64,000 nucleotides of DNA from Halomarina salina (GCF_023074835.1 NZ_JALLGW010000001.1:310001-374000); one strand, 5' to 3'; shown: positions 1 to 64,000, numbered from the stretch's first letter. The notes: a model not told the origin generated them from the sequence alone. Numbers and translations: made by a program.

Positions 1-1683
1 GGCTCGGGGGAGTTCCTCTCGGGCGAGTACGACGACGGCGGGATGACGTGGGGCGAGGTGGTCAAGCCCGGCGGCGGGTCGAGCGCTCCCGGTCTCGACT
101 TCCACGAGGACCAGGAGGGGTTCGCGTGTGACACGAACGGGAAGGTGTACGAGACGCTGGACGGTGGCGAGGACTGGTCGACGGTCGGTATCGACGAGGC
201 GAGCGTCGCGCTGTACGACATCTCCGCCGCGAGCGCCGACACGGTCGCGGTCGCTGGCGGTGGGGGCTACATCTTCCGACGGGACGACTCGGGGGGCTTC
301 ACCGGCGTCCGTGTGGGCGAGAAGACGGTCCGCGCCGTCGATAGAACGTCGGGTGCTGGACTCGCGGGCGGTGGCGGCGGGTACGTCTACGAACTGACCG
401 ACACCGGGTGGGAGCAGTTCGAGACGCCCGTCTCGACCACCTTCCACGGCGTCGCCCTCGACACCTCGGGGAGCTTCCCGGACGTCGCCGTCGGCGGGAG
501 CGGCACCATCGTCGAGCGAGGCGAGTACACGCGGACGCCGCCGAACACCGTCCGCATCGAGACCAGCGCGGACGCGACGACGGGCTACGGGTTCACCGTC
601 GACGGCGCGGTGGAGAAAGCGAGCAGCGCCGACAGCGGCGACACCGTCGACGGCGACACGGTCACGGGCAGCGTCGGCGGCAGCGACACGGTAGACGCGT
701 ACGACTACTCCGGGGAGATAACCGACTTCGCGGTGACGAGCGGTGACGCTGAGGACATCACCGTCTACGTGAACGGGACCGCGACGGCCATCGAGGACCT
801 CGACGACGACCCGTGGACCGAGGTCTCGTCGCCCACGTCGAAAGGCCTGAACGCAGTCGTCGAGTCCGCCGACGGCGCGTTCGCCGTCGGCAATGGCGGC
901 GACGCACTCGTTCGACGCGACTCGGGGTGGGAGCAGGTGCTCGACTTCGGGCCGGGCGGCGAGTCCAACCCGCTCCGTGGAGCGTCGGCGTCCGACGACG
1001 GCCAGAACGTCTGGTTCGCCGGTGGCTCGGGCGTCCTCGGAAAGTACGACGTCGTCGCCGAGCGGTTGACCGACTACTCCGCGCCGCAGGGCAAGACCTC
1101 GACGTGGGAGGACGTCGCGGCCGCCGGACCGGCGGGTGGCGAGTCCATCGTCGTCGCCAACGGGTCGGGCGAGGTACTGCCCGGAACCGTCGACGACGGG
1201 GCCATCTCGTGGGGCGACGTCGTCAAACCGGGCGGTGGCGCGTCCATCAAAGGCGCGACGGCCTTCGACGAGGACACGTTCTTCGTCTGCGACACCAACG
1301 CGAAGGTCTACCGGAGCGACGACGCGGGAACCACCTGGACGGCCATCGGCATCGACGGTGGGTCGGTCGGCCTCTACGGCGTCGCCGCGGCGAGCGGCGA
1401 CGACGTGAACGCCGCCGGTGGGGACGGGTCGGTGTTCGCGTACAACGGCGCGGTCTGGACGAAACTCGACGCCGGTGGTAACGGCCTCCTCGCCATCACC
1501 CGGTCGGGCGAGGACGGCCTCGCGGTCGGCTCCAGCGGAGCCGTCTTCGAGCGCACCGCCGACGGCTGGGAACCGGACGACGACGTCCCTGTGAGTAACA
1601 CGCTGAAGGGCGTCGTCATCGGGTCGAGCGGCCCCGACGTGGCCGTCGGTGGGAGCGGCACCATCCTCGAACGCCGCGGCTGA
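1..1683 (+). CDS. Double beta-propeller-like protein (5' end outside window)
   Basis: The reading frame is open to the left window edge, and residues before the first Met still match the internal repeat, so the start lies upstream. There are two copies of a repeat-rich, beta-propeller-like module built of short WxxV and GxGGxV units. They are joined by a beta-rich linker of about 90 residues that resembles small beta-sandwich domains at the ends of haloarchaeal secreted proteins. Shared signatures such as GSGEVLPG and VAVGGSGTI recur in both modules. Two single-module paralogues lie at 52487-53533 and 60933-61862. Function is unknown; a binding scaffold is an inference from the fold type. No catalytic motif is visible. 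Confidence 0.85.
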   Translation, partial: GSGEFLSGEYDDGGMTWGEVVKPGGGSSAPGLDFHEDQEGFACDTNGKVYETLDGGEDWSTVGIDEASVALYDISAASADTVAVAGGGGYIFRRDDSGGFTGVRVGEKTVRAVDRTSGAGLAGGGGGYVYELTDTGWEQFETPVSTTFHGVALDTSGSFPDVAVGGSGTIVERGEYTRTPPNTVRIETSADATTGYGFTVDGAVEKASSADSGDTVDGDTVTGSVGGSDTVDAYDYSGEITDFAVTSGDAEDITVYVNGTATAIEDLDDDPWTEVSSPTSKGLNAVVESADGAFAVGNGGDALVRRDSGWEQVLDFGPGGESNPLRGASASDDGQNVWFAGGSGVLGKYDVVAERLTDYSAPQGKTSTWEDVAAAGPAGGESIVVANGSGEVLPGTVDDGAISWGDVVKPGGGASIKGATAFDEDTFFVCDTNAKVYRSDDAGTTWTAIGIDGGSVGLYGVAAASGDDVNAAGGDGSVFAYNGAVWTKLDAGGNGLLAITRSGEDGLAVGSSGAVFERTADGWEPDDDVPVSNTLKGVVIGSSGPDVAVGGSGTILERRG

Positions 1684-1713
1684 GGCGAGCGGTAGCGGAC
1701 GTGGCACCTTCCC

Positions 1714-1719
1714 TTTTTT
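1714..1719 (+). terminator. T-tract terminator after the propeller gene
   Basis: A run of six T residues lies about 30 bases after the stop codon. Archaeal termination typically uses such T-tracts. Confidence 0.5.
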
Positions 1720-1870
1720 CAGGCCTCGGTAGTCGCATGCGGCATCAGGTTCGCAGGGCGACCTGACGGAGGCTAGCAGTCAGGCGACTGAGTGAAAGAG
1801 GACGCCACGACGTTGGTGATTCGGGCCGCGGGAAACGGCGAACTGGAACGTCGACATCGGATTCGAGTGG

Positions 1871-2060
1871 TCAGTATGCGCGCTGAGCGACGACCGTCCC
1901 GTCGTCCGAGACGGTCACCGTGTCGCCGCCGTTGTTCCACACCGCGCCGGAGCGCCCCCAGTAGACGTCGCTCGATGTGTCGGTCCCCGACCCGGAGTGG
2001 AGCGTCACCGACTCGTCGGACGCGAGCGAGCGACTCCCGGACGGTAATCGGATGTCAGAG
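1871..2060 (-). pseudogene. Remnant of a lamin-tail-domain protein C-terminus
   Basis: The minus strand reads through about 60 codons to a TGA stop. The translation contains VTLHSGSGTDTSSDVYWG, then AVWNNGGDTVTVSDDG, which is the typical end of a haloarchaeal lamin tail domain (an extracellular Ig-like fold often attached to secreted nucleases). Further upstream in the same frame the translation becomes Arg-rich and unlike a protein, and no start is evident. I read it as the decayed 3' end of a lost gene. The rest of 1684-2235 holds nothing I recognise. Confidence 0.6.
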
Positions 2061-2235
2061 CCGTGTTCGAACGAGCAGTCGACGGTCGACCTACGTCGCC
2101 GTATCGAGTTCGGCGGGACGGCACCGAGCCAGCGTCGCCACTCGGCACGTGTGGGGTCTCCAGAAATTGCGGTTTGTCGCGTCTCCCGCGCGTTCCGCGC
2201 GTGAAGACAGGTACGTCCGGCGTTCGAAGGACGAC

Positions 2236-2583
2236 TTACGCTTCGGTCGTCGTCTCGTTGCCGATGGTGAGGTTGCCCTCGGTCGTCATGTTGCCGGTCA
2301 TGTTACCGTCGGTCATGTTGCCGTCGGTCATGTTGCCGTCAGTCATGTTACCGTCGGTCATGTTGCCCTCGGTCGTCTCCTCGCCCATGGTCGTCTCCTC
2401 ACCCATGGTCGTCTCCTCGCCCATAGTCGTCTCCTCACCCATGGTCGTCTCCTCACCCATGGTCGTCTCCTCGCCTGCTGTCGTGTTGTTCGCGTCTCCG
2501 CCCGGACCCGCGCAACCTGCGAAGAGCAGGAGCGCAGCGACCAGGAGCGCAGCAACCGTCCGACGGCTTGGCTTCCAGTTCAT
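2236..2583 (-). CDS. Small lipoprotein built of two short tandem repeats
   Basis: The 115-residue product has a hydrophobic signal ending in a lipobox (LLFAGC), so it should be anchored outside the cell. The mature part is low complexity: about five EETTMG units followed by about five NMTDG units, ending in NLTIGNETTTEA. Every NMT or NLT is an N-glycosylation sequon (Asn-X-Thr), so the tail could be densely glycosylated by AglB. The segment NNTTAG just after the lipid Cys also occurs in the DUF4397 lipoprotein at 50319. A leaderless start fits the TATA-like box at 2611-2616. No enzymatic domain is visible. Confidence 0.85.
   Translation of the reverse strand: MNWKPSRRTVAALLVAALLLFAGCAGPGGDANNTTAGEETTMGEETTMGEETTMGEETTMGEETTMGEETTEGNMTDGNMTDGNMTDGNMTDGNMTGNMTTEGNLTIGNETTTEA
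2296..2370. repeat. Five tandem 15-bp units inside the lipoprotein gene
   Basis: Five consecutive units of the form GGTCATGTTGCCGTC with one to two differences each. On the coding strand each gives one NMTDG-like pentapeptide with a glycosylation sequon. Confidence 0.9.
2371..2478. repeat. Five tandem 18-bp units plus a partial sixth
   Basis: Units of the form GGTCGTCTCCTCACCCAT, differing at one or two positions, directly abut the 15-bp array. They encode EETTMG hexapeptides. The sixth unit diverges at its end. Confidence 0.9.
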
Positions 2584-2610
2584 TGCAATCCATCGAACTC
2601 CGGCAGACCG

Positions 2611-2616
2611 GATAAA
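2611..2616 (-). promoter_or_regulatory. TATA-like box for the repeat lipoprotein
   Basis: TTTATC on the minus strand lies about 28-33 bases before the ATG at 2583, the spacing expected for a leaderless haloarchaeal transcript. Confidence 0.45.
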
Positions 2617-2964
2617 GCGGGCCGAACGTGCCGACGCTTGCGACCGTTGGCGAGAACGTTCCCAGACTGTTTCGTGCCTGTGTTTAACAGCTTTATCGTC
2701 CGTTCAGCTGCATCTACAGAACTATGGCGCTGAGGGTCCAGAACCACCACAATACGGCGTGTCGGCTTCGATTAACAGCGACCGTATCGGGCGTAACCCG
2801 GAGTATGTCCGACCTAAACAGCGATATCGACCGATAGTAATACTATTCTAGTTGGTAACATGTAGCACGATTCTGAGCGAACCGTCGAGGGGCGGGCTGA
2901 CCGGTGAAGGACGGTGACCGCCCGGCCGGTCCGACGGACCCACTGCCGCCCGGTCGAGTCGCCG
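2617..2964. other. Intergenic stretch without a recognisable gene
   Basis: No convincing coding sequence on either strand. It includes an AT-rich patch with a perfect 13-bp inverted repeat (ATAGTA-A-TACTAT, 2834-2846). Out-of-frame remains of the CBS gene may extend into its right end. Confidence 0.5.
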
Positions 2965-3306
2965 TCAGTACGGCGGTGACCCGCCTCGACGACGGGGAGG
3001 CCGGACGACGTGATCCTCCATCGTCTCGGTCAGTTCGAACAGGCAGGTATCGAGGCCGACGGTCACGACGCGTTCGCTCATCACGTCGCGCGCCGTCGTC
3101 GAGGCGGCCGGATGGTCGTCGGCGACGAGACGCACGGTCAGGCCGCGGTCGGTGATCAACCCGACCGGCCGGTCGTCCTCCGTGACGACGACACATCCGA
3201 CGGCCTCGTCGCGCATCGTCCGTGCGAGGTCGACCGCTGACGCGTCGGGTGGTACCGTCACCACATCGGTTCGCAAGAGGTCTGCTACAGTCGTGGACCC
3301 CAGCAT
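2965..3306 (-). CDS. CBS-domain protein, second CBS motif apparently frameshifted
   Basis: The protein starts MLGSTTVADLLRTDVVTV and has a complete first CBS motif (VGCVVVTEDDRPVGLIT) and the start of a second (LFELTETMEDH). It then ends abruptly in PRRRGGSPPY. The expected continuation is present in other frames: LPVVEAG in one and RVTAVLT in the next. CBS pairs bind adenosyl ligands and regulate partner proteins. I chose the ATG at 3306 because residues upstream are not domain-like; a TTAT element lies about 31-34 bases before it. The product may be a non-functional or half-domain protein; a sequencing error could give the same pattern. Confidence 0.75.
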   Translation of the reverse strand: MLGSTTVADLLRTDVVTVPPDASAVDLARTMRDEAVGCVVVTEDDRPVGLITDRGLTVRLVADDHPAASTTARDVMSERVVTVGLDTCLFELTETMEDHVVRPPRRRGGSPPY

Positions 3307-3671
3307 GCTAGTCGTCGACACACACGCACACACCTCTTATCGTTCGAGTGACATCACAACGCCCTAGGACGAATCACCAGACCGGCCGGAGCAATCGACA
3401 GCGTCGTTCCGTGTCCACTCGCAGGGAGGGCTACCTCCAGGGCCGAGACCGCTGGCCGCGCCCCGGCGCGGGACTGTTCTCCCTGCAACCGACCCCCCGA
3501 GACGCCGTTTGGGCACCGCCTAACGGTCGCAACTGGGCGGCGGTTTCGGGTGAAACAGCGTGCGGAGGCGGTGGTGACCCTCGACCACCGCTCGTCGAAA
3601 TCGTGGAGCGTTACGTCCGGCGGCATCGGGGCGAAACACGTTTGGCCGACTCGCGGTTGTGTTCGGTACAG
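3307..3671. other. Divergent intergenic region, CBS gene / aldehyde dehydrogenase
   Basis: No coding sequence that I can support. The frame of the aldehyde dehydrogenase is open here, but the translation is Arg-rich and unlike the family. Promoters for both flanking genes must lie here; only a weak TTAT element for the CBS gene (3337-3340) is visible. Confidence 0.5.
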
Positions 3672-5189
3672 ATGTCAAGCGACACTCGTTCGGCGACGGA
3701 GCGACGTGACGAGGTACGACAGCGCCACCAGGAGGCCGCAGACGAGGTCCTCCCGGAACAGACCGGCCTCTACATCGACGGCGAGTTCGTCGACGCTGCC
3801 GACGGCGAGACGTTCGACACCGTCGACCCGACGACCGGCGAGGTGCTCGCGTCGGTCGCTCGCGGCAAGGAGGCGGACGTCGACGACGCCGTCGAGGCCG
3901 CGTGGACGGCGTTCGACGAGGAGTGGTCGGACTACTCGGCCGGTCGCCGCCAGCGCGTCCTCACCGCCATCGCGGACGCCATCGAGGACCACGTCGAGGA
4001 GCTCGCGCGACTGGAGACCCTCGACAACGGCAAGCCCATCTCGGAGGCGAAGATAGACATCCGGGGCGCGGCCGAGCACTTCCGGTACTTCGCGGGCATC
4101 GTCCGTGAGAACGGTGGTGAGACGATGAACGCCGGCTCGCGGTACGGCCAGGTCATCAAGGAGCCGTACGGCGTCGTCGGGCAGGTCATCCCGTGGAACT
4201 TCCCGCTGATGATGGCGTCGTGGAAGCTCGCCCCGGCGCTCGCGGCGGGCAACTGCACGGTCCTCAAACCGGCCGAGCAGACGCCACTGACGGCGCTCCG
4301 ACTCGCGGAACTGATAGACGACATCGTCCCCGACGGGGTCGTCAACATCGTCCCCGGCTACGGCGAGGAGGCCGGCGCGGCGCTGACCGGCCACCCCGAC
4401 ATCCGTAAGGTCGCGTTCACCGGGTCGACCGCGGTCGGCAAGCAGGTGATGAAGAGCGCGGCCGACACCGTCACCGACGTGACGCTCGAACTCGGCGGGA
4501 AGAGCCCCGTCGTCGTCTTCCCGGACGTCCACCCGAAGAAGGCCGTCGCCCTCGTGAAGTCGGCCATCTTCTACAACACCGGCGAGTGCTGTGAGGCCGG
4601 CTCGCGGCTGTTCGTCCACGAGGACATCGCCGACGACGTGCTCGACGGCCTCGTGAGCGCAATCGACGACATGACCATCGGCGACCCGCTCGACGAGGAG
4701 ACGGACCTCGGCCCGAAGGTCTCCCGCGAGCAGGTCGACCGGACGATGGAGTTCCTGGAGAAGGCCCAGGAGGAGGGCGGGCAGTTCCTCGCGGGCGGCG
4801 GTCAGCCGGAGGACGAGGCGCTCTCGGACGGCTGTTTCGTCGAGCCGACCCTCATCGAGGGCCTCGACCACGACAGCGAGGCCGTCCAGGAGGAGATCTT
4901 CGGCCCCGTCCTCGACGTGTTCCGCTGGGACGACTACGACGAGATGATGGCACTCGCCAACGACGTGGAGTACGGCCTCGCGGGCGGCGTCATCACCGAC
5001 GACATCACGAAGGCCAACACCACCGCCCGCGACATCGAGGCGGGCTACATCTGGATCAACAGCTACCACGACCTGGTGGCGGGCCTGCCGTTCGGCGGCT
5101 ACAAGCAGTCGGGCATCGGTCGCGAACTCAGCGCCGACACGCTCGACCACTACCAGCAGACGAAGACCATCAACCTCTCCCTGCGGTAG
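3672..5189 (+). CDS. NAD(P)-dependent aldehyde dehydrogenase
   Basis: A 505-residue ALDH superfamily enzyme that oxidises an aldehyde to the acid in the cytoplasm. The glycine-rich cofactor loop (FTGSTAVG), the general base Glu273 in ELGGKSP and the nucleophile Cys307 in GECCEAGSR are present. Glu and Cys are 34 residues apart, as in characterised ALDHs. The C-terminal GGYKQSGIGRE motif is also intact. The ATG at 3672 gives the usual family length; the longer open frame upstream is not conserved-looking. Substrate cannot be read from sequence; overall it resembles betaine/general aldehyde dehydrogenases. It stands alone, followed by a T-tract. Confidence 0.95.
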   Translation: MSSDTRSATERRDEVRQRHQEAADEVLPEQTGLYIDGEFVDAADGETFDTVDPTTGEVLASVARGKEADVDDAVEAAWTAFDEEWSDYSAGRRQRVLTAIADAIEDHVEELARLETLDNGKPISEAKIDIRGAAEHFRYFAGIVRENGGETMNAGSRYGQVIKEPYGVVGQVIPWNFPLMMASWKLAPALAAGNCTVLKPAEQTPLTALRLAELIDDIVPDGVVNIVPGYGEEAGAALTGHPDIRKVAFTGSTAVGKQVMKSAADTVTDVTLELGGKSPVVVFPDVHPKKAVALVKSAIFYNTGECCEAGSRLFVHEDIADDVLDGLVSAIDDMTIGDPLDEETDLGPKVSREQVDRTMEFLEKAQEEGGQFLAGGGQPEDEALSDGCFVEPTLIEGLDHDSEAVQEEIFGPVLDVFRWDDYDEMMALANDVEYGLAGGVITDDITKANTTARDIEAGYIWINSYHDLVAGLPFGGYKQSGIGRELSADTLDHYQQTKTINLSLR

Positions 5190-5222
5190 TCGGACCGCTC
5201 GGCCCCGAACGAGGCCGACCCG

Positions 5223-5227
5223 TTTTT
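5223..5227 (+). terminator. T-tract after aldehyde dehydrogenase
   Basis: Five T residues in a GC-rich context 34 bases after the stop codon. Confidence 0.4.
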
Positions 5228-5293
5228 CCGAACTCGCTCGCGACGAACCCACAGTCCGTCACCGGTTTGTCTCCGAGAGCACTCGGTTCACGT

Positions 5294-5935
5294 ATGAGCC
5301 CCGGAGTGCACGTGCAACTGGCCGTCAGCGGCGTCGACGCCTGTCCCGCCAGTCTGGCGAGTCGGTCGGCGACCGTCGAGTCGGTGACGACGAGTCGGCC
5401 GTCGAGCGCAGACGGCGACGGTGTCGTGGGCGAACTGACCGTCACGGACGGTGACGCGGTCGAGGCGTCGACCGACCTCGACGGACCGGTGTTCTCCGAC
5501 GGTGACCGCTCCGTCTACCGGTTCACCGCATCGGGCGAGGACTGTCCGTGCGGAACCGTCCCCGACCACGGCTGTCCGGTTCGCGACCTCCGCGCCGACG
5601 GGGGTCGCCTCGTCGTGACGTTCGTCGCGGACGACGCCGAGACGGTTCGGTCGGTCGTCCTCGACCTGCAGTCGTGCTGTGAGACGGTCCGGTTACAGCG
5701 GCTCACCCGGTCGGCAGACGGCGACGAACCGACACTCGTCGTCGTCGACCGGACCGCGTTCACCGACCGGCAGTACGAAGTGCTCCGCACCGCCCACGAG
5801 ATGGGCTACTTCGACCGACCGAAGACGGCGACCTCGGACGAGGTCGCCGCCTCGCTCGACATCACCGTCCCGACGTTCAGCGAGCACCTCGCCGTCTCCC
5901 AGTCGAAACTCCTCGACCAGGTGCTCGCGACGTAG
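5294..5935 (+). CDS. HTH_10 (bacterio-opsin activator type) regulator with Cys cluster
   Basis: The 213-residue protein ends in an HTH_10 DNA-binding domain: FTDRQYEVLRTAHEMGYFD, then a helix-turn-helix around SLDITVPTFSEHL. The N-terminal half lacks a PAS or GAF domain. It carries CPCG, a GCPVRD motif and a later CC pair, which could form a redox or metal sensing site (inference). The start at 5294 gives a product beginning MSPGVHVQLAV, typical of this short subfamily. The target is unknown; the truncated haemoglobin immediately downstream is a possible one. Confidence 0.9.
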   Translation: MSPGVHVQLAVSGVDACPASLASRSATVESVTTSRPSSADGDGVVGELTVTDGDAVEASTDLDGPVFSDGDRSVYRFTASGEDCPCGTVPDHGCPVRDLRADGGRLVVTFVADDAETVRSVVLDLQSCCETVRLQRLTRSADGDEPTLVVVDRTAFTDRQYEVLRTAHEMGYFDRPKTATSDEVAASLDITVPTFSEHLAVSQSKLLDQVLAT

Positions 5936-5970
5936 TGCTCCGCGACGTTAGTTACCACCCCACACGTTCC

Positions 5971-5978
5971 TTAAATAA
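5971..5978 (+). promoter_or_regulatory. TATA box upstream of truncated haemoglobin
   Basis: TTAAATAA stands out in GC-rich DNA about 60 bases before the ATG at 6039, implying a 5' leader of roughly 35-40 bases. Confidence 0.5.
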
Positions 5979-6038
5979 CACCTACTGTGCTAGCGATGGG
6001 CTGCAACCGGTCTCGCGACCGACCACCGAACGAGACCG

Positions 6039-6398
6039 ATGTCACAGTCAGTGTACCACGAGATCGGTGGTCGAGAGGCAGTCGAAGCCGTCGTCGAGGC
6101 GTTCTACGACAGGGTGCTGTCGGACGACCGGCTCGCGCCGTACTTCGAGGGGATGGACATGACCGAACTGCGGGCCCACCAGGTCCAGTTCATCAGTTCG
6201 GTCGCCGGCGGTCCGGTCGACTACTCCGGCGCGGACATGCGCGAGGCACACGCCCACCTCGACATCGGCGACGCCGAGTTCGACGCGGTCGCCGAGCACC
6301 TCGAGTCCGCACTCCGAGTGAACGGCGTCGGCGACGAGAACGTGACCGCCATCCTCGACGAGGTGGAGTCGCTACGAGCACCCGTCGTCGGTCGGTGA
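6039..6398 (+). CDS. Group 1 truncated haemoglobin (GlbN type)
   Basis: The 119-residue protein matches the 2-on-2 globin family: YHEIGGREAVEAVVEAFYDRV at the start (helices A-B), a distal region around RAHQVQF, and the proximal His in MREAHAHLDI (His71 or His73). Its length is normal for trHbN. These cytoplasmic haem proteins bind O2 or NO and often serve in NO dioxygenation. It is preceded by its own TATA box and follows the Cys-containing HTH_10 gene. Confidence 0.93.
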   Translation: MSQSVYHEIGGREAVEAVVEAFYDRVLSDDRLAPYFEGMDMTELRAHQVQFISSVAGGPVDYSGADMREAHAHLDIGDAEFDAVAEHLESALRVNGVGDENVTAILDEVESLRAPVVGR

Positions 6399-6630
6399 CG
6401 CTACTCACGCGGTCTGCTCTTCGAGAGAAACCACCGGAGTGGATGGGGACGAACGACTCCGATGGCTGGTGACGGAGACGGTCGAGGGGACGTGCTACCG
6501 TCGGCGACGTTCCCCCCACAGCCCCCCCACCGACTCGGTGATGAATCCGCAACTACATTTAGTTCGTACTTGCCTCTTCAGCAATCGTGGCCCGGCGGGC
6601 GCCGCGTCCCTGCGCGCAGCGTAACGAGCG

Positions 6631-6636
6631 CTTATT
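6631..6636 (+). promoter_or_regulatory. TATA-like box for the lipoprotein hydrolase
   Basis: CTTATT lies 26-31 bases before the ATG at 6662, fitting a leaderless transcript. Confidence 0.4.
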
Positions 6637-6661
6637 GTCCCGACTCGCTCACACGGAACCG

Positions 6662-8185
6662 ATGCCCCGCAGAGACGACCAGACGCCGACCGGTCGCTCG
6701 ACTCCCTCCCGGCGCACCGTCCTCCGCGCCGGTGGCGTACTCCTGACCAGCGCGCTCGCTGGCTGTGGGAGTGGGAGCGACCCGACGACGACGCAGTCGA
6801 CGACCGCTCCGCCCACCACGTCGCCGCCGACGAGCGACGGGACCGACGCGGAGACGACGACGCCCGATTCGACGACCGGGACGCCGGACGACGAGGCGCT
6901 CCGCACCGCCGCCGAGCAGTTCGTCGGCCACCTCGCGGCGGGCGAGTACGACGCCGCGACCGAGCAGTTCGCGCCCGCGCTGGCCGAGCAGGTCGACGCG
7001 GCCACCCTGGAGACCGTCTGGAGCGACCTCCAGCGACAGTACGGCGCGTTCGTCGGTATCGAGGCGACGGACCTGACGACGGTCCAGGGCTACGACGCCG
7101 CCGTCGTCTCGACCCGGTTCGCCCAGGGACTCGTCGGCCTCCGGGTCGTCCTCGACGACGAGGTCCGGGTCGCCGGCTTCCAGGTCGTCCCCGTCGAGCA
7201 ACCCGAGGAGTGGTCCCCGCCGGAGTACGTGGACACGGGCACGTTCGAGACGACGAGCGTCTCGCTCGCCGGGCCGGACTCCTGTACCCTCCCCGGCGAA
7301 CTGGCGGTCCCCGTCGACGCTGGCGGGGAGACAGCGGAGTCGAGCGCCGGCGACAGCACCGACGGCCCGAGTGACGACGCGGGCGTTCCGGGCGTCGTGA
7401 TTCTCGGCGGGTCCGGCCCGACCGACCTCGACGGGAGTATCGGGCCAAATCGGCCGTACCGCGACCTGGCGTACGGACTCGCCACGGACGGCGTCGCGTC
7501 GCTGCGCTACACGAAACGGACCGCGGTCTGTTCGGTCGACCCGGCGACGCTCACCGTCGGCGACGAGTACACCGAGGACGCCCTGACCGCCATCGACCGG
7601 GTGCGCGAGACACCGGGCGTCGACCCCGACCGGATCGTCGTCCTCGGCCACAGTCTCGGGGCGTCGCTCGCGCCGCGCGTCGCCGCGAGGGCGGAGGGTG
7701 TCGCGGGCGTCGCCATGCTCGCCCCGCCGGGGCGGCCGCTCCACCGACTGCTGGTCGAACAGACGCGCTACCTCGCCGAACTCGACGGCACCGTCACCGA
7801 CGAGGAGCAGGCGCGCCTCGACGAGGTCACCGCCGCAGCAGACCGCATCGACGACCTCGCACTCGGCGACGACGAGGTCCTCCTCGGCGCTGGGAAGGCG
7901 TACTGGTCGAGCCTCGCCGAGTACGACGCGTTCGAGACCGCGCGGTCGCTGTCGGTTCCGCTGTTCCTCGCGTACGGCGGCCGCGACTACCAGGTGACCG
8001 CCACGGACCGCGAGCGCTGGGCGGACGCCCTCGACGGCGACGACGCTACGGTGACCGTCTACGACGACCTGAACCACCTGTTCGTCCCCGGCGAGGGGCA
8101 GTCGACGCCCGAGGAGTACACGACGCTTGGCCACGTCGCCCCGGCGGTCGTCTCCGACCTCTCGGCGTGGGTCGAGGCGCGCTGA
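6662..8185 (+). CDS. Tat-exported lipoprotein alpha/beta hydrolase with DUF3887-like domain
   Basis: A 507-residue protein. The N-terminus has RRTVLRAGG and a lipobox (LAGC), so it should be Tat-exported and lipid-anchored, followed by a Thr/Ser-rich stalk. Residues of about 75-190 resemble DUF3887, a small domain often placed before hydrolases. The rest is an alpha/beta hydrolase with the nucleophile elbow GHSLGAS, an acid in YGGRDYQV and a late His in DLNHLF. It resembles secreted S9/BAAT-like esterase-peptidases. The substrate is unknown. The ATG at 6662 is required for the signal peptide. Confidence 0.9.
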   Translation: MPRRDDQTPTGRSTPSRRTVLRAGGVLLTSALAGCGSGSDPTTTQSTTAPPTTSPPTSDGTDAETTTPDSTTGTPDDEALRTAAEQFVGHLAAGEYDAATEQFAPALAEQVDAATLETVWSDLQRQYGAFVGIEATDLTTVQGYDAAVVSTRFAQGLVGLRVVLDDEVRVAGFQVVPVEQPEEWSPPEYVDTGTFETTSVSLAGPDSCTLPGELAVPVDAGGETAESSAGDSTDGPSDDAGVPGVVILGGSGPTDLDGSIGPNRPYRDLAYGLATDGVASLRYTKRTAVCSVDPATLTVGDEYTEDALTAIDRVRETPGVDPDRIVVLGHSLGASLAPRVAARAEGVAGVAMLAPPGRPLHRLLVEQTRYLAELDGTVTDEEQARLDEVTAAADRIDDLALGDDEVLLGAGKAYWSSLAEYDAFETARSLSVPLFLAYGGRDYQVTATDRERWADALDGDDATVTVYDDLNHLFVPGEGQSTPEEYTTLGHVAPAVVSDLSAWVEAR

Positions 8186-8278
8186 CCGAGGGGCCCGTTC
8201 GACGGACCACGTTCGAGGTTCGACGGACGACGACCGACGCACACGACCTGTGGCACACGACGACCGGAGCCGTGACGG

Positions 8279-8494
8279 CTACCCGGCGGTCACGGCGGTC
8301 GGTGCGAACGACGCGGCGACTGCGGACGTGGCGAGCGGCGACGCGACCAGTTCCGGCACGAGTTCCGACGGGCCGGGCAGGAACCCCAGGTAGGCCGCGG
8401 CGATGTACGCCGCGAAGAACAGCGCGATGAGCAGCAGTAGCACCATGAAGTAGTCGTACGCGCCCTGGATCGTGATGAGGCTCGGTATCTCCAT
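8279..8494 (-). CDS. Small membrane protein
   Basis: A 71-residue product beginning MEIPSLITIQGAYDYF, with one long hydrophobic helix (about residues 15-42) and a Pro-containing tail. The hydrophobic N-terminal half is unlikely to be a shadow frame. It is divergent from the membrane protein at 8671. I do not recognise a family with certainty. Confidence 0.6.
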   Translation of the reverse strand: MEIPSLITIQGAYDYFMVLLLLIALFFAAYIAAAYLGFLPGPSELVPELVASPLATSAVAASFAPTAVTAG

Positions 8495-8670
8495 TCGTTG
8501 ACCACCTCCGTCCGACGGTCGGACGGCTCTACGGGTACGAAGACGGTACGTCCATACGTGTCGACGGCTTTCGACTGCAGGGTCGGCGAGCGGCAGCGCG
8601 CGGTTCGGAGACAGGGCGGTCGTCGTCTGCCAGCAACATCACTAACCGGGGTCGCGGTGTGAGACAGGGT

Positions 8671-9237
8671 ATGGGACGGCTCGTTCCGACCGGGACGGAC
8701 ATCGACCGCGAGACGCTACTCGACATCACGGTCAACCTCATCCCGATGGGGATACTCGTGTTCTTCGTCGTCCTCTTCCTGGTGTTCACGCCGTTCCCGC
8801 CGAACCTGTTCATCGCGGGCGTGAGCCACTTCCTCACCATCTTCCCGCTAGTCCTGCTCGCGCTGTTGACCTACGTCGCCGCGAAGGTCATCGCCCGCGA
8901 CGAGAAGAAACTGGAGGAGCGGTCGAACGAGGGGCAGGGGCTGGAGGCCCGTTCGACGGCGGGCGAGGAGCAGGCCCCGGCGACGGGCGGCGAGGGGCAG
9001 TCCGGCAGCTCGGTGAGCGACGGACAGGTCGACGAGTCCCGGAGTGCGACCGACGGAACGACCGCGGACTCGGCACCCGACGCGCGGTCCGACGACGACA
9101 CCGTCGAGTCGGCGGTGACGCCGGCGGACGACGGCGGCGAACCGGCGTCGACGGACGGACCAGACGCCGAAGCCACGGACGACTCGGCAGCCGACGAGCG
9201 CAGCGGGGACGAGAGCGAACGGTCGACGGATGAGTGA
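8671..9237 (+). CDS. Two-TM membrane protein with long acidic tail (DUF6684-like)
   Basis: The start at 8671 gives MGRLVPTGTDIDRETLLDI, then two transmembrane helices (about residues 22-42 and 55-75), and a Glu/Asp/Ser-rich cytoplasmic-type tail of over 100 residues. It resembles the haloarchaeal DUF6684 family (from memory). It overlaps the FAD/Rieske gene by 8 bases, so the two are probably translated together and may act at the membrane as a pair. Confidence 0.75.
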   Translation: MGRLVPTGTDIDRETLLDITVNLIPMGILVFFVVLFLVFTPFPPNLFIAGVSHFLTIFPLVLLALLTYVAAKVIARDEKKLEERSNEGQGLEARSTAGEEQAPATGGEGQSGSSVSDGQVDESRSATDGTTADSAPDARSDDDTVESAVTPADDGGEPASTDGPDAEATDDSAADERSGDESERSTDE

Positions 9238-10762
9238 CGCTGACGGCCTCCCCGGCCGTCACGCGTCGCCGTGGCTGGCGAACGCACCGGAGACGACCTA
9301 CGACTCGCTCGACGGCGACGCGACCACCGAGAGCGTCGTCGTCGGTGGCGGCATCGCTGGCCTGACGACAGCCACACTGCTGGCGGAGGGCGGCCGCGAC
9401 GTCGTCCTCCTCGAACGGGACCGCGTCGGCGGGGGCGTCACCGGCCGCAGCACCGCGAAGGTGACGTCGCAACACGGGTTCCAGTACGCCACGCTCGAAC
9501 GGCGACACGGCTCCGAGACCGCGCGCAAGTACGGTCTGGCCAACCAGCGAGCGGTCCAGTTCGTCGCCGACCGCGTCGAATCGTTCGACGTCGACTGCCG
9601 CCTCGAACGTCAGCCGGCGTTCGCGATGACCGACGCGACGGCGGAGATTCCGACCGTCCGTCGGGAGGTCAGGGCCTCACAGCGTGCTGGTCTCCCTGCC
9701 ACGCTGGTCGAGGACGGTCCGGCCGACGCCGTCGCTGGCGTCAGGTTCGCCGACCAGTTGCAGTTCGACCCACAGCGCTACCTGCTCGCCCTGGCCGACG
9801 CGTTCGTCGACGCGGGCGGGCATCTGTTCGAGGGGACGCGCGTGACCGACGTCGACGGTGGCGCCCCCTGTCGCGTCGAGACCGAGTCCGGGAGCGTCAC
9901 CGCCAGCGACGTCGTCCTCGCGACGCACTTCCCGCTGCTCGACCGGGCGGGCTACTTCGCCCGCCAGTACCCCAAGCGCTCGTACGTCCTCGCGGTGCGC
10001 GCGGACGACCCGCCGACCGACGGGATGTACTACTGGCCCGGCGAGACCTACCGCTCGACGCGGACCGCCGAGGTAGACGGCGAGACGCTGACGCTCGTCG
10101 GCGGCCAGAACCACAAGACGGGACAGGGCGGGCGCACCCGCGACCGGTACCGCCGCCTCGAATCGGCGGCCCGCGAGCGGTTCGACGTCGAGGACGTCGT
10201 CTACCGCTGGTCGACGCAGGACTACGTCTCCGTCGACGGCATCCCCTACGTGGGCCGACTCGGCGCGTTCGCGTCGAACGTCTACGCCGCCACCGGGTTC
10301 GGTGGCTGGGGGATGTCGAACGGCACCGCCGCCGGCCTGTCGATAGCGGGCACGATTCTCGACCGCCCCGAGGAGTGGGCGGACGCGTTCGACCCGCTCC
10401 GGGTGACGGTCCTGTCGTCGGTCCGGGAGCTCTCGGCGGAGAGCGCCAACGTGGCGCGGCGGTTCGTCGGCGACTGGGCCGAGGGCCTCGCGACGACCGG
10501 GGACCGCCTCGGACGCGACGAGGCGACCGTCCGTCGGCGCGGCACCGACGTCCTCGGCGTCTACCGCGACGAGGACGGCGAGGACCACGTCGTCGACGCC
10601 GTCTGTCCCCACATGGGCTGTCTCGTCCAGTGGAACGACGGCGAGCGCTCGTGGGACTGCCCGTGTCACGGCTCCCGGTTCGCGGTCGACGGCCGCGTCC
10701 TCGACGGCCCGGCGACCGAGGACCTCCCGACGGAGCCCTCGGAGGACCGCTCCCCGGAGTGA
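9230..10762 (+). CDS. FAD-dependent oxidoreductase fused to a C-terminal Rieske [2Fe-2S] domain
   Basis: A 510-residue protein. Residues 39-44 (GGGIAG) form the FAD dinucleotide loop of a DAO-type oxidoreductase. Further DAO features follow, ending near TGFGGWGMSNG. The C-terminal 100 residues form a Rieske domain: CPHMGC and CPCHGS give ligands Cys459, His461, Cys477 and His480, with Cys464 and Cys479 able to form the bc1-type disulfide. The architecture matches bacterial and archaeal DAO-Rieske enzymes of unknown substrate; electron transfer from an amine or similar donor is an inference. It overlaps the upstream membrane gene. Confidence 0.93.
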   Translation: MSDADGLPGRHASPWLANAPETTYDSLDGDATTESVVVGGGIAGLTTATLLAEGGRDVVLLERDRVGGGVTGRSTAKVTSQHGFQYATLERRHGSETARKYGLANQRAVQFVADRVESFDVDCRLERQPAFAMTDATAEIPTVRREVRASQRAGLPATLVEDGPADAVAGVRFADQLQFDPQRYLLALADAFVDAGGHLFEGTRVTDVDGGAPCRVETESGSVTASDVVLATHFPLLDRAGYFARQYPKRSYVLAVRADDPPTDGMYYWPGETYRSTRTAEVDGETLTLVGGQNHKTGQGGRTRDRYRRLESAARERFDVEDVVYRWSTQDYVSVDGIPYVGRLGAFASNVYAATGFGGWGMSNGTAAGLSIAGTILDRPEEWADAFDPLRVTVLSSVRELSAESANVARRFVGDWAEGLATTGDRLGRDEATVRRRGTDVLGVYRDEDGEDHVVDAVCPHMGCLVQWNDGERSWDCPCHGSRFAVDGRVLDGPATEDLPTEPSEDRSPE

Positions 10763-10858
10763 GGGCGGCGCGACCGGTAGGGCCGTCGAGTCGTCGCGTC
10801 GTGGGGTTGCACGTGCCAGCTTACCGCGTATTGGTCGGACGGTACAATCCCGTCACGA

Positions 10859-11371
10859 ATGACGACACGGAACGACGCTCCCGGACGGTCGACGCGGAGT
10901 ACAACGACGCGGGCGCTGCTCGGAGCCGGAACGTTCGGGTTCGGGTTCAGCGGTCTCGTCGACGTGCTGTTACTACACCACGTCCTGCAGTGGCACCACC
11001 TCGTCTCGGCCGTCTACTCCCCGTCCACGATGGACGGTCTGCGGACGAACATCCTCGCCGACGGCCTGTTCTCGCTCGCGATGGTCGTCATCGCGAGCGT
11101 CGGCGCGGGGCTCGTCTGGCAGGCAGAGCGACGGACGAGCGTCCCGCTCGCGATACGACCCGTCGCTGGAGCGGCCGTCGTCGGGCTCGGCCTGTTCGAC
11201 CTGTTCGACGTGGTCGTCGACCACATGCTGCTCGGCCTCCACCACGCCGTCGGGCAGGGTGGGCGGTACGACCTGCACTGGGCCGTCGTCAGCCTCCTCA
11301 TCGTCGCCGTCGGGGCGTACATCTACCGAACGAGCACTCCGGGGCGCGACGCCACCGACGAGGCGACCTGA
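10859..11371 (+). CDS. DUF2243 multi-His membrane protein
   Basis: A 170-residue protein with about four transmembrane helices and the family-typical motif LLHHVLQWHH in the first helix, plus DHMLLGLHH in the third. Paired His residues inside helices suggest haem or metal binding (inference). It stands next to the FAD/Rieske gene, so a redox role is plausible. The stop codon abuts the start of the small gene at 11372. Confidence 0.88.
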   Translation: MTTRNDAPGRSTRSTTTRALLGAGTFGFGFSGLVDVLLLHHVLQWHHLVSAVYSPSTMDGLRTNILADGLFSLAMVVIASVGAGLVWQAERRTSVPLAIRPVAGAAVVGLGLFDLFDVVVDHMLLGLHHAVGQGGRYDLHWAVVSLLIVAVGAYIYRTSTPGRDATDEAT

Positions 11372-11551
11372 ATGGCGCCACCCCCAGGAGTGCTCGCACC
11401 GTTCCTCGCGCTCGCACCCCTCCACGGCGGCGCGACGGGCGGCCAGCCACACGTGCTCGTCCTCGCCGTCGCCGTGGTGGCACTGTGGGGCCTCGTCGCG
11501 GGGCTCGTGGCCGGTATCGACCGACTGCTCGTGGCCGTGGACGGTAACTGA
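11372..11551 (+). CDS. 59-residue single-TM protein
   Basis: The ATG follows the DUF2243 stop codon with no gap, and the product starts MAPPPGVLAPFLALAPLHGG. It then forms one strong transmembrane helix (VLVLAVAVVALWGLVAGLV) and ends DRLLVAVDGN. The tight coupling argues for a real gene, probably a small partner of the DUF2243 protein. Family not recognised. Confidence 0.6.
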   Translation: MAPPPGVLAPFLALAPLHGGATGGQPHVLVLAVAVVALWGLVAGLVAGIDRLLVAVDGN

Positions 11552-11617
11552 AGGCAGAAGACGCGGACGACACGGGCGACGCGAACGGTCGCGTCCGTCC
11601 GGTCCGAGACGCGGTCG

Positions 11618-12085
11618 CTACGACTGCCCGGCCCGCGACCCGACCCAGACGCCGAGCGTGAGGCCGTAGACGAGGTGGCCCGCGTGGAACACGACCGACT
11701 CGTCGCCCTCCAGTTCCATCCCGACGAGGTACGGCAGGACGACCCGTTCGCCGAACACCGAGAGCGCGAGGCCGTACAGTGCGCCGGCGACCAGTCCGAC
11801 CGTCTCCGGATGCTCCTCCCGCGGTTCGAGCCACCGCCACGCGAACCCGAACCCGATGCCGCCACCGACGCCGTAGAGCAGGTGCACGGCGAGCGCCGAT
11901 AGCGGGTAGTCCTCGGGCGACCCGCCGAGCCAGCGACTGAGGAAGTGCGCCGTCGGCGGGAGCGACCGGGCGGCCGGTTCCCGGAACAGCGTCATCACGA
12001 GCGTCGCCATCGCGCCGCCGACGCCGCCCGCACGGAATCTCGACTGGCGGTCGTCGGCCGACGAACCGGTGTGGTCCCGGTTCAC
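11618..12085 (-). CDS. Multi-pass membrane protein (DUF6789/DUF1440-like)
   Basis: A 155-residue protein with about four hydrophobic segments, starting with a short charged tail and GGAMATLVMTLFREP. The arrangement resembles the YagU/DUF1440 group of membrane proteins. It is the second gene of a two-gene unit: its ATG overlaps the stop codon of the gene that ends at 12082. Function unknown. Confidence 0.75.
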   Translation of the reverse strand: MNRDHTGSSADDRQSRFRAGGVGGAMATLVMTLFREPAARSLPPTAHFLSRWLGGSPEDYPLSALAVHLLYGVGGGIGFGFAWRWLEPREEHPETVGLVAGALYGLALSVFGERVVLPYLVGMELEGDESVVFHAGHLVYGLTLGVWVGSRAGQS

Positions 12086-12357
12086 TCGTCTATCTTCGAC
12101 GTGATCTCGGTCGCCCGGTCGCGCGCTTCGGCCTCGTCGTCGACGGCGTCGGTCGGGAGGAGGACGCTCTGGACGACCCAGTCGTCGCCGCCCTCCCGGT
12201 GGCCCGTCCGGACCTCGCTCCCCTGGACGACCGACTCGGCGGGCGACCGCGCCCAGTCGGGCGTCCGTATCTCGTCGAACTCGTCGGGGTCACGGAACCG
12301 GACGTGGTAGAACTCCTCGGTCCGTTCCACGTCGTCCACTGATGGCGTCTCGACCAT
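12082..12357 (-). CDS. Conserved small acidic protein
   Basis: A 91-residue acidic protein from the ATG at 12357 (MVETPSVDDVERTEEFYHVR), ending TEITSKIDE. The sequence is mixed alpha/beta without a catalytic motif that I can name. It overlaps the downstream membrane-protein start (ATGA), so the two are co-translated. A longer start at 12384 is possible but adds residues that do not look conserved. Confidence 0.7.
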   Translation of the reverse strand: MVETPSVDDVERTEEFYHVRFRDPDEFDEIRTPDWARSPAESVVQGSEVRTGHREGGDDWVVQSVLLPTDAVDDEAEARDRATEITSKIDE

Positions 12358-12591
12358 GGACGCCGGTTCGAGGGAGCCGAGCAAGAACCGCCTGCCAGCA
12401 GTGGCCGCGTGGTTATACGACCCGACGCGGCGCGTCCGTCGCCGACGACACCCGCCGCCCTCACCGACGGTGGAGAGGCGCGGTGACGTGCGGGCGTGGC
12501 CGAGGTTCAGTTCGCCAGCAGACAGTGGTCGAGCGCGAGAGACCGGACCCTGCTGGTGGTCGTTGGTATCGACTGGGACTCGGCCACCTGT

Positions 12592-12596
12592 AAAAA
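12592..12596 (-). terminator. T-tract after the DUF892 gene
   Basis: On the minus strand a TTTTT run lies about 32 bases after the stop at 12628. Confidence 0.4.
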
Positions 12597-12627
12597 TAGA
12601 TGTGTCGTGAGGAGTCGGACTACGGAG

Positions 12628-13128
12628 TTACGCCAGGTCCGTCGTCTCCGCCTGCTCGTCGAACTGCTCGCCCATCTGCGAGAGCTCTTCGAGCGCTTCC
12701 TGCTCCTCGCGGAGCGTCTCCTCCAGCGTGTCGGCGACGTCGTCCAGGCCGAGGTCCTGCGCCATCGGCGTGAGGTTGCCGTAGAGCGCGATCTCGTAGT
12801 GCTCGGACTTCTGCCCGGCGGCGACGTTGAACCGGTCGAGGATCTGCTGGTCGGGGTCCTGGCTCGTGAACTCCTCGTGGTCCTGGATGAGCCCCTTCAC
12901 CGCGTTGTCCTCCTTCTCCTCGGGCGACTCGCCGATCTCGTCGAAGACGTCTTCGAGTCGCTGGACGTGCTGCTCGGTCTCCTCTCGGTGCTCCGAGAAC
13001 GCGTTGCTGATCTCCTCGTCGCTCGTTCCCGAGGAGAGCTCCTCGAGCGCGTCGAGCAGCTGGTTCTCCGTGTAGTACGCCTCTTTAAGGCCGGCGACGA
13101 ACAGGTCGTCTAGACTGTTTACACTCAT
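12628..13128 (-). CDS. DUF892 (YciE/YciF) ferritin-like protein
   Basis: A 166-residue all-helical protein beginning MSVNSLDDLFVAGLKEAYY, with the family's LLDALEEL and EHREETEQHVQRLEDVF helices and metal-ligand-type ExxH pattern. DUF892 proteins are four-helix bundles related to ferritin and are stress-induced in bacteria. I prefer the ATG at 13128 over the one at 13140 because a GGAG motif lies about 9 bases before it. It stands alone, with a T-tract behind it. Confidence 0.88.
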   Translation of the reverse strand: MSVNSLDDLFVAGLKEAYYTENQLLDALEELSSGTSDEEISNAFSEHREETEQHVQRLEDVFDEIGESPEEKEDNAVKGLIQDHEEFTSQDPDQQILDRFNVAAGQKSEHYEIALYGNLTPMAQDLGLDDVADTLEETLREEQEALEELSQMGEQFDEQAETTDLA

Positions 13129-13315
13129 CGTTTTCTCCATCCGAACGGACTCCTGCAGTTTCAGTAAGTACCGGGCTTGTTCAGGCCAGTGCAGTCGGGG
13201 CGGACTGTTCGCCACTGTCGGTACTCTGCGTCACCGACCGTTCGGCGACGCTCCCCACGAGAGCGACGGCCGAGACGCTCGTCGGCAGGAGAGTGAGAGA
13301 GAAAACGACCGGCGT

Positions 13316-13350
13316 TGGGGCGCACGCGACCCCTCGTCGCGTGCGCCCCA
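13316..13350 (-). terminator. Perfect 15-bp hairpin after the zinc-ribbon gene
   Basis: The arm TGGGGCGCACGCGAC pairs perfectly with its complement across a 5-base loop. The hairpin starts 44 bases after the stop of the gene at 13394 on the minus strand and is followed by a short TTTTC run. It may end that transcript and insulate the DUF892 promoter. Confidence 0.55.
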
Positions 13351-13393
13351 CGAACCGGTGAGCGTCCCCGGGGCGTCCGTACTCGAACCGGGG

Positions 13394-13552
13394 TCAGGGA
13401 GTCGTCATCATCCCGTCGAGTTCGATGAACTCGGTACTACCACAACGACAGTTCTCGTCTGCCGTCGGGAGCATGATACTGCCGTCGTCGTGAACGACCG
13501 CTGACGACCGGCGTCTGCAGTCGACGCATCTGACGAATGTGCGTTTGGGCAT
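13394..13552 (-). CDS. Small zinc-ribbon-like protein
   Basis: A 52-residue protein beginning MPKRTFVRCVDCRRRS, with a CxxC pair near the N-terminus and a CRCG pair near residue 35. Four Cys suggest one structural zinc. Many haloarchaeal zinc micro-proteins have this layout. The ATG at 13552 is the natural start; the longer frame upstream is not protein-like. Role unknown. Confidence 0.72.
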   Translation of the reverse strand: MPKRTFVRCVDCRRRSSAVVHDDGSIMLPTADENCRCGSTEFIELDGMMTTP

Positions 13553-13718
13553 GTCTCTGGTGTCGAGTCGCCGGACGGTGACCGAAGCCCCCTCCGGTGG
13601 CGTGGCCCGGTCGGGGCGACTCGATACCGAGAGGTCACTCGCCTTGACACATACACTCACGCCTTGCGAAATGGAGAACTGCTCGACTGCGGGAGGGTCG
13701 AGGGCGGACCGGTCCGGG

Positions 13719-14513
13719 TCAGTCCCCGTCGTACTCGTCGGTGAACTGCTCCGTCTTGCTCTCGATGATGCGTGCGAGCATCGTCGCGAAGCGCGTGTTC
13801 GCGCTCCACATCGCGCTCTCGTCGTTCGGACTCGCCGTCGCGTCGAGCATCCCGATGAGCAGGGTGTGACCGTCCACGATGAGCATCCGGTTCGACTCGG
13901 GGTCGTGGAACCGCTCTTCGGTGACGCGGACGGACTGGACGCCCTCGATGTCGCTGAACCGTTCGAGGACGGCCGGGTTCTCGCTCATCCCGACGACGCT
14001 CACGCCTCGCTCGACGAGCGACTCGAGCGTCGCGACGAGCGACGGCGGGAGCAGCGCCGGGTCGCTCGCGGCGAGCAGGACCCGCTCCTCGGCGTCGCCG
14101 AGCAGGTCCTCGACCCGGTGCGTGACGTTCTCGGTTCCGCGCGTCACCCAGATGTCGGGTCGGTGTTCGTCGGTGTCGCTGGCGAGCGACCCCTGGACCT
14201 CGCGGAGGTACTCGGTCGCGCGGCGGCGTTCGCGCTCGAAGCGCTCGGAGAGGCGGGCCATCGCCTCGTCGAGGTCGACCGCACGGAAGCGCGTCGGCGA
14301 GGCGTTCTGCACCTCCAGCAGCCCTCGCTCTTCGAGGGAGTCGGCGGTGCCGTACACCTGCGAGCGCGGCACGTCGGTGACGCGAGCGATCTCGCTCGCC
14401 GTGGCCGTCCCCAGTTTCTGGAGGCCGACCAGCACCTTCCCCTCGTAGCTCGTCAACCCGAGGCGTTCGAGGGCGTCGAGGGCGTCCGACTCGTCCATCG
14501 TCGAGTCACCCAT
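13719..14513 (-). CDS. TrmB-family transcriptional regulator
   Basis: A 264-residue protein. The N-terminal TrmB winged helix reads LGLTSYEGKVLVGLQKLG and DVPRSQVYGTADSLEERGLL. A coiled-coil linker rich in Arg and Glu follows (about 85-110), and then a C-terminal PLD-like sensor domain (DLLGDAEERVLLAASDP). Its ATG directly abuts the stop codon of the RND exporter gene, so it is the second gene of that operon and probably controls it. Confidence 0.92.
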   Translation of the reverse strand: MGDSTMDESDALDALERLGLTSYEGKVLVGLQKLGTATASEIARVTDVPRSQVYGTADSLEERGLLEVQNASPTRFRAVDLDEAMARLSERFERERRRATEYLREVQGSLASDTDEHRPDIWVTRGTENVTHRVEDLLGDAEERVLLAASDPALLPPSLVATLESLVERGVSVVGMSENPAVLERFSDIEGVQSVRVTEERFHDPESNRMLIVDGHTLLIGMLDATASPNDESAMWSANTRFATMLARIIESKTEQFTDEYDGD

Positions 14514-17510
14514 CTAGTCCTCCGCGGTGGTCGACGTCGTCTTCCCACCGGCGGTGGTCGACCGTCCCGGGCCGAGGTAGCGATACCAGACGACGAGCAG
14601 ACTCGGGAGCACCAGCACGCTCGCGAGGAACGCGTAGATGATGGTCAGCCCCGTGATGATGCCGAACTGGCGGAGCGGCGGGAGGATGGCGAACGCGAGC
14701 ACGCCGAACCCGCCGACCGTCGTCGCGGCGCTGCCGAGCAGTGCGCCTCCCGTCCCGGTGACGGCACGGCGCATCGACTCCCAGAGGTCGCCCGTCCGTT
14801 CGAGTTCCTGGTTGAACCGCTCGGAGAGGTGGATGGAGTAGGCGACCCCCAGCCCCACCGTGAGGCTGGTGATCATCCCCGTCAGGATGTTGAACGGGAT
14901 GTCCATCAGGTACATCGTCCCGAGAATCCACGAGACGCTGAGCGCGACGGGGAGCAGGGTGACCGCCCCGAGCGTCGCGCTCCCCTCCGTGATGCGGTAG
15001 GTGAGCATCAGGAAGGCGAACGTCGCGACCAGCGTGATGATGAGGCTCTCGACGACCGTCTGGAGCAACTGGTCGGAGACGATCTTGAACAGGATGGTCT
15101 GACCGGTCGCGGTCGCGGTCAGGCCGTCGACGTCGACGTCGCTCGCGATGGCGCGCATCTCCTCGGTGACGGCGTCCATCGACGCCGACCCCTTCGTGGA
15201 GACGACCATCCGGACGGCCTCGTACTCGCCGTCCTCGGTCTGAGAGATGACGCCCGCCGCCTGGTCGGGCGCGACCTGGAACAGCGTGTCGAACACCTCG
15301 CCGACGTTCTGGTCGGGGACGCCGTCGCCGTCGGTGTCCGCGGCGGTGAACGTCGCGTTGAACGTCTCGTTGCTGGCGGCGACGGACTCCATCACCGACA
15401 GCGGACTGCGAATCTCTGCCTCGTCGTTCGAGAGGACGACGACCACGCCGCTGGAGGCGGCGCGCTCCTCGGCGTCACCGAGCTTCTGCATGGCCTCGGC
15501 GCTGGCGACGCTCGTCCCGCCACTCTCGACGAGTATCTGTGACTGCGAGTCCTGCCGGACGAAGTTCTCGTTGACGTAGTCGAGGTTGTCCTTCGCGGAG
15601 TACTGACTCGGCTTGAACGGTTCGGGGAGGTCGTACGTCCACTGGGGCGGACTGTCCGCGATGAAGTCCTCCTGGTTGAACGACGTGTCGACCTGCGACG
15701 CGCCGTACGCGCCACCGGCACTGATGAGCAGTGCGACGAGGATGACGACGAACGGCGCCTTCCGGGCGGCGGTCGACCCGGCGGCGAGCACCGAGGAGAA
15801 CCGGCCGCCGCCGGTCCCGAACGCGCTCTTCGTGCGGTCCCAGCCCCGGCCTTCGAGGAAGCCGTCGACCTCGATCTTGATGGCCGGGATGAGGATGCCG
15901 AACACGAGCAGGGCGGCGGTGATACCGAACGCGCTGACGACGCCGAACTCCTGGATGGGTGGGAGCGGACTCGTCAGGTTCGAGAGGAACCCGATGACCG
16001 TCGTCGCCGTCACCCAGACGAGCGCGATGCCGACGCCCGTCAGGGCGATGCGCATCGACTCGCGGACGCCCGCCGAGCCGTGCTCGTTGCGCTCCTCGCG
16101 GTGGCGCATGAACACGTGGATGGCGTAGTCGATAGAGAGGCCGATGAGCAGGACGGGCACCGCGACGAACAGCTGGTTGAACGCGATGTCGGCCCAGCCC
16201 ATGAACCCGAACGTCCAGATGAGCACGGTGAAGATGCCGAGCAGGCCGAGCACGATGTCGAGCACGTCGCGGTAGGCGACGATGAGCGCCAGCAGGACGA
16301 ACAGCAGCGCGAGCGGCCCGACGATGGCGAGGCTGTCGGTCATCGACTGGGTGATCTCCTCGCCGATGATGCCGGAGCCGAAGACGAGCACCTCGTCGAC
16401 GCTCCAGTCGTTCTCGGTGGCGATGTCCTGCATCGCCAGCTGGGAGTTCGAGATGGCGTCGCTCGTCTCGCCGGTCGGGGCGCTCGACTGGCCGTCGGTG
16501 GTCTGCGTGACGACGACCATCGTCGCCTCCGCCTCGGTCGTCCCCCTGTCGAAGTCCGTCGGCACGAGCGCCAGCACGGCCGAGCTACCGCCGTCGCCGC
16601 CGTTCTCGCCGAGCAGCAGCGAGAGGACGCCGTCGATCTGTGACTGGTTCATCGACTGGAGCTGTTCGAGCTGCTCGTCGAGCGTGGCGTTCGACGCGTT
16701 CTGGAGCTCCCCGTTCAGCGTCTGGAGTTCGCCGCCGAGTTCGCGGAGGCGTTCACCCTGCGCCTGGAGCTCCTCACCGCGCTCCTGCAGGTCACTGTAC
16801 TGGTCGCGGAGCACGCCCTGGGTCCCCAGCTGGTAGGCCTGTTCGACCTGCGACTGGTTCTGGGCGTTGCGGACGCCCTGTGCGGCCTGCTGGAACGTCC
16901 CGTAGTCCTCCTGGTCGAGTTCGACGCTCGTGTTCGAGCGCACCTGCTCGAACGCCGCCTCGACGGAGGCGTTCGGGTTCTGCTGGAGCATCCCCAGTGC
17001 GCGCTGGAGGTCCGCCGCGGTCGCGTTGAGCGTGTCGCTGCGGTTCTGGAGGGCCGCGCGCTCCTGGGAGACGGTGGCGTTGAGCTGCTGGAACTCCGCG
17101 TTCGTGCGCTGGAGTTCGCCGCCGACCTGCTGTTGCATGGCGGTCGTCGCCACGATGTTCGGGAGGCCGACGATGGAGTCGTTCTCCACCAGCGTCCCCT
17201 CGATGGTCTCGTTGGTCTGGAGCCGCTGTTCGAGTTCGAGGATGCCGACCATCGACTCCTTGTCGAGGACGTTGTCGTCCCTCGCGATGAGCTGTACCGA
17301 CGTCGTGTTCTCCGCGCCGGTCGAGAAGTTGCCCTGGATGTAGGTGAGCTTCTGAGACTCGGGGGAGTCGCTCTGGAACTGGTCGAGCGACGACGACTGC
17401 TCGATCATCCCGGCACCCGCGCCGAGGACGACGGTCAACACGAGCATCACCGCGATGGCGATGCGGGTGTGTCCGGCCACCGCGTCGACGAACCGGTCGA
17501 AGCGGCTCAC
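14514..17510 (-). CDS. RND/MMPL-type exporter with a coiled-coil insertion
   Basis: A 998-residue membrane protein. One helix at residues 13-34 is followed by a large outer domain, five to six helices, a second outer domain and a final set of six helices. This is the two-half plan of MMPL/HpnN-like RND transporters. The motif GLSIDYAIHVFMR in the first half and GLGVAYSIHLSERF in the second mark the conserved TM4-type segments; the Asp is present in the first only. The first outer domain (about 115-290) is Gln/Glu/Leu-rich and looks coiled coil. The substrate is unknown; lipids or hydrophobic molecules are typical. A 3' partner gene encodes TrmB. Confidence 0.9.
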   Translation of the reverse strand: MSRFDRFVDAVAGHTRIAIAVMLVLTVVLGAGAGMIEQSSSLDQFQSDSPESQKLTYIQGNFSTGAENTTSVQLIARDDNVLDKESMVGILELEQRLQTNETIEGTLVENDSIVGLPNIVATTAMQQQVGGELQRTNAEFQQLNATVSQERAALQNRSDTLNATAADLQRALGMLQQNPNASVEAAFEQVRSNTSVELDQEDYGTFQQAAQGVRNAQNQSQVEQAYQLGTQGVLRDQYSDLQERGEELQAQGERLRELGGELQTLNGELQNASNATLDEQLEQLQSMNQSQIDGVLSLLLGENGGDGGSSAVLALVPTDFDRGTTEAEATMVVVTQTTDGQSSAPTGETSDAISNSQLAMQDIATENDWSVDEVLVFGSGIIGEEITQSMTDSLAIVGPLALLFVLLALIVAYRDVLDIVLGLLGIFTVLIWTFGFMGWADIAFNQLFVAVPVLLIGLSIDYAIHVFMRHREERNEHGSAGVRESMRIALTGVGIALVWVTATTVIGFLSNLTSPLPPIQEFGVVSAFGITAALLVFGILIPAIKIEVDGFLEGRGWDRTKSAFGTGGGRFSSVLAAGSTAARKAPFVVILVALLISAGGAYGASQVDTSFNQEDFIADSPPQWTYDLPEPFKPSQYSAKDNLDYVNENFVRQDSQSQILVESGGTSVASAEAMQKLGDAEERAASSGVVVVLSNDEAEIRSPLSVMESVAASNETFNATFTAADTDGDGVPDQNVGEVFDTLFQVAPDQAAGVISQTEDGEYEAVRMVVSTKGSASMDAVTEEMRAIASDVDVDGLTATATGQTILFKIVSDQLLQTVVESLIITLVATFAFLMLTYRITEGSATLGAVTLLPVALSVSWILGTMYLMDIPFNILTGMITSLTVGLGVAYSIHLSERFNQELERTGDLWESMRRAVTGTGGALLGSAATTVGGFGVLAFAILPPLRQFGIITGLTIIYAFLASVLVLPSLLVVWYRYLGPGRSTTAGGKTTSTTAED

Positions 17511-17543
17511 GGAAGCACCTCACACGTCGGCGAATAATTGTGT

Positions 17544-17554
17544 AGTATCATACT
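17544..17554. promoter_or_regulatory. Short palindrome in the RND promoter region
   Basis: AGTAT-C-ATACT is a perfect 5+1+5 inverted repeat 34-44 bases before the RND start codon, a position near TATA and transcription start. It could be an operator for the TrmB regulator of the same operon. Such short repeats also occur by chance. Confidence 0.35.
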
Positions 17555-17795
17555 GACAGCGTTGTTGTTCGGTCGCTACTAACAAGTAGAGATATATGAA
17601 TACATCGGAACTGGTCGAGGGGTCCGGCGAGTCAGAACGACCACCACACGGGCCAGAACGCCCCGATTCCGTGATATCGGTGTCGGCAGTCGGGAGACGG
17701 TCGTGCGATACAGCGGTCCGCTGGTCCCTCGGTCTCTTCGGGACCCGGTCCTCGCGGGACCCATCCTCGCAGAAGACGCAGTTCTCCCGGAAGCC

Positions 17796-19256
17796 TCAGT
17801 CGTCGGTCGCCGCGACGGTCGGCGGCGAGTCGTCGACCACGCCCTCCGCCCACCGGCCGCGGAGGAACCACGCCGTCGCGGCGAGCATGCTGAGGACGTT
17901 CGACGCAGCGACGGCGTACCAGACGCCGGTCGCGCCCATGTCGAACCACCGGAGGAACGCGTAGGCGAGCGGGAGGCGGAACACCCACAGCGAGACGATG
18001 GCGAACGCCATCGCGGTCCGGGTCGACCCGCTCCCGCGGAACCCGCCCTGGACGACCTGAAACACGCCGATGAACAGGAACGTCGGGCCGATGATGCGGA
18101 GGTAGTCCGCACCGATGGCGATGACGTCGGGCGCGCCGGGGATGAACACCGCCGTGATGGGTTCGGCGAACGCGTAGGCGACGACGCCGAGGAGCGCGAG
18201 CACGACGGCGATGATGGCCGAACTGTAGCCGACGGCGCGTTTCGCGCGGTCGGCCTGGCCGGTGCCGAGGTTCTGCCCGACCACCGTCTCCGTCCCGCGC
18301 GCGAGGCCGAGCGCCGGGAGGAAGACGAGCGAGTTGATGCGGTTCCCGATGCCGAGCGCGGCGACGGCGTCGTCGCCCGCGAACGCGACCAGCGCGGTCA
18401 GCACCATGATGCCGAGCGCTCGCGTGGACTGCTCGACGCTCGCTGGGGCGCCCAGCGAGACGATGCGCTTGACCATCTCGGGGTCGAGTCGCAGGTCGTC
18501 GACCGAGAGGTGGATGCCCACCGCGCCGGAGAACAGCCACGCCATCGCCAGCACCGTGGCGACGCCCCGCGAGAACACGGTGGCGATGGCCGCCCCCTGG
18601 ACGCCGAACCCGGCGAACCCGGTGAGGTCGAACAGCCACGTCTGGAGACCGTCCAGACCGAGCGACGTGAGGAGGACGTTCCCCTCGAACCCGAGCACGA
18701 GGAACGGGTCGAGGAACACGTTCAGCGCGACGCTGAGCGCCATCAGGTAGAGCGGCGTCCGGGTGTCGCCCCAGCCCTGGAGGAGCGCCTGGAAGACGAA
18801 GAAGCCGAACATGAACACGATGCCGACGAAGATGGTCCGCGTGTACTCGACGGCGAGGGCGTACTCGAGGGACCCCGGCGACGCGCCGACGAGCGACATC
18901 AGCCACGGGCTCAGGACGTAGCCGAGCACGGAGAACCCCGCCGCGACGAGGAAGACGAACGCGATGGTCTGCCCCGCGACGTAGTTCACCCGGTCGTCGT
19001 TGCCCGCGCCCTTGTTCTGGGCGACGAGCACCGTCCCGGCGACGGTGAACCCGCCGGCGACCGATATCATCAGGAAGACGACGGGGAAGGAGTACGACAG
19101 CGCCGACACCGCCTCCTGGCCGAGTCGGCCGACCCAGAACGTGTCGGCGACGTTGTAGCCGACCTGGAGCAGCTGGGCGAGGACGATGGGCAGCGCCAGC
19201 ACGACGAGCGGTTTCAGCAGGTCGCCGCCGGTGACGTCGACGTCGCGCCCGCTCAC
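17796..19256 (-). CDS. MATE-family efflux transporter
   Basis: A 486-residue protein with about 12 transmembrane helices. It begins with the MATE signature (LLKPLVVLALPIVLAQLLQ, then YNVADTFWVGRLGQEAVSA) and the second half has the matching repeat (GASVEQSTRALG-type helix, LRIIGPTFLFIGVFQ). These carriers export drugs or metabolites in exchange for Na+ or H+. Its ATG overlaps the TetR stop codon (ATGA), so it is the last gene of a three-gene operon under TetR control. Confidence 0.93.
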   Translation of the reverse strand: MSGRDVDVTGGDLLKPLVVLALPIVLAQLLQVGYNVADTFWVGRLGQEAVSALSYSFPVVFLMISVAGGFTVAGTVLVAQNKGAGNDDRVNYVAGQTIAFVFLVAAGFSVLGYVLSPWLMSLVGASPGSLEYALAVEYTRTIFVGIVFMFGFFVFQALLQGWGDTRTPLYLMALSVALNVFLDPFLVLGFEGNVLLTSLGLDGLQTWLFDLTGFAGFGVQGAAIATVFSRGVATVLAMAWLFSGAVGIHLSVDDLRLDPEMVKRIVSLGAPASVEQSTRALGIMVLTALVAFAGDDAVAALGIGNRINSLVFLPALGLARGTETVVGQNLGTGQADRAKRAVGYSSAIIAVVLALLGVVAYAFAEPITAVFIPGAPDVIAIGADYLRIIGPTFLFIGVFQVVQGGFRGSGSTRTAMAFAIVSLWVFRLPLAYAFLRWFDMGATGVWYAVAASNVLSMLAATAWFLRGRWAEGVVDDSPPTVAATDD

Positions 19257-19861
19257 TGTCGCCCCCGGAGCGTGCTGTCGAGGTACGACGCGAGCGAGAC
19301 GCGGACGGCGGCGGGGGCCTGGTCACGGTTCGTCGTCGTCCGGGAGGCGCGCGCACCGTTCACCGTCGCGACGACGTGTTCGGCGACGCGGGTGGGGTCG
19401 ACCTCCCGGAACGACCCGTCCTCGACGCCGCGTTCGACGATGTCGCGGACGGTGTCGACCAGCAGGTCGTCCATCTCGGTGAACTGCTCGCGGAACGCCT
19501 CGTTCGTCACGGCCTCCGAGCGGAGTTCGCTCATCACCGTCCCGATGGCCTCCTGCTCCTCGTTCAACTGGATGGGGAGCAGTTTCTCGACGATGTGTTC
19601 GAGGTTGGCCATCGGGTCGTCCTCGGGCGTCGAGAGGACGGCCTCCTCGAACCGGTCGCTGGCGAACCCGAGGAAGGCGACGAGCAGGTCGTCCTTCGAG
19701 TCGTAGTGGTAGTACAGCGACGACTTGCTCATCTCGAACTCGTCGGCGATGTTGGCGATGGAGAGGTCGTTGTATCCGTGTTTCAGCAGCGCCCGGAACG
19801 TCGCCTCCATGATGCGTTCCTCGGTAGTCGGTGGTTCCTCGCCCGACTGGTCGGCGTTCAT
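19253..19861 (-). CDS. TetR-family repressor of the MATE operon
   Basis: A 202-residue TetR protein. The N-terminal HTH reads TEERIMEATFRALLKHGYND, IADEFEMSKSSLYYHYDSKDDL. The C-terminal part is the variable helical ligand domain. The start at 19861 overlaps the stop of the upstream zinc-ribbon gene; residues before it in the same frame are Arg-rich shadow. It sits between the membrane protein and MATE genes, downstream of a perfect palindrome at 20281-20300 that is its likely operator. Confidence 0.92.
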   Translation of the reverse strand: MNADQSGEEPPTTEERIMEATFRALLKHGYNDLSIANIADEFEMSKSSLYYHYDSKDDLLVAFLGFASDRFEEAVLSTPEDDPMANLEHIVEKLLPIQLNEEQEAIGTVMSELRSEAVTNEAFREQFTEMDDLLVDTVRDIVERGVEDGSFREVDPTRVAEHVVATVNGARASRTTTNRDQAPAAVRVSLASYLDSTLRGRQ

Positions 19862-20277
19862 CGCTCCCCCTCCGCGGGCCGCGCGACGCGGAACTCGTCG
19901 AACTCGGTGGTACACCAGTGACAGAAGCCGAGGTCCGCCTCCAGTTCGCCGCCGCAGTTCGGACAGTGGGTCAACTCCCCACCGGCGGTCGGTTCGGCGC
20001 GCGACCGGAACTGCTGGTACTGGGCGATGAGGTACGCGTCGAGCGCACAGAGCGCCCCGACGAAGAAGATGGGCGCGAGCGCGACGACGTCGAACGCCTC
20101 GCCGGCGGCGGCCGCGTCGAGGGCGGCCTGCGGGACGACGAGCGTCGCTCCGGCAGTGATACCGAGCCACGCGACGGCGCGGAGCCACCGGCGCAGGTAG
20201 AGGTGACCGAGCCCCGAGACCGCCACGCTGAGCGCGACGGCGAGCCACGGTCGTCCGGTCGTGGACCTGTCGTTCAT
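19858..20277 (-). CDS. Membrane protein with C-terminal zinc ribbon
   Basis: A 139-residue protein with about three hydrophobic segments (VAVSGLGHLYLRRWLRAVAW is TM2-like) and a C-terminal double CxxC zinc ribbon (CPNCGGELEADLGFCHWC). It is the first gene of the operon with TetR and MATE and overlaps TetR by four bases. The operator palindrome starts 4 bases before its ATG, so translation probably begins at or near the transcript 5' end. Function unknown. Confidence 0.85.
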   Translation of the reverse strand: MNDRSTTGRPWLAVALSVAVSGLGHLYLRRWLRAVAWLGITAGATLVVPQAALDAAAAGEAFDVVALAPIFFVGALCALDAYLIAQYQQFRSRAEPTAGGELTHCPNCGGELEADLGFCHWCTTEFDEFRVARPAEGER

Positions 20278-20280
20278 ACT

Positions 20281-20300
20281 CTGACTGAACGTTCAGTCAG
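20281..20300. promoter_or_regulatory. Perfect TetR-type operator palindrome
   Basis: CTGACTGAAC is followed directly by its exact reverse complement; one further base pair on each side also matches. It fills the space between the TATA-like element (20301-20306) and the ATG at 20277, so binding there would block initiation. The form is typical of TetR-family operators. Confidence 0.8.
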
Positions 20301-20306
20301 ATAAAA
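20301..20306 (-). promoter_or_regulatory. TATA box of the zinc-ribbon/TetR/MATE operon
   Basis: TTTTAT on the minus strand lies 24-29 bases before the ATG at 20277, fitting a leaderless transcript. Confidence 0.5.
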
Positions 20307-20421
20307 GACTTGTGTTCCGACGGGGTTCGGGGGAGGTCGTCCACCGTAGGACGACGGGAGCCGGCGTCTTCGTCGCCTATCGATGACGGTGGGGAGAAGA
20401 TGAGCGGAGGGACCAGCGTCG

Positions 20422-20441
20422 TCGACCGACCGTTCAGTCAG
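20422..20441. promoter_or_regulatory. Second, degenerate TetR operator
   Basis: The right half GTTCAGTCAG is identical to that of the perfect operator; the left half matches in 6 of 10 positions. It lies about 120 bases further upstream, in the intergenic region before the ABC exporter. The rest of 20307-20619 holds no gene; an ATAGATTC direct repeat (20578-20593) lies just before the ABC start. Confidence 0.5.
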
Positions 20442-20619
20442 ACGACTCGGTCGTCCCCTCGACCACCAGACGAGAACGACGCGACAGTTGGCCCCAGAAC
20501 CGATTCCGCCAGCAGGTCGGGACTCAGACGATGTACCGACCGACGAGGGGACCCACGTCTGTGAAAACGAAAAACTGATAGATTCATAGATTCAACGTCC
20601 GTCAGAGAGAGTGTCGTAC

Positions 20620-21654
20620 ATGCCAGTTATCCAGACCGAGGGGCTGACCAAGTACTACGGCGACGTCCGTGGTGTCGAGGACCTCTCGTTCACCGTCGAG
20701 GAGGGCGAGGTGTTCGGCTTCCTCGGCCCGAACGGTGCCGGGAAGACGACGACCATCCGGACCCTGATGGGGTTCCTGTCGCCCACCGACGGGACCGCCA
20801 GCGTCCTCGGTGCGGACATCCGCGACGCGTCGGCGCTGCAGGCGGCCCGCGCACGCGTCGGCTACCTCCCGAGCGAACCGGGGTTCGACGAGGGCGTGAC
20901 GGGCCGACGACTCGTCGAGTACCACGGCGCCCTGCGTGGCGACGTGCGCAGCGAGGACCTGCTGGAACTGTTCGACCCGCCGCTCGACCGGAAGGTCGGC
21001 GAGTACTCGCGCGGGAACAAGCAGATGCTGGCCATCGTCATCGCGTTCATGCACGACCCGGACCTGGTCGTCATGGACGAACCCACCTCGGGGCTCGACC
21101 CGCTGAAGCAGGAGCGGTTCCTGGAGTTCGTCCGGGCCGAGCAGGCGCGCGGGAAGACGTTCTTCTTCTCCTCGCACATCCTCGGCGAGGTCCGGAAGGT
21201 CTGTGACCGCATCGGCATCGTCCGTGACGGCCTGCTGGTCGAACTGGAGGACGTCGACTCGCTCATCGACCGCACCGGCAAGACCGTCCGCGCCAGCGTC
21301 GGCGGGTCGGTCACCGCCGCGGAGTTCGACATCGACGGCGCACACGACGTGACGGTCGGCGGCGACGGCGACGTGCCGACTGAGGCGGGCGCCGACCACG
21401 CAGGCGTGAGCGACGCCAGCGCAGGAGACGACGACTGGTCCGACGAGGAGACGACGGTGTCGTTCACCTACACCGGCGCGTACGAACCGCTGCTCCGCCA
21501 CCTGCTGGAGTACGACCTGCGTGACCTCGCCATCGAGGAAGCGCCGCTGGAGGACGTCTTCATGCGCTTCTACGGCGAGGACGACGCCGAGGCGGTCGTC
21601 GAACGCGTCGAGTCCGGCCGGGCGAATACCGAGACGGGGACCCCCGATGCTTGA
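20620..21654 (+). CDS. ABC exporter ATP-binding subunit
   Basis: A 344-residue ATPase with Walker A GPNGAGKTT, the signature region YSRGNKQ, Walker B LVVMDEP and the H-loop SSHILGE. It closely follows the pattern of multidrug/antibiotic ABC-2 exporters. The region after the nucleotide-binding domain (about 215-310) is an acidic extension with low complexity, ending in the usual ALEDVFMRFY-like motif. The ATG at 20620 was chosen over a GTG 9 bases upstream. Two permease genes follow with overlapping ends. Confidence 0.93.
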   Translation: MPVIQTEGLTKYYGDVRGVEDLSFTVEEGEVFGFLGPNGAGKTTTIRTLMGFLSPTDGTASVLGADIRDASALQAARARVGYLPSEPGFDEGVTGRRLVEYHGALRGDVRSEDLLELFDPPLDRKVGEYSRGNKQMLAIVIAFMHDPDLVVMDEPTSGLDPLKQERFLEFVRAEQARGKTFFFSSHILGEVRKVCDRIGIVRDGLLVELEDVDSLIDRTGKTVRASVGGSVTAAEFDIDGAHDVTVGGDGDVPTEAGADHAGVSDASAGDDDWSDEETTVSFTYTGAYEPLLRHLLEYDLRDLAIEEAPLEDVFMRFYGEDDAEAVVERVESGRANTETGTPDA

Positions 21655-22435
21655 GACCGCCCGCTACGACGCGGAGCGACGACTGTCCGGGTCGGTCGTC
21701 CTCGCCCTCGGCCTGTCGGCGTACGCGGCGCTGATGATACTGATGGCCCCGAGCCTCCTCGGGGACATCGACCTCGCCGCGCTCGTCGAGCAGTACCCGC
21801 CACAGCTCGTCGAGGCGTTCAATCTGGAGCTCATCGGGACCATCGAGGGCTACCTCGCGCTGGAACTGTACCAGTTCGCGTGGGTGCTCGGACTCGGCGC
21901 GTACCTCGCGTACAGCGCCGCCGGGAGCGTCGCTGGCGACGTCGACGACGGCCGGATGGACACGATACTCGCCGCGCCCGTCTCGCGCGGGCAGGTCGTC
22001 GTCGAGAAGTTCCTCTCGCTGCTGGTGCCCGTCGTCGTCGTCAACGTCGTCGTACTGGCCGTCGTCGCCCTCGGGACGTCGCTCGTCGACTACCCCGTCC
22101 CGGCAGCCGACCTCGTGGCCGTCCACGCGCTGTCGATTCCCTACCTCCTGTTCTGTGGGGGGCTGGGGATGCTCGCGTCGGTCGTCGCCCCCCGGCGGTT
22201 CGTCGCGGAAGGGGTCGCCGTCGGCCTGCTGGTGGGGACGTTCCTCCTCGACTCGGTCACGGCCGGGACGGACCTCGACTGGCTGAGCGCCGTCGCCCCG
22301 ATGCGCTACTACGACCCGGTCGCCATCCTCACCGCGAGCGAGTACGACCTCGTCGGGGCGGTGGTCCTGCTCGGGGTCGCCGTCGCCCTGCTGGCTGCGA
22401 GCGGCGTCTGGTTCCGGCGGGTGGACGTCCGATGA
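21647..22435 (+). CDS. ABC exporter permease 1
   Basis: A 262-residue ABC-2 type permease with six hydrophobic segments. The ATG at 21647 overlaps the ATPase gene by 8 bases. The segment AYSAAGSVAGDVDDGRMDTI followed by LAAPVSR marks the conserved cytoplasmic loop of these exporters. It is paralogous to the next gene, so the transporter is probably a heterodimer. Substrate unknown. Confidence 0.9.
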   Translation: MLETARYDAERRLSGSVVLALGLSAYAALMILMAPSLLGDIDLAALVEQYPPQLVEAFNLELIGTIEGYLALELYQFAWVLGLGAYLAYSAAGSVAGDVDDGRMDTILAAPVSRGQVVVEKFLSLLVPVVVVNVVVLAVVALGTSLVDYPVPAADLVAVHALSIPYLLFCGGLGMLASVVAPRRFVAEGVAVGLLVGTFLLDSVTAGTDLDWLSAVAPMRYYDPVAILTASEYDLVGAVVLLGVAVALLAASGVWFRRVDVR

Positions 22436-23286
22436 GCGACGCCGCCACCGGGTCGGTCGACGACGTCGAACGCGCCGACCGCCGCGAGCGCCACACCGCG
22501 AGCGCCCGCGACGTGTTCCGGTTCGAGGCGGAGCGACGCCTCCGCGTCACCGCGGTCGTCGCCGCCGTACTCGGCCTGTACGCGGCCATGTTCGTCTGGA
22601 TCGGTCCGCAGTTGACCGGCGGCGAGGAGCTCCAGGCGTTCGTCGAACAGCTCCCCCCGGCGATGACCGCGCTGTTCGGACTGGAGCACATCGGGTCGTT
22701 CGAGGGCATCCTCGGCGAGTTCTACAGCATCGCCTGGCTCGTCGGTCTGAGCGGGTACGTCGCCTACAGCGCCGCCGGGAGCGTCGCCGGGGCGCTCCGT
22801 GACGACCGGATGGACACGCTGCTGGCGGCGCCCATCTCCCGGACGAGCGTCCTGCTCGGGAAGTACGCCGCGCTGCTGGTGCCCATCGTCGTCCTCAACG
22901 TCGTCGTGCCGGTCGTGCTGTACGTCGGGTCCGTCGTCGTCGACGACCCGCTGTCGTTCGTCGACCTCGTGACGCTGCACGTCCTGTCGATTCCCTTCCT
23001 GCTGTGCTGGGCCGCCGTGGGGCTGTTCCTCGGCGTCCTCGTCCGCGGCGGGCGACGGGCCGGACGACTCGCGCTCGGCCTCGTGTTCGCGGGGTGGCTC
23101 GTCGAGTCGGTCGTCGTCGGCAGCGACTTCGAGTGGCTCGGCAACGCCTCGCCGATGCGCTACTTCGAACCGACCGAGATTCTCGTCGACGGGTCGGTCG
23201 ACCTCCTCGGGACGGCGCTCCTGCTGGCCGTCGCCGCGGTGGTCCTCGTCGCGAGCCGAACCGCGTTCGAGCGGAGTGATCTGTGA
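22432..23286 (+). CDS. ABC exporter permease 2
   Basis: A 284-residue permease with the same plan as permease 1 (AYSAAGSVAG, RMDTLLAAPISR, LLVPIVVLNVVV) and a charged 30-residue N-terminal extension. The start ATGA overlaps the previous stop. The two permeases evidently arose by gene duplication. The TetR gene follows after 47 bases. Confidence 0.9.
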   Translation: MSDAATGSVDDVERADRRERHTASARDVFRFEAERRLRVTAVVAAVLGLYAAMFVWIGPQLTGGEELQAFVEQLPPAMTALFGLEHIGSFEGILGEFYSIAWLVGLSGYVAYSAAGSVAGALRDDRMDTLLAAPISRTSVLLGKYAALLVPIVVLNVVVPVVLYVGSVVVDDPLSFVDLVTLHVLSIPFLLCWAAVGLFLGVLVRGGRRAGRLALGLVFAGWLVESVVVGSDFEWLGNASPMRYFEPTEILVDGSVDLLGTALLLAVAAVVLVASRTAFERSDL

Positions 23287-23333
23287 CCGGCGAACCGTCA
23301 GGCGAAAGCACGCCGGGGCCGGAGGGTCGGTAG

Positions 23334-24050
23334 ATGCGGAGTTTCAGCGACGACGAACGCTCCCGAATTCGCCAGCAGATACGCGAGACGGGACGGGACC
23401 TGTTCTCGCGCTACGGCCTCCGGAAGACGACCATCTCGGAGCTGACGGAGCCGGCGGGTATCGCGTCGAGCACGTTCTACCAGTTCTACGACTCGAAGGA
23501 GGAGCTGTACATCGAACTGCTGGAAGAGGAGGGCGAGGAGACGACCGAACACCTGCTCGCCATCTCGTTCGAGCGCTACGACGACCCGCAGGCGGCCATC
23601 GAAGCGTTCCTGCTGGGGATACTGGAGGTGATAGAGACGAACCAGCTCGTCCGTCAGATAATCGTCAGCGACGAACTCGACCGACTGCGCGAGCAGTTCA
23701 CCGACGAGGAGATGGAAGAGAACCGGCAGCAGGAGCTCGCCATCTTCCTGCCGTACCTCGAAGCGTGGGACGAGGCGGGGCTGCTCCACGACGTCTCGCC
23801 GGAACTCCTCGCCTACACCATCCACGCGATAATCTTCGTCGGTCTCCACGAGGACGAGATTCCGATGTACCAGGAGGTGAAACAGACCCTCGTCGGGTCG
23901 TTCGCGCGCGGCGTGACGAGCGACGACCCCGACCTCGACGCGGTCGACGTTCCGGACGTGGACGTCGACGACCTCGTCGCGAGCGCCTCCGGTGGCGACC
24001 GCGACACCGCAGCGTCGGGGCTGGACGACGACGCTACCGACGGGCAGTGA
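23334..24050 (+). CDS. TetR-family regulator of the ABC exporter
   Basis: A 238-residue TetR protein with HTH LFSRYGLRKTTISELTEPAG then SSTFYQFYDSKEEL. The ligand domain is followed by an acidic, low-complexity C-terminal tail (DVPDVDVDDL onward) unusual for the family. It ends the ABC operon and probably regulates it. Its 3' end overlaps the convergent ligase-like gene by 17 bases. Confidence 0.9.
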   Translation: MRSFSDDERSRIRQQIRETGRDLFSRYGLRKTTISELTEPAGIASSTFYQFYDSKEELYIELLEEEGEETTEHLLAISFERYDDPQAAIEAFLLGILEVIETNQLVRQIIVSDELDRLREQFTDEEMEENRQQELAIFLPYLEAWDEAGLLHDVSPELLAYTIHAIIFVGLHEDEIPMYQEVKQTLVGSFARGVTSDDPDLDAVDVPDVDVDDLVASASGGDRDTAASGLDDDATDGQ

Positions 24051-25113
24051 CGGTCGTGTGGAGCGCGTCCACGTCCCGTTCGAGCAGGCGCGCTGCCTCC
24101 AGTCGGACCCGACGCGCCCGCTCCTCGGGGATGGTGTCGCCGGCGTAGAACTGGCCCGACAGCGGGTGGTAGCGCGTCGTGTCGATGCCGTACCGTTCGA
24201 GGTACTTCCAGACGAACGGCGAGGTCAGCCCTCGCTCGATGGCCGCCGAACTCAACTGCTGGAGTTCCGCGTACGCCGGGACGCCGATGGCGTCGTTGGT
24301 GACGCCGGGGTCGCCGACCTCGACCGGCAGGTCGTCGGTCTGGGCCATGAGCGGCGCGAGGTCCTCCAGGAGCGTGACGACCTGGCTCGGGAGGGAGGTG
24401 TCGGGCGAGCGCCACTCGACGGTCGGCGTCTCGCTGCGCAGGCGGATGGGCGTCATCACGACGTTCTCCGGGTCGAAGTAGTCGGTGTACTCCTCGGTCG
24501 AGACGCCGCGGTTGAGCGCCATCGACCGCAGTTCCTCGTAGAGCCACTGGAGTCGTCGCTCCCACTCGTCGGGGTCGTCGGTGTACTCCCAGAGGTCGCG
24601 GAACTTCCCGAAGTTGTGCCCGGCCTTGTACCGGTACGCGTACGCGCGCGAAGAGGTGGCCAGTCGCTCGCCCTCGTAGAACGGCGAGGAACTCACCAGC
24701 GCGAGCGCCGGGTCGAGCGCCGTCAGGAGGTTCAACTGGCGAGCGACGTTCCCCTGCTCGAAGTGGACGTGCGTCCCGGCGCAGTTCTTGGCGACCTCGA
24801 ACCCCTCGCCGTAGATGCGTTCGAGCATGTCGCCACGCGAGGAGGTGACGGGCGACCCGTTGGCGGTCAGCGGCGTCCCGAGCGGGACGAGCCGACGGTT
24901 CGTCTCGCGAGCACCCCGGAGGAGCGTGTCGAGCACGTCCGTGAGGCTCTCGGCGATACCGGCGGTAGAGCCCCGTGGCGGCGTCGTTATCTCGACGAGC
25001 GACTCGACGAACTCGGGCACCGCGTTCTCGTGAGCCTCCGTGAGGTCGTGGCCGGCACAGAGGTCACCCATCTCGTCGACCACCCAGAACTCCATCTCGA
25101 CACCGAGTTGCAT
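24034..25113 (-). CDS. Glutamate-cysteine-ligase family protein (GCS2/YbdK-like)
   Basis: A 359-residue protein starting MQLGVEMEFWVVDE, the family's GVExEF nucleotide/metal motif. GTHVHFEQGN around residue 115 is the second metal-binding motif. Members ligate glutamate to cysteine or other amines using ATP. Haloarchaea use gamma-glutamylcysteine as a thiol, but this looks like a divergent second member rather than the standard GshA. The ATG at 25113 is the only start that keeps the motif at the N-terminus. It is monocistronic. Confidence 0.82.
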   Translation of the reverse strand: MQLGVEMEFWVVDEMGDLCAGHDLTEAHENAVPEFVESLVEITTPPRGSTAGIAESLTDVLDTLLRGARETNRRLVPLGTPLTANGSPVTSSRGDMLERIYGEGFEVAKNCAGTHVHFEQGNVARQLNLLTALDPALALVSSSPFYEGERLATSSRAYAYRYKAGHNFGKFRDLWEYTDDPDEWERRLQWLYEELRSMALNRGVSTEEYTDYFDPENVVMTPIRLRSETPTVEWRSPDTSLPSQVVTLLEDLAPLMAQTDDLPVEVGDPGVTNDAIGVPAYAELQQLSSAAIERGLTSPFVWKYLERYGIDTTRYHPLSGQFYAGDTIPEERARRVRLEAARLLERDVDALHTTVTARR

Positions 25114-25243
25114 ACGTCGTGGAGTCTATCTGCGCGGTTAGCGCTTGCCCGGCGTGTGCCGTATCGGAGAGGGACGGCGAGGGGTTCGACGAGACGGCGG
25201 ACGGTTCGAGACCGCCTGTCGGAGCGCCGCTCGCCCCCCTGGC

Positions 25244-26569
25244 TCAGTTCTCGACGACGAACTGGCCCGCTATCTCGGTCACCTCGGCCATCGTCTTCGG
25301 CTCGTCGACGGCCATCGGGAACGGCGACTCGACGTTCAGTTCGTTCAGGAACGAGGCGTGTCGCGCCTCGACGCTGTGGATGCCGATGGCTGCCTCGAAC
25401 ACCGCGTCCGCGGCGACGGTGCCCGCCGCACCCTTGTACGCGGCGACGCCCGTGTTCTCCAGCGCTCGCGCCACGCCGAGGAACTCGCTGGGCGTCTCGT
25501 AGCCGAAGTCGTACGTCGCCTCCTCGACGGGCGTCCCGCCGAGTTGCTCGACGGTGTCGGTGATGGCCCTGACGTGTGCGGCCTCGTGTTCGCCCACCAT
25601 CTCCAGGTGGTAGCGGACGTCCTCGCGGACCGTCTCGCCGAACCCCGAGAGCGCCTCCGCGTCCATCAGGTCCTCCTGACTGAACGCCTCCAGCCCCTCG
25701 CGGTAGAACGCGTTCTCCAGGTGTTCGAGCGTCAGCGCGTAGTTGAGCACGGCCACGTCGTCCGTGTCGTCCTCGGCCTTGCGCTGCTGGTCGGGGCGGT
25801 CATCGCCCGTCTCGAAGACGCTCGGGTCGACCTCGGAGGTGACGAACTGGCCAGCGACGTCGAGCACCTCCTCGACGGAGTTCGCCTCGTCGACCGCCTT
25901 CGGGAACGGCGACTCGGCGTTGACGAGGTTGAGGAAGCTCGCGTGACGCGCCTCGACGCTGTGGATACCGGCCGCCGCCGCGAGCACGTCGGCGTTCACC
26001 ACCTTCGGCGCGGCACCGGCGTACGCGGCGACGCCGGTGTTCTCCAGCGCCTTCGCCACGTCGAAGAACTCGCTGGGCGTCTCGTAGCCGAACTCGTACT
26101 CGCCTTCCTCGACGGGCGTCCCGCCCAACTGCTCGACGGTGTCGGTGAGCGCGCTCACGTGGGCGGCCTCGTGTTCGCCCACCGTCTGGAGGTACCTCGG
26201 TACGTCCATCCGAAGCCGTTCGCCGAACGACGAGAGCGCCTCGGCCTCCATCAGTTCGTCCTCGCCGAACGTCTCCAGTCCCTCGCGGTAGAACGCGTTC
26301 TCCAGGTGTTCGAGCGTCAGCGCGTAGTTGAGCACGGGGACGTCGGGCGCTGGCGTCGACTGGGTCGTGGTGGGGTCGTCCGTCGTCTCGTTCGTCCCCA
26401 TCGTCGTCGTGGCCGGGGCGTCGGAGGTCTGCGGTGGTTCACTCGTCGTCGTGTCACCACCGTCGTCACCGCCGCCCATACAGCCAGCGAGGGTGGCGAT
26501 ACCGAGCGTCGCGGTGGTGCCGAGGAGTGCGCGGCGCGTCGTGTCGGGGGTGTCGTCGGGTGCAGTCAT
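25244..26569 (-). CDS. Tat lipoprotein with two ferritin-like domains
   Basis: A 441-residue protein. RRALLGTTATLG plus LAGC mark a Tat lipoprotein signal, followed by a Thr-rich stalk. Two copies of a ferritin-like domain of the PF13668 type follow (about residues 75-225 and 270-441). Each copy begins LNYALTLEHLENAFYREGLE and has GEHEAAHV and HSVEARHASFLN, i.e. the Glu/His residues needed for a di-iron site. Single-domain versions are common; the tandem form is less so. A role in metal or peroxide handling outside the cell is an inference. Confidence 0.9.
   Translation of the reverse strand: MTAPDDTPDTTRRALLGTTATLGIATLAGCMGGGDDGGDTTTSEPPQTSDAPATTTMGTNETTDDPTTTQSTPAPDVPVLNYALTLEHLENAFYREGLETFGEDELMEAEALSSFGERLRMDVPRYLQTVGEHEAAHVSALTDTVEQLGGTPVEEGEYEFGYETPSEFFDVAKALENTGVAAYAGAAPKVVNADVLAAAAGIHSVEARHASFLNLVNAESPFPKAVDEANSVEEVLDVAGQFVTSEVDPSVFETGDDRPDQQRKAEDDTDDVAVLNYALTLEHLENAFYREGLEAFSQEDLMDAEALSGFGETVREDVRYHLEMVGEHEAAHVRAITDTVEQLGGTPVEEATYDFGYETPSEFLGVARALENTGVAAYKGAAGTVAADAVFEAAIGIHSVEARHASFLNELNVESPFPMAVDEPKTMAEVTEIAGQFVVEN
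25695..25752. repeat. Identical 58-bp copy in ferritin-like domain 2
   Basis: This segment is base-for-base identical to 26280-26337, 585 bp (195 codons) away within the same gene. It encodes the start of the ferritin-like domain. Confidence 0.9.
26280..26337. repeat. Identical 58-bp copy in ferritin-like domain 1
   Basis: Partner of the copy at 25695-25752; the identity at synonymous sites points to a recent duplication or gene conversion. Confidence 0.9.
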
Positions 26570-26773
26570 CGCTTCGTCTTCACCGAGTCAGTTCCCCCTA
26601 AAGAGAATTCTCCGATTTCCGACGGGAATCCCACCAGACGGTGGCGGAACTCTCACCCAACTCCGGTCGGAACTCGCAGACCCCGGTGGCGATAGACGGC
26701 CAGTGGTGGCGACGACCGGTGACGGACGACTTCGTCAGACCAGGCGTTCTCGAAGCGAGCACTGTCCGCTCGC

Positions 26774-27457
26774 TCAGTCCTCGCGCGAGTCGAGCCAGTT
26801 CGCTACCTTCTCGCGCGTGTAGCGGCTGTACCGGTCCGCGTGGTGGACCGGGTCGTCGAACTGGTGCTCGCGGTTCTGCAGGCCGTTGGCGAACCGTTCG
26901 GGCGGCTCGTCGCTCCCCTCCCACGTCGTGCTGGCCTCCTGCGTCCAGAACCAGCCATCGTTCGGTTCGAGGAGGTACGACCAGCACATCGGCGTCAACT
27001 CGGTGTAACAGCCGTTCGCGTCGACGCGGAAGTCGCCGTCGGCGTGGCTCGCCCCGTAGGCGTGACCAGCCTCGTGCCACGTCATCCCACGGACCTCCCA
27101 GGAACCGACCGAGAACGGGTCGGCGTACACCAGCGCTCCGCGCGTCCACTCCCCGTCGTCCGTCACGTAGGTGTCGCTCTGACCGTACCCCCACTGCGCC
27201 ACGTCGTGGGCGATGAGGACGTTCTCCTCGGCGGTCAGCGAGCGATGCTCGTCGAGCCACGACATCGCTCGCTCGATGAAGGAGTGCTCGGTGTCGACGA
27301 ACTCCGCGGGTGCGACGCCCAGTCGGCCGAAGTCCCAGAACTGCCAGTCGGCGTCGGTGGTGTCGTCGAGGTAGTCGACGACGTTCCGGGCCTCCTCCCG
27401 GACGAGCGTAGCCCACCGGGGCCAGCCGGCAGCGGCCGCGAAACTGACGTACGGCAT
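26774..27457 (-). CDS. Metzincin-type zinc metalloprotease domain, no signal of its own
   Basis: A 227-residue ORF with the full metzincin zinc motif: His128, Glu129, His132, Gly135 and His138 in HEAGHAYGASH, and a plausible Met-turn (TPMCW) about 20 residues later. It starts MPYVSFAAAAGWPRW and has no signal peptide. It is in the same frame as the upstream Tat-signal ORF, which ends with a TGA only two codons before this ATG. Either the two are translationally coupled genes or one exported protease has been cut by a nonsense mutation. Substrate unknown. Confidence 0.82.
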   Translation of the reverse strand: MPYVSFAAAAGWPRWATLVREEARNVVDYLDDTTDADWQFWDFGRLGVAPAEFVDTEHSFIERAMSWLDEHRSLTAEENVLIAHDVAQWGYGQSDTYVTDDGEWTRGALVYADPFSVGSWEVRGMTWHEAGHAYGASHADGDFRVDANGCYTELTPMCWSYLLEPNDGWFWTQEASTTWEGSDEPPERFANGLQNREHQFDDPVHHADRYSRYTREKVANWLDSRED

Positions 27458-27460
27458 CGG

Positions 27461-28234
27461 TCACGCTCCGAACGGTCGCACCGCGCGCACGCCGAGGTGC
27501 TCGACGGTCACCGTCGGCGTCGCCGGTCGTTCGACCGCCTCGAAGGCGGGCACCGTCACCGTCTCGCCGGGGCGTTTCCCGGGAGCGGTCCGGGTCCGAC
27601 CGGTCGGCCGGCGGACGGTGACCGAGCTGCTCGGGAGCAGTACGTGTTCTCGCTCCGCCGGGCCGAGGACCGTCGACGCTCCCGCGACGGTGGCACGAAC
27701 GCGCAGCTCTCCGACCCGTTCGAGGTCCACGGACGGCGGCCTCACGCCGTCGAGCACTCGCACGGCCCGTCCACCGTCGAGCGGCAGTCGGTCCGTCGGC
27801 GTGGCCCCGAAGACGTCCGCCCCGAACAGGCCGTCGACGGCCGCCAGCAGCGAGCGCGACTGGACGACGGCGAGGCCGTCGGCCCCCGCCAGCGCTCGTC
27901 GGGCCGTCTCGTACGCGGGACGGGAGAGCCAGAAGACGCCCGACGACGGGTCGCTCCGGACGTGCGAACGGCCGCAGTCGTGTTCCACGTCCACCCCGGC
28001 GTCCACGTCGTAGCGTAGGCTGGCCGTGACGACGGGCATCTCCCCAGCGCCGCCACCGCCGTCTCCCGTCCCGGTCGTGCCGAGGCGGTCGAGCGAACTG
28101 CCGAAAGCCGCGAGCGCCCCCGCCGCGCCGACGAACTGGCGACGGCTCAGCGACCCGTTTCCGTGCCGGTCGAGTGCCGTCCGCCCGCGGCCGACGGCGC
28201 CGTTCCGTACCGGTCGTACCGTCCTCACGTCCAT
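27461..28234 (-). CDS. Tat-signal protein directly upstream of, and in frame with, the metzincin
   Basis: A 257-residue product starting MDVRTVRPVRNG, with Tat motif SRRQFVGAAGALAAFG at about residues 31-46. The remainder is beta-rich with no motif I recognise and ends VRAVRPFGA. An ATG at 28288 would add 18 residues. The stop codon TGA (27461-27463) and one Pro codon separate it from the metzincin start in the same frame. It could be the pro- or targeting region of a once-continuous secreted protease. Confidence 0.75.
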   Translation of the reverse strand: MDVRTVRPVRNGAVGRGRTALDRHGNGSLSRRQFVGAAGALAAFGSSLDRLGTTGTGDGGGGAGEMPVVTASLRYDVDAGVDVEHDCGRSHVRSDPSSGVFWLSRPAYETARRALAGADGLAVVQSRSLLAAVDGLFGADVFGATPTDRLPLDGGRAVRVLDGVRPPSVDLERVGELRVRATVAGASTVLGPAEREHVLLPSSSVTVRRPTGRTRTAPGKRPGETVTVPAFEAVERPATPTVTVEHLGVRAVRPFGA

Positions 28235-28435
28235 CGACTCGACCCTCCGTCTCCCGTCGGCCGCACGAGTCGCTCGACGTCCACACATCGCCGATTCCCG
28301 GACTCCCCCTCGCTCACCCTCACTCGTCGTACGAGAGATGGCAGACGCATAACCGTTTTCTAGTCATTCTCTAGACATGTTTGTGGACAGGTCGCGGAGT
28401 CGTATCGAAAAACGGGAGGGACGAGCGCCGTTCGC

Positions 28436-30313
28436 TCAGCCCAGGAAGGACGCGAGGATGGCCTCGTAGGCGTTGACCACGTCCGCGACGAGTCCGTTCT
28501 CGTCGTCGGAGTCGTCGATACCGTCGTCGTCCTCGTTCTCGTCGTCGCTGGAGTCGACGCACTCGGAGTCGTACGACTCGCCGTAGTTGGTGTCGTCGGA
28601 CTCGGACTGCGAGCTCTCGGTCTCGAAGTCGGCGTCGGCGTCGGTCCGGGTGTCGTCCCGGGTGTCGACGTCTTCGCTGGAGTCGCTCTCCTCGAAGTCG
28701 GACTGGCTCTGGCTGCTGGAGTCGCTCTCGCTGGAGTCGCTCTCGCTCAGGTCGGACTCGCTGTCCTCGTCGCTGTTCGTCTCCCACTCGACGTCGTTGT
28801 TCTCGGCGGTGTCGATGCCGTTGTCGCTCACGCTCTCCGTGTCCACCGACTGCTCGTCCTGCACGGACCGGTCGCTGTCGTCGACGGAGTTCTCGACGGA
28901 GTGCATGCTCTGGTCGCTCTGACTGACGCTCCGGTCCATCGAGGACTCGCTCTCCTCGTTCTGCGTGCTGGACTGTTCGTTGTCGTTGTCGGTCGTCTCG
29001 AGCGTGCTGTCGCTCTCGTCGCTCGCGCTGTCGCTGCTGTCGCTCTCGCTCTCGTCGCTCGCGCTGTCGCTGCTCGCCGACGCGCTGTCCGAGTCGGAGC
29101 TGGAGCTGTCGCTGTCGCTCGACGCGCTGTCGGAGCCCTCGCGGTCGCTCTCGCTCGACTCGCTGTCGCTCTCGTCGTCGGAGCTGGACGCACTGGCGCT
29201 GTCGCTCGATTCGCTGTCGCTGTCGCTCGATTCGCTGTCGCTCGACTCGCTGTCGGTGGAGTCGCTCTCGCTGTCGGAGCTGGAGCTGGCGCTGTCGCTC
29301 GAATCGCTCGCGCTCGAATCGCTCTCGTCGGAGGCGCTGTCGGTGTCGCTCTCCTCGAAGTCGTAGCTGTCGCGGTCGTCGTCGCCGCGGTCGCTCGATT
29401 CGCCCTCGTCGGTCGAGGACTCGACGTCGGTGTCGCTCGACTCGCTGTCGGTGGAGTCGCTCTCGTCGGAGGAGCTGTCGTCCGAAGCGCGGTCGCTCTC
29501 GCTCTCGTCGGAGGCGCTCGCGTCCGACGCGCGGTCGCTCGACTCGCTCTCGCGCTCGTCGGAGGCGCTGTCGCTCTCGTCCGAGGATTGCGAGTCGCTC
29601 GCGCTCTCCTCGCGGTCCGAGTTGGCGAAGTCGCTGTCGTTGGACTCGCTGTCGCTCGCGCTCTCGTCGCTCGCGCTGTCGCGGTCTTCGGAGTCGCTCT
29701 GACTGTCGCTCGAATCGCGCTGGCTGTCCTGTGAGGCGCTGTCGCTCGAATCGCTCGCGCTCTCGCTGCGCGTGCTGTCCTGGTCGCTCGCGCTGTCGGT
29801 CGCGTCGTTGACGGTGCGGTCGAGGGTGCTCTCGTCCTCGTCCATCTGGATGTCCATGTCGTCGACGTCGCTCTGGCGCTCGCTGTGGTCGCTCTCGTCG
29901 ACGTTGTCGACGGAGTCCTCGCTGCTCATCTCGCGGTCGTAGTCGCGGTCGTTCACCTCCAGCGAACTCCCGTCGCGGTACGACTCGCTGTCGCTCGCGC
30001 TGTCCCGGTCGCTCCGGTCCATCGACGAGGCGTCGGCGTCGTTCGCACTGTCGCTCTCGCTGTCGCTCTCGCTACTCGAAGAGTCGCTCGAACTCTCCGA
30101 GTCCTCGCTACTCGAGCTATCTCGGTCGTTACTGCTCCGGCTCTCGCTCGCGTCCTCTTCGTCGAGGGTCGACGCGTCGTCGTCGAGGCTTTCGTACTCA
30201 TCGCACTGGTCGTCCGTCTGGGAACTGCTGCTGGTCTGGGCTGTCGCCACACTCCCAGCACCGGCTAACACCAAGAGGAGAACCATCACGATGGCTAGTG
30301 CTTTGTTGGTCAT
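28436..30313 (-). CDS. Secreted Ser/Asp-rich low-complexity protein 1
   Basis: A 625-residue protein. A classical signal peptide (MTNKALAIVMVLLLVLAGAG, cleavage after VATAQ) is followed by almost 600 residues dominated by Ser, Asp and Glu in SDS, SES and SDSASDES-type runs. A non-repetitive core around residues 100-150 contains SASDSESYRDGSS and NDRDYDRE. A less regular block (SVSDNGIDT, NDVEWETN) and a C-terminus ending AYEAILASFLG follow. Composition recalls Sdr stalks and dentin phosphoprotein, i.e. an extended, highly charged chain that may bind cations. Plus-strand frames across it are shadows. Confidence 0.85.
   Translation of the reverse strand: MTNKALAIVMVLLLVLAGAGSVATAQTSSSSQTDDQCDEYESLDDDASTLDEEDASESRSSNDRDSSSSEDSESSSDSSSSESDSESDSANDADASSMDRSDRDSASDSESYRDGSSLEVNDRDYDREMSSEDSVDNVDESDHSERQSDVDDMDIQMDEDESTLDRTVNDATDSASDQDSTRSESASDSSDSASQDSQRDSSDSQSDSEDRDSASDESASDSESNDSDFANSDREESASDSQSSDESDSASDERESESSDRASDASASDESESDRASDDSSSDESDSTDSESSDTDVESSTDEGESSDRGDDDRDSYDFEESDTDSASDESDSSASDSSDSASSSSDSESDSTDSESSDSESSDSDSESSDSASASSSDDESDSESSESDREGSDSASSDSDSSSSDSDSASASSDSASDESESDSSDSASDESDSTLETTDNDNEQSSTQNEESESSMDRSVSQSDQSMHSVENSVDDSDRSVQDEQSVDTESVSDNGIDTAENNDVEWETNSDEDSESDLSESDSSESDSSSQSQSDFEESDSSEDVDTRDDTRTDADADFETESSQSESDDTNYGESYDSECVDSSDDENEDDDGIDDSDDENGLVADVVNAYEAILASFLG
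29964..30013. repeat. 50-bp segment shared with protein 2 (copy in protein 1)
   Basis: Identical over 50 bases to 32018-32067; encodes the SDRDSASDSESYRDGSS core. A further 28-base identity (encoding NDRDYDRE) lies just beside it. Confidence 0.85.
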
Positions 30314-30549
30314 TCGAATCTCTGTGACCTCTGTTGTAGGTCAGTTACCGGTTCGCTCAGGAGCGTTAAGAACAGGCGACGAAGCCCTGGGAACGTCCGG
30401 AGGGGATGGGGTCAATTCTCCCCCGAACGAACCCCCGGTGCTCGGCCGAGGGGAAGAGACTCTTCGACACGCCGTGGAATCCCCAAAACGCTCCGCGGAA
30501 ACCCCCCGAAAAAGCAGTGGGTTCGACCGGTCCTCGTCGGGCGACCCCG
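30314..30549. other. Spacer between the two Ser/Asp protein genes
   Basis: No gene seen. It must hold the promoter of protein 1; I see no clear TATA box, only a CTTAAC element about 55 bases before the start. Confidence 0.4.
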
Positions 30550-32385
30550 TCAGTCGAGTTTGCTGACGTCGATGTCGAACGAACCGTCGGCGTTCTCGAC
30601 GATGACGCCCTTCCGTTCGAGTTCCGACGGACTCTCACCGGTGACGATCATCCGTTCGGTCGTCGTGTCGCAGGTGGAGTCCCGGGTCTGGTCGCGCTGG
30701 GTCCGGTCCTGCGTGCTCTCGCTGCGGTCGCGCTGACTCTCGCTCTCGGAGTCGCTGCGGTCGCTGTCGCGCGATTCGAGGTCGTGAGCGCGGTCGCTCC
30801 GGTCCTCCTGGCTCGCACGGTCGCTCTGTTCGGCGCGCTCGCTACGGTCGCGCTCGCTCAGGTCGGACTCGCTGTCCGTCTGGCTGTTCGACGCGCTCTC
30901 GACGTCGTTGTCCAGTCTGGTGTCGACGCCCTCGTCGCTCACGCTCTCCGTGTCGCGTGCGGACTCGTTGGACGCGTTGCGCGTGCTGTCGCTCGCGTCG
31001 CGTTCGTCGGTGTACGTACTCCCGTCACGCGCGCTCGAGAGTCGGTCGCTCTCGCTCCCGCTGTCCGTGCGGGCGCTCTCGCTCTGCTGACTGTCGTTGT
31101 CGGTGCGGTCCAGTCGGCTGGCCCGCTCGTCGCTCGCCGACTCGCTCGCGTCGCTCGCGCGCTCGTCGCTGGCGGACTCGTTGCCCGACGACTTGCGCTC
31201 GGAGTCTGCGCTGTCACGCTGACTGTCGCTCGCGGCGCTCTCGGAGCCCTCCCGGTCGCTCTCGTCGACGCTAGAGTCGCTCTGGTTCTCGGCGCTCGAC
31301 TCGCTGGCGCTGTCGGAAGCGGCGCTGTCGCGCTCTTCGCTGGCGGCGTCGCTGCGGTCGTTCTCGCTCGAATCACGCTGGCTGTCCTGCGAGGCGCCGT
31401 CGCTGGACTGGTCGGCGCTCGACTCGCTCTCGTCGGCGGCGCTCTCACTGTCACTGGAGTCGCCGTCGTCGTCGCGCTCGCTGCTGTCGCCGTCGCTCGA
31501 CGCTTGCTCCTCCGCGGAACTGTCGTCGGAGACACTGTCACTCGAATCACTCGCACGCTCCTCGGCGGCTCGCTGGTCGGAGGCGTTCTCCGCGGCCTCG
31601 CTCTGGCTCTCGTTGCTCGTGCTGTCGCTCTCGTCGACGGACTGGGAGTCGCTGGCGGCCGCCTTGCGGTCCGCCTCGGCGTACTCGCCGTCGTTCCGCG
31701 CCGAGTCGCTCGCGTTCTCCGCGGACGCGCTCTCGCGCTCCTCGTCGGCGCTCGCCGACTCGCTGGCGTCGCTCGCGCGCTCGTCGCTAGCGGACTCGTT
31801 CGCACTCGACTCGCTCTCGCTGCGCGTACTGTCCTGGTCGGACTCGTTCGCGGCCTGCTCGCTGACGTCGTGGTCGCGCTCGCTCACCTGCTCGTCGGTC
31901 TCGACGTCCCTGTCGTCGACGTCGCTCTCCTCGACGCTGCGGTCGCTCTCCTCGACGTCGCTGGCGTCGCGTTCGCTGCTCGCCTCGCGGTCGTAGTCGC
32001 GGTCGTTCACCGCCTCGGAACTCCCGTCGCGGTACGACTCGCTGTCGCTCGCGCTGTCCCGGTCGCTGGCGTCGCTCGCGCTCTCGTTGCTCGCGCTGGC
32101 ACTCGCGCTCGCACTGTCGCTCGCGCTCGCGTCGCTGCTCCGGTCGTGCTCGGCCAGCGCGCTGTCCGCCCGATTTCGCTCGTCCTCGCTCTGCTGTTCG
32201 CTCTCGTCGACGTCGCTCGTGACGTCGACGTCCTCGTCGAGGTGTTCGCTCACGTCGCACCGCTCGTCGTCGAGCGTGTAGATGACGGTCTGGTCGTCGC
32301 TCTGCGTGACCGGGGTAGCCGCAGCGACGATGCCCGCCAGTACCAGCAGCGCGGCCACCGTGAGCACACCCACTTTGTCGATCAT
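30550..32385 (-). CDS. Secreted Ser/Asp-rich low-complexity protein 2
   Basis: A 611-residue paralogue of protein 1 lying immediately upstream in the same orientation. It has a signal peptide (MIDKVGVLTVAALLVLAGIV), an N-terminal Cys-containing segment and a long Ser/Asp/Glu/Ala/Arg region. It shares the core SASDSESYRDGSS and NDRDYDREASSE, the later block SVSDEGVDT and the block DSESDLSE. Unlike protein 1 it ends in an ordinary-looking segment (MIVTGESPSELERKGVIVEN) that could be a folded C-terminal domain. A GGAG motif lies 7-8 bases before its ATG. Confidence 0.85.
   Translation of the reverse strand: MIDKVGVLTVAALLVLAGIVAAATPVTQSDDQTVIYTLDDERCDVSEHLDEDVDVTSDVDESEQQSEDERNRADSALAEHDRSSDASASDSASASASASNESASDASDRDSASDSESYRDGSSEAVNDRDYDREASSERDASDVEESDRSVEESDVDDRDVETDEQVSERDHDVSEQAANESDQDSTRSESESSANESASDERASDASESASADEERESASAENASDSARNDGEYAEADRKAAASDSQSVDESDSTSNESQSEAAENASDQRAAEERASDSSDSVSDDSSAEEQASSDGDSSERDDDGDSSDSESAADESESSADQSSDGASQDSQRDSSENDRSDAASEERDSAASDSASESSAENQSDSSVDESDREGSESAASDSQRDSADSERKSSGNESASDERASDASESASDERASRLDRTDNDSQQSESARTDSGSESDRLSSARDGSTYTDERDASDSTRNASNESARDTESVSDEGVDTRLDNDVESASNSQTDSESDLSERDRSERAEQSDRASQEDRSDRAHDLESRDSDRSDSESESQRDRSESTQDRTQRDQTRDSTCDTTTERMIVTGESPSELERKGVIVENADGSFDIDVSKLD
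32018..32067. repeat. 50-bp segment shared with protein 1 (copy in protein 2)
   Basis: Partner of 29964-30013, about 2.05 kb apart. Its surroundings diverge much more. Confidence 0.85.
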
Positions 32386-32592
32386 GTGTTCTCTCCTGAG
32401 TATCTAGTGTATCCGTCAGTCACGCGGTGAACACGGCTTGGGACACGCCCCTAGATCGTGCGCATCTTCGCCTGTCTCGGGCAAAAAGAGGCGACGAAGG
32501 GTAGGGAAGAATCGCGCTGACGGGGGGACGCGGGACCGACGCCAGGTCACCGCCGACACCGGTCACCGCCGATTCCCGTTCGCCACCACGCC

Positions 32593-33321
32593 TCAGTCGG
32601 CCGACCGGACGACCACTCGCACGTCGTCGCCCGCCCCGTGGTTCGCGTCCTCGACGGACTCGACGCCCTGGAGTTCGTACTCCCGCGGGTCGACGGGGTC
32701 GCCGTCCACGGTCACGGTGACCTCGTCGCCGTCCGCCTCGGCGTACTCGCGCCCGTCGATGGTCGCGCTGTCGCTCGTCACCGTCATCCCGAGCGTCTCC
32801 AGGGCGTACTCCAGCGTCACGTTCTCGCAGTGGGCGTGCCACACCGCCGACGCCGGTGTGTCGCCGTGGTGGTCGCTCCCCGCACCGCGTTCGTGGTCAC
32901 TCTCTTCGTACGTACTCGCCTCGTCGTCACTCCCCCCGTCGCTCTCGTCCTCGTGGAAGTGGAAGCACTCGTCCGCTTCGAGGTACCGCGGGTCGGAGAG
33001 GTCCACGGTCTGGTCGTCGTACTGGACGGTGATGCGGCCGTGTTCGTGCGTCCCGTTCGTCGGATCGGGCGTGACCGCGGCCGAACTCGGGCCGGGGCCG
33101 GAGGAGACGGCCACGAGGCCGTACCCGAGCACGAAGAGGAGCAGGACGCCACCGAGGCCGGCGTAGAGGACCAGTCGGCCGCGGTTCGGTCGGTTCCTCG
33201 CTGCCCGCACCCGGCGGCGGTCGATGGCTGTCAGGTCGTCCTCGTCGTGTCCCCGGCGGAGGTGGCTCACGTACGCGTCGTCGGGGACCGAGTCCCCGCA
33301 GTACGGGCAGTCGGTAGTCAT
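32593..33321 (-). CDS. C2H2 zinc finger, single TM and His-rich outer domain
   Basis: A 242-residue protein from the ATG at 33321. Residues 5-24 form a C2H2 finger (CPYCGDSV then HLRRGH). A transmembrane helix follows at about 49-70 (VLYAGLGGVLLLFVLGYGLV), then an outer domain with TVQYDDQTVDLSD, FHFHEDE, DHHGD, WHAHCENVTLEYAL and repeated TVTVDGDPVDP. The outer domain is a recurrent haloarchaeal module; clustered His, Cys and acids suggest metal binding (inference). The longer open frame upstream is Arg-rich and rejected. Confidence 0.82.
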   Translation of the reverse strand: MTTDCPYCGDSVPDDAYVSHLRRGHDEDDLTAIDRRRVRAARNRPNRGRLVLYAGLGGVLLLFVLGYGLVAVSSGPGPSSAAVTPDPTNGTHEHGRITVQYDDQTVDLSDPRYLEADECFHFHEDESDGGSDDEASTYEESDHERGAGSDHHGDTPASAVWHAHCENVTLEYALETLGMTVTSDSATIDGREYAEADGDEVTVTVDGDPVDPREYELQGVESVEDANHGAGDDVRVVVRSAD

Positions 33322-33518
33322 GGGCGAATACGACGAGCAGACGGCGACGAGATATGAAGACTGGTCGAAGAATCGGGGCGACGGCCGCGGCCGGGGACGG
33401 CGTACCGACGCGGCCGGGTCCCCCACCACTCGGGGCCGGGGACATCCGCGCAGGCCGTCTCCCATCCGGTGCCGATTCCCACCCAGGGTACATGCCACGT
33501 GGAAGACCGGAGTCGGGT

Positions 33519-34559
33519 ATGGACCGCATGGACCGTCGAACGTACCTCGCGCTGGTCGCCGGGGGAGCGCTCGCACTCGCTGGCTGTGCTCGTGCCAGCG
33601 CCGAGCGCCAGTCCACGCGCGGGCGCGGCGACGAGTCGCGGGGGCCCCAGACGACGGCGAGCCAGTCGCCCGAGTCGCCGGAGTCGTACGGTCTCGGCGA
33701 CCGGTTCGGCGTCGGCGACCTCGACCTCGTCGTCTACGGAGCAGACGTCGTCGACCGAGTGGACGCCCCCTCCGACGACGACCCCTTCGAACTGGACACG
33801 GAGTCCGACGAGAACGTCCTCGCGGCGACGGACGGGTCGGCGTTCGCCGTCGTCGACGTCGCCGTCCAGCACGCCCGCGGGAAGGGAGTGGTGGACGTCG
33901 ACCGGGAGCTGACGGTCGCGCTCGGTGACGGGACCGACCGGCGGTACGCGGCGGTCCGAGCGCTCCGCCCCGAGGCGCGCGCGGTCACGGCAGGCCGCCT
34001 CGCCCCCGGTGAGGTCGTCCGCGGCGACCTCGCCTACGAGGTGGGCGACGACGTCCGGGACCTCGTGGTCGAGGTCGGACCCCCCGGTGCCGGCCCGTCG
34101 GCCGTCGTCGGCACCGGCGAGAAGCGGAGCCAGGGAGTGGGGGAGAGACTCCAACAGGACCTCCAGGGCGTCCACGAGTTCTCCCAGGGCGTCGAGCGAG
34201 GTGGCGTCGAGGTCCGCATCGCGAGTCTCGAACGGGGGAACGACCTCGGTGGGTTCCTGGACGCCGACGACGGCGAGGAGGTCGTCGTCCTCGGCGTCAC
34301 GGTCGACAACACCACGAATCGGGAGCTGCGCCTCTCGCCCGCACAGCTCCAGCTCAAAGACGAGTCGGGGCGGGTCTACGACGCGAGTTCGACGATGGTC
34401 GGCGCACTCGGCGACCTCTCGGAACTGTCGGTCGCCGCCGAGGAGAAGGAGGAGGGAGAGGTCGGCTACCGGGTCGACGAGGGGAGCGGAGAACTGTACT
34501 GGCTGTTCGACTTCGGCGAGTGGGGCACCGACCAGCGAGTCGCCTGGCTCCTCCGGTGA
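33519..34559 (+). CDS. Lipoprotein with two DUF4352-like domains
   Basis: A 346-residue protein from the ATG at 33519. RRTYLALVAGG and LALAGC mark a Tat-like lipoprotein signal. Two beta-sandwich repeats follow: LGDRFGVGDLDLVVYGADVV onward and GVEVRIASLERGNDLGG onward, the second with VVLGVTVDNTTNREL, typical of the Telomeric-repeat-binding-factor-2-like DUF4352 fold. These domains usually bind ligands or partner proteins outside the cell. It is divergent from the C2H2 gene. Confidence 0.85.
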   Translation: MDRMDRRTYLALVAGGALALAGCARASAERQSTRGRGDESRGPQTTASQSPESPESYGLGDRFGVGDLDLVVYGADVVDRVDAPSDDDPFELDTESDENVLAATDGSAFAVVDVAVQHARGKGVVDVDRELTVALGDGTDRRYAAVRALRPEARAVTAGRLAPGEVVRGDLAYEVGDDVRDLVVEVGPPGAGPSAVVGTGEKRSQGVGERLQQDLQGVHEFSQGVERGGVEVRIASLERGNDLGGFLDADDGEEVVVLGVTVDNTTNRELRLSPAQLQLKDESGRVYDASSTMVGALGDLSELSVAAEEKEEGEVGYRVDEGSGELYWLFDFGEWGTDQRVAWLLR

Positions 34560-34766
34560 GCCTGCTATCGACGGCGCCACCGGACGTGCCACGAGATGGG
34601 CAGACCCTGCGGTAGCCGCGACCGGTCGGTGGCGCGTCGCTCGCGAACGTCTCGCGTGACGTAACACGGGTCGGGAACGGTCGGTGACGGTCGTGAAGAA
34701 CTGCGCTCGGAGGGGCCAGCTCTCGGGGGAGACCAGCTCTCGGTCGAGAGTCGACGGTCGCCGGAA

Positions 34767-34943
34767 CTACCGGAGGGCGTTGTCGACGCGGATGGCACTC
34801 GTCTCGTCGGTCTCGTAGGCGGCCATGATGAGGCCGACGACTTCGGGGTTCGACGGTTCGTACCCGAGTTGCTGTTCCATCGTCCGCTTTATCTGTTCGA
34901 ATCGGTCGCTCTTCGAGCCGTAGAGTTTGATGTGTGACGTCAT
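34767..34943 (-). CDS. Small ribbon-helix-helix-like protein 1
   Basis: A 58-residue protein starting MTSHIKLYGSKSDRFEQIK. A short strand (HIKLYG) is followed by two helices separated by GYEPSNPEV, the plan of RHH (CopG/MetJ-like) DNA-binding proteins. It is closely similar to the gene at 35232-35399. A 6-bp hairpin (GCACGG/CCGTGC) lies about 25-40 bases upstream of the start. The family assignment is inferred from layout. Confidence 0.72.
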   Translation of the reverse strand: MTSHIKLYGSKSDRFEQIKRTMEQQLGYEPSNPEVVGLIMAAYETDETSAIRVDNALR

Positions 34944-35231
34944 GAGTTGTCGTTGGGGTCGAACGGGCACGGCCGTCCGTGCGTGTCGTTCGTGGTCGCT
35001 CCCGACGGTGGAGACGCGTCGTGACGGCCACCGGAGCCAGTCCGTCGTCGTTCGTCACCGGGAGGGCACCGACCGACCGCCACCAGGACGCATCCCGTTC
35101 GACGGTCGTTCGCTGCCACAGTTGCACGAACGACGCCATCCGGTACGAATCGTCGACCTACGTAGTTGGATACGGGAGACCCTACGTCTCTCGGGTGGGT
35201 GGGTGTGGTCGGTCGCCGAACGCCGACCGGT

Positions 35232-35399
35232 TCAGGGGAACGTTCGGTCCGTCAGGGCGGTGTCCCAGTCCCGACCGGCCATCAGGAGGCCGAGCACCTC
35301 CGGATTGCTCAGTTCGTAGCCCATCCGCTCGCTCATCTCGGCTTTCAGCTCCTCGAAGCGCCGGGCCTTCGGCCCGTGGAGTTTGATGTGCGTGGTCAC
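35232..35399 (-). CDS. Small ribbon-helix-helix-like protein 2 (GTG start)
   Basis: A 55-residue paralogue with strand HIKLHG, helix RRFEELKAEMSERMGY and helix SNPEVLGLLMAG. No ATG is available in register; a GTG at 35399 gives VTTHIKLHG, matching MTSHIKLYG in the paralogue. It lies upstream of protein 1 in the same orientation, with a 288-base spacer in which I see no gene. Confidence 0.72.
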   Translation of the reverse strand: MTTHIKLHGPKARRFEELKAEMSERMGYELSNPEVLGLLMAGRDWDTALTDRTFP

Positions 35400-36139
35400 G
35401 GTCGCTCCGGGTACTGTTCGGTCGCCGCACGGTCGGTCATCCGAGTACCCCACGCTCCAGTGGGTGGGAGGGCACACTCCGGACGCCGAGTATCCGAACG
35501 GTGCCGTCGTCGCCACGGGCCACTGTCGCCGGGTGAATCTGTCGTCTTCGTACCATAGCTGGTGTCCGGACACGACTCCGAGCGAGTCGCCGCCGTCCGG
35601 CGAATGCGTTGCGGTCCGACGAGTGCGTCGCCGCCGACCGTGTCCGTGTTCGCGGGACGACGCGACGACCGGGCGTAAAACCCGGTCGAAGCTTCGCCGG
35701 GTATCGCGGGGGAAGGGGACCATCTGACCCCCGTATCCCCGGAACGCCGAAGAGCACCCCGCAGGCTCCAGCCACGCGGGGCGACGGCGGGCACTCCGAC
35801 GTAATAAGCGAGTCGAGAAGTCACCGTGCGACCGTCTGGCCCCGGTGACCCGCCCCACGCGTCGGTAGGCCCGTCGAATCCGTACCGTAACTGCCAGCCT
35901 ACACTGTATTCTAGGGGAATAGGCTACATCGGTTTTACCGCTGCGGACCCTCCTCAGAGCTGTCGAAGAGATTGGACGACGAATCGCCACCAACACGGAC
36001 ACGTCGAGTCGGCAGACCGACCGACGGTCCACGAGACGACCCGACCGCCGGACGCTGCCGGGGCGTGAGCGTCGGAGCGTCCGACGCGCCGCTGGTGGCG
36101 TCGGTCGGCACCGAATCGACGACACTCGAGGACCCAGGC
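35400..36139. other. Long intergenic region upstream of the PAS/GAF sensor
   Basis: About 740 bases without a gene I can support; long open frames on both strands are Arg-rich shadows. A near-perfect hairpin (ACCCGG-T-CGAAG / CTTCGCCGGGT, 35680-35702) and an AT-rich patch at about 35905-35940 that may hold the sensor promoter are visible. The sensor frame is open from a TTG at 35972. Confidence 0.5.
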
Positions 36140-39061
36140 ATGGCACACGAAGGCCCAACGATCGGTGGGGACGCCAGATGGAGTGGTATCGACGCGGCTG
36201 GTAAGGGCGTCGTCGGCGTCGACGAGTCGGGTAGCGTCGCGTTCGTCACGCCCGCCGGGGCGCGACTCCTCGGTCGTCGCGTCGACGACCTCGTCGACAG
36301 TCCCCTCCAGGAACTCGTCCGCGACGACGACCCCGACGCCGCACTCTCCCGTCTCCGGGACGCGGCGGCCGAGACCGGCGGAGCGGACGCGCCGGACGAG
36401 ACGCTGACCGTCCGTCACTGGGACGGTCACGACGTCTCGCTCCGGACGGCCGTCGAGACGGTCAGCGAGAACGGACAGGAGCTTCTCGTCCTCGTCGTCC
36501 ACGACGTCGAGAACTACCGGTACGACGGTGAACGGACGGGCGACGGTGAGCGACCGAGCGCCCGCGTGCAGGAAGGAGACGGACCCGACGGCGGCCGTGG
36601 AGCCGACGACGACGACCACGAGGCCGACGGCGATTCGGCGTACACCGTCGAGATGGTCCGCGGCGTGTTCGACCACCTCAACGACGCGTTGCTCATCACC
36701 GACCCGGAACACGACGTGTTCCGGGCGTGCAATCCCCGCGCGTGCGACCTCCTGCAGTACGACGCCGACGACCTGCTGTCGCTCCCGCCAGCGGCCCTCT
36801 TCGGCCGCGACGGCGAGTCCTACGCGACGTTCGTCGAGGAGACGTTCGAGCGAGGCGCTGGCTGGACCGACGACCTCACCGTCGAGACGGGCGAAGGGAC
36901 GGCGCTCCCCGTCGAGGTGTCGGTCGCCGTCGTCGAGTTCGACGGCGACCCCCGGATGCTGTGGAGCCTGCGCGACATCAGCGACCGCCTGGAACGGGAG
37001 CAGGAGCTTCGCCAGCGGGTGGTGGCGATGGAGTCGTCCATCGACGGGATGGCCGTCGTCGACGCCGACTGGACGTACCTGTTCGTCAACCCGGCCCACG
37101 CCGACCTGTACGGCTACGAGTCGCCCGACCGCCTCGTCGGCCGGTCGTGGTTCGACCTGTGCGACGAGGCTACCAGACGGCAGTACGAACGGGAGATACT
37201 CCCATCACTCGACGCGCAGGGCTACTGGCGCGGGGAGAGCGTCGGCCAGCGACGCGACGGTGCGACCTTCGAACAGGAACTCTCGCTGGCCACCGTCGGC
37301 GACGGCGACGTCGTCGGGGTGGTGCGCGACATCAGCGACCGCAAGGCGGCCGAGCGACTCCTGCGCGCGCTCAACCAGCAGAGCCGCGACCTCCTGCGAG
37401 CGACGACCGAACGGGACATCGCCCAGCGCGGCGTCGAGGCCGTCGAGGACATCATCGGGTTCGACATCAGCTGTATCCGGCTGTTCGACCCGGAGTCGAA
37501 CGCGTTCGACATCGTCGCCCAGACCGACCGCGCCGAGGAGTTGATCCGGTCGCGACCGGTGTTCAACCTGCGCTCGACGTACGCGGGACGGGCGTTCAGA
37601 CGCGGCGAGACCGTCCAGAAGGTGGAACCGGACGGTCCGGACACGCCGTACGGCGACGACGCCATCGAGACGGGGGTGCACGTCCCACTCGGCGAGTACG
37701 GCGTGCTGACCGTGCTCACGACGGTCGGGCAGACCATCGACGAGCGGGACGTCTCGCTGATCGAACTGCTCGCGTCGGACGTCACGATGGTGCTCGAACA
37801 CACCCGGCGCGAGCGACTGGTCAGCGACCACGAACGCGACCTGCTCATTCAGCGCGACCGCCTCCGTACCCTCGACCAGATCAACGCCGTCATCCGCGAA
37901 ATCGTCCAGCGACTGCCGCGAGCGACGGCCCACCGGGAGGTCGGTGAGGTCGTCTGCCGGTGCCTGCTGGCCTCCGAACTCTACCAGGACGCCTGGATCG
38001 TCGAGTCGGACCCCGGTACCGGCGTCGTCGCGACCGAGAGCGTCGACGGGGACGACACCTGGTCGGCCGGCGAGTCGACGCGACCCGACGCCGTAACGAC
38101 GGCCATCGAGACCGGCGTGATACAGGTGACGCGTCAGTACACCGTCACGGGGACCGACGCGGAGTGCGAGGACGACCCGACCACCTTCGAGGCCAGCATC
38201 GCCGTCCCGATTCGCCACGGCGGGCGCGTCGAGGAGGTGCTCGTCGTCAGCACCGACCGCCGAGACGCCTTCACCGAGTCCGAACAGGCCGAGTTCGAAC
38301 TGCTCGGCGACACCATCGAGTTCGTCGTGCGCTCGCTCACGACCAAGAACCTCCTGATAGCGGACAGCGTCGTCGAACTCGGCATCGAGGTCGCGGCGGG
38401 AGACGACGTCTTCCTCGACCTCTCGTCCCGGTTCGACTGTCGCTGCGTCGTCGAGGACGCCGTCCCGCTCCGAGAGGGTCGCCTCCTGCAGTACGCCACC
38501 GTCGAGGGCGCGCCGCCCGAGGAGGTGTTCGACCGGGCGGGGGAGACCGACAGCGTCGAGACCCGGCGTATCCTCGACCAGACCGACGACACGACCGTAC
38601 TCGAACTCGTCGTCACCGAGTCGCCGATTCACGACCTCGTCGACCTCGGCGCACACGTCCGGTCGTTCTCTGCGGAGGGGGGCACGGCTCGTCTGGTCAT
38701 GGAAGCGCCCGCCGACGTCAACGTCAGGGGCCTCCTGGACGTGTTCCGGCGTCGGTACGACCACGCCGAACTGGTGGCCAGGCGAGAGACCGGTCACCGG
38801 GTGGCACCGGGCGTCCAGTCGGTCAACGCCGCGGACCGGTTCCTGACCGAGCGCCAGCGGACGGCCATCAGAGCCGCCTACGCGGCCGGCTACTACGACT
38901 GGCCGCGCAAGAGCACGGCCGAGCAGGTCGCCGAGTCGCTCGACATCACCTCGGCGACGCTCCACCAGCACCTCAGGAAGGCCGAGGAGAAACTCCTCCA
39001 CGCGTACCTCGGCGACACCATCTACGTCCCGACTCGACCGGCCGAGGGAAACGACTCGTGA
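36140..39061 (+). CDS. Multi-PAS/GAF sensor with HTH_10 output (bacterio-opsin activator family)
   Basis: A 973-residue cytoplasmic regulator from the first ATG in frame. Order: a short PAS-like segment (15-115), a variable acidic linker, two PAS domains (about 165-290 and 295-420, each ending LRDISDR or VRDISDR), two GAF domains (about 430-575 and 590-740), the bacterio-opsin-activator domain and a C-terminal HTH_10 (LTERQRTAIRAAYAAGYYDW, SLDITSATLHQHL). The family senses light, redox or small molecules and binds DNA directly, with no kinase step. No cofactor residue can be assigned. Start uncertain by up to 56 codons. Confidence 0.92.
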   Translation: MAHEGPTIGGDARWSGIDAAGKGVVGVDESGSVAFVTPAGARLLGRRVDDLVDSPLQELVRDDDPDAALSRLRDAAAETGGADAPDETLTVRHWDGHDVSLRTAVETVSENGQELLVLVVHDVENYRYDGERTGDGERPSARVQEGDGPDGGRGADDDDHEADGDSAYTVEMVRGVFDHLNDALLITDPEHDVFRACNPRACDLLQYDADDLLSLPPAALFGRDGESYATFVEETFERGAGWTDDLTVETGEGTALPVEVSVAVVEFDGDPRMLWSLRDISDRLEREQELRQRVVAMESSIDGMAVVDADWTYLFVNPAHADLYGYESPDRLVGRSWFDLCDEATRRQYEREILPSLDAQGYWRGESVGQRRDGATFEQELSLATVGDGDVVGVVRDISDRKAAERLLRALNQQSRDLLRATTERDIAQRGVEAVEDIIGFDISCIRLFDPESNAFDIVAQTDRAEELIRSRPVFNLRSTYAGRAFRRGETVQKVEPDGPDTPYGDDAIETGVHVPLGEYGVLTVLTTVGQTIDERDVSLIELLASDVTMVLEHTRRERLVSDHERDLLIQRDRLRTLDQINAVIREIVQRLPRATAHREVGEVVCRCLLASELYQDAWIVESDPGTGVVATESVDGDDTWSAGESTRPDAVTTAIETGVIQVTRQYTVTGTDAECEDDPTTFEASIAVPIRHGGRVEEVLVVSTDRRDAFTESEQAEFELLGDTIEFVVRSLTTKNLLIADSVVELGIEVAAGDDVFLDLSSRFDCRCVVEDAVPLREGRLLQYATVEGAPPEEVFDRAGETDSVETRRILDQTDDTTVLELVVTESPIHDLVDLGAHVRSFSAEGGTARLVMEAPADVNVRGLLDVFRRRYDHAELVARRETGHRVAPGVQSVNAADRFLTERQRTAIRAAYAAGYYDWPRKSTAEQVAESLDITSATLHQHLRKAEEKLLHAYLGDTIYVPTRPAEGNDS

Positions 39062-39386
39062 CTGGCCGAGATGGACGCGTCTCTGACTGGCACGGAGAGC
39101 GTTCCAGCCGAGTCGTCGTTCGCGATTCACCGTCGCTCCCGACGAGGAAGGCCGCGACCGGCACGCACCCCGAGCGCGCCCTAGCTGTCGTGAGCGTGCG
39201 GGCACTAGCTACCATGGCACGCCGACCTTGGCACCACCGCGCCTCGGTACGGTCGTGAGGTAGACAGATGTACGTTGAGGCACGGGGGACGAGCGGTTCG
39301 ACGGACCGAGCATCGGCGGCGCGTCGAGGTGGTCGCTCGCAGTCCCCGGGCAACCGAGGCGGGCTGGTGAACGAGCGAGGGTCGCC
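39062..39386. other. Intergenic stretch without a supported gene
   Basis: Only weak short frames; a 40-codon frame from an ATG at 39268 ends in a GTGA overlap with the next gene, but its translation is unremarkable. Confidence 0.45.
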
Positions 39387-39557
39387 GTGAACAGAGTCGA
39401 CGGCGGAGCGAACCGCGACGCGTCGACCTACGACCCGGTCGAACTGCAGTACACCGCGACCGTCCGTGACGGGAGTGGGCTGGTCATCGTCGACCTGAAC
39501 GACCTCCGCGCCTGGATTCGCTCGACGACGTCCGCCGACCTCTCGGAGATGCTCTGA
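39387..39557 (+). CDS. Small acidic protein (GTG start)
   Basis: A 56-residue frame from a GTG: it begins VNRVDGGANRDASTYDPVEL, continues with a beta-rich stretch (SGLVIVDLNDLRAWIRS) and ends DLSEML. Length, acidity and the V/I-rich strands followed by a Trp resemble short haloarchaeal proteins of the DUF7331 kind. It precedes the zinc-finger gene at 39610 in the same orientation. Moderate confidence that it is translated. Confidence 0.55.
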   Translation: MNRVDGGANRDASTYDPVELQYTATVRDGSGLVIVDLNDLRAWIRSTTSADLSEML

Positions 39558-39609
39558 TGGGACGGAGCGGGGACGTGTCGCGACGGGCGACAGCCTCGGA
39601 GGCTCCGCC

Positions 39610-39957
39610 GTGACGGTCTACAAACGCTGTCCGTTCTGCGACGAACTGTTCGCGATCGGCGCGGAGGACGACGCCCCGATGCGCAGACACATGGAGGACG
39701 CCCACGGAGAACTCGGCCGACCACCGTCCCCGCCGGAGACGGCCAGTGCCATCTCGTTCCAGGACGTTCGGCGCGCGCTCGAAGACGAGGCGTCGCCGCG
39801 GGGCGTCCTGCTCGCGTGCGTCTTCAAACGCGACGTGCTCACGGAGGTGTTCGGCCAGTGGTACGGCGTGCCCGAATCGGCGGTCGAGGCGCAGTTCGAC
39901 CTGCTGGAGGCCGACCTCTTCGAAGAGGCAGCGAGGTCGGACGACGAGTCGTTCTGA
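39610..39957 (+). CDS. C2H2-type zinc-finger protein (GTG start)
   Basis: A 115-residue protein with a single zinc finger at the N-terminus: CPFCDELF and a later HMEDAH pair. The remaining helical region (ISFQDVRRALEDEA, then YGVPESAVEAQFDLL) has no family I can name. The start is a GTG giving VTVYKRCPFCDE. Single C2H2 proteins are numerous in haloarchaea and include small regulators. Confidence 0.78.
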   Translation: MTVYKRCPFCDELFAIGAEDDAPMRRHMEDAHGELGRPPSPPETASAISFQDVRRALEDEASPRGVLLACVFKRDVLTEVFGQWYGVPESAVEAQFDLLEADLFEEAARSDDESF

Positions 39958-40011
39958 CGCCCGCTCCCCTCGTCGCTGTCGACGCTCCTCGTCGCTGTCG
40001 GCCGCCCGTAC

Positions 40012-41250
40012 TCAGGTCGCGATGCCGAGCGCGGCGGCGACGTCGACGACGCCCTGTCCCTGTTCGTCCTCGTCGAGCCCGACGTCGGTCGCCGTCTCCC
40101 CGAGTCGTGCCCGCACCTCGTCGCTCGAACACCCCTCGGCCATCAACAGGGCGGCCGCACCGGCGACGTGCGGTGCCGCCATCGACGTCCCCGAGTGCTC
40201 CTCGTACTCGTCGCCGGGGACCGTCGAGAGGACGTCGTCGCCCGGTGCGACGAGTTCGACCTCGGGTCCGGTCAGCGAGAAGTCGGCCAGTTCGCCCTCG
40301 TCCGCGAGCGCACCGACCGCGAGGACCGACTCGTGTGCCGCCGGGTAGCGGACGACGGTGTTGTCCTCGCCCACGTCGACGTTCCCCGCCGCACCGACCA
40401 CCAGCACGCCCGCCTCGGTGGCGTAGCGACAGGCGTCCGCGATGAGGTCGGACGGGTCCTCGTCGCCGAGGCTGAGGTTGGCGACGTGCACCCCGCTGTC
40501 GGCGGCGTACTCCAGCCCCGCGGCGATGTCCGCCGACTTCCCCCCGGAGTCGGACCCGACCTTGATGGCGTGGATGGACGCCCCGGGGGCGACCCCTCGA
40601 ACGCCCTGCTCGTTGTCCGATGCCCCGACGATGCCAGCACAGTGCGTTCCGTGGCCGTCGGTGTCCTGCCACGCCGGGAGGTCGGCCGCGACGTCGGCCG
40701 CTCCGCTCTCGTCGTCCTCGCCGTCACCCACCTCGTGGTCGCTCTCGACGAACGCCTTCCCCTCCCCCAGGTTCTCGCGCAGGTCCGGGTGCCTGCTCGC
40801 GACGCCCGTGTCGAGGACGGCGACCTTCGCACCCGCGCCGGTCAGGCCGTTCTCGTGGGCCACTCCGGCACCGATTCGCTCGACACCGCTCGGGAGGGTC
40901 TGTTCGGCGTCCAGGTCGGCCACGGACGCGGTGTCGAAGAGTCGCTTCTCGGCGTTCGCTTCGACGTACCGGATGTCGGTACGCGCGGCGAGCGGTTCGA
41001 CGAGACGCTTCGGGAGGCGGAGCGTCACCGCGTCGAAGCCGAACTCGCGGCCGACGGTGGCCGCGTCGCCGAGTGCGGCGTCGAGACCCGCGGGTTCGTC
41101 GTAGCCGACGTTCACCTCGACGAGTTCGACGTCACTGGTCGTCACCCAGCCACCGACGCCGAGTGCGAGACCGCTGCCTGCCGCCCCGACTCCCGTCAGG
41201 AACCGCCGTCGGTCCATAGCCGTCGCTGCTGGTGTCTGATTCGTGGTCAT
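40012..41250 (-). CDS. Tat-exported subtilisin-like serine protease (halolysin type)
   Basis: A 412-residue S8 protease. Tat signal DRRRFLTGVGAAG is followed by an I9-like propeptide (about 40-110) and the catalytic domain. The triad is Asp147 (VAVLDTGV), His200 (DGHGTHCAG) and Ser356 (GTSMAAPH), with oxyanion Asn290 (GAAGN). It lacks the C-terminal extension found in longer halolysins. The ATG at 41250 is the one that gives a Tat signal near the start; a TATA-like TTTATA lies about 60 bases upstream. Confidence 0.95.
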   Translation of the reverse strand: MTTNQTPAATAMDRRRFLTGVGAAGSGLALGVGGWVTTSDVELVEVNVGYDEPAGLDAALGDAATVGREFGFDAVTLRLPKRLVEPLAARTDIRYVEANAEKRLFDTASVADLDAEQTLPSGVERIGAGVAHENGLTGAGAKVAVLDTGVASRHPDLRENLGEGKAFVESDHEVGDGEDDESGAADVAADLPAWQDTDGHGTHCAGIVGASDNEQGVRGVAPGASIHAIKVGSDSGGKSADIAAGLEYAADSGVHVANLSLGDEDPSDLIADACRYATEAGVLVVGAAGNVDVGEDNTVVRYPAAHESVLAVGALADEGELADFSLTGPEVELVAPGDDVLSTVPGDEYEEHSGTSMAAPHVAGAAALLMAEGCSSDEVRARLGETATDVGLDEDEQGQGVVDVAAALGIAT

Positions 41251-41791
41251 GGTAGGTCGCGTTCCGTCGCCCGGTGGGGCGTACCGGAACGATACCGAAC
41301 GTCGTCTATAAACCTTCCCATACACCAACTGATAACCAGACATCCGTTATCCTAATCAGCTATTCCACAGAACAATTTACGGAATCGACCGTCATCGGCG
41401 GCCGAACGTCTCGCCGGTAACATCCGGAATCGGGACGGAGCGAGCAGCGCCGATCCTCGTGAGAACACCGTTTTACGTGCCCCTGTTCCGATACGTCCGG
41501 CGACCAGTGAAGTCGGCTGAAGCGTCCTGTCAGTAGACGGCCCCGTTAACCGGCGCTTGACCACCGCGTCGCACGACCACGGGCGGCGGAGCGTCGCGCT
41601 GGACGGACCGACTCGGCTCGCAGTCACTGTCCACGTGGTAGTCGTCGCGCGCTCGCGAACGTCGGCGCGAGCGTCATCGACCTCAGGCGCGAGCGACATC
41701 GACCGCGGGAGGGAACCTACGTGCGTAGCGCGTCGCCACGCTAGGGAGGTAGGTCGTCGGTTCTTCGAACCGCTCCCCCTCTCTCGGCCCG
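41251..41791. other. Divergent intergenic region, subtilase / membrane-anchored protein
   Basis: No gene seen in about 540 bases. An AT-rich stretch (41308-41395) holds the subtilase promoter. A 19-bp direct repeat with one mismatch (GGCGCGAGCG-T/A-CATCGACC, 41664-41682 and 41686-41704) lies nearer the downstream gene. Confidence 0.5.
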
Positions 41792-42448
41792 ATGACACAG
41801 AATCGTCGTGTGGGCGTCGCAGTCCTCGTGTGCGTCCTGCTCACACTGGCAGTCGTCGGACTCGTCAGCGGCGGGGCACCCCCGCTGCTGGGCGGGTCGA
41901 CCGAGGCCGACGTGGCGGCCGACCGGACCGCGGAAACCGCAGAGCCGACGGACTCCGAGGAGTCAGCGAGGGCGACGTCGCTCGAGAACGTGGTCCGGGA
42001 GGACGCCTCGCCCGAGGAGGTGGTCGACGCGTACAACGAACTGGTCGACCGCGCTCCGGCGGTCATCGACGAGCGGTTCGCCGACGACCCGGACCTGCGC
42101 GAGGTAGCGCACCTCGCGTACGAGCTGGCGACGGACCGGCTCGCAGACCAGGTCGTCGAACTCCGCGTGACGACCGACGACGGCGAGGTCCAGACTTACA
42201 CCGTCGTCACGGACGAGGCGGCACACGTCGTCGACTACGACGTCGGACCGACCGACGACGAGACGATACGCGTAGCGTCGGACGAGGCGACGCTCGGGAC
42301 CATCGCGACGGCCGAGGACCCGGTCTCGGCGGTCGTCGACGCCCACGAACGGGGCGACCTCTCGGTCGAACACGTCGGTCCCGACGGGGAGTTCGCGGGC
42401 GACGGTATCGGTATCGTCGGCGAGACGGCCGGAATCGCCGCACCCTGA
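41792..42448 (+). CDS. Membrane-anchored or secreted protein of unknown function
   Basis: A 218-residue protein starting MTQNRRVGVAVLVCVLLTLA, one hydrophobic helix that serves as signal or anchor. Next come a Ser/Thr/Glu linker, an alpha-helical segment (SPEEVVDAYNELVDRAPAVI) and a beta-rich domain (VELRVTTDDGEVQTYTVVTD). No known motif. It converges with the GtrA gene, with 19 bases between them. Confidence 0.78.
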   Translation: MTQNRRVGVAVLVCVLLTLAVVGLVSGGAPPLLGGSTEADVAADRTAETAEPTDSEESARATSLENVVREDASPEEVVDAYNELVDRAPAVIDERFADDPDLREVAHLAYELATDRLADQVVELRVTTDDGEVQTYTVVTDEAAHVVDYDVGPTDDETIRVASDEATLGTIATAEDPVSAVVDAHERGDLSVEHVGPDGEFAGDGIGIVGETAGIAAP

Positions 42449-42467
42449 GTGACGGCCCGACTCGCCT

Positions 42468-42893
42468 TCAGGCACCCCACGTGAACCGCGAGTCGAGTGC
42501 GTAGCGGTAGAGCCCGCTGACGACGATGGCGACGCCGTTGGCGAGGAGGTAGAGCACGCCGGTCCACTCGACGAGGACGAACAGCACGCTCAACTGGATG
42601 GGTATCGCACTGCCGCGGACGACGTTCGTCGTGAGCAGTCCCCGGAGGAACGCCCGGCGGCCGTCGTTCCGGCGTTCCCGAAACGTCCACGCGTTGTTCA
42701 GGACGTACTGGAAGACGATGGTTATCTCGATGGCCACCGTCGCGCCGACGAGGTAGTTGAGACCGGCCCACTCGACGAACAGCGAGAGGAGCACCGTCTG
42801 AACGGCCGCGGCCACGGCTCCGACGACGACGAACCGGCGGAGTCGAACGGCGAGCGGCCGACCGAGCACCTGCTGGACGTACTCCGTTCCCAT
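42468..42893 (-). CDS. GtrA-family membrane protein
   Basis: A 141-residue protein with four transmembrane helices and the GtrA signature (LRRFVVVGAVAAAVQTVLL, NNAWTFRERR, and a closing SRFTWGA). GtrA-like proteins help move lipid-linked sugars across the membrane. No glycosyltransferase gene is adjacent here. Confidence 0.9.
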   Translation of the reverse strand: MGTEYVQQVLGRPLAVRLRRFVVVGAVAAAVQTVLLSLFVEWAGLNYLVGATVAIEITIVFQYVLNNAWTFRERRNDGRRAFLRGLLTTNVVRGSAIPIQLSVLFVLVEWTGVLYLLANGVAIVVSGLYRYALDSRFTWGA

Positions 42894-43136
42894 CTACCGC
42901 GACGTGAGCGAGCGGTCGGGGGTCGGGACACCGGTCGGGCGACGCCGTTCGTGGGAGACCACGGCGCTCTGGCCGCGACGACGGGAGCTTCGAGACACAG
43001 TCACCCGTCGAGATAGGCGACCGGCTCGTCTCAACCTTGCGGTCGGCGAACGTGGCGGTCGCTCGGTCGTGACGGCGTCGTCACTCGAAGCGGGCGGGTG
43101 CCGGAGAAGCGTCGTCGGTAGGCGAGCGTGAGTGAT

Positions 43137-43484
43137 CTACAGCGCCTGCTCGAAGAGGTCCTGGTTGGGACAGACGAAGACGCCGTCGTCCGTGTCGTCG
43201 AGGTCGACGAAGCCGGCGTCGGCGAGCATCGGGAGGTGGTTGTGGTAGAGCGTGACGAGGACGCGGTCGAACTTCTCCTCATCGAACGCAGACCAGTCAC
43301 CGTCGAGTTCCTCGGCGACGACCCACTCGGCGACACGGTCGAGTTCGAAGACGCCCTCGCGGGACTCCAGCACGTTGAGGAGAGCGCGACGACGGGAGTT
43401 CGAGAGGATACGACCGACGAAGTCCTGAGACGGCTGCGTCGATTCGGCGGCGGTGAGCGACCGGGCGGCAATCTGCGATGACAT
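43137..43484 (-). CDS. Winged-helix regulator (DUF7344-like)
   Basis: A 115-residue protein with ILSNSRRRALLNVLESREG at its start, VAEWVVAEE in the middle and LVTLYHNHLPMLADAGFVDL as recognition wing. This is the compact haloarchaeal winged-helix fold now called DUF7344. Such proteins often sit beside sensors; here the KaiC-like gene is divergent at 43744. Target unknown. Confidence 0.83.
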   Translation of the reverse strand: MSSQIAARSLTAAESTQPSQDFVGRILSNSRRRALLNVLESREGVFELDRVAEWVVAEELDGDWSAFDEEKFDRVLVTLYHNHLPMLADAGFVDLDDTDDGVFVCPNQDLFEQAL

Positions 43485-43712
43485 TCTGATTTCCCTATCC
43501 GTCCATTCACGCGTTCGAACATATGGTCACTCCCTAAAGAGATTGGCCCGAGCGTCAGACGACTCCGCAAACCGCCCGGATAGAGCCACAGACCCGCCAT
43601 TTCGAGCGTTTCGAGAACGGAGCCGAACCGGACGTAGCCGGTTCGAGTGCCCGACCGAGCGAGAATCCTGACGTTAGACAGGAACGAACTGTCGTTGAAA
43701 CAAGGGCGGAAC

Positions 43713-43719
43713 ATCTATA
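43713..43719 (+). promoter_or_regulatory. TATA-like box of the KaiC operon
   Basis: TCTATAC lies about 25-31 bases before the ATG at 43744, consistent with a leaderless transcript. Confidence 0.45.
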
Positions 43720-43743
43720 CGAGAGTCGGAAATCGGTGGGGGT

Positions 43744-45339
43744 ATGCAGGAGGCGCTCGAGCGGGTCTCGACTGGTGTCGCCGGTCTCGACGAAGTGCTG
43801 AACGGAGGACTGGTGAAGAATCGAACGTACATGGTCCGCGGCCAACCGGGCGCGGGGAAGAGCATCCTCGGCCTGGAGTTCCTCGTCGCCGGGGCGGACG
43901 AGGGCGAGGACGTGATGTACGTGAACATGGAAGAGCCAGAGGCCGAGATTCGGAAGAACGCCGCCTCGCTCGGTATCGACGTCGGCGACGTCGAGTTCCT
44001 CGATTTGAGCCCGGACTCGGAGTTCTTCTCGGAGGACCTGAGCTACGACATCTTCGCGCCCGAGGAGGTCGAGGACGGGGCGATAACCGACCGAATCTCC
44101 GAACGCGTCGAGGAGACGTCGCCCGAGCGCATCTTCGTCGACCCCATCAGCCAACTGCGGCACCTCTCGCCCGACGAGTACCAGTTCCGCAAGGAGGTGC
44201 TGTCGTTCATGCAGTTCCTCAAGGAGCAGGGGGCGACGGTGCTGTTCACCTCGCAGGCGACGCCGACCACTCCGGACGACGACCTCCAGTTCATGTGCGA
44301 CGGCGTCGTCGAACTGGAGCGGACGGAGCAGGGTCGCAGTATCACCGTGCCGAAGTTCCGTGGCTCGCGAACGCTCGACGGCGACCACGTCCTCCGTATC
44401 GACCACGGTGGCATCACCGTCTACCCCCGTCTCGCGCCCCAGCAACACGAGAAGTCGTTCGAACTGGAGACGCTCCCCTCGGGGGTCCCGGAACTCGACA
44501 GACTGCTCAACGGTGGCATCGAGCGTGGCACCGTCACCATCGTCACCGGGTCGCCCGGCGTCGGCAAGACGACGACCGGCGTCCAGTTCATGAAGGAGGC
44601 GGCCGGCCGGGGCGAGCGCTCGGTCGTCTACTCCTTCGAGGAGGCGAAGAACACGCTCGTCCACCGCTGTGAGTCCATCAACATCCCAGTCGAGACGATG
44701 ATGGACAAGGGGACGCTCGCCATCGAGGAGGTGGAGGCGCTCCAGCTCTCGGCGACCGAGTTCGCCCACATGGTCCGACAGGAGGTCGAGGAGAACGACA
44801 CGAGCATCGTCATGATAGACGGCGTCGAGGGGTACAAACAGGCGCTCCGCGACGGGGACGACGAACTCGCGCGGGAGCTCCACTCGGTCTGTCGCTACCT
44901 GAAGAACATGGGCGTGACGGTCATCCTGATGAACGAGATTCCGACCGTCGTCGGCGAGTTCCAGTTGACGCAGGCCGGCCTGTCGTACCTCTCGGACAGC
45001 ATCGTGTTCATCCAGCACATCGAGATGAACTCCCGGATGCGGAAGGTCATCGGCGTGCTCAAGAAGCGCACCAGCGACTTCGAGCGCAACGTCCGCGAGT
45101 TCCGCATCACCGAGTACGGCGTCGACATCGGCGAACCGCTCGACGGCCTGACCGGAATCCTGACCGGTAACCCGACGTTCGAGCACACGTCCGGATTCCC
45201 CGACGAGCCCAACTCCCGGCGACGCGCCCGTGAGAACACCCGCGACATGTTCGGTACCGACGACCGGGACAGTGCCCGTCGAGACGTCGACAGACACGCC
45301 GACTACCCGACCGACGAGAGCGGCAGGGACCACCCGTGA
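43744..45339 (+). CDS. Double-domain KaiC-like ATPase
   Basis: A 531-residue RecA-superfamily protein with two KaiC domains. The first has Walker A GQPGAGKS (33-40), the paired catalytic Glu63-Glu64 and Walker B FVDP. The second has GSPGVGKT (269-276), Glu299-Glu300 and IVMIDGVEGY. A charged, Arg-rich tail follows. Both ATP sites appear intact. Haloarchaeal KaiC-like proteins occur without KaiA and KaiB and act in signalling. The receiver/PAS/HTH gene 70 bases downstream is the likely partner. Confidence 0.93.
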   Translation: MQEALERVSTGVAGLDEVLNGGLVKNRTYMVRGQPGAGKSILGLEFLVAGADEGEDVMYVNMEEPEAEIRKNAASLGIDVGDVEFLDLSPDSEFFSEDLSYDIFAPEEVEDGAITDRISERVEETSPERIFVDPISQLRHLSPDEYQFRKEVLSFMQFLKEQGATVLFTSQATPTTPDDDLQFMCDGVVELERTEQGRSITVPKFRGSRTLDGDHVLRIDHGGITVYPRLAPQQHEKSFELETLPSGVPELDRLLNGGIERGTVTIVTGSPGVGKTTTGVQFMKEAAGRGERSVVYSFEEAKNTLVHRCESINIPVETMMDKGTLAIEEVEALQLSATEFAHMVRQEVEENDTSIVMIDGVEGYKQALRDGDDELARELHSVCRYLKNMGVTVILMNEIPTVVGEFQLTQAGLSYLSDSIVFIQHIEMNSRMRKVIGVLKKRTSDFERNVREFRITEYGVDIGEPLDGLTGILTGNPTFEHTSGFPDEPNSRRRARENTRDMFGTDDRDSARRDVDRHADYPTDESGRDHP

Positions 45340-45409
45340 CTCGTCCACGGTCCGGTAGCCGTTCGGGGCGTCCGCCCCGTCCGCGACCGGACGATGGGGG
45401 CAGGCCACT

Positions 45410-47401
45410 GTGAGCCGTATCCTGTTGTTCACCGAGGCCGACGAGAACCGGCGGCTGCTCGCCGACTGGCTGTCCACCGAGTACGACGTCGCCACCGGCG
45501 ACGACGCCAGCGCGCTCGACCACGAGTTCGACCTCGCGCTCGTCGACCGGACGATGTTCGGGCGGTACGAGGACGAACTGATGGAGCGCAAGCAGGACGA
45601 ACGACCGGTGTTGCTCCCCTTCCTGTTCGTCATCTCCCAGCGCGAACTCGACCGACTTGGACCGGACCTCTGGCAACGCATCGACGCCGTCGTCCGCAAC
45701 CGCGTCGACGAACTCATCACCGCACCCATCAAGAAGGCCGAACTGAAGGCGCGCATCGACAACCTGCTCAACTCGCGGGGGCTCTCCGTCCAGTTGCGCG
45801 ACCAGCGCGAGCAGTACCGTCGGCTCCTGAGCGTCGCCCCCGAGACCATCACCACCGTCGACTCGGAGGGGACCATCAGCTACCTCAACGCGCGTGGTGC
45901 GGAGTTGTTCGGCGTGGACGACCCGGCGGACCTCTACGGCGAGTCGCTGTTCGAGTTCCTCCCCGAGGACGACTGTGCGGAACTGGCGGCGCTCATCGAC
46001 GCCGCGATGGACGGGGAGCCGGAAGACGAGGACAGCGAGTTCACCGACGCCCGCTTCCAGCGCGACGGGGAGACGCGCTACGTCGAGGTGGGAGCGACGC
46101 CCATCACCTACGACGGCGAGCAGGCGGTCCAGCTCGTGATTCGAGACGTCACCGAGCGTCGTCAGCGCGAGCGCCAGATCGAGCGCCAGCGTGACGCGCT
46201 CCGGACGCTCGACCGACTGAACGAGGTCATCCGGAGCATCGACCAGTCGCTCGTCCGGGCCTCGACCCGCGGGGACATCGAGCAGGCGGTCTGCGACCGA
46301 CTCGTCGAGGTCGACCGCTACGTCGCGGCGTGGATCGGCACCGACAGCGCGACGAGTCGTGACGTGACTCCGCGGGCGACCGCGGGCGCCCTCGACGACT
46401 ACCTCGACGCCGTCACCATCAGCGCGAGCGAGACGAGCGACCCCGCCGGTCGGACCGTCGCGAGCGGCGAGGCGACGCTCGACGACGACGTGACCGCGGC
46501 CGGGAACGAGGGCGTCGACCCGGGAGACGAACCGTGGCGTGACGCGGCCGTCGACGCCGGGTTCGCCTCGGCCATCGCCGTCCCTATCGTCTACGAGGAC
46601 ACCCGCTACGGCGCGCTCGCCATCTACTCCGACCAGCAGGACGCGTTCGCGGCGGCAGACGAGGTGGCCGTGCTCCGGGAGCTGGGCGAGACCATCGGCC
46701 ACGCCATCACCGCGGCCGAGAGCAAGCGGGCGCTGCTGACCGACCGCATCGCGGAACTGGAGTTCGACGTCCAGATGCCCGAGTCGTTCCTCGCGCGGGT
46801 GTCTGAGGCCGTCGACGGCTCGTTCGAGTTCGCCGGGATGGTGTCGACGACCGACGGGTCGTATCTGGAGTACTACTCCGCTCCCGTCTCCGACCCCGGG
46901 GCGGTCCTCGACGAACGCGCCGACGGCGACGCCGTCGAGCACCTGCGACACGTCGGCGACCACGGCGGCGAGGCGCTGTTCGAGGTGGTCTTCTCGGACG
47001 ACCACGTCGTGCAGGCGGTCGGGTCGCTCGGCGGACGCACCACGGGTCTCTCGGTCGAGGACGGCGTCTACCGCGTCACCGCCGAGTTCCCCTACGACGT
47101 GGACCGCCACGCCATCGCCGACGCGCTGGCCGCGAAGTTCGACGCGGCGACGCTCCGCGCCCAGCGCGAGACCGAACGCGAACTGAGTTCGCGCCAGGAG
47201 GTCTGGGAGACGTTCCGCGACCACCTCACCGACAAGCAGTGGAGCGTCATCCAGACCGCCTTCTACGCGGGGTTCTTCGAGTGGCCGCGCGCCAGCACGG
47301 GCGAGGAGGTCGCGGAGTCGCTCGGCATCTCCCCGCCGACGTTCCACGAGCACCTCCGGGCCGCCCAGCAGAAACTGCTCGAAGCGCTGCTGGACGGCTG
47401 A
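45410..47401 (+). CDS. Receiver-PAS-GAF-HTH_10 regulator
   Basis: A 663-residue protein from a GTG start. An N-terminal response-regulator-like domain (1-130) has acidic residues in LLFTEADENRR and a phosphoacceptor candidate in LALVDRTM. A PAS domain (about 135-245, ending VIRDVTERR), a GAF domain (about 260-440), the bacterio-opsin-activator domain and C-terminal HTH_10 (LTDKQWSVIQTAFYAGFFEW, SLGISPPTFHEHL) follow. It lies after the KaiC-like ATPase and could convert that ATPase's output into DNA binding (inference). Confidence 0.92.
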   Translation: MSRILLFTEADENRRLLADWLSTEYDVATGDDASALDHEFDLALVDRTMFGRYEDELMERKQDERPVLLPFLFVISQRELDRLGPDLWQRIDAVVRNRVDELITAPIKKAELKARIDNLLNSRGLSVQLRDQREQYRRLLSVAPETITTVDSEGTISYLNARGAELFGVDDPADLYGESLFEFLPEDDCAELAALIDAAMDGEPEDEDSEFTDARFQRDGETRYVEVGATPITYDGEQAVQLVIRDVTERRQRERQIERQRDALRTLDRLNEVIRSIDQSLVRASTRGDIEQAVCDRLVEVDRYVAAWIGTDSATSRDVTPRATAGALDDYLDAVTISASETSDPAGRTVASGEATLDDDVTAAGNEGVDPGDEPWRDAAVDAGFASAIAVPIVYEDTRYGALAIYSDQQDAFAAADEVAVLRELGETIGHAITAAESKRALLTDRIAELEFDVQMPESFLARVSEAVDGSFEFAGMVSTTDGSYLEYYSAPVSDPGAVLDERADGDAVEHLRHVGDHGGEALFEVVFSDDHVVQAVGSLGGRTTGLSVEDGVYRVTAEFPYDVDRHAIADALAAKFDAATLRAQRETERELSSRQEVWETFRDHLTDKQWSVIQTAFYAGFFEWPRASTGEEVAESLGISPPTFHEHLRAAQQKLLEALLDG

Positions 47402-47464
47402 GTCCTGGGACCGTTCGTCCTCGCACGGCGAAAATTTGGTGTCGGTCCGACCGCCAGTGAGTCC

Positions 47465-47938
47465 GTGAACGAGCCCTCCGCCCGGCCGACCGACCGCGAC
47501 TCGTCCACGAGCGACGACTCGTTCGCTCGGCTGCTCCTCCTGTTCGTCCTCGTCGGGGGCCCACTGGTCGGGGTCGGGGTCGGTCTCGCCGACGCCGCGC
47601 CGACGACGTTCGGCCTCTCGGTCGTGGGGACCGGCTGCCTGGTCGGGACGCTCGCGTTCTGTGCGCTCTGGGTCGGCGGGTTCCGACCGTCGCGGGCCAG
47701 CGCACTCTCCTTCTTCCTCGCCGTCCCGCTCGTCGACCTCCTCTTCCTCCCCGCCGTCGTGGTCGCGTCGCCCGGACTGGGTTCGTGGTCGCCGGTCCTG
47801 TTCCGGGTGCTCTCGGTCGGCGTCGCCGCCGCGCTCGTGTTCGGCGGGCTGGGACGACGCGGGGTGAGGTGGGCGTACCGCCGCTTCCGGGCGCTACTGA
47901 AGCTCCCGTCGGATGGCGAGAGGGAGGGGCGTCGCTGA
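47465..47938 (+). CDS. Four-TM membrane protein (GTG start)
   Basis: A 157-residue protein with a polar N-terminal tail of about 20 residues, four hydrophobic helices and a basic C-terminus (WAYRRFRALLKLPSDGER). No family recognised. It ends 16 bases from the convergent LLM oxidoreductase gene. Confidence 0.72.
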   Translation: MNEPSARPTDRDSSTSDDSFARLLLLFVLVGGPLVGVGVGLADAAPTTFGLSVVGTGCLVGTLAFCALWVGGFRPSRASALSFFLAVPLVDLLFLPAVVVASPGLGSWSPVLFRVLSVGVAAALVFGGLGRRGVRWAYRRFRALLKLPSDGEREGRR

Positions 47939-47954
47939 CTGCGTCGCGCGTCGC

Positions 47955-48959
47955 CTACGCCATCACCGCTCGCATCGTCGCGCGCTCCTGTTCGGGGGAC
48001 ATCCCCTCGACGAGACCGACGCGGACGGCGTCGACGCCGTCGATGGACCCGAACGCGTCGAGTTTCGCGCGGACCTGCTCGGGCGTCCCACACGCCGCCA
48101 GCGAGTCGAGCAGGTCGTCGGGGAGGGCGGCGGCCATCGCGTCGGTGTCCCGGTCCTCCCACGCCGCTCGAATCTCCTCGACCACGTCCTCGTAGCCCTG
48201 CTCGGCGACCGACTGGCCGTAGAACGGGCCGTACGCGCCCAGCAGGAACGCGACCATCGACCGGGTCGCCTCGCGGGCAGTAGCCGGGTCGTCCTCGCTG
48301 GCGAAACACCGTATCAGGGGTGCGACGCGCACGTCGTCCGTCGAGCGGTTCCCCAGGTCGGCGCCGCGTTCGAGGTCCTCCAGCCGGTCCGCGAGGCCGT
48401 CTGGCGTGAACAGCTGCGGGACCCACCCGTCGGCGAACCGCCCCGCGAGTTCGACGGCCTTCGGGCCGAGCGCCGCCACGTCGATGGGCGGCGGGTCGTC
48501 GGGGACGGGGCGGTCGTACGAGAGGCCCCCGAGGTCGAACACGTCGCCGTCGTAGCTCACGCGGCCCCCGTCGTACACCTCGTGGACGATGTCGACGGTC
48601 TCGCGGAGGCGACGGAGCGGCCGGTCGAACGCCGCGCCGTGCCAGCGTTCGGCGATGGCGGGCGAACTCGTGCCGAGACCGAGGCGGAACCGCCCGCCGG
48701 TCGCCTCGTGCATCGTGAGCGCGGTCTGGGCGAGTACCGTCGGTGCGCGGCCGTACGGCGAGAGCACGTCCGTCGAGACGCCGATACTGTCGGTCCGTTC
48801 GCCGACGACGGTGAACGTCGTCACCATGTCGCGGCCCGTCGTCTCGCCGGCTGAGACGCGGGCGAATCCGAGGTCTTCGGCGAGGCGAGCCTGGTCGGCG
48901 ACGGCGTCGAGCGAGTCGTGTGCCGACACTCGAACGACGAGGTCGTGTGGGACGGCCAT
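47955..48959 (-). CDS. LLM-class F420-dependent oxidoreductase
   Basis: A 334-residue luciferase-like TIM-barrel protein (start MAVPHDLVVRVSAHDSLDAV). RFRLGLGTSSP, the AALGPKAVELAGRFADGW block and the final VEGMSPEQE fit the archaeal F420 group near methylenetetrahydromethanopterin reductase. It catalyses a hydride transfer to or from F420; the other substrate is unknown. It is divergent from pantoate kinase with 112 bases between the starts. Confidence 0.9.
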   Translation of the reverse strand: MAVPHDLVVRVSAHDSLDAVADQARLAEDLGFARVSAGETTGRDMVTTFTVVGERTDSIGVSTDVLSPYGRAPTVLAQTALTMHEATGGRFRLGLGTSSPAIAERWHGAAFDRPLRRLRETVDIVHEVYDGGRVSYDGDVFDLGGLSYDRPVPDDPPPIDVAALGPKAVELAGRFADGWVPQLFTPDGLADRLEDLERGADLGNRSTDDVRVAPLIRCFASEDDPATAREATRSMVAFLLGAYGPFYGQSVAEQGYEDVVEEIRAAWEDRDTDAMAAALPDDLLDSLAACGTPEQVRAKLDAFGSIDGVDAVRVGLVEGMSPEQERATMRAVMA

Positions 48960-49071
48960 GCGCCGGGCCACGAAGCGCTCGACGGTAACTGTTGGCACGG
49001 AGTCGGGAGGGCGCTGCTCGCGCCGACACCTCGACGGAAGGCGCTTTCCCGCTGGCCGCACAGTCCCGACC

Positions 49072-49887
49072 ATGGGACAGCGAGCGTTCTCGCCGGGGAG
49101 CGTCACGACCGTCTTCGCGCCGAGCGACGACCACGATGGCTCGCTCGGCGTCAGTTTCGCCGTCGCCGACGGCGTCACCGCCACCGTCGAGTCGACGGAC
49201 GAGCACGGGAGCAGCGGGACGCAGGTCCGACTTGACGGTGTACGGACGGCCTTCGACCCGGTCGAACGGGCGCTCGACGACCTCGGCGTGGCGGCGGCGG
49301 TCGACCTGGAGGCGACGATACCGGTCGGCTGTGGGTTCGGGGCGAGCGGTGCGGCGACGCTGGCGACGACGCTCGCCGCGAACGAGCGGTTCGACCGCGG
49401 ACTCGCCCGCGAGGACTGCGTCGCCGTCGCTCACCGCGCGGAGGTGGCGGCGGGCACGGGACTCGGCGACGTGTTCGTCCAGCACCGGGGTGGCATCCTC
49501 TGGAACGCCGGGGACGGCGTCGAGCGACGGGCGGCCTCGACGCCACTCGAGTACGAGACGTTCGGCGGCATCGCTACCGCGGACGTGCTCGGCGACGAGG
49601 CGACGCTCGCACGCATCGACGAGCGTGGCCGCGACGCGCTCGCCGACCTCGACCCGCCGGGGTCGGTCGCGGCGCTGTTCGACCGCTCGTGGACGTTCGC
49701 CCGCGAGACCGGTCTCCCGACGGCCGACGTCCGCGACGCCGTCGACCGCTGCGAGGCGGCCGGGGGTCGGGCGACGATGGCGATGGTCGGGGAGACGGTG
49801 GTCGCGACCGGTACGGACGGGACGCTGGCCGGCGAGACGAGCGTCACCGCGGACGGCGCGACGCTTCGCCCGCCGACCGACCGATAG
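49072..49887 (+). CDS. Pantoate kinase (archaeal CoA biosynthesis)
   Basis: A 271-residue GHMP-superfamily kinase starting MGQRAFSPGSVTTVFAPSDD. The ATP-binding motif PVGCGFGASGAATLATTLA and the later GLGDVFVQHRGG are typical of archaeal pantoate kinase, which makes 4-phosphopantoate for coenzyme A. Length fits the family. Its usual partner, phosphopantothenate synthetase, is not next to it here. The start at 49072 follows a GC-rich spacer without a clear TATA box. Confidence 0.88.
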   Translation: MGQRAFSPGSVTTVFAPSDDHDGSLGVSFAVADGVTATVESTDEHGSSGTQVRLDGVRTAFDPVERALDDLGVAAAVDLEATIPVGCGFGASGAATLATTLAANERFDRGLAREDCVAVAHRAEVAAGTGLGDVFVQHRGGILWNAGDGVERRAASTPLEYETFGGIATADVLGDEATLARIDERGRDALADLDPPGSVAALFDRSWTFARETGLPTADVRDAVDRCEAAGGRATMAMVGETVVATGTDGTLAGETSVTADGATLRPPTDR

Positions 49888-50318
49888 CCGGGCCGGAGAG
49901 CGGTCGAAACAGTACCGTCGAGCGGACGGTCGGTCAGCGGTGACGGACGGGCGGACACCACCCAGAGAACCGTTTCGGGTACGGGACCGTCCGTCGCTCA
50001 CCAGCGTCCGGTCGTGCGGACGGTACCGGGCGTCGACCGGACAGGCGGAGCCATCCGGGAGCCATCTCCGGGGTCGATTCGGGCGGCCTGGCGGTTATCC
50101 GAAGCGGAATCGTCACCACCGGCTGACAGTTCTGGTCGGTGGACAGCGTTTTCGTCTCCAACCGTCGTTCTGGACGCTGTGAGAGGTCGAGAGGTGGTAA
50201 ACGGCGGCCTGTTCGGCGGCGAGGACAGTTGTTCCTCGCAATCGTCCTACAACTGTGTCGTGGGAGAGTAGAACGACCTTCGGGGATTATCCCCTGAAAC
50301 GGCGTCCCGTCAGAGTGT
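49888..50318. other. Intergenic region upstream of the DUF4397 lipoprotein
   Basis: No gene seen. An 8-bp inverted repeat (ACAGTTGT ... ACAACTGT, 50225-50256) and the TATA-overlapping palindrome at 50282-50294 are the only clear structures. Confidence 0.5.
50282..50294. promoter_or_regulatory. Palindrome over the TATA position of the DUF4397 gene
   Basis: GGGGAT-T-ATCCCC is a perfect 6+1+6 inverted repeat 25-37 bases before the ATG at 50319, where the TATA box should lie. A regulator binding it would compete with TBP. Confidence 0.45.
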
Positions 50319-51626
50319 ATGACAGCTGAAATATTTGCTCGATTGTCATCAGGTCGACGGCCACGCAGGATCGCCTTCGTCCTCCTCGTCGCACTGATGG
50401 TTACCGTCGCCGGGTGTGGCGGCGGTGGTGGAGCGAACAACACGACCGCGGGCGACGGCGGTGTCGGAACGGGCACCGAGGACGGCGTCGCGACCGGTAC
50501 CGAGGAGACGACGATGGACGGCAACGAGACGACGACCGGGAACGAGACGGCGACCGACGGCAACGCCACCGACAACGAGACCGGGACCGCGAACCTCCGG
50601 GTCGCGCACGTGGCCGCCGGTGCGCCCGCCGTGGACGTCTACGTCAACGGTGAGGAGTTCCTGACTGACGTCGACTACGGCAGCATCAGCGAGTACGCTC
50701 AGGTGCCCGCCGGTGAGTACAACGTCACCATCACGGCCGCCGGCGAGGACGAGGTCGTCCTCCAGGAGAACGTGACGGTGGAGGCGGCGAACTACACCGT
50801 CGCCGCGATTCCGCTCGCCGAGAGCGAGGAGAACGCTACCACGACCGACACCTCGACCGACGAGACCACCGACGCGAACGCCACCGACTCGATGAACGAG
50901 ACCACCGAAGCGGACGCGAGCCAGTCGCTCATCGAACTCCTGGTCCTCGAAGACGGCGTGCCCACCGCGGGCGACGGGAACGCCACCGAGACGACCACGG
51001 ACGCGTCGATGAACGAGACGACCACGGACGCGAACGCCACCGACTCGATGAACGAGACCACCGAGAACGAGACGAACGCGTCCGAGAACGCCTCGGTCCG
51101 CATCGTCCACGCCTCGCCCGACGCCGGGCCGGTGAACGTCGTCGTCAGCGGGACGGACACCGTGCTGGCGGAGAACGTGACGTTCGGCACCGCGACGGAG
51201 TACGTCGAAGTGCCCGCGGGCGACTACACCGTCGACATCGTCCCAGCCAACGACACGGAGACCATCGCCACCAGCGTCGCCCTGTCGGTCGAAGCTGACG
51301 TCCCGTACACCGCCTACGCGGCAGGCTACGCGACCGGCGACCAGGCCGACGAGACACCGCTCGAAGTGTTCCTCGCCGTCGACGATCCGGAAGTCCTGGG
51401 CGAGACCGGTGATACCGGTGACGCCGGTGAGGACACGACCACGACCGAGTCCGACGCGACCGAGACGACCGAGGAGACCACCACGTCCGAGGCCGACGCC
51501 GAGGGCGAGGGTGCCGGTGGAGAGACGGACGCGTCGGACCCCGACGCGCCCGACACGCCAGAGACGCCCGACACGCCGGACGACCCGGCCGGGGACAACG
51601 CGACTACCACCGAGGGGTCCGCCTAG
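50319..51626 (+). CDS. Lipoprotein with two DUF4397 domains and sequon-rich linkers
   Basis: A 435-residue protein with signal and lipobox (VTVAGC). After NNTTAG, shared with the repeat lipoprotein at 2236, comes a Thr/Asn linker. Two DUF4397 domains follow: LRVAHVAAGAPAVDVYVNGE and VRIVHASPDAGPVNVVVSG, each with a VPAGxYxV strand. Linkers repeat DANATDSMNETTE and contain many Asn-X-Thr/Ser sequons. The C-terminus is Pro/Asp/Thr-rich. It is probably a glycosylated surface protein; ligand unknown. Confidence 0.92.
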   Translation: MTAEIFARLSSGRRPRRIAFVLLVALMVTVAGCGGGGGANNTTAGDGGVGTGTEDGVATGTEETTMDGNETTTGNETATDGNATDNETGTANLRVAHVAAGAPAVDVYVNGEEFLTDVDYGSISEYAQVPAGEYNVTITAAGEDEVVLQENVTVEAANYTVAAIPLAESEENATTTDTSTDETTDANATDSMNETTEADASQSLIELLVLEDGVPTAGDGNATETTTDASMNETTTDANATDSMNETTENETNASENASVRIVHASPDAGPVNVVVSGTDTVLAENVTFGTATEYVEVPAGDYTVDIVPANDTETIATSVALSVEADVPYTAYAAGYATGDQADETPLEVFLAVDDPEVLGETGDTGDAGEDTTTTESDATETTEETTTSEADAEGEGAGGETDASDPDAPDTPETPDTPDDPAGDNATTTEGSA

Positions 51627-52099
51627 AACGTCCTCAGCCCCGCTCGTCGACCGGAGCGAGCGGACGGGACCGAATCGAGTCACAGATACGCACGTTTTCG
51701 CCGTTCTCTCCGAGTCGAACCCCCGTGGAGAGCGCCGCTGCTCGACGTCGGCCTGGCTGTCGCCCTGCCGGGGAGCCACAGGAGTCGGGGGAGGGGTGGC
51801 CACAGGTCGGTCGGGACTCGACCGGGAGTCGGCCAGGGTTCCGTTCCGGTCGAGGGGCATTCGAACCGCACCCGTGTGACTCAATACTTAGAGACATTCC
51901 CAGATGTGATGATGTGTCAACAGTTGCCACAATCAAAGCGGACATAATTAACCCCGGTATACAAACGAATGGATCCGTCGCTACCGTCTGTCATTCCCTT
52001 GTGATAGGATCCGGGACGCCGGCCGCCGCCAACGGCCGGTGCCCAAACCTGCCACCGCAGCGACTCGCCTCCGACGAGCGGACGCTCCACGCCGGGGGC
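51627..52099. other. Intergenic region with an AT-rich island
   Basis: No supported gene. An unusually AT-rich patch (about 51880-52010) contains CATAATTAACC about 25 bases before an ATG at 51969. That ATG opens an 11-codon frame (MDPSLPSVIPL, stop). A hairpin with CGGCCG arms follows at about 52020-52042. Confidence 0.5.
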
Positions 52100-52357
52100 T
52101 CAGTCGTCGCGGTCGTCCCAGTACCGTAACCACTCGGCGAGCGTCGCCCGGACGCCCTCGGTCCGGACGGTCACGCCGCCGTCGAACTCCCAGCGGTAGT
52201 GCTCGGCGTCCTCGCCGAGTTCCGCCGGGACCTCCAACGTGAACTCCGAGAGGTGGGCCTCTATCTCGTCCTCGCCCGCGATGTTCTCGTCGAGCACGTC
52301 CTCCATCACGTCCAGCCAGGACGGCGCGCCAGCCCTCCTCGCCGTCTCGTCGGTCAT
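52100..52357 (-). CDS. Small acidic protein of unknown function
   Basis: An 85-residue protein from the ATG at 52357 (MTDETARRAGAPSWLDVMED), with a helical first half and a beta-type second half (EHYRWEFDGGVTVRTEGVRA, then LAEWLRYWDDRDD). No family recognised; composition is typical of haloarchaeal soluble proteins. It is divergent from the propeller gene at 52487. Confidence 0.65.
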   Translation of the reverse strand: MTDETARRAGAPSWLDVMEDVLDENIAGEDEIEAHLSEFTLEVPAELGEDAEHYRWEFDGGVTVRTEGVRATLAEWLRYWDDRDD

Positions 52358-52486
52358 ACTCGACCGTCGGGGGGCCATCCCCATAGCTCTCACCCCGACC
52401 GCGGGACGGCCCGACCGTGCAGGCGTTCTGTCCATCGAACTGTCCACTGTTCGACATTGATGCGTGACGACCGACTACCGGGTGGT

Positions 52487-53533
52487 ATGTGGGAACTCGG
52501 CCCCGATTCCGACGAACCTGAGTGGCGCGTCGTCGACGACGTCCCCTTCGAGAAGACGCTGTTCGCCGTCGTCAGCACGGCCGACGGCCCGTTCGCCATC
52601 GGCGACGGCGGGACCCTCCTCGCCGACCGCGGCGAGGGCTGGGAGGTCATCTTCGACAGCGGGCCACACACCCGGGACAACCAGTTGCGCGCGCTCGACG
52701 TCACCGACGACGGGAAGCGCGTCTGGTTCACCGGGTCGTCCGGTGCGCTCGGCTGTTACGACGTCGAGAGCCGCCGGAAGTTCGACTACTCGATGCCCAA
52801 GGAGATGACCTCGACGTGGGAGGCCGTCGCCGTCGCCGGCCCGCGCGGCAACGAGAAGGCCCTCGCCTCGAACGGGTCGGGCGAGGTGCTCCCGTTCACC
52901 CTCGACGGGTTCGACGTCGACTGGGGCATCGCGCGCAAACCCTCGGGTGCTGGCTCGACGATGGCCGCCCTCGGTGCATCGCCGGAGGGCGTCGGCTACG
53001 CCGTCGACACCAGCGGGAACGTGTTCAGGACGACGAAGAACGACGGCTGGGAGCGCATCGGCATCCGCAACGCGCAGGTGAAGTTCTACGACATCTACGC
53101 GGGCGAGCAGGGGCGCGTCTACGTCGCGGCGGGCGACGGCCGCGTCTACCGCTACGACGACTCCTACAAGAACTGGACGCCCATCGGCGTCACCGACACC
53201 GCCTCGCTCCGGGCGTTCAGCGCCTACGAGGACGAACTCGTCGTCCTCGGCAACGGCGGCGAGATATACGAACGCGTCGAGGGCGACCGCTGGGAGGCGG
53301 TCCACGCCCCCACCGAGGAGGACCTGTTCGACGTCGCGCTCGGCGACCCGGACGTGGCCGTCGGCGCGGACGCGACGGTGCTCGAACGACCGCGCGGCGA
53401 GGCGAGACAGGCCGGCAAAAGCGAGGACGGCGACCAGTTCGAGGGTCGTGGCGAGTACCACGACGGAGATGGCAACGAGCCCTCGAAGTCGCAATCCGGG
53501 TCGGATTCGTCGTCCGGGTCGGACGCGAACTGA
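52487..53533 (+). CDS. Single beta-propeller-like protein
   Basis: A 348-residue protein starting MWELGPDSDEPEWRVVDDVP. Repeats such as GPFAIGDGGTLL, RVWFTGSSGALG, GSGEVLPF and VAVGADATVLER align with the double propeller at 1-1683 and with 60933-61862. No signal peptide is seen, so it is probably cytoplasmic. The C-terminal 45 residues are polar and low complexity. The ATG at 52487 is favoured over 52460 because the paralogue at 61862 also starts MWE. It converges on the FemAB-like gene. Confidence 0.85.
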   Translation: MWELGPDSDEPEWRVVDDVPFEKTLFAVVSTADGPFAIGDGGTLLADRGEGWEVIFDSGPHTRDNQLRALDVTDDGKRVWFTGSSGALGCYDVESRRKFDYSMPKEMTSTWEAVAVAGPRGNEKALASNGSGEVLPFTLDGFDVDWGIARKPSGAGSTMAALGASPEGVGYAVDTSGNVFRTTKNDGWERIGIRNAQVKFYDIYAGEQGRVYVAAGDGRVYRYDDSYKNWTPIGVTDTASLRAFSAYEDELVVLGNGGEIYERVEGDRWEAVHAPTEEDLFDVALGDPDVAVGADATVLERPRGEARQAGKSEDGDQFEGRGEYHDGDGNEPSKSQSGSDSSSGSDAN

Positions 53534-53551
53534 ACCCCCGACCGGCAGCCG

Positions 53552-54598
53552 CTACTTCACCTGCTGCCGGAGCTCACGGACGCCGCCGAGGACGCCGTCG
53601 GCGAGCGACTTCGCGTCGGTCGCGAGCTTGTGGAGGCGGTCGTGTCGCTTCAGGTTGTAGTAGACGACCGGGTCGGGCGAGAACTTCGCCTTGTAGCCAC
53701 AGAGGCGGCGCATGTTCGCGCCGACGAGGTCGTAGCGCTCGGCGCCGCGCTCGCGGGCCGCCTGCATGATGTGCCAGTCGAGCAGGTCCGTCGCGGGGAC
53801 GTTCCCGCCGTACTTCACGCCGCCCTGCCAGCGGTAGACGGTGTCGCCGAACTCTAGCGTCACCATCCCCGTCACCTGCTCGCCGTCCTGTTCGACGACG
53901 TAGGGACGGACCTGCCCCTCGGGGAGTCGCTCGAAGCAGTCCGCGACGAACGGCACCGACATCGCGTACGGTTCGTCCTGCTCGTGGTGACGGCGCTCGA
54001 CCTGCCGGATTATCTTGCGCACCTCGTCGACGCCGCCCTCGCGCACCTCCGCGCCCTCCTCCTCGGCGTCGCGGACGTTCGTGCGCGCGTCGCGGCTGAA
54101 CGACGCCAGCAGGTCGTCGGGGTCGGGCGTCAGGTCGACGACGTAGGTGTAGCTGGGCGTCGACTCGTAGCCGTTCCAGTGGAACGGCCGCACGTCGGAG
54201 ACGGCCGGGCTCGCGCGGACGTGGACGTACGAGGGCTGGAGGTGGTCGTCCAGCCACTCCTCGACGGCGTCGACGAACTGCGTGCGGTAGCGTTCTGCCT
54301 TGCGTTGTTTCGTCTGCCCCAGGTTGAGAAATGCTGGGCCCAGCGGGAAGCTCTCCAGCATCCCCGGCGGACTGCGGACGAGCGTCTGGCGGCCCGTCGA
54401 GCGTTCGTACAGCGGGAACACCGCTATCGGCTGGTCGCCGTTGTAGCCGACCAGCGGGTGGAGCGTCCACCCCGAGAAGTCGGCGACGGTCTCCAGCCCC
54501 TCCCACTGGTGGAAGGGGTTCGTCCCGGTGGCCTGCGAGACGTGGTCGTTCCAGTCGGTCGATTCCGTGTCGTCGAGTCGGCGGACGGTGATGCTCAT
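53552..54598 (-). CDS. FemAB/GNAT-like acyl or aminoacyl transferase
   Basis: A 348-residue protein with two GNAT-type halves. LTPDPDDLLASFSRDARTNV starts the second half, followed by YRWQGGVKYGGNVPATDLLD and the terminal block GYKAKFSPDPVVYYNL, which are hallmarks of FemAB-related enzymes in exopolysaccharide loci. Archaea have no murein, so an aminoacyl transfer to another surface glycan is likely. It is the last gene of the glycan cluster, 67 bases after the phosphodiesterase. Confidence 0.88.
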   Translation of the reverse strand: MSITVRRLDDTESTDWNDHVSQATGTNPFHQWEGLETVADFSGWTLHPLVGYNGDQPIAVFPLYERSTGRQTLVRSPPGMLESFPLGPAFLNLGQTKQRKAERYRTQFVDAVEEWLDDHLQPSYVHVRASPAVSDVRPFHWNGYESTPSYTYVVDLTPDPDDLLASFSRDARTNVRDAEEEGAEVREGGVDEVRKIIRQVERRHHEQDEPYAMSVPFVADCFERLPEGQVRPYVVEQDGEQVTGMVTLEFGDTVYRWQGGVKYGGNVPATDLLDWHIMQAARERGAERYDLVGANMRRLCGYKAKFSPDPVVYYNLKRHDRLHKLATDAKSLADGVLGGVRELRQQVK

Positions 54599-54665
54599 GG
54601 TGTCGTCGGTAGGAGTCGGGCGGACGCCTCGACCGTCGGTCGCGTGACCGACGAGGACGCGACGG

Positions 54666-56276
54666 TCACAGGTAGCCGAGGTCCGCGAGGCGGTTCTGGA
54701 CGTCCGCGGTGGAGCGTCCGTGCGATGCGTGGTCGGCGCGAGGGTACTCGCGCATGCCGGGGTCGTCGAAGGCGGGCAGGACGCGCCCGTCCATCCGGTC
54801 GGAGAGCGGGACGCCGAGCGACGCCAGCACCGTCGGCGCGACGTCGAGCAGGTGCGCGTCGGTGACGTCCACGTCGGGCGCGTCGGGGCCGCCGACGGCG
54901 AGGTAGCCGTGGAGTTTGTGGTTCCACGGTTCGTCCGGCGGGGCGAACAGGTCGCCGCCGACGCGGGCGCTCGACAGGTGGTCGAACGCCGCGGGGACGG
55001 TGACGACGTCGACGCCCGACTCGACCTCCGGGCCGTGGAACACGTCCTCGCGGGGGAGGACGGCGTCGTAGACGGGGTCGCCCTCGGGCGTCTCCGCCGA
55101 CCGGAGGTACTCCATCAGGGCCGAGCGGACCGACTCGTACTCGTCGGCCGGGACGACGCCCTCGGGGTCGCGGCCCTCGACGTTGAGGCGGACGCCGAGT
55201 TCGACCGGGAGTCGACAGTACGCCGTCGAGTTCGGGAAGTCGACGGCCTCGTTCGCGCCCGACGCGGTCCGGAGGCTGGCCGGGGCGACCCGCTTGGCGA
55301 CCCCGAGCAGTCCCACCCGGTCGAGCGTGTCCGCGACGCGGGCGGGCGAGAGACCGACCGACTCGGCCGTCGCGAGCGCCCGGTCCGCGAGGGAGGGGTC
55401 CGTCTCGTCGTCCGCGCCGTCCGCCCCCTCGCGGAGTTCGTCCTGCCAGATGGGGACCCACGACGGCGAGGAGCCCTCGCGGGTCGTCTCGACGTAGCCC
55501 GCCCGTCGGAGGTACTCGTTGACGCGGAACTCGTAGCCGTCGTACGGGCCGATGCCGTGGTCGGAGGCGACGACGACGACGTCCGGGTCGCAGGCCTCGA
55601 TGGTCTCGCCGAGCTCCGCGTCCACGGCGCGGTAGACGTCGCCCAGCAGGTCCCGGTCGCCCGGGAAGTCGTGGACCACGGTGTCGGTCCCCTGGAACTG
55701 GACGAACCCGAACTCGGGGTCGAACCGGTCGGCGAGGTAGCGGAACGCCGCCCCGCGCATCCGGACGAGGTCGAGGTACTCCCCGCGGCGCTCGCTGCGG
55801 TCGGCGTCGGCGAACTCGCTCGCGCCGTAGACGCGGTAGTCGCCGACGGCCTCGCGCACCTCGTCGAGGATTCCCTCGGGGTGACACGGCGGATTCTCGG
55901 GGGCGGTGAACCCCGGAATCACGGCCCCGTCGATGGGCGCGGGCGGACAGGTGACGGGGACGTTGACGACGACGCTCGACCGGTCGTGCGCGTCGAGCAC
56001 CTCCCAGAGCGCGGGTTCGCGGACCGACCGCGAGTCGAGGACGTCCCAGTCGTACCCCTCGTACGAGAGGAAGCTGAACGCGCCGTGCTTGCCGGGGTTG
56101 GTGCCGGTGTACAGCGACGGCCACGCGCTGGGCGTCCAGGGCGGAAGCTGGGACTCCAGCGGTCCAGACGACCCGCCGTCCGCGAGCGACGCGAGGTTCG
56201 GGAGGTCGTCGGCCGCGAACAGCGGGTCGAGCACCTCCTCGCAGGCCGCGTCGACGCCGACGAGCAGCGTCCGCAT
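54666..56276 (-). CDS. Alkaline-phosphatase-superfamily phosphodiesterase
   Basis: A 536-residue protein beginning MRTLLVGVDAACEEV. The metal ligands and nucleophile region of type I phosphodiesterase/nucleotide pyrophosphatases are recognisable: the Asp near the start, PPWTPSAWPSLYTGTNPGKH with its Thr or Ser nucleophile, and VVASDHGIGPYDG. No signal peptide is seen. It may cleave or transfer phospho-linked groups on cell-surface sugars. Its ATG overlaps the amidotransferase stop codon by one base. Confidence 0.9.
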   Translation of the reverse strand: MRTLLVGVDAACEEVLDPLFAADDLPNLASLADGGSSGPLESQLPPWTPSAWPSLYTGTNPGKHGAFSFLSYEGYDWDVLDSRSVREPALWEVLDAHDRSSVVVNVPVTCPPAPIDGAVIPGFTAPENPPCHPEGILDEVREAVGDYRVYGASEFADADRSERRGEYLDLVRMRGAAFRYLADRFDPEFGFVQFQGTDTVVHDFPGDRDLLGDVYRAVDAELGETIEACDPDVVVVASDHGIGPYDGYEFRVNEYLRRAGYVETTREGSSPSWVPIWQDELREGADGADDETDPSLADRALATAESVGLSPARVADTLDRVGLLGVAKRVAPASLRTASGANEAVDFPNSTAYCRLPVELGVRLNVEGRDPEGVVPADEYESVRSALMEYLRSAETPEGDPVYDAVLPREDVFHGPEVESGVDVVTVPAAFDHLSSARVGGDLFAPPDEPWNHKLHGYLAVGGPDAPDVDVTDAHLLDVAPTVLASLGVPLSDRMDGRVLPAFDDPGMREYPRADHASHGRSTADVQNRLADLGYL

Positions 56277-58192
56277 CAGCGCTCACCCGGACGCGAGTCG
56301 GCCCACTGGCGGAGCGCTCGTTCGCTGGCCGGGGAGGCGTCGCCCGGAGACCGGTCGTCGTCGGTCGAGGGGCGGTCGTACCGGTCGACGAGGTGCTCCG
56401 TGACCGGCATCCGGAGCAGGCCCAGCAGCATGTACAGGTCGTCGTCGTTCCCGCCGTCGGCCAGGTGGTCGCGGTAGCAGCGCAGCGCCCCGTCCCACGA
56501 GACGAACGGGAGGCGCTCGAGCGCCTCGCGGGCGTTCCCGATGGTCTCCATGCCGAATCGGTCGCGCTGCAGGAGCTTGTCGATAGGCGTCCACGGCCCG
56601 TGGCCGAAGTAGTTCTTCGGCGGATTCTTTCCGGGGAGGAACCGACGCCTGATGGACGCCAGCCGAGCGGCGACGAACTGGACGGCGAACGACCGCGACG
56701 CCGCCGTCCCGGTCCGGGCGTTCGGAATCGCGGCGAGGTCCGGAGCCACCCGGTCGAGCGCGTCGTTCACGACGTTCCGTCTGAGCTGGTACTTTCGCGG
56801 CATCGTCAGCGAGAGGTCGACGAGCCGGTTGTCGAGGAACGGCGTCCAGTGTGGCATCGTCTGGGTCAGCCCGTAGTAGAACAGGTCCGGGTCGTTCGAC
56901 ATCGGGTAGAACTCCCAGCAGCCGACCAGTTCGGCGAGCGACGGGTAGACGACGCCACGGTGCTCGATGCCGCGGTCGGTCCGGCGGATGTCGGGGCGGA
57001 GCAGGTCGGCGAGCGACCCCGAGACGGTGAGGTACTCCGGGAGCGGGCGGTCGACGGTGCTCAGGAACGACTCGACCGAGTCGACCGAGCGCGACAGGGG
57101 CAGGTCGAGGTTACCCAGCGGCCCGAAGTCGGCCGTGCGCTTCGGGAGCGGTCCGCCCTTGAACAGCGAGTCCGCGTACAGTCCCGAGACGAGGACGTCC
57201 GCGTCGCCGAGCGTCTCCTCGAACCCGGTCGTGTGGGCCTGATCGAACCGGCCGTAGAAGTTCATCATCCGCGAGTTCGACGCCAGCGCCCGGCGATGGT
57301 GGTCGCGGTCACGACGGAGCCACTCCAGGTCGACGTCGGCGGCGTGGGCCGCGCGCTCGGCGGCGGTGGCTTCAGGACTCATCCAGTCGGACATGTGGTA
57401 CGCCGTCAGGTTCGAGGGCTGGGTGGCGAGGAGCAGTCGCGAGTCGCTCCCGCCGCTCAACAGCAGCCCGTGGCGCTCGTCCGGTCGGTCGTACTCCGCG
57501 ACGACCTGTCGGAACCGGTCGACGAACTCGTCGACGAAGTAGGAGTACGGTCGGTCGAGCGGCCGATACCGGGGGAGCCAGTAGCGGACGCGTCGCGACG
57601 ACCCGCCGAGGACGTGCGTGTCGACGGTGCCCGGCGGCACCTCCTCGATTCCCTCGAACGGGGTCGCACAGCCGCTGACACGCCCGGTCGCGAGGTACTC
57701 GGCCATCAGTCGGTCGTCGGCCGTCGCGTCGACCGACTCCGCGAGGCCCTGCAGGTTCGTCGAGAAGACGAACCCGTCGTCCGTCGACGCGAGGTAGAGC
57801 GGGTGCGTTCCGAGGCGGTCGGTGACGATGTGGAGGACGTCCTCGGCCTCGTCGGCGACGAGCGCGACGAACGTCCCGTTGAGTCGTTCGGCGAACTCCG
57901 TCCCGTAGCGCGTGTAGAGGTCTGCACACACCGCGGCAGAGCGGTCGGGGTCCGTCGGGGTGTACTCCTGCCCCTCGTAACCCCACACCGTCCCCCACGT
58001 CCAGACGGAGACGGAGCCGTTTCGCGTCCGTACTGGCTGGTCTGCGGTCCCCGCCGTGTGCGTCGCCAGCGTGACAGAGAGGTCACCGCCCGCGTAGGAG
58101 GCCGTCTCCTCGCGGCCGGTCCACTCCAGACCGGCCGCGAGCGGTTCGATGTCGTGGTCTACCGCACCGAACGACCCGCACAATCCTGTCAT
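56276..58192 (-). CDS. Asparagine-synthase-like amidotransferase
   Basis: A 638-residue protein with an N-terminal class II glutaminase domain (LCGSFGAVD, NGTFVALVAD, DRLGTHPLY) and a C-terminal synthetase domain with the ATP-binding LLLSGGSDSRLL. Members of this divergent AsnB group in exopolysaccharide loci amidate or modify sugars or peptides. The catalytic Cys is residue 5 from the ATG at 58192; the TTG just before it would put Cys at position 2, as glutaminase chemistry requires. An upstream ATG at 58207 is also possible. Confidence 0.88.
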   Translation of the reverse strand: MTGLCGSFGAVDHDIEPLAAGLEWTGREETASYAGGDLSVTLATHTAGTADQPVRTRNGSVSVWTWGTVWGYEGQEYTPTDPDRSAAVCADLYTRYGTEFAERLNGTFVALVADEAEDVLHIVTDRLGTHPLYLASTDDGFVFSTNLQGLAESVDATADDRLMAEYLATGRVSGCATPFEGIEEVPPGTVDTHVLGGSSRRVRYWLPRYRPLDRPYSYFVDEFVDRFRQVVAEYDRPDERHGLLLSGGSDSRLLLATQPSNLTAYHMSDWMSPEATAAERAAHAADVDLEWLRRDRDHHRRALASNSRMMNFYGRFDQAHTTGFEETLGDADVLVSGLYADSLFKGGPLPKRTADFGPLGNLDLPLSRSVDSVESFLSTVDRPLPEYLTVSGSLADLLRPDIRRTDRGIEHRGVVYPSLAELVGCWEFYPMSNDPDLFYYGLTQTMPHWTPFLDNRLVDLSLTMPRKYQLRRNVVNDALDRVAPDLAAIPNARTGTAASRSFAVQFVAARLASIRRRFLPGKNPPKNYFGHGPWTPIDKLLQRDRFGMETIGNAREALERLPFVSWDGALRCYRDHLADGGNDDDLYMLLGLLRMPVTEHLVDRYDRPSTDDDRSPGDASPASERALRQWADSRPGER

Positions 58193-58317
58193 GTCGATTC
58201 GGTTCACGAGTCACTCGCCCTTTGTTAATCGCCACAGGGCCTGGTTGCGGACGGTCCCTCGTACGCAACAGAATCAGTATCGGCGAAGTTAACGACCACT
58301 GTCAACTTATACGGACA

Positions 58318-58337
58318 CTCCTTCGCGGCTGAAGGAG
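58318..58337 (-). terminator. Hairpin between flippase and amidotransferase genes
   Basis: CTCCTTC pairs with GAAGGAG across a 6-base loop, with partial pairing beyond, about 20 bases after the flippase stop. A TATAAG-like element follows, so the amidotransferase may have its own promoter. Confidence 0.4.
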
Positions 58338-58356
58338 TCCGACGCCCGTCACACTG

Positions 58357-59781
58357 TCAGAACGCGGCGTTCGGGAGGAACGAGCGGACGTAGCCGAAGA
58401 GCGTGCCACGCAAGGAGCCGTGTGCCAGGACGAGGAGGCCGTATATGACCGCTCCTAACACCACGAAACCGACCAGAACAGTGAGGGATTGGACGACGAC
58501 GAACCCGTGGAGCACGGCGAGGACGCCACCCATCACGGCGGCGGCGACGCCGCACCAGACGAGTTCGTCGAGGGGGATGCTCAGCGGGACGAACGTCCCG
58601 AGGTAGTGGACGCGCAGCGCCGTCCCGACGGTGAACGAGAGCGTCGTCGCCAGGGCCGCGCCGACGAGCCCCAGCCAGAGGACGAGCGTCACGTTCAGGA
58701 GGAGGTTGCAGACGAGCGAGACCACCGTCGCGCGGGCGACGAGGTCCGGCCGGTCGAGGCCGAGCAACGTCCTCCCGACGACCATCTGGACCGCTTCCGG
58801 AGTCTTCCCGGCGACGAGGACGACGAGGACGAGGCTCGCGGACGTGAACTCCGGCCCGAACAGCAGGCCGAGGATGTCCTCGCCCAGGACCGCCACGCCC
58901 GCGACGGCCGGGAGGACGAACACCAGCGCCGGGGTGAACGCCGCGCTCACCAGTTCGCCGACGCGGTCGGTCGACCCCTCGGCGTCCCACGCGCTCGCCT
59001 GCGGCATGATGGCGACGCCGATGGACCCGGCGAGGAGCGTCGTCACGCCCGCGACGCGCCACGCGATCTCGTAGGCACCCACGTCGCTCTGCGTCAGGAA
59101 CACGCCGATTATCAGCACGTCCATCCAGTTGTGGACCTCCAGACCGACGCTCGGGATGGCGTTGTACTTCGCGTAGCCGAGCAGCGACCGGGCGTCGCTC
59201 CGGGTCGGGCGGGCGAACGCCGGTCGGAGCTTCACCACCGCCCAGGAGTTCGCCGCGGCCAGCCCCGCGAGCAGTCCGAACACGAGCGCGTAGACGTCCA
59301 TCCCGTTCCAGACGAGGGCGGCCGCCAGCCCGTACTGCACGCCGAGTCTGAGCACCGAGAGCCCCGCCAGTTCACCCGCTCGCAACGACCCGCGGAGCGC
59401 GGCGTCGAGGAGGCGACGGGCGGCCATGAGAGTGAGTGCGACGGCGAGCAGGAGCGCGAGGTCGGCACCGAGGTAGCCCGAGACGACCCCCCGGAGGAGG
59501 ACGACGCCGAGCGCGAGCGTCCCGGCGAGTCCGGCGACGAGGGCGGCACCCGACCAGAAGACGCTCATCCCCTCCCCCGCGCTGATGCGCTTCTCGACGG
59601 CCGTGCCGATGCCGAGGTCCGCGCCCATCACCAGCATCGACAGCGCGGCCTGGAACAGGAAGAACACGCCCAGTTGCGCGCTGCCGAGTTCCCGCGCGAA
59701 GTACGCCAGCGCGAGGAACGTCATGAGCGTCGTCCCGACGCTCCCGGCGAACAGCTTCAGCGAGGACCGCGAGACGCTCAT
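58357..59781 (-). CDS. Polysaccharide flippase (Wzx/MOP superfamily)
   Basis: A 474-residue protein with about 14 hydrophobic helices, starting LKLFAGSVGTTLMTFLALAY and FARELGSAQLGVFFLFQ, the classical Wzx N-terminus. It moves lipid-linked oligosaccharides across the membrane. The ATG overlaps the aminotransferase stop (ATGA), so the two are co-translated. Confidence 0.92.
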   Translation of the reverse strand: MSVSRSSLKLFAGSVGTTLMTFLALAYFARELGSAQLGVFFLFQAALSMLVMGADLGIGTAVEKRISAGEGMSVFWSGAALVAGLAGTLALGVVLLRGVVSGYLGADLALLLAVALTLMAARRLLDAALRGSLRAGELAGLSVLRLGVQYGLAAALVWNGMDVYALVFGLLAGLAAANSWAVVKLRPAFARPTRSDARSLLGYAKYNAIPSVGLEVHNWMDVLIIGVFLTQSDVGAYEIAWRVAGVTTLLAGSIGVAIMPQASAWDAEGSTDRVGELVSAAFTPALVFVLPAVAGVAVLGEDILGLLFGPEFTSASLVLVVLVAGKTPEAVQMVVGRTLLGLDRPDLVARATVVSLVCNLLLNVTLVLWLGLVGAALATTLSFTVGTALRVHYLGTFVPLSIPLDELVWCGVAAAVMGGVLAVLHGFVVVQSLTVLVGFVVLGAVIYGLLVLAHGSLRGTLFGYVRSFLPNAAF

Positions 59782-60902
59782 CCGACCACGCTCGCCAGCG
59801 CGGGGACCTGGTCGGGCCGGTCGACCGGGAGCGCGAGCAGCGTCCGCGCGAGGTCGTTGGCGACGGGGTAGGCGTCACCCTGACCAGCCACGTCGCGGGG
59901 GAGTCGCGGCCACGCGAACGCTCCCGACACCGCCCGGGCGAGCGTCGGTGCGTCGTCGACCACGACGGGGAACATCCACGGGCAGACCCCCGGGTCGAGG
60001 TCGTACAGGGGCGACGCGTCGAGCGCCGTCGTCCAGCGCTCGTAGCTCTCGCGGCGCGGCGCGACGACGGACGCCGGCGAGAGGAGGGGCAGCTGGTGTG
60101 CCGTCAGCCACGACATCGGGTGTTTCGCTGCCTCGTAGGTCCGCATCGACTCGTACGGGATTGGCGTCCGGTCCGCGTCTGCCGATAGCAGCGAGCCGTC
60201 TCCGAGGCGCGAGAGCGCCGAGAGACGAGAGAGACGCGACGTATCTGAAAGCCGAGCGGCGACCTTTCCCGCGACGAACCGCGCGTCGTCTACCGACGGC
60301 CGGTCGGCGACGCCGAGTAGCGGGTGGTCGACGTCACTAACGGCCGACCGCGACCCGCCGGTGAACAGCACCGCACCGTCCGGGACGGGCAGGGTCTTGT
60401 GGAGGCTCGTGAAGCCGAACCCGCTCCCGGTGCCGAGCAGTCGGTCCTCGGGCGCGCTGAGCGCAGCGTGTGAGTTGTCCTCGACGACGGGGACGTCCGC
60501 CTCGGCGGCCACCTCCCGTATCGCGTCGGCGTCGGGGCTGGCGAACCCGAAGTAGTGGACGAGCACCACGGCGACCGTGTCGTCGTCGAGTCGCGCCGCG
60601 AGGTGGTCGAGGTCCGCGCCGAGGGCCGGCGTGACGCGGTGGTAGCGCGGTTCGACGCCGCGTTCCCGCAGCGGTTCCACGAACCCGTGGGGTACCGCCG
60701 CGGGGAGGACGACGTTCTCCCCCGCGTCGGCGTCGAGTGCGTCGAGCACCACCCGCATCGCGGCCTTCCCGGACCCGGTGTAGTGGTGGTCGCCGGGAGC
60801 GTCCGCGAGGACGTCGGCGACGCTCGGGACGGGAGCGACGCGGTCGAGGAGGGGAAGGGACGGCTCGCGGGACGCCTGTGTGGCGGCGAGCGACCAGTTC
60901 AT
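59778..60902 (-). CDS. DegT/DnrJ/EryC1-family aminotransferase
   Basis: A 374-residue PLP enzyme. Asp142 in VEDNSHA and Lys169 in FTSLHKTLP are the cofactor-binding residues; GSGKAAMR and the VLVHYFGF strand fit the fold. The family aminates keto-sugars for surface glycans. It follows the propeller gene by 30 bases and overlaps the flippase gene, and begins the enzyme part of the cluster. Confidence 0.9.
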   Translation of the reverse strand: MNWSLAATQASREPSLPLLDRVAPVPSVADVLADAPGDHHYTGSGKAAMRVVLDALDADAGENVVLPAAVPHGFVEPLRERGVEPRYHRVTPALGADLDHLAARLDDDTVAVVLVHYFGFASPDADAIREVAAEADVPVVEDNSHAALSAPEDRLLGTGSGFGFTSLHKTLPVPDGAVLFTGGSRSAVSDVDHPLLGVADRPSVDDARFVAGKVAARLSDTSRLSRLSALSRLGDGSLLSADADRTPIPYESMRTYEAAKHPMSWLTAHQLPLLSPASVVAPRRESYERWTTALDASPLYDLDPGVCPWMFPVVVDDAPTLARAVSGAFAWPRLPRDVAGQGDAYPVANDLARTLLALPVDRPDQVPALASVVG

Positions 60903-60932
60903 TGCCGGGGGAGACGCCCGCCCGGGCTTTCG

Positions 60933-61862
60933 TTATTGCGAACTTTCGTCGCCCGTTGCAGTCCGTTCCAGGAGGAACCCGCCCGAACCGACGGCGACGG
61001 CGGGGTCGGTGAGCGCGACCCCCCGGATGGCGGCGTCACCGTCGACGTCGACGGTCGTCCAGTCGCCGTCGCGGCCGACCGACAGGAGCGCGCCGTCGCC
61101 GCCGGCGAGCAGTTCTCCCTCGGCGTCGTCACCGCCAGCGCCCCCGTCGGCGCGGTGGTCGACCGACCGGACCGTGCCCCCGCCGACGTCGAACGGGACC
61201 CAGTGGTCGTCGCAGGCGTACACCCGGCCGTTCGACCCGCCGACGAGCAGGCGGCCCTCGCGGGCGGCGACGCTCGTGAGCGTGCCGTCCGCGTCGTCGA
61301 TGCCGATGCGCTCCCAGCCGTCGGCGGTCGTCCGCCAGACGTCGCCGTCGCCGTCGACGCCGTAGCCGAGCGGTCCGTCCGCGGCGAGAGCCGCGAGCGC
61401 CGTCCCGCCCGTCGGCGTGGTGGCCCGGTCCCAGTCGACATCGTCCTCGCCGACCGACCCGGGGACGACGTTCCCCGACTGGTCGCCGACGAGCAGTTTC
61501 TCCTCGCCGCGCGGGCCCGCGACGCAGAGCGCGACGAGCGCACCCTCCAGCCCGTTCGGCCGGGAGCGGTCGCTCCGCTCGCCGGTCGTCAGGTCGAGCG
61601 ACCCGAGCGCACCGCCTGCGCCCGCGAACCAGACGCGCTTCCCGTCGGCCGTCGCGGCCACGGTATAGAGCGTCCGGCCGCGGGCGGCGGGGCCGTCCTC
61701 GACGACGACGCCCCAGCCCTCGCTGTTCCGACCCAGGACGACGCCGCCCGCGCCGACGACGACGGGGCCGTTCGCGCTGTCGGAGACGTCGTACAGGGTG
61801 CCGGAGACGGGCACCGACGCCCGCTCCCACGTTCCGGGGTCCGGACCGTCGAACTCCCACAT
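60933..61862 (-). CDS. Single beta-propeller-like protein heading the glycan operon
   Basis: A 309-residue protein from the ATG at 61862 (MWEFDGPDPGTWERASVPVS). Motifs such as RVWFAGAGGALGSL, QSGNVVPGSV, DGWERIGIDDADG and VAVGSGGFLLER align with the other two propeller loci. No signal peptide is seen. It lies 30 bases before the aminotransferase in the same direction, so it is probably co-transcribed. Residues upstream of the chosen ATG in the same frame are not conserved. Confidence 0.85.
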   Translation of the reverse strand: MWEFDGPDPGTWERASVPVSGTLYDVSDSANGPVVVGAGGVVLGRNSEGWGVVVEDGPAARGRTLYTVAATADGKRVWFAGAGGALGSLDLTTGERSDRSRPNGLEGALVALCVAGPRGEEKLLVGDQSGNVVPGSVGEDDVDWDRATTPTGGTALAALAADGPLGYGVDGDGDVWRTTADGWERIGIDDADGTLTSVAAREGRLLVGGSNGRVYACDDHWVPFDVGGGTVRSVDHRADGGAGGDDAEGELLAGGDGALLSVGRDGDWTTVDVDGDAAIRGVALTDPAVAVGSGGFLLERTATGDESSQ

Positions 61863-62032
61863 GCCCGAAGCGAGGCGAGCGAGGCGGATGAACCCCGGCG
61901 ACCGTCCGGTTCGACGCTCAGTTCCGGCGGACGGTCGTCGGTCGCCTCGACGGGTCGCGGTCGGGGGTGCGGTCGGTGCATCGCCGGGCGCTGTGGGGGA
62001 AACGCTAAGCGATAGCGCTCGAACGCCCGGCA

Positions 62033-62770
62033 ATGCACGTCATCAGCGAGGTCCACATCGTCCCCCTGGGCTACGAGTACGACCGCATCATCGGCCCGAT
62101 TCGGGAGTACGGCGTGGACGTGGTCTACCTGCTCGAACACGACGGTCCCCCGAATGAGCGCGTCGACTACCACGACGACCTGAAGGCCGAACTCCGCGAG
62201 GAGGCGGAGGTGCGGTCGCAGACGGTCGACCTGATGGACATCTACGACGTGCTGGGGGCGGTGACGACCGTCGCGGCCGACCACCCCGAGGACATCGTCC
62301 GGGTGAACGTCTCCAGCGGGTCGAAGCTGTCGGCGGTCGGCGCGGCCATCGCCTGCATGTGCACGGACGCGACGCCGTACTACGTCCACCCCGAGGGGTA
62401 CGCCCACGCCGACCGGGAGGAGCGCCAGAGCTACGGCTACGCGGGCGACGAGGTGCTCCCCTCCTACCCCATCGAGGCACCGACGCGCGACCAGGTGGCG
62501 ACGATGGAGTTCCTCGCGGAGACCAACACCGACCAGCGGACGGCCAAGAAGAAGGACCTCATCGAGTACGCCGAGGCGGCCGAACTGTCGTTCATCGCGG
62601 AGAACGAACCGGCCAACGACAAGGCGAAGTTCGCGCTGCTGAACGCCAACGTCGTCGAACCGCTCGTCGAGGACGGCTACATCGACGTCGAACAGGTCGG
62701 GCGGCGCAAGCAGGTGACGCTGACCGACACCGGCCACGACGCGCTCCGAGCGTTCAGACACAAGCTCTGA
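62033..62770 (+). CDS. CARF-domain winged-helix regulator (HFX_2341/DUF6293 type)
   Basis: A 245-residue protein. The N-terminal Rossmann-like CARF domain (DUF6293) has HVISEVHIVPLGYEYDRI and the ligand-loop motif VNVSSGSKLSAVGAAIA. The C-terminal half is a winged helix (DKAKFALLNANVVEPLVEDG, RRKQVTLTDTGHDALR). CARF domains bind cyclic oligonucleotides or related nucleotides. Related proteins (Csa3) regulate CRISPR genes, but no CRISPR locus is in this window. The ATG is preceded by about 170 bases shared with the divergent propeller gene. Confidence 0.9.
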   Translation: MHVISEVHIVPLGYEYDRIIGPIREYGVDVVYLLEHDGPPNERVDYHDDLKAELREEAEVRSQTVDLMDIYDVLGAVTTVAADHPEDIVRVNVSSGSKLSAVGAAIACMCTDATPYYVHPEGYAHADREERQSYGYAGDEVLPSYPIEAPTRDQVATMEFLAETNTDQRTAKKKDLIEYAEAAELSFIAENEPANDKAKFALLNANVVEPLVEDGYIDVEQVGRRKQVTLTDTGHDALRAFRHKL

Positions 62771-62812
62771 GCGCTCGTTTCTCGGGAACGCTGCCCTCGG
62801 CGTGGGTGACAG

Positions 62813-62864
62813 TACTATCGATAGTATCGATAGTTTCGGGAGTATCGAGAGTACTCGTACTATC
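62813..62864. promoter_or_regulatory. Palindrome-rich AT island
   Basis: Contains the perfect 14-bp palindrome TACTATCGATAGTA (62813-62826), a second TATCGATA (62825-62832), the 8-bp palindrome GAGTACTC and further TACTATC and AGTATCG words. It lies between the CARF gene and a possible small ORF and looks like a cluster of operator half-sites. Confidence 0.5.
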
Positions 62865-62910
62865 CTTCGTTGCGTTACTAATGAGATAGTATTGAATACA
62901 GGTTGGACGG

Positions 62911-63081
62911 ATGATTCACTCGGTGCCCGACACCGGGCACCCCGCCACGAGGCGGCCGTCGGCGGCGCGGACCACGGTCCGCACCGTCGACGGAACCGAG
63001 TCGGCACGCTACGAGGGCGTCGCCGACAGTGCGAGTTCGCTCGCACGCCGCGCGGCGAAGTCAGTCACTCCCAGCGAGTGA
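62911..63081 (+). CDS. Possible 56-residue protein after the palindrome island
   Basis: An ATG frame starting MIHSVPDTGHPATRRPSAAR and containing a more protein-like second half (VRTVDGTESARYEGVADSAS), ending KSVTPSE. A weak TATA-like TAGTATTGAA lies about 20-30 bases before the ATG, just after the palindromes. No family recognised; it could also be a decayed gene end. The following 63082-63206 contains only a perfect 9-bp hairpin (GCGGCGCAC, loop TTC, 63133-63153). Confidence 0.35.
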   Translation: MIHSVPDTGHPATRRPSAARTTVRTVDGTESARYEGVADSASSLARRAAKSVTPSE

Positions 63082-63206
63082 GTGTGGACGCCGCGGCCCC
63101 CCTGACCGCGTGCGCTTCGGCCCTCCATCCGCGCGGCGCACTTCGTGCGCCGCACCGCACGCTCGTCGGTGTGTTCTCCGCGATGAAGCGTCTCCCCCAG
63201 AAGGCG

Positions 63207-63491
63207 TTACTCCGAGACGGCCGTCGGCGACGACTGTCGGGTCGTCGCGGCGTCGAACGGCTGCTCCTCGACCTCGATACTCCCGTCGGCGTCGACGGTC
63301 ACCGTGTACCCGCAGTACGAGAACACGACGAACCCGTTCATCGACTCACCACGGCAGAGCGCGTCGAGCGCGTCCGGGTCGATGACGTCGTTGAGCGGTG
63401 GTTCCAGGTCCATCGGTTCGATCTCTTCCCTCGTGGCCACCGCTTCGATAACGGCCACACTCGGTGGAAATGCTCCGGTCCCCTGAGGCAT
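63207..63491 (-). CDS. HalOD1-domain protein
   Basis: A 94-residue protein beginning MPQGTGAFPPSVAVIEAVAT. The HalOD1 (haloarchaeal output domain 1) pattern is clear: a helix with VIEAVATREEIEP, LEPPLNDVIDPDALDAL, then GFVVFSYCGYTVTVDADGSI. HalOD1 proteins are small signalling outputs, often linked to sensor kinases. Start at 63491 rather than 63539. Confidence 0.87.
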   Translation of the reverse strand: MPQGTGAFPPSVAVIEAVATREEIEPMDLEPPLNDVIDPDALDALCRGESMNGFVVFSYCGYTVTVDADGSIEVEEQPFDAATTRQSSPTAVSE

Positions 63492-63630
63492 ACCCGACCT
63501 GCAGGACAACAGGAACATAAAGTCAACGGATACAGTCATCGACTACCACGGTGAACAATATCACATCACACGATTTCGGTCGGGCCGCGCATCGTAAGGT
63601 GTTCGTCTGTCCGGTCGATAGAGGCAGTCA

Positions 63631-64000
63631 ATGGACGCGAACGGGGGTCGCGGGGCGGACGCGAGCCACGACCGACTCGCCTCGATGCTCGCTGGCGACG
63701 ACCTCGCGTTCGCCGAGTCGGCGACGACCGTCGACCACCCCTTCGTCGCCGACGACGCCGATGCGGACGACGTGTTCCCCCAGTCCGTCGCCAGCGGCGG
63801 CCCGACGCCGACGGGCGTCATCCTCTGGACCCGCCTCGCACCCGACGCGTTCGACCCGGAGGTCGGGGTGGGCGTCGAAGTGGCCCACGACCCCGACTTC
63901 GACGACGTCGTCTACCGGGGCGTCGTCGACGACGCCGACCGCGTCGCGACCCACGACCACACGCTGAAGATCGACCTCGACGGTCACCTCGACCCCGACT
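63631..64000 (+). CDS. PhoD-like phosphatase, N-terminal part (runs off window)
   Basis: An ATG at 63631 opens a frame that continues to the window edge. The region after residue 50 (DVFPQSVASGGPTPTGVILW, then TRLAP and VEVAHDPDF) is the N-terminal Fn3-like domain of the PhoD family of phosphodiesterase/alkaline phosphatases. The residues before it have no Tat signal, unlike classical PhoD, so this form may stay in the cytoplasm. The catalytic domain is outside the window. Confidence 0.85.
   Translation, partial: MDANGGRGADASHDRLASMLAGDDLAFAESATTVDHPFVADDADADDVFPQSVASGGPTPTGVILWTRLAPDAFDPEVGVGVEVAHDPDFDDVVYRGVVDDADRVATHDHTLKIDLDGHLDPD

Follow-up and report, generated by a model that had tools for sequence, protein, structure and literature searches.

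Halomucin of Haloquadratum walsbyi (Hmu1-3) is a secreted, acidic, low-complexity haloarchaeal coat protein of 2079-9159 aa with mucin-like domains (PMC1544339). In alkaliphilic Bacillus, teichuronopeptide and other acidic wall polymers provide an anionic matrix that lowers the surface pH (PMC8153356). Ser/Asp-rich sequence also characterises the surface tract of the staphylococcal Sdr/MSCRAMM proteins and the polyanion dentin phosphophoryn (DSPP), a likeness shared by the proteins described here. Low-complexity acidic proteins are usually seen as flexible filler of free length, whereas one of the two subfamilies presented below keeps a single segment length at roughly 50-60% divergence.

Two paralogous genes for predicted secreted Ser/acid-rich proteins

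The window, a 64,000-nucleotide stretch of the Halomarina salina genome, had been read from its sequence alone as carrying two adjacent genes for Ser/Asp proteins of about 600 residues. Both ORFs are present on the minus strand, encoding P1 (625 aa, subfamily B) and P2 (611 aa, subfamily A), and a Sec-type signal peptide is recognised in sequence at the start of each. The genes and their mapped parts are:

28436..30313, minus strand: P1, subfamily B, a predicted secreted protein rich in Ser/Asp/Glu, 625 aa, net charge -193 (ORF; termini tree, A/B split support 0.997)
30236..30313, minus strand: P1 signal peptide, aa 1-26 (sequence; AlphaFold2 helix 2-17)
30203..30205, minus strand: P1 Cys37, invariant N-terminal cysteine (family alignment)
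28559..28561, minus strand: P1 Cys585, invariant C-terminal cysteine, 548 residues past Cys37 (same spacing in 21/22 B proteins)
29931..30013, minus strand: P1 conserved/converted core, with 28-base and 50-base blocks identical to P2 (P1/P2 DNA alignment; family conservation)
28445..28492, minus strand: P1 predicted C-terminal helix, aa 608-623, a hydrophobic tail typical of B (AlphaFold2, low confidence, pLDDT about 43-61; other B tails)
30550..32385, minus strand: P2, subfamily A, a predicted secreted protein rich in Ser/Asp/Glu/Ala/Arg, 611 aa, net charge -130 (ORF; termini tree)
32269..32289, minus strand: P2 predicted N-terminal strand, aa 33-39, conserved in A (AlphaFold2; alignment)
32257..32259, minus strand: P2 Cys43 (family alignment)
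30670..30672, minus strand: P2 Cys572 (family alignment)
30553..30669, minus strand: P2 predicted C-terminal mini-domain, aa 573-611, with strand 576-582 predicted opposite strand 33-39 (AlphaFold2, pLDDT about 70-82)
31984..32067, minus strand: P2 conserved/converted core (P1/P2 DNA alignment; family conservation)

P1 and P2 align over their full length at 47% identity (BLASTP, 1e-65) and, as judged from sequence, are end-to-end paralogues. The sequence-only reading had pictured a nearly identical core within drifted surroundings; the identity of the core holds, but the likeness is not confined to it. The tails end in ..ILASFLG (P1) and ..DVSKLD (P2). Neither protein matched an entry in Pfam or NCBIfam, and P2 matched none of the PDB sequences. 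We attribute antisense ORFs, for example 30406-32430(+), to the composition of the genes and disregarded them.

A haloarchaeal family of two subfamilies

By their sequences, P1 and P2 belong to an unnamed and undescribed haloarchaeal family, of which we collected 38 phylogenetically non-independent proteins, 16 in subfamily A (P2-like) and 22 in subfamily B (P1-like). Both show its full layout: a signal peptide, two cysteines bracketing a proline-free Ser/acid segment of about 548 residues, and an A or B tail. The subfamilies are ancient, and a tree of the termini assigns every protein to its own side of the A/B split (support 0.997). When each subfamily serves as outgroup to the other, both P1 and P2 fall among the members from outside Natronococcus (support 0.78 and 1.0), hence inside Natrialbaceae diversity, which fits horizontal acquisition.

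A 34-residue core query found matches only in its own genome, and no clear homologue appeared in seven congeners or among the 146 genomes of the host's taxonomic family. A species orphan, as the core query implied, is ruled out by a query with the P2 C-terminus, which was positive in 14/392 order-level genomes (two weakly) and led to tandem relatives in Natrialbaceae. The sequence-only reading knew of no archaeal description in this form, and we indeed found no library entry for it, but close unannotated relatives exist in that family. A B profile was positive in 23/125 Natrialbaceae genomes, about 17 of them strongly; outside Natrialbaceae its only strong match was in the H. salina genome. 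In a contig scan, P2 as sole query gave no match, probably owing to its divergence, and an alignment of A proteins as query returned 13 loci. Weak matches with E values of about 1e-4 to 1e-3 (G034, G246, G435, G431, G398 and others) were left out of membership.

All holders besides H. salina are Natrialbaceae, mostly soda-lake species. To our knowledge Halomarina is not an alkaliphilic genus, so the soda-lake link may reflect Natrialbaceae only. The named holders are Natronorubrum texcoconense, N. thiooxidans and N. bangense, Natrialba chahannaoensis, N. hulunbeirensis and Natrialba SSL1, a Halostagnicola sp., Natronolimnohabitans innermongolicus, several Natronococcus and one Natrialbaceae MAG, which we take to be soda-lake or alkaliphilic lineages (in part after PMC6423904).

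Conserved neighbours within an island

The genes beside P2 recur with their homologues elsewhere:

32593..33321, minus strand: finger/membrane protein with a cytoplasmic CxYC..H..H finger, one membrane helix and an ectodomain with invariant HxHG, CFHFH and WHxHC (synteny; motif alignment)
33519..34559, plus strand: DUF4352 lipoprotein, conserved neighbour (Pfam PF11611, 1.6e-18; synteny)
34767..34970, minus strand: small helix protein, conserved neighbour, up to 91% identical across families (synteny)
36065..39061, plus strand: PAS/GAF/BAT/HTH_10 regulator of bacterio-opsin-activator type, conserved neighbour (domains; synteny)
40012..41343, minus strand: S8 (subtilase) peptidase, near several homologous loci (domain; locus comparison)
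26672..42467, no strand: island, a segment absent from congener G007 (comparison with G007)

The order BAT-type regulator, small helix protein, DUF4352 lipoprotein, finger/membrane protein, A, B is found in the window and, with local rearrangements, in Natrialbaceae loci; a P2-like gene lies in the same neighbourhood on a plasmid of N. bangense. From its motifs, the ectodomain of the finger/membrane protein is probably metal- or thiol-active. In N. thiooxidans a paralogue of this protein, encoded between two B genes, is fused to a DsbA/Thioredoxin_4 domain (3e-23). A ferritin-like gene and a GtrA gene adjoin in G007, so that the window carries 15.8 kb (26672-42467) that this congener lacks. 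In the ABC-transporter region, the window is 78% identical to G007 and 79% identical to a Halomarina plasmid. The GC content of the island is like that of its surroundings, and neither a tRNA nor a direct repeat was found at its ends.

Cysteine spacing and composition of the middle segment

Beyond residue 30, each of the 38 family proteins has exactly two cysteines, which bracket the repetitive segment (hereafter the loop) of about 548 residues. The sequence-only reading had noted neither the two cysteines nor the lack of proline in this segment nor its near-fixed length. In B the distance between them is exactly 548 in 21 of the 22 proteins and 536 in the exception, whereas in A it ranges from 504 to 551, most often 547; the subfamilies differ in the share of proteins at their modal length (Fisher P 1.5e-4, with relatedness ignored). 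Compared without gaps, the other B segments are 38-52% identical to P1, and P1 stays in register with them along the whole segment (38-53% in register, as against at most 37% when shifted). Some compensating indels may have occurred within the Natronococcus branch. As lengths vary more in A, the two subfamilies may be out of register with each other. The tails are always 38-39 aa long in A and range from 26 to 77 in B.

Among 20,689 loop residues, proline and cysteine do not occur and lysine occurs 19 times; glycine makes up 1-2%, and arginine reaches 12% in A. Neighbouring genes encode 3.9% proline, and thousands of loop codons (TCN, GCN, ACN, CGN) lie one base away from a proline codon. Ser contributes 1413 of them as TCN, AGY making up 74% of its codons, and the others encode Ala, Thr and Arg. 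Acidic residues stand next to each other at only 0.36-0.43 times the expected frequency, and are in excess at spacings of 2, 5, 7 and 12. We looked for one coherent period, helical or solenoid, in the loops; because power was spread over 2.0-2.4 and 4.85 residues, we claim only Ser/acid alternation with phase slips. Lack of proline and near-fixed length in the middle segment point to a surface structure of defined length and away from a floppy spacer.

Such dense carboxylates, possibly joined by phosphorylated Ser, could make the proteins phosphophoryn-like cation binders or mineral nucleators that bind Ca/Mg or control surface minerals. The net charge of -130 to -209 per protein and the neighbour with a His/Cys-rich ectodomain would suit such a role, as would the habitat, soda brines being poor in Ca/Mg. 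However, no kinase was recognised in the locus, the 12% Arg of A lowers its net charge, DSS repeats are absent, and binding alone does not explain a fixed length. We regard this reading as rather unlikely.

Gene conversion in a conserved core

The longest aligned exact run between P1 and P2 is the 50-base identity between 29964-30013 and 32018-32067 that had been picked out from the sequence, and the 28 further identical bases reported beside it also appear in the alignment. When synonymous codons were shuffled within each gene (2000 shuffles), the longest run averaged 20 and never exceeded 48, so the observed run is beyond chance. The core blocks RDGS, NDRD and SER are conserved across the 38 relatives, and P1 and P2 share a derived YDRE where other aligned members have EQRD-like sequence.

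At identical residues, P1 and P2 use the same codon at 44/47 core positions (94%) and at 161/225 elsewhere (72%; P = 7e-4), and codon identity in both core and whole gene lies above codon-shuffle nulls. In contrast to the termini tree, core and middle trees place P1 with P2 (support 0.93 and 1.0), and the core tree joins Natronococcus A with Natronococcus B. We conclude that tandem copies have been repeatedly homogenised in core and middle while their termini stay distinct. As the core is also conserved family-wide, the alternatives first offered for it, selection or gene conversion, both apply.

Clear conversion between tandem copies of repetitive sequence might mean that the proteins have no specific function and are low-complexity paralogues homogenised by slippage and conversion. 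Against this, proline is excluded, the cysteines are invariant, length is fixed, synteny is kept across genera and the A and B termini are kept apart. This explanation is already disfavoured, and we consider it highly improbable; proline is fully excluded even as conversion homogenises the middle and spares the termini.

Predicted structure

AlphaFold2 gave no fold for P1 or P2 and modelled both as almost wholly disordered (mean pLDDT 38-39), the low confidence throughout being what a disordered chain would be expected to produce. In P2, residues 33-39 and 576-582 form the only long strands; as they are also of equal length, we took them as partners. Their pairing gives an i+j sum of 615, equal to Cys43+Cys572. 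The strands may thus form a disulfide-locked antiparallel clamp closing a 528-residue loop, a pairing drawn from DSSP coordinates of a low-confidence model rather than from a contact map.

Predicted disorder, Ser/Asp-rich composition, a signal peptide and the small conserved mini-domain of A could also describe a passive, Sdr-like stalk, a flexible spacer projecting a terminal binding unit off the S-layer. Such a spacer has no need of the exact Cys-Cys spacing seen in B (21/22) or of cysteines at both ends; moreover, sortase and PGF-CTERM signals are both absent, and B has no folded head. We think a stalk quite improbable.

Alternatively, the cysteines could link monomers end to end into long chains, forming a hydrated, halomucin-like capsule. 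Exactly two terminal cysteines and the DsbA-fused paralogue in one locus would suit such a polymer, and with halomucin an acidic coat is already on record in archaea (PMC1544339). The predicted register of the two cysteines in A favours an intramolecular bond instead, and a polymer does not require a fixed monomer length. To this arrangement, too, we assign a low probability.

A candidate surface layer

The reading that we put forward, tentatively and at somewhat less than an even chance, is that the family forms polyanionic loops of defined length, closed by disulfides, that make up a paired layer on the cell surface in which cations, protons and water are held. A haloarchaeal surface module, spread by horizontal transfer, would encode P1 (type B) and P2 (type A) as a pair. 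After export by Sec, each protein would have an N-terminal Cys, then the proline-free polyanionic segment of about 548 residues with alternating Ser and acid, then the second Cys, and lastly a tail particular to its subfamily. A disulfide probably joins the two cysteines; in A their flanks are predicted to form an antiparallel two-strand clamp, which would hold the segment at its base as one giant loop. At the cell surface, loops of A and B would most likely share one polyelectrolyte layer, whose dimension the fixed segment length may set. Attachment or assembly of this layer would fall to the hydrophobic helix in B and the mini-domain in A, and the finger/membrane partner, with its thiol/His ectodomain and, in one genome, its DsbA-fused paralogue, would assist. 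Such a layer would hold back water along with Na+, protons or scarce divalent cations, which would be useful in soda brines. By analogy with halomucin (PMC1544339) and with the acidic polymers in the walls of alkaliphilic bacilli (PMC8153356), retention of cations, protons and water may be the most economical function.

A further-reaching version is that the Ser/acid segment is ordered in brine as a regular, proline-intolerant extended structure, with A and B in register in a surface lattice or brush and the 548 residues fixing its thickness. It would amount to a gene-encoded polyelectrolyte wall of defined length, suited to high salt and high pH. We hold this version to be doubtful. If confirmed, the surface layer would add to the archaeal envelope a component of a kind not yet described, and the family would offer a tractable example of selection for structure in a sequence that predictors class as disordered.

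Comparison with known systems

Membership of P1 and P2 among Sdr proteins or phosphophoryns is not supported, as their sequences lack the defining features. The likeness to Sdr stalks seen in the sequence-only reading fails on several counts. P1 and P2 have no LPXTG sortase signal in their tails and no proline in their loops, and they lack the N-terminal Ig-like ligand-binding domain (no Pfam match; for P2, no PDB match). In place of a tract of SD dipeptides of variable length they have heterogeneous alternation, with the 548 spacing in B, and the family carries two terminal cysteines. From phosphophoryn they differ in the absence of (DSS)n repeats and in the Arg-rich A proteins; phosphophoryn-like cation binding is possible. 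The GGxGxDxUx nonapeptides of RTX/beta-roll proteins do not occur in the family, in keeping with its low glycine content, and neither tail has the PGF motif with membrane helix of PGF-CTERM.

With halomucin, P1 and P2 share strong acidity and a signal peptide, secretion being predicted here. By its description halomucin is a giant of 2000+ aa, unlike the paired paralogues of 611-625 aa with two cysteines and near-fixed length. In synaptonemal complex proteins, length conserved while sequence diverges has been read as a sign of dimension-setting assembly (PMC8598163). Those proteins are coiled coils with no homology to P1 and P2, and the analogy concerns the evolutionary signature only. Lastly, the wall polymers of alkaliphilic Bacillus are poly-gamma-glutamate and polyglucuronate, whereas P1 and P2 are genetically encoded proteins with a putative surface role; the family may give haloalkaliphilic archaea a protein counterpart of these acidic polymers.

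Conserved neighbours of the paralogous genes

Beside the genes for P1 and P2, two secreted Ser/acid-rich paralogues, lies a conserved neighbour (32593-33321, minus strand) with a cytoplasmic finger, a membrane helix and an ectodomain. Across 15 aligned family members, the ectodomain motifs HxHG, CFHFH and WHxHC were invariant, and it is possible that this region constitutes a new metal- or thiol-active domain. The finger/membrane module also occurs as a fusion, flanked on both sides by genes of the P1-like subfamily:

L063:8845-9648, minus strand, Natronorubrum thiooxidans: finger/membrane module fused to a DsbA/Thioredoxin_4 domain

A second neighbour, lying close to most cassettes of P1-like or P2-like genes, gave no Pfam family above cut-off:

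34767-34970, minus strand: small helix protein, MTSHIKLYGSKSDRFEQIK...

Its identity across haloarchaeal families reaches 91%, striking conservation for its small size.

Other open reading frames

27461-28288, minus strand: Tat/secreted-type ORF
26774-27457, minus strand: HExxH metallopeptidase-like ORF
25244-26569, minus strand: lipoprotein with two tandem Ferritin_2 domains
30406-32430, plus strand: open frame of 674 aa, antisense to P2

The first two share a reading frame, and at their junction (TGA CCG ATG) one stop precedes a single codon and the ATG. Because some weak homologues elsewhere lie within single ORFs of ~450 aa, 26774-28288 could represent either a single gene that has been interrupted or two coupled genes. 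The lipoprotein halves resemble each other, an internal duplication also present in a congener (G007) without the 15.8-kb island carrying P1 and P2. The antisense frame is a by-product of P2 codon composition; similar frames are also present in relatives.
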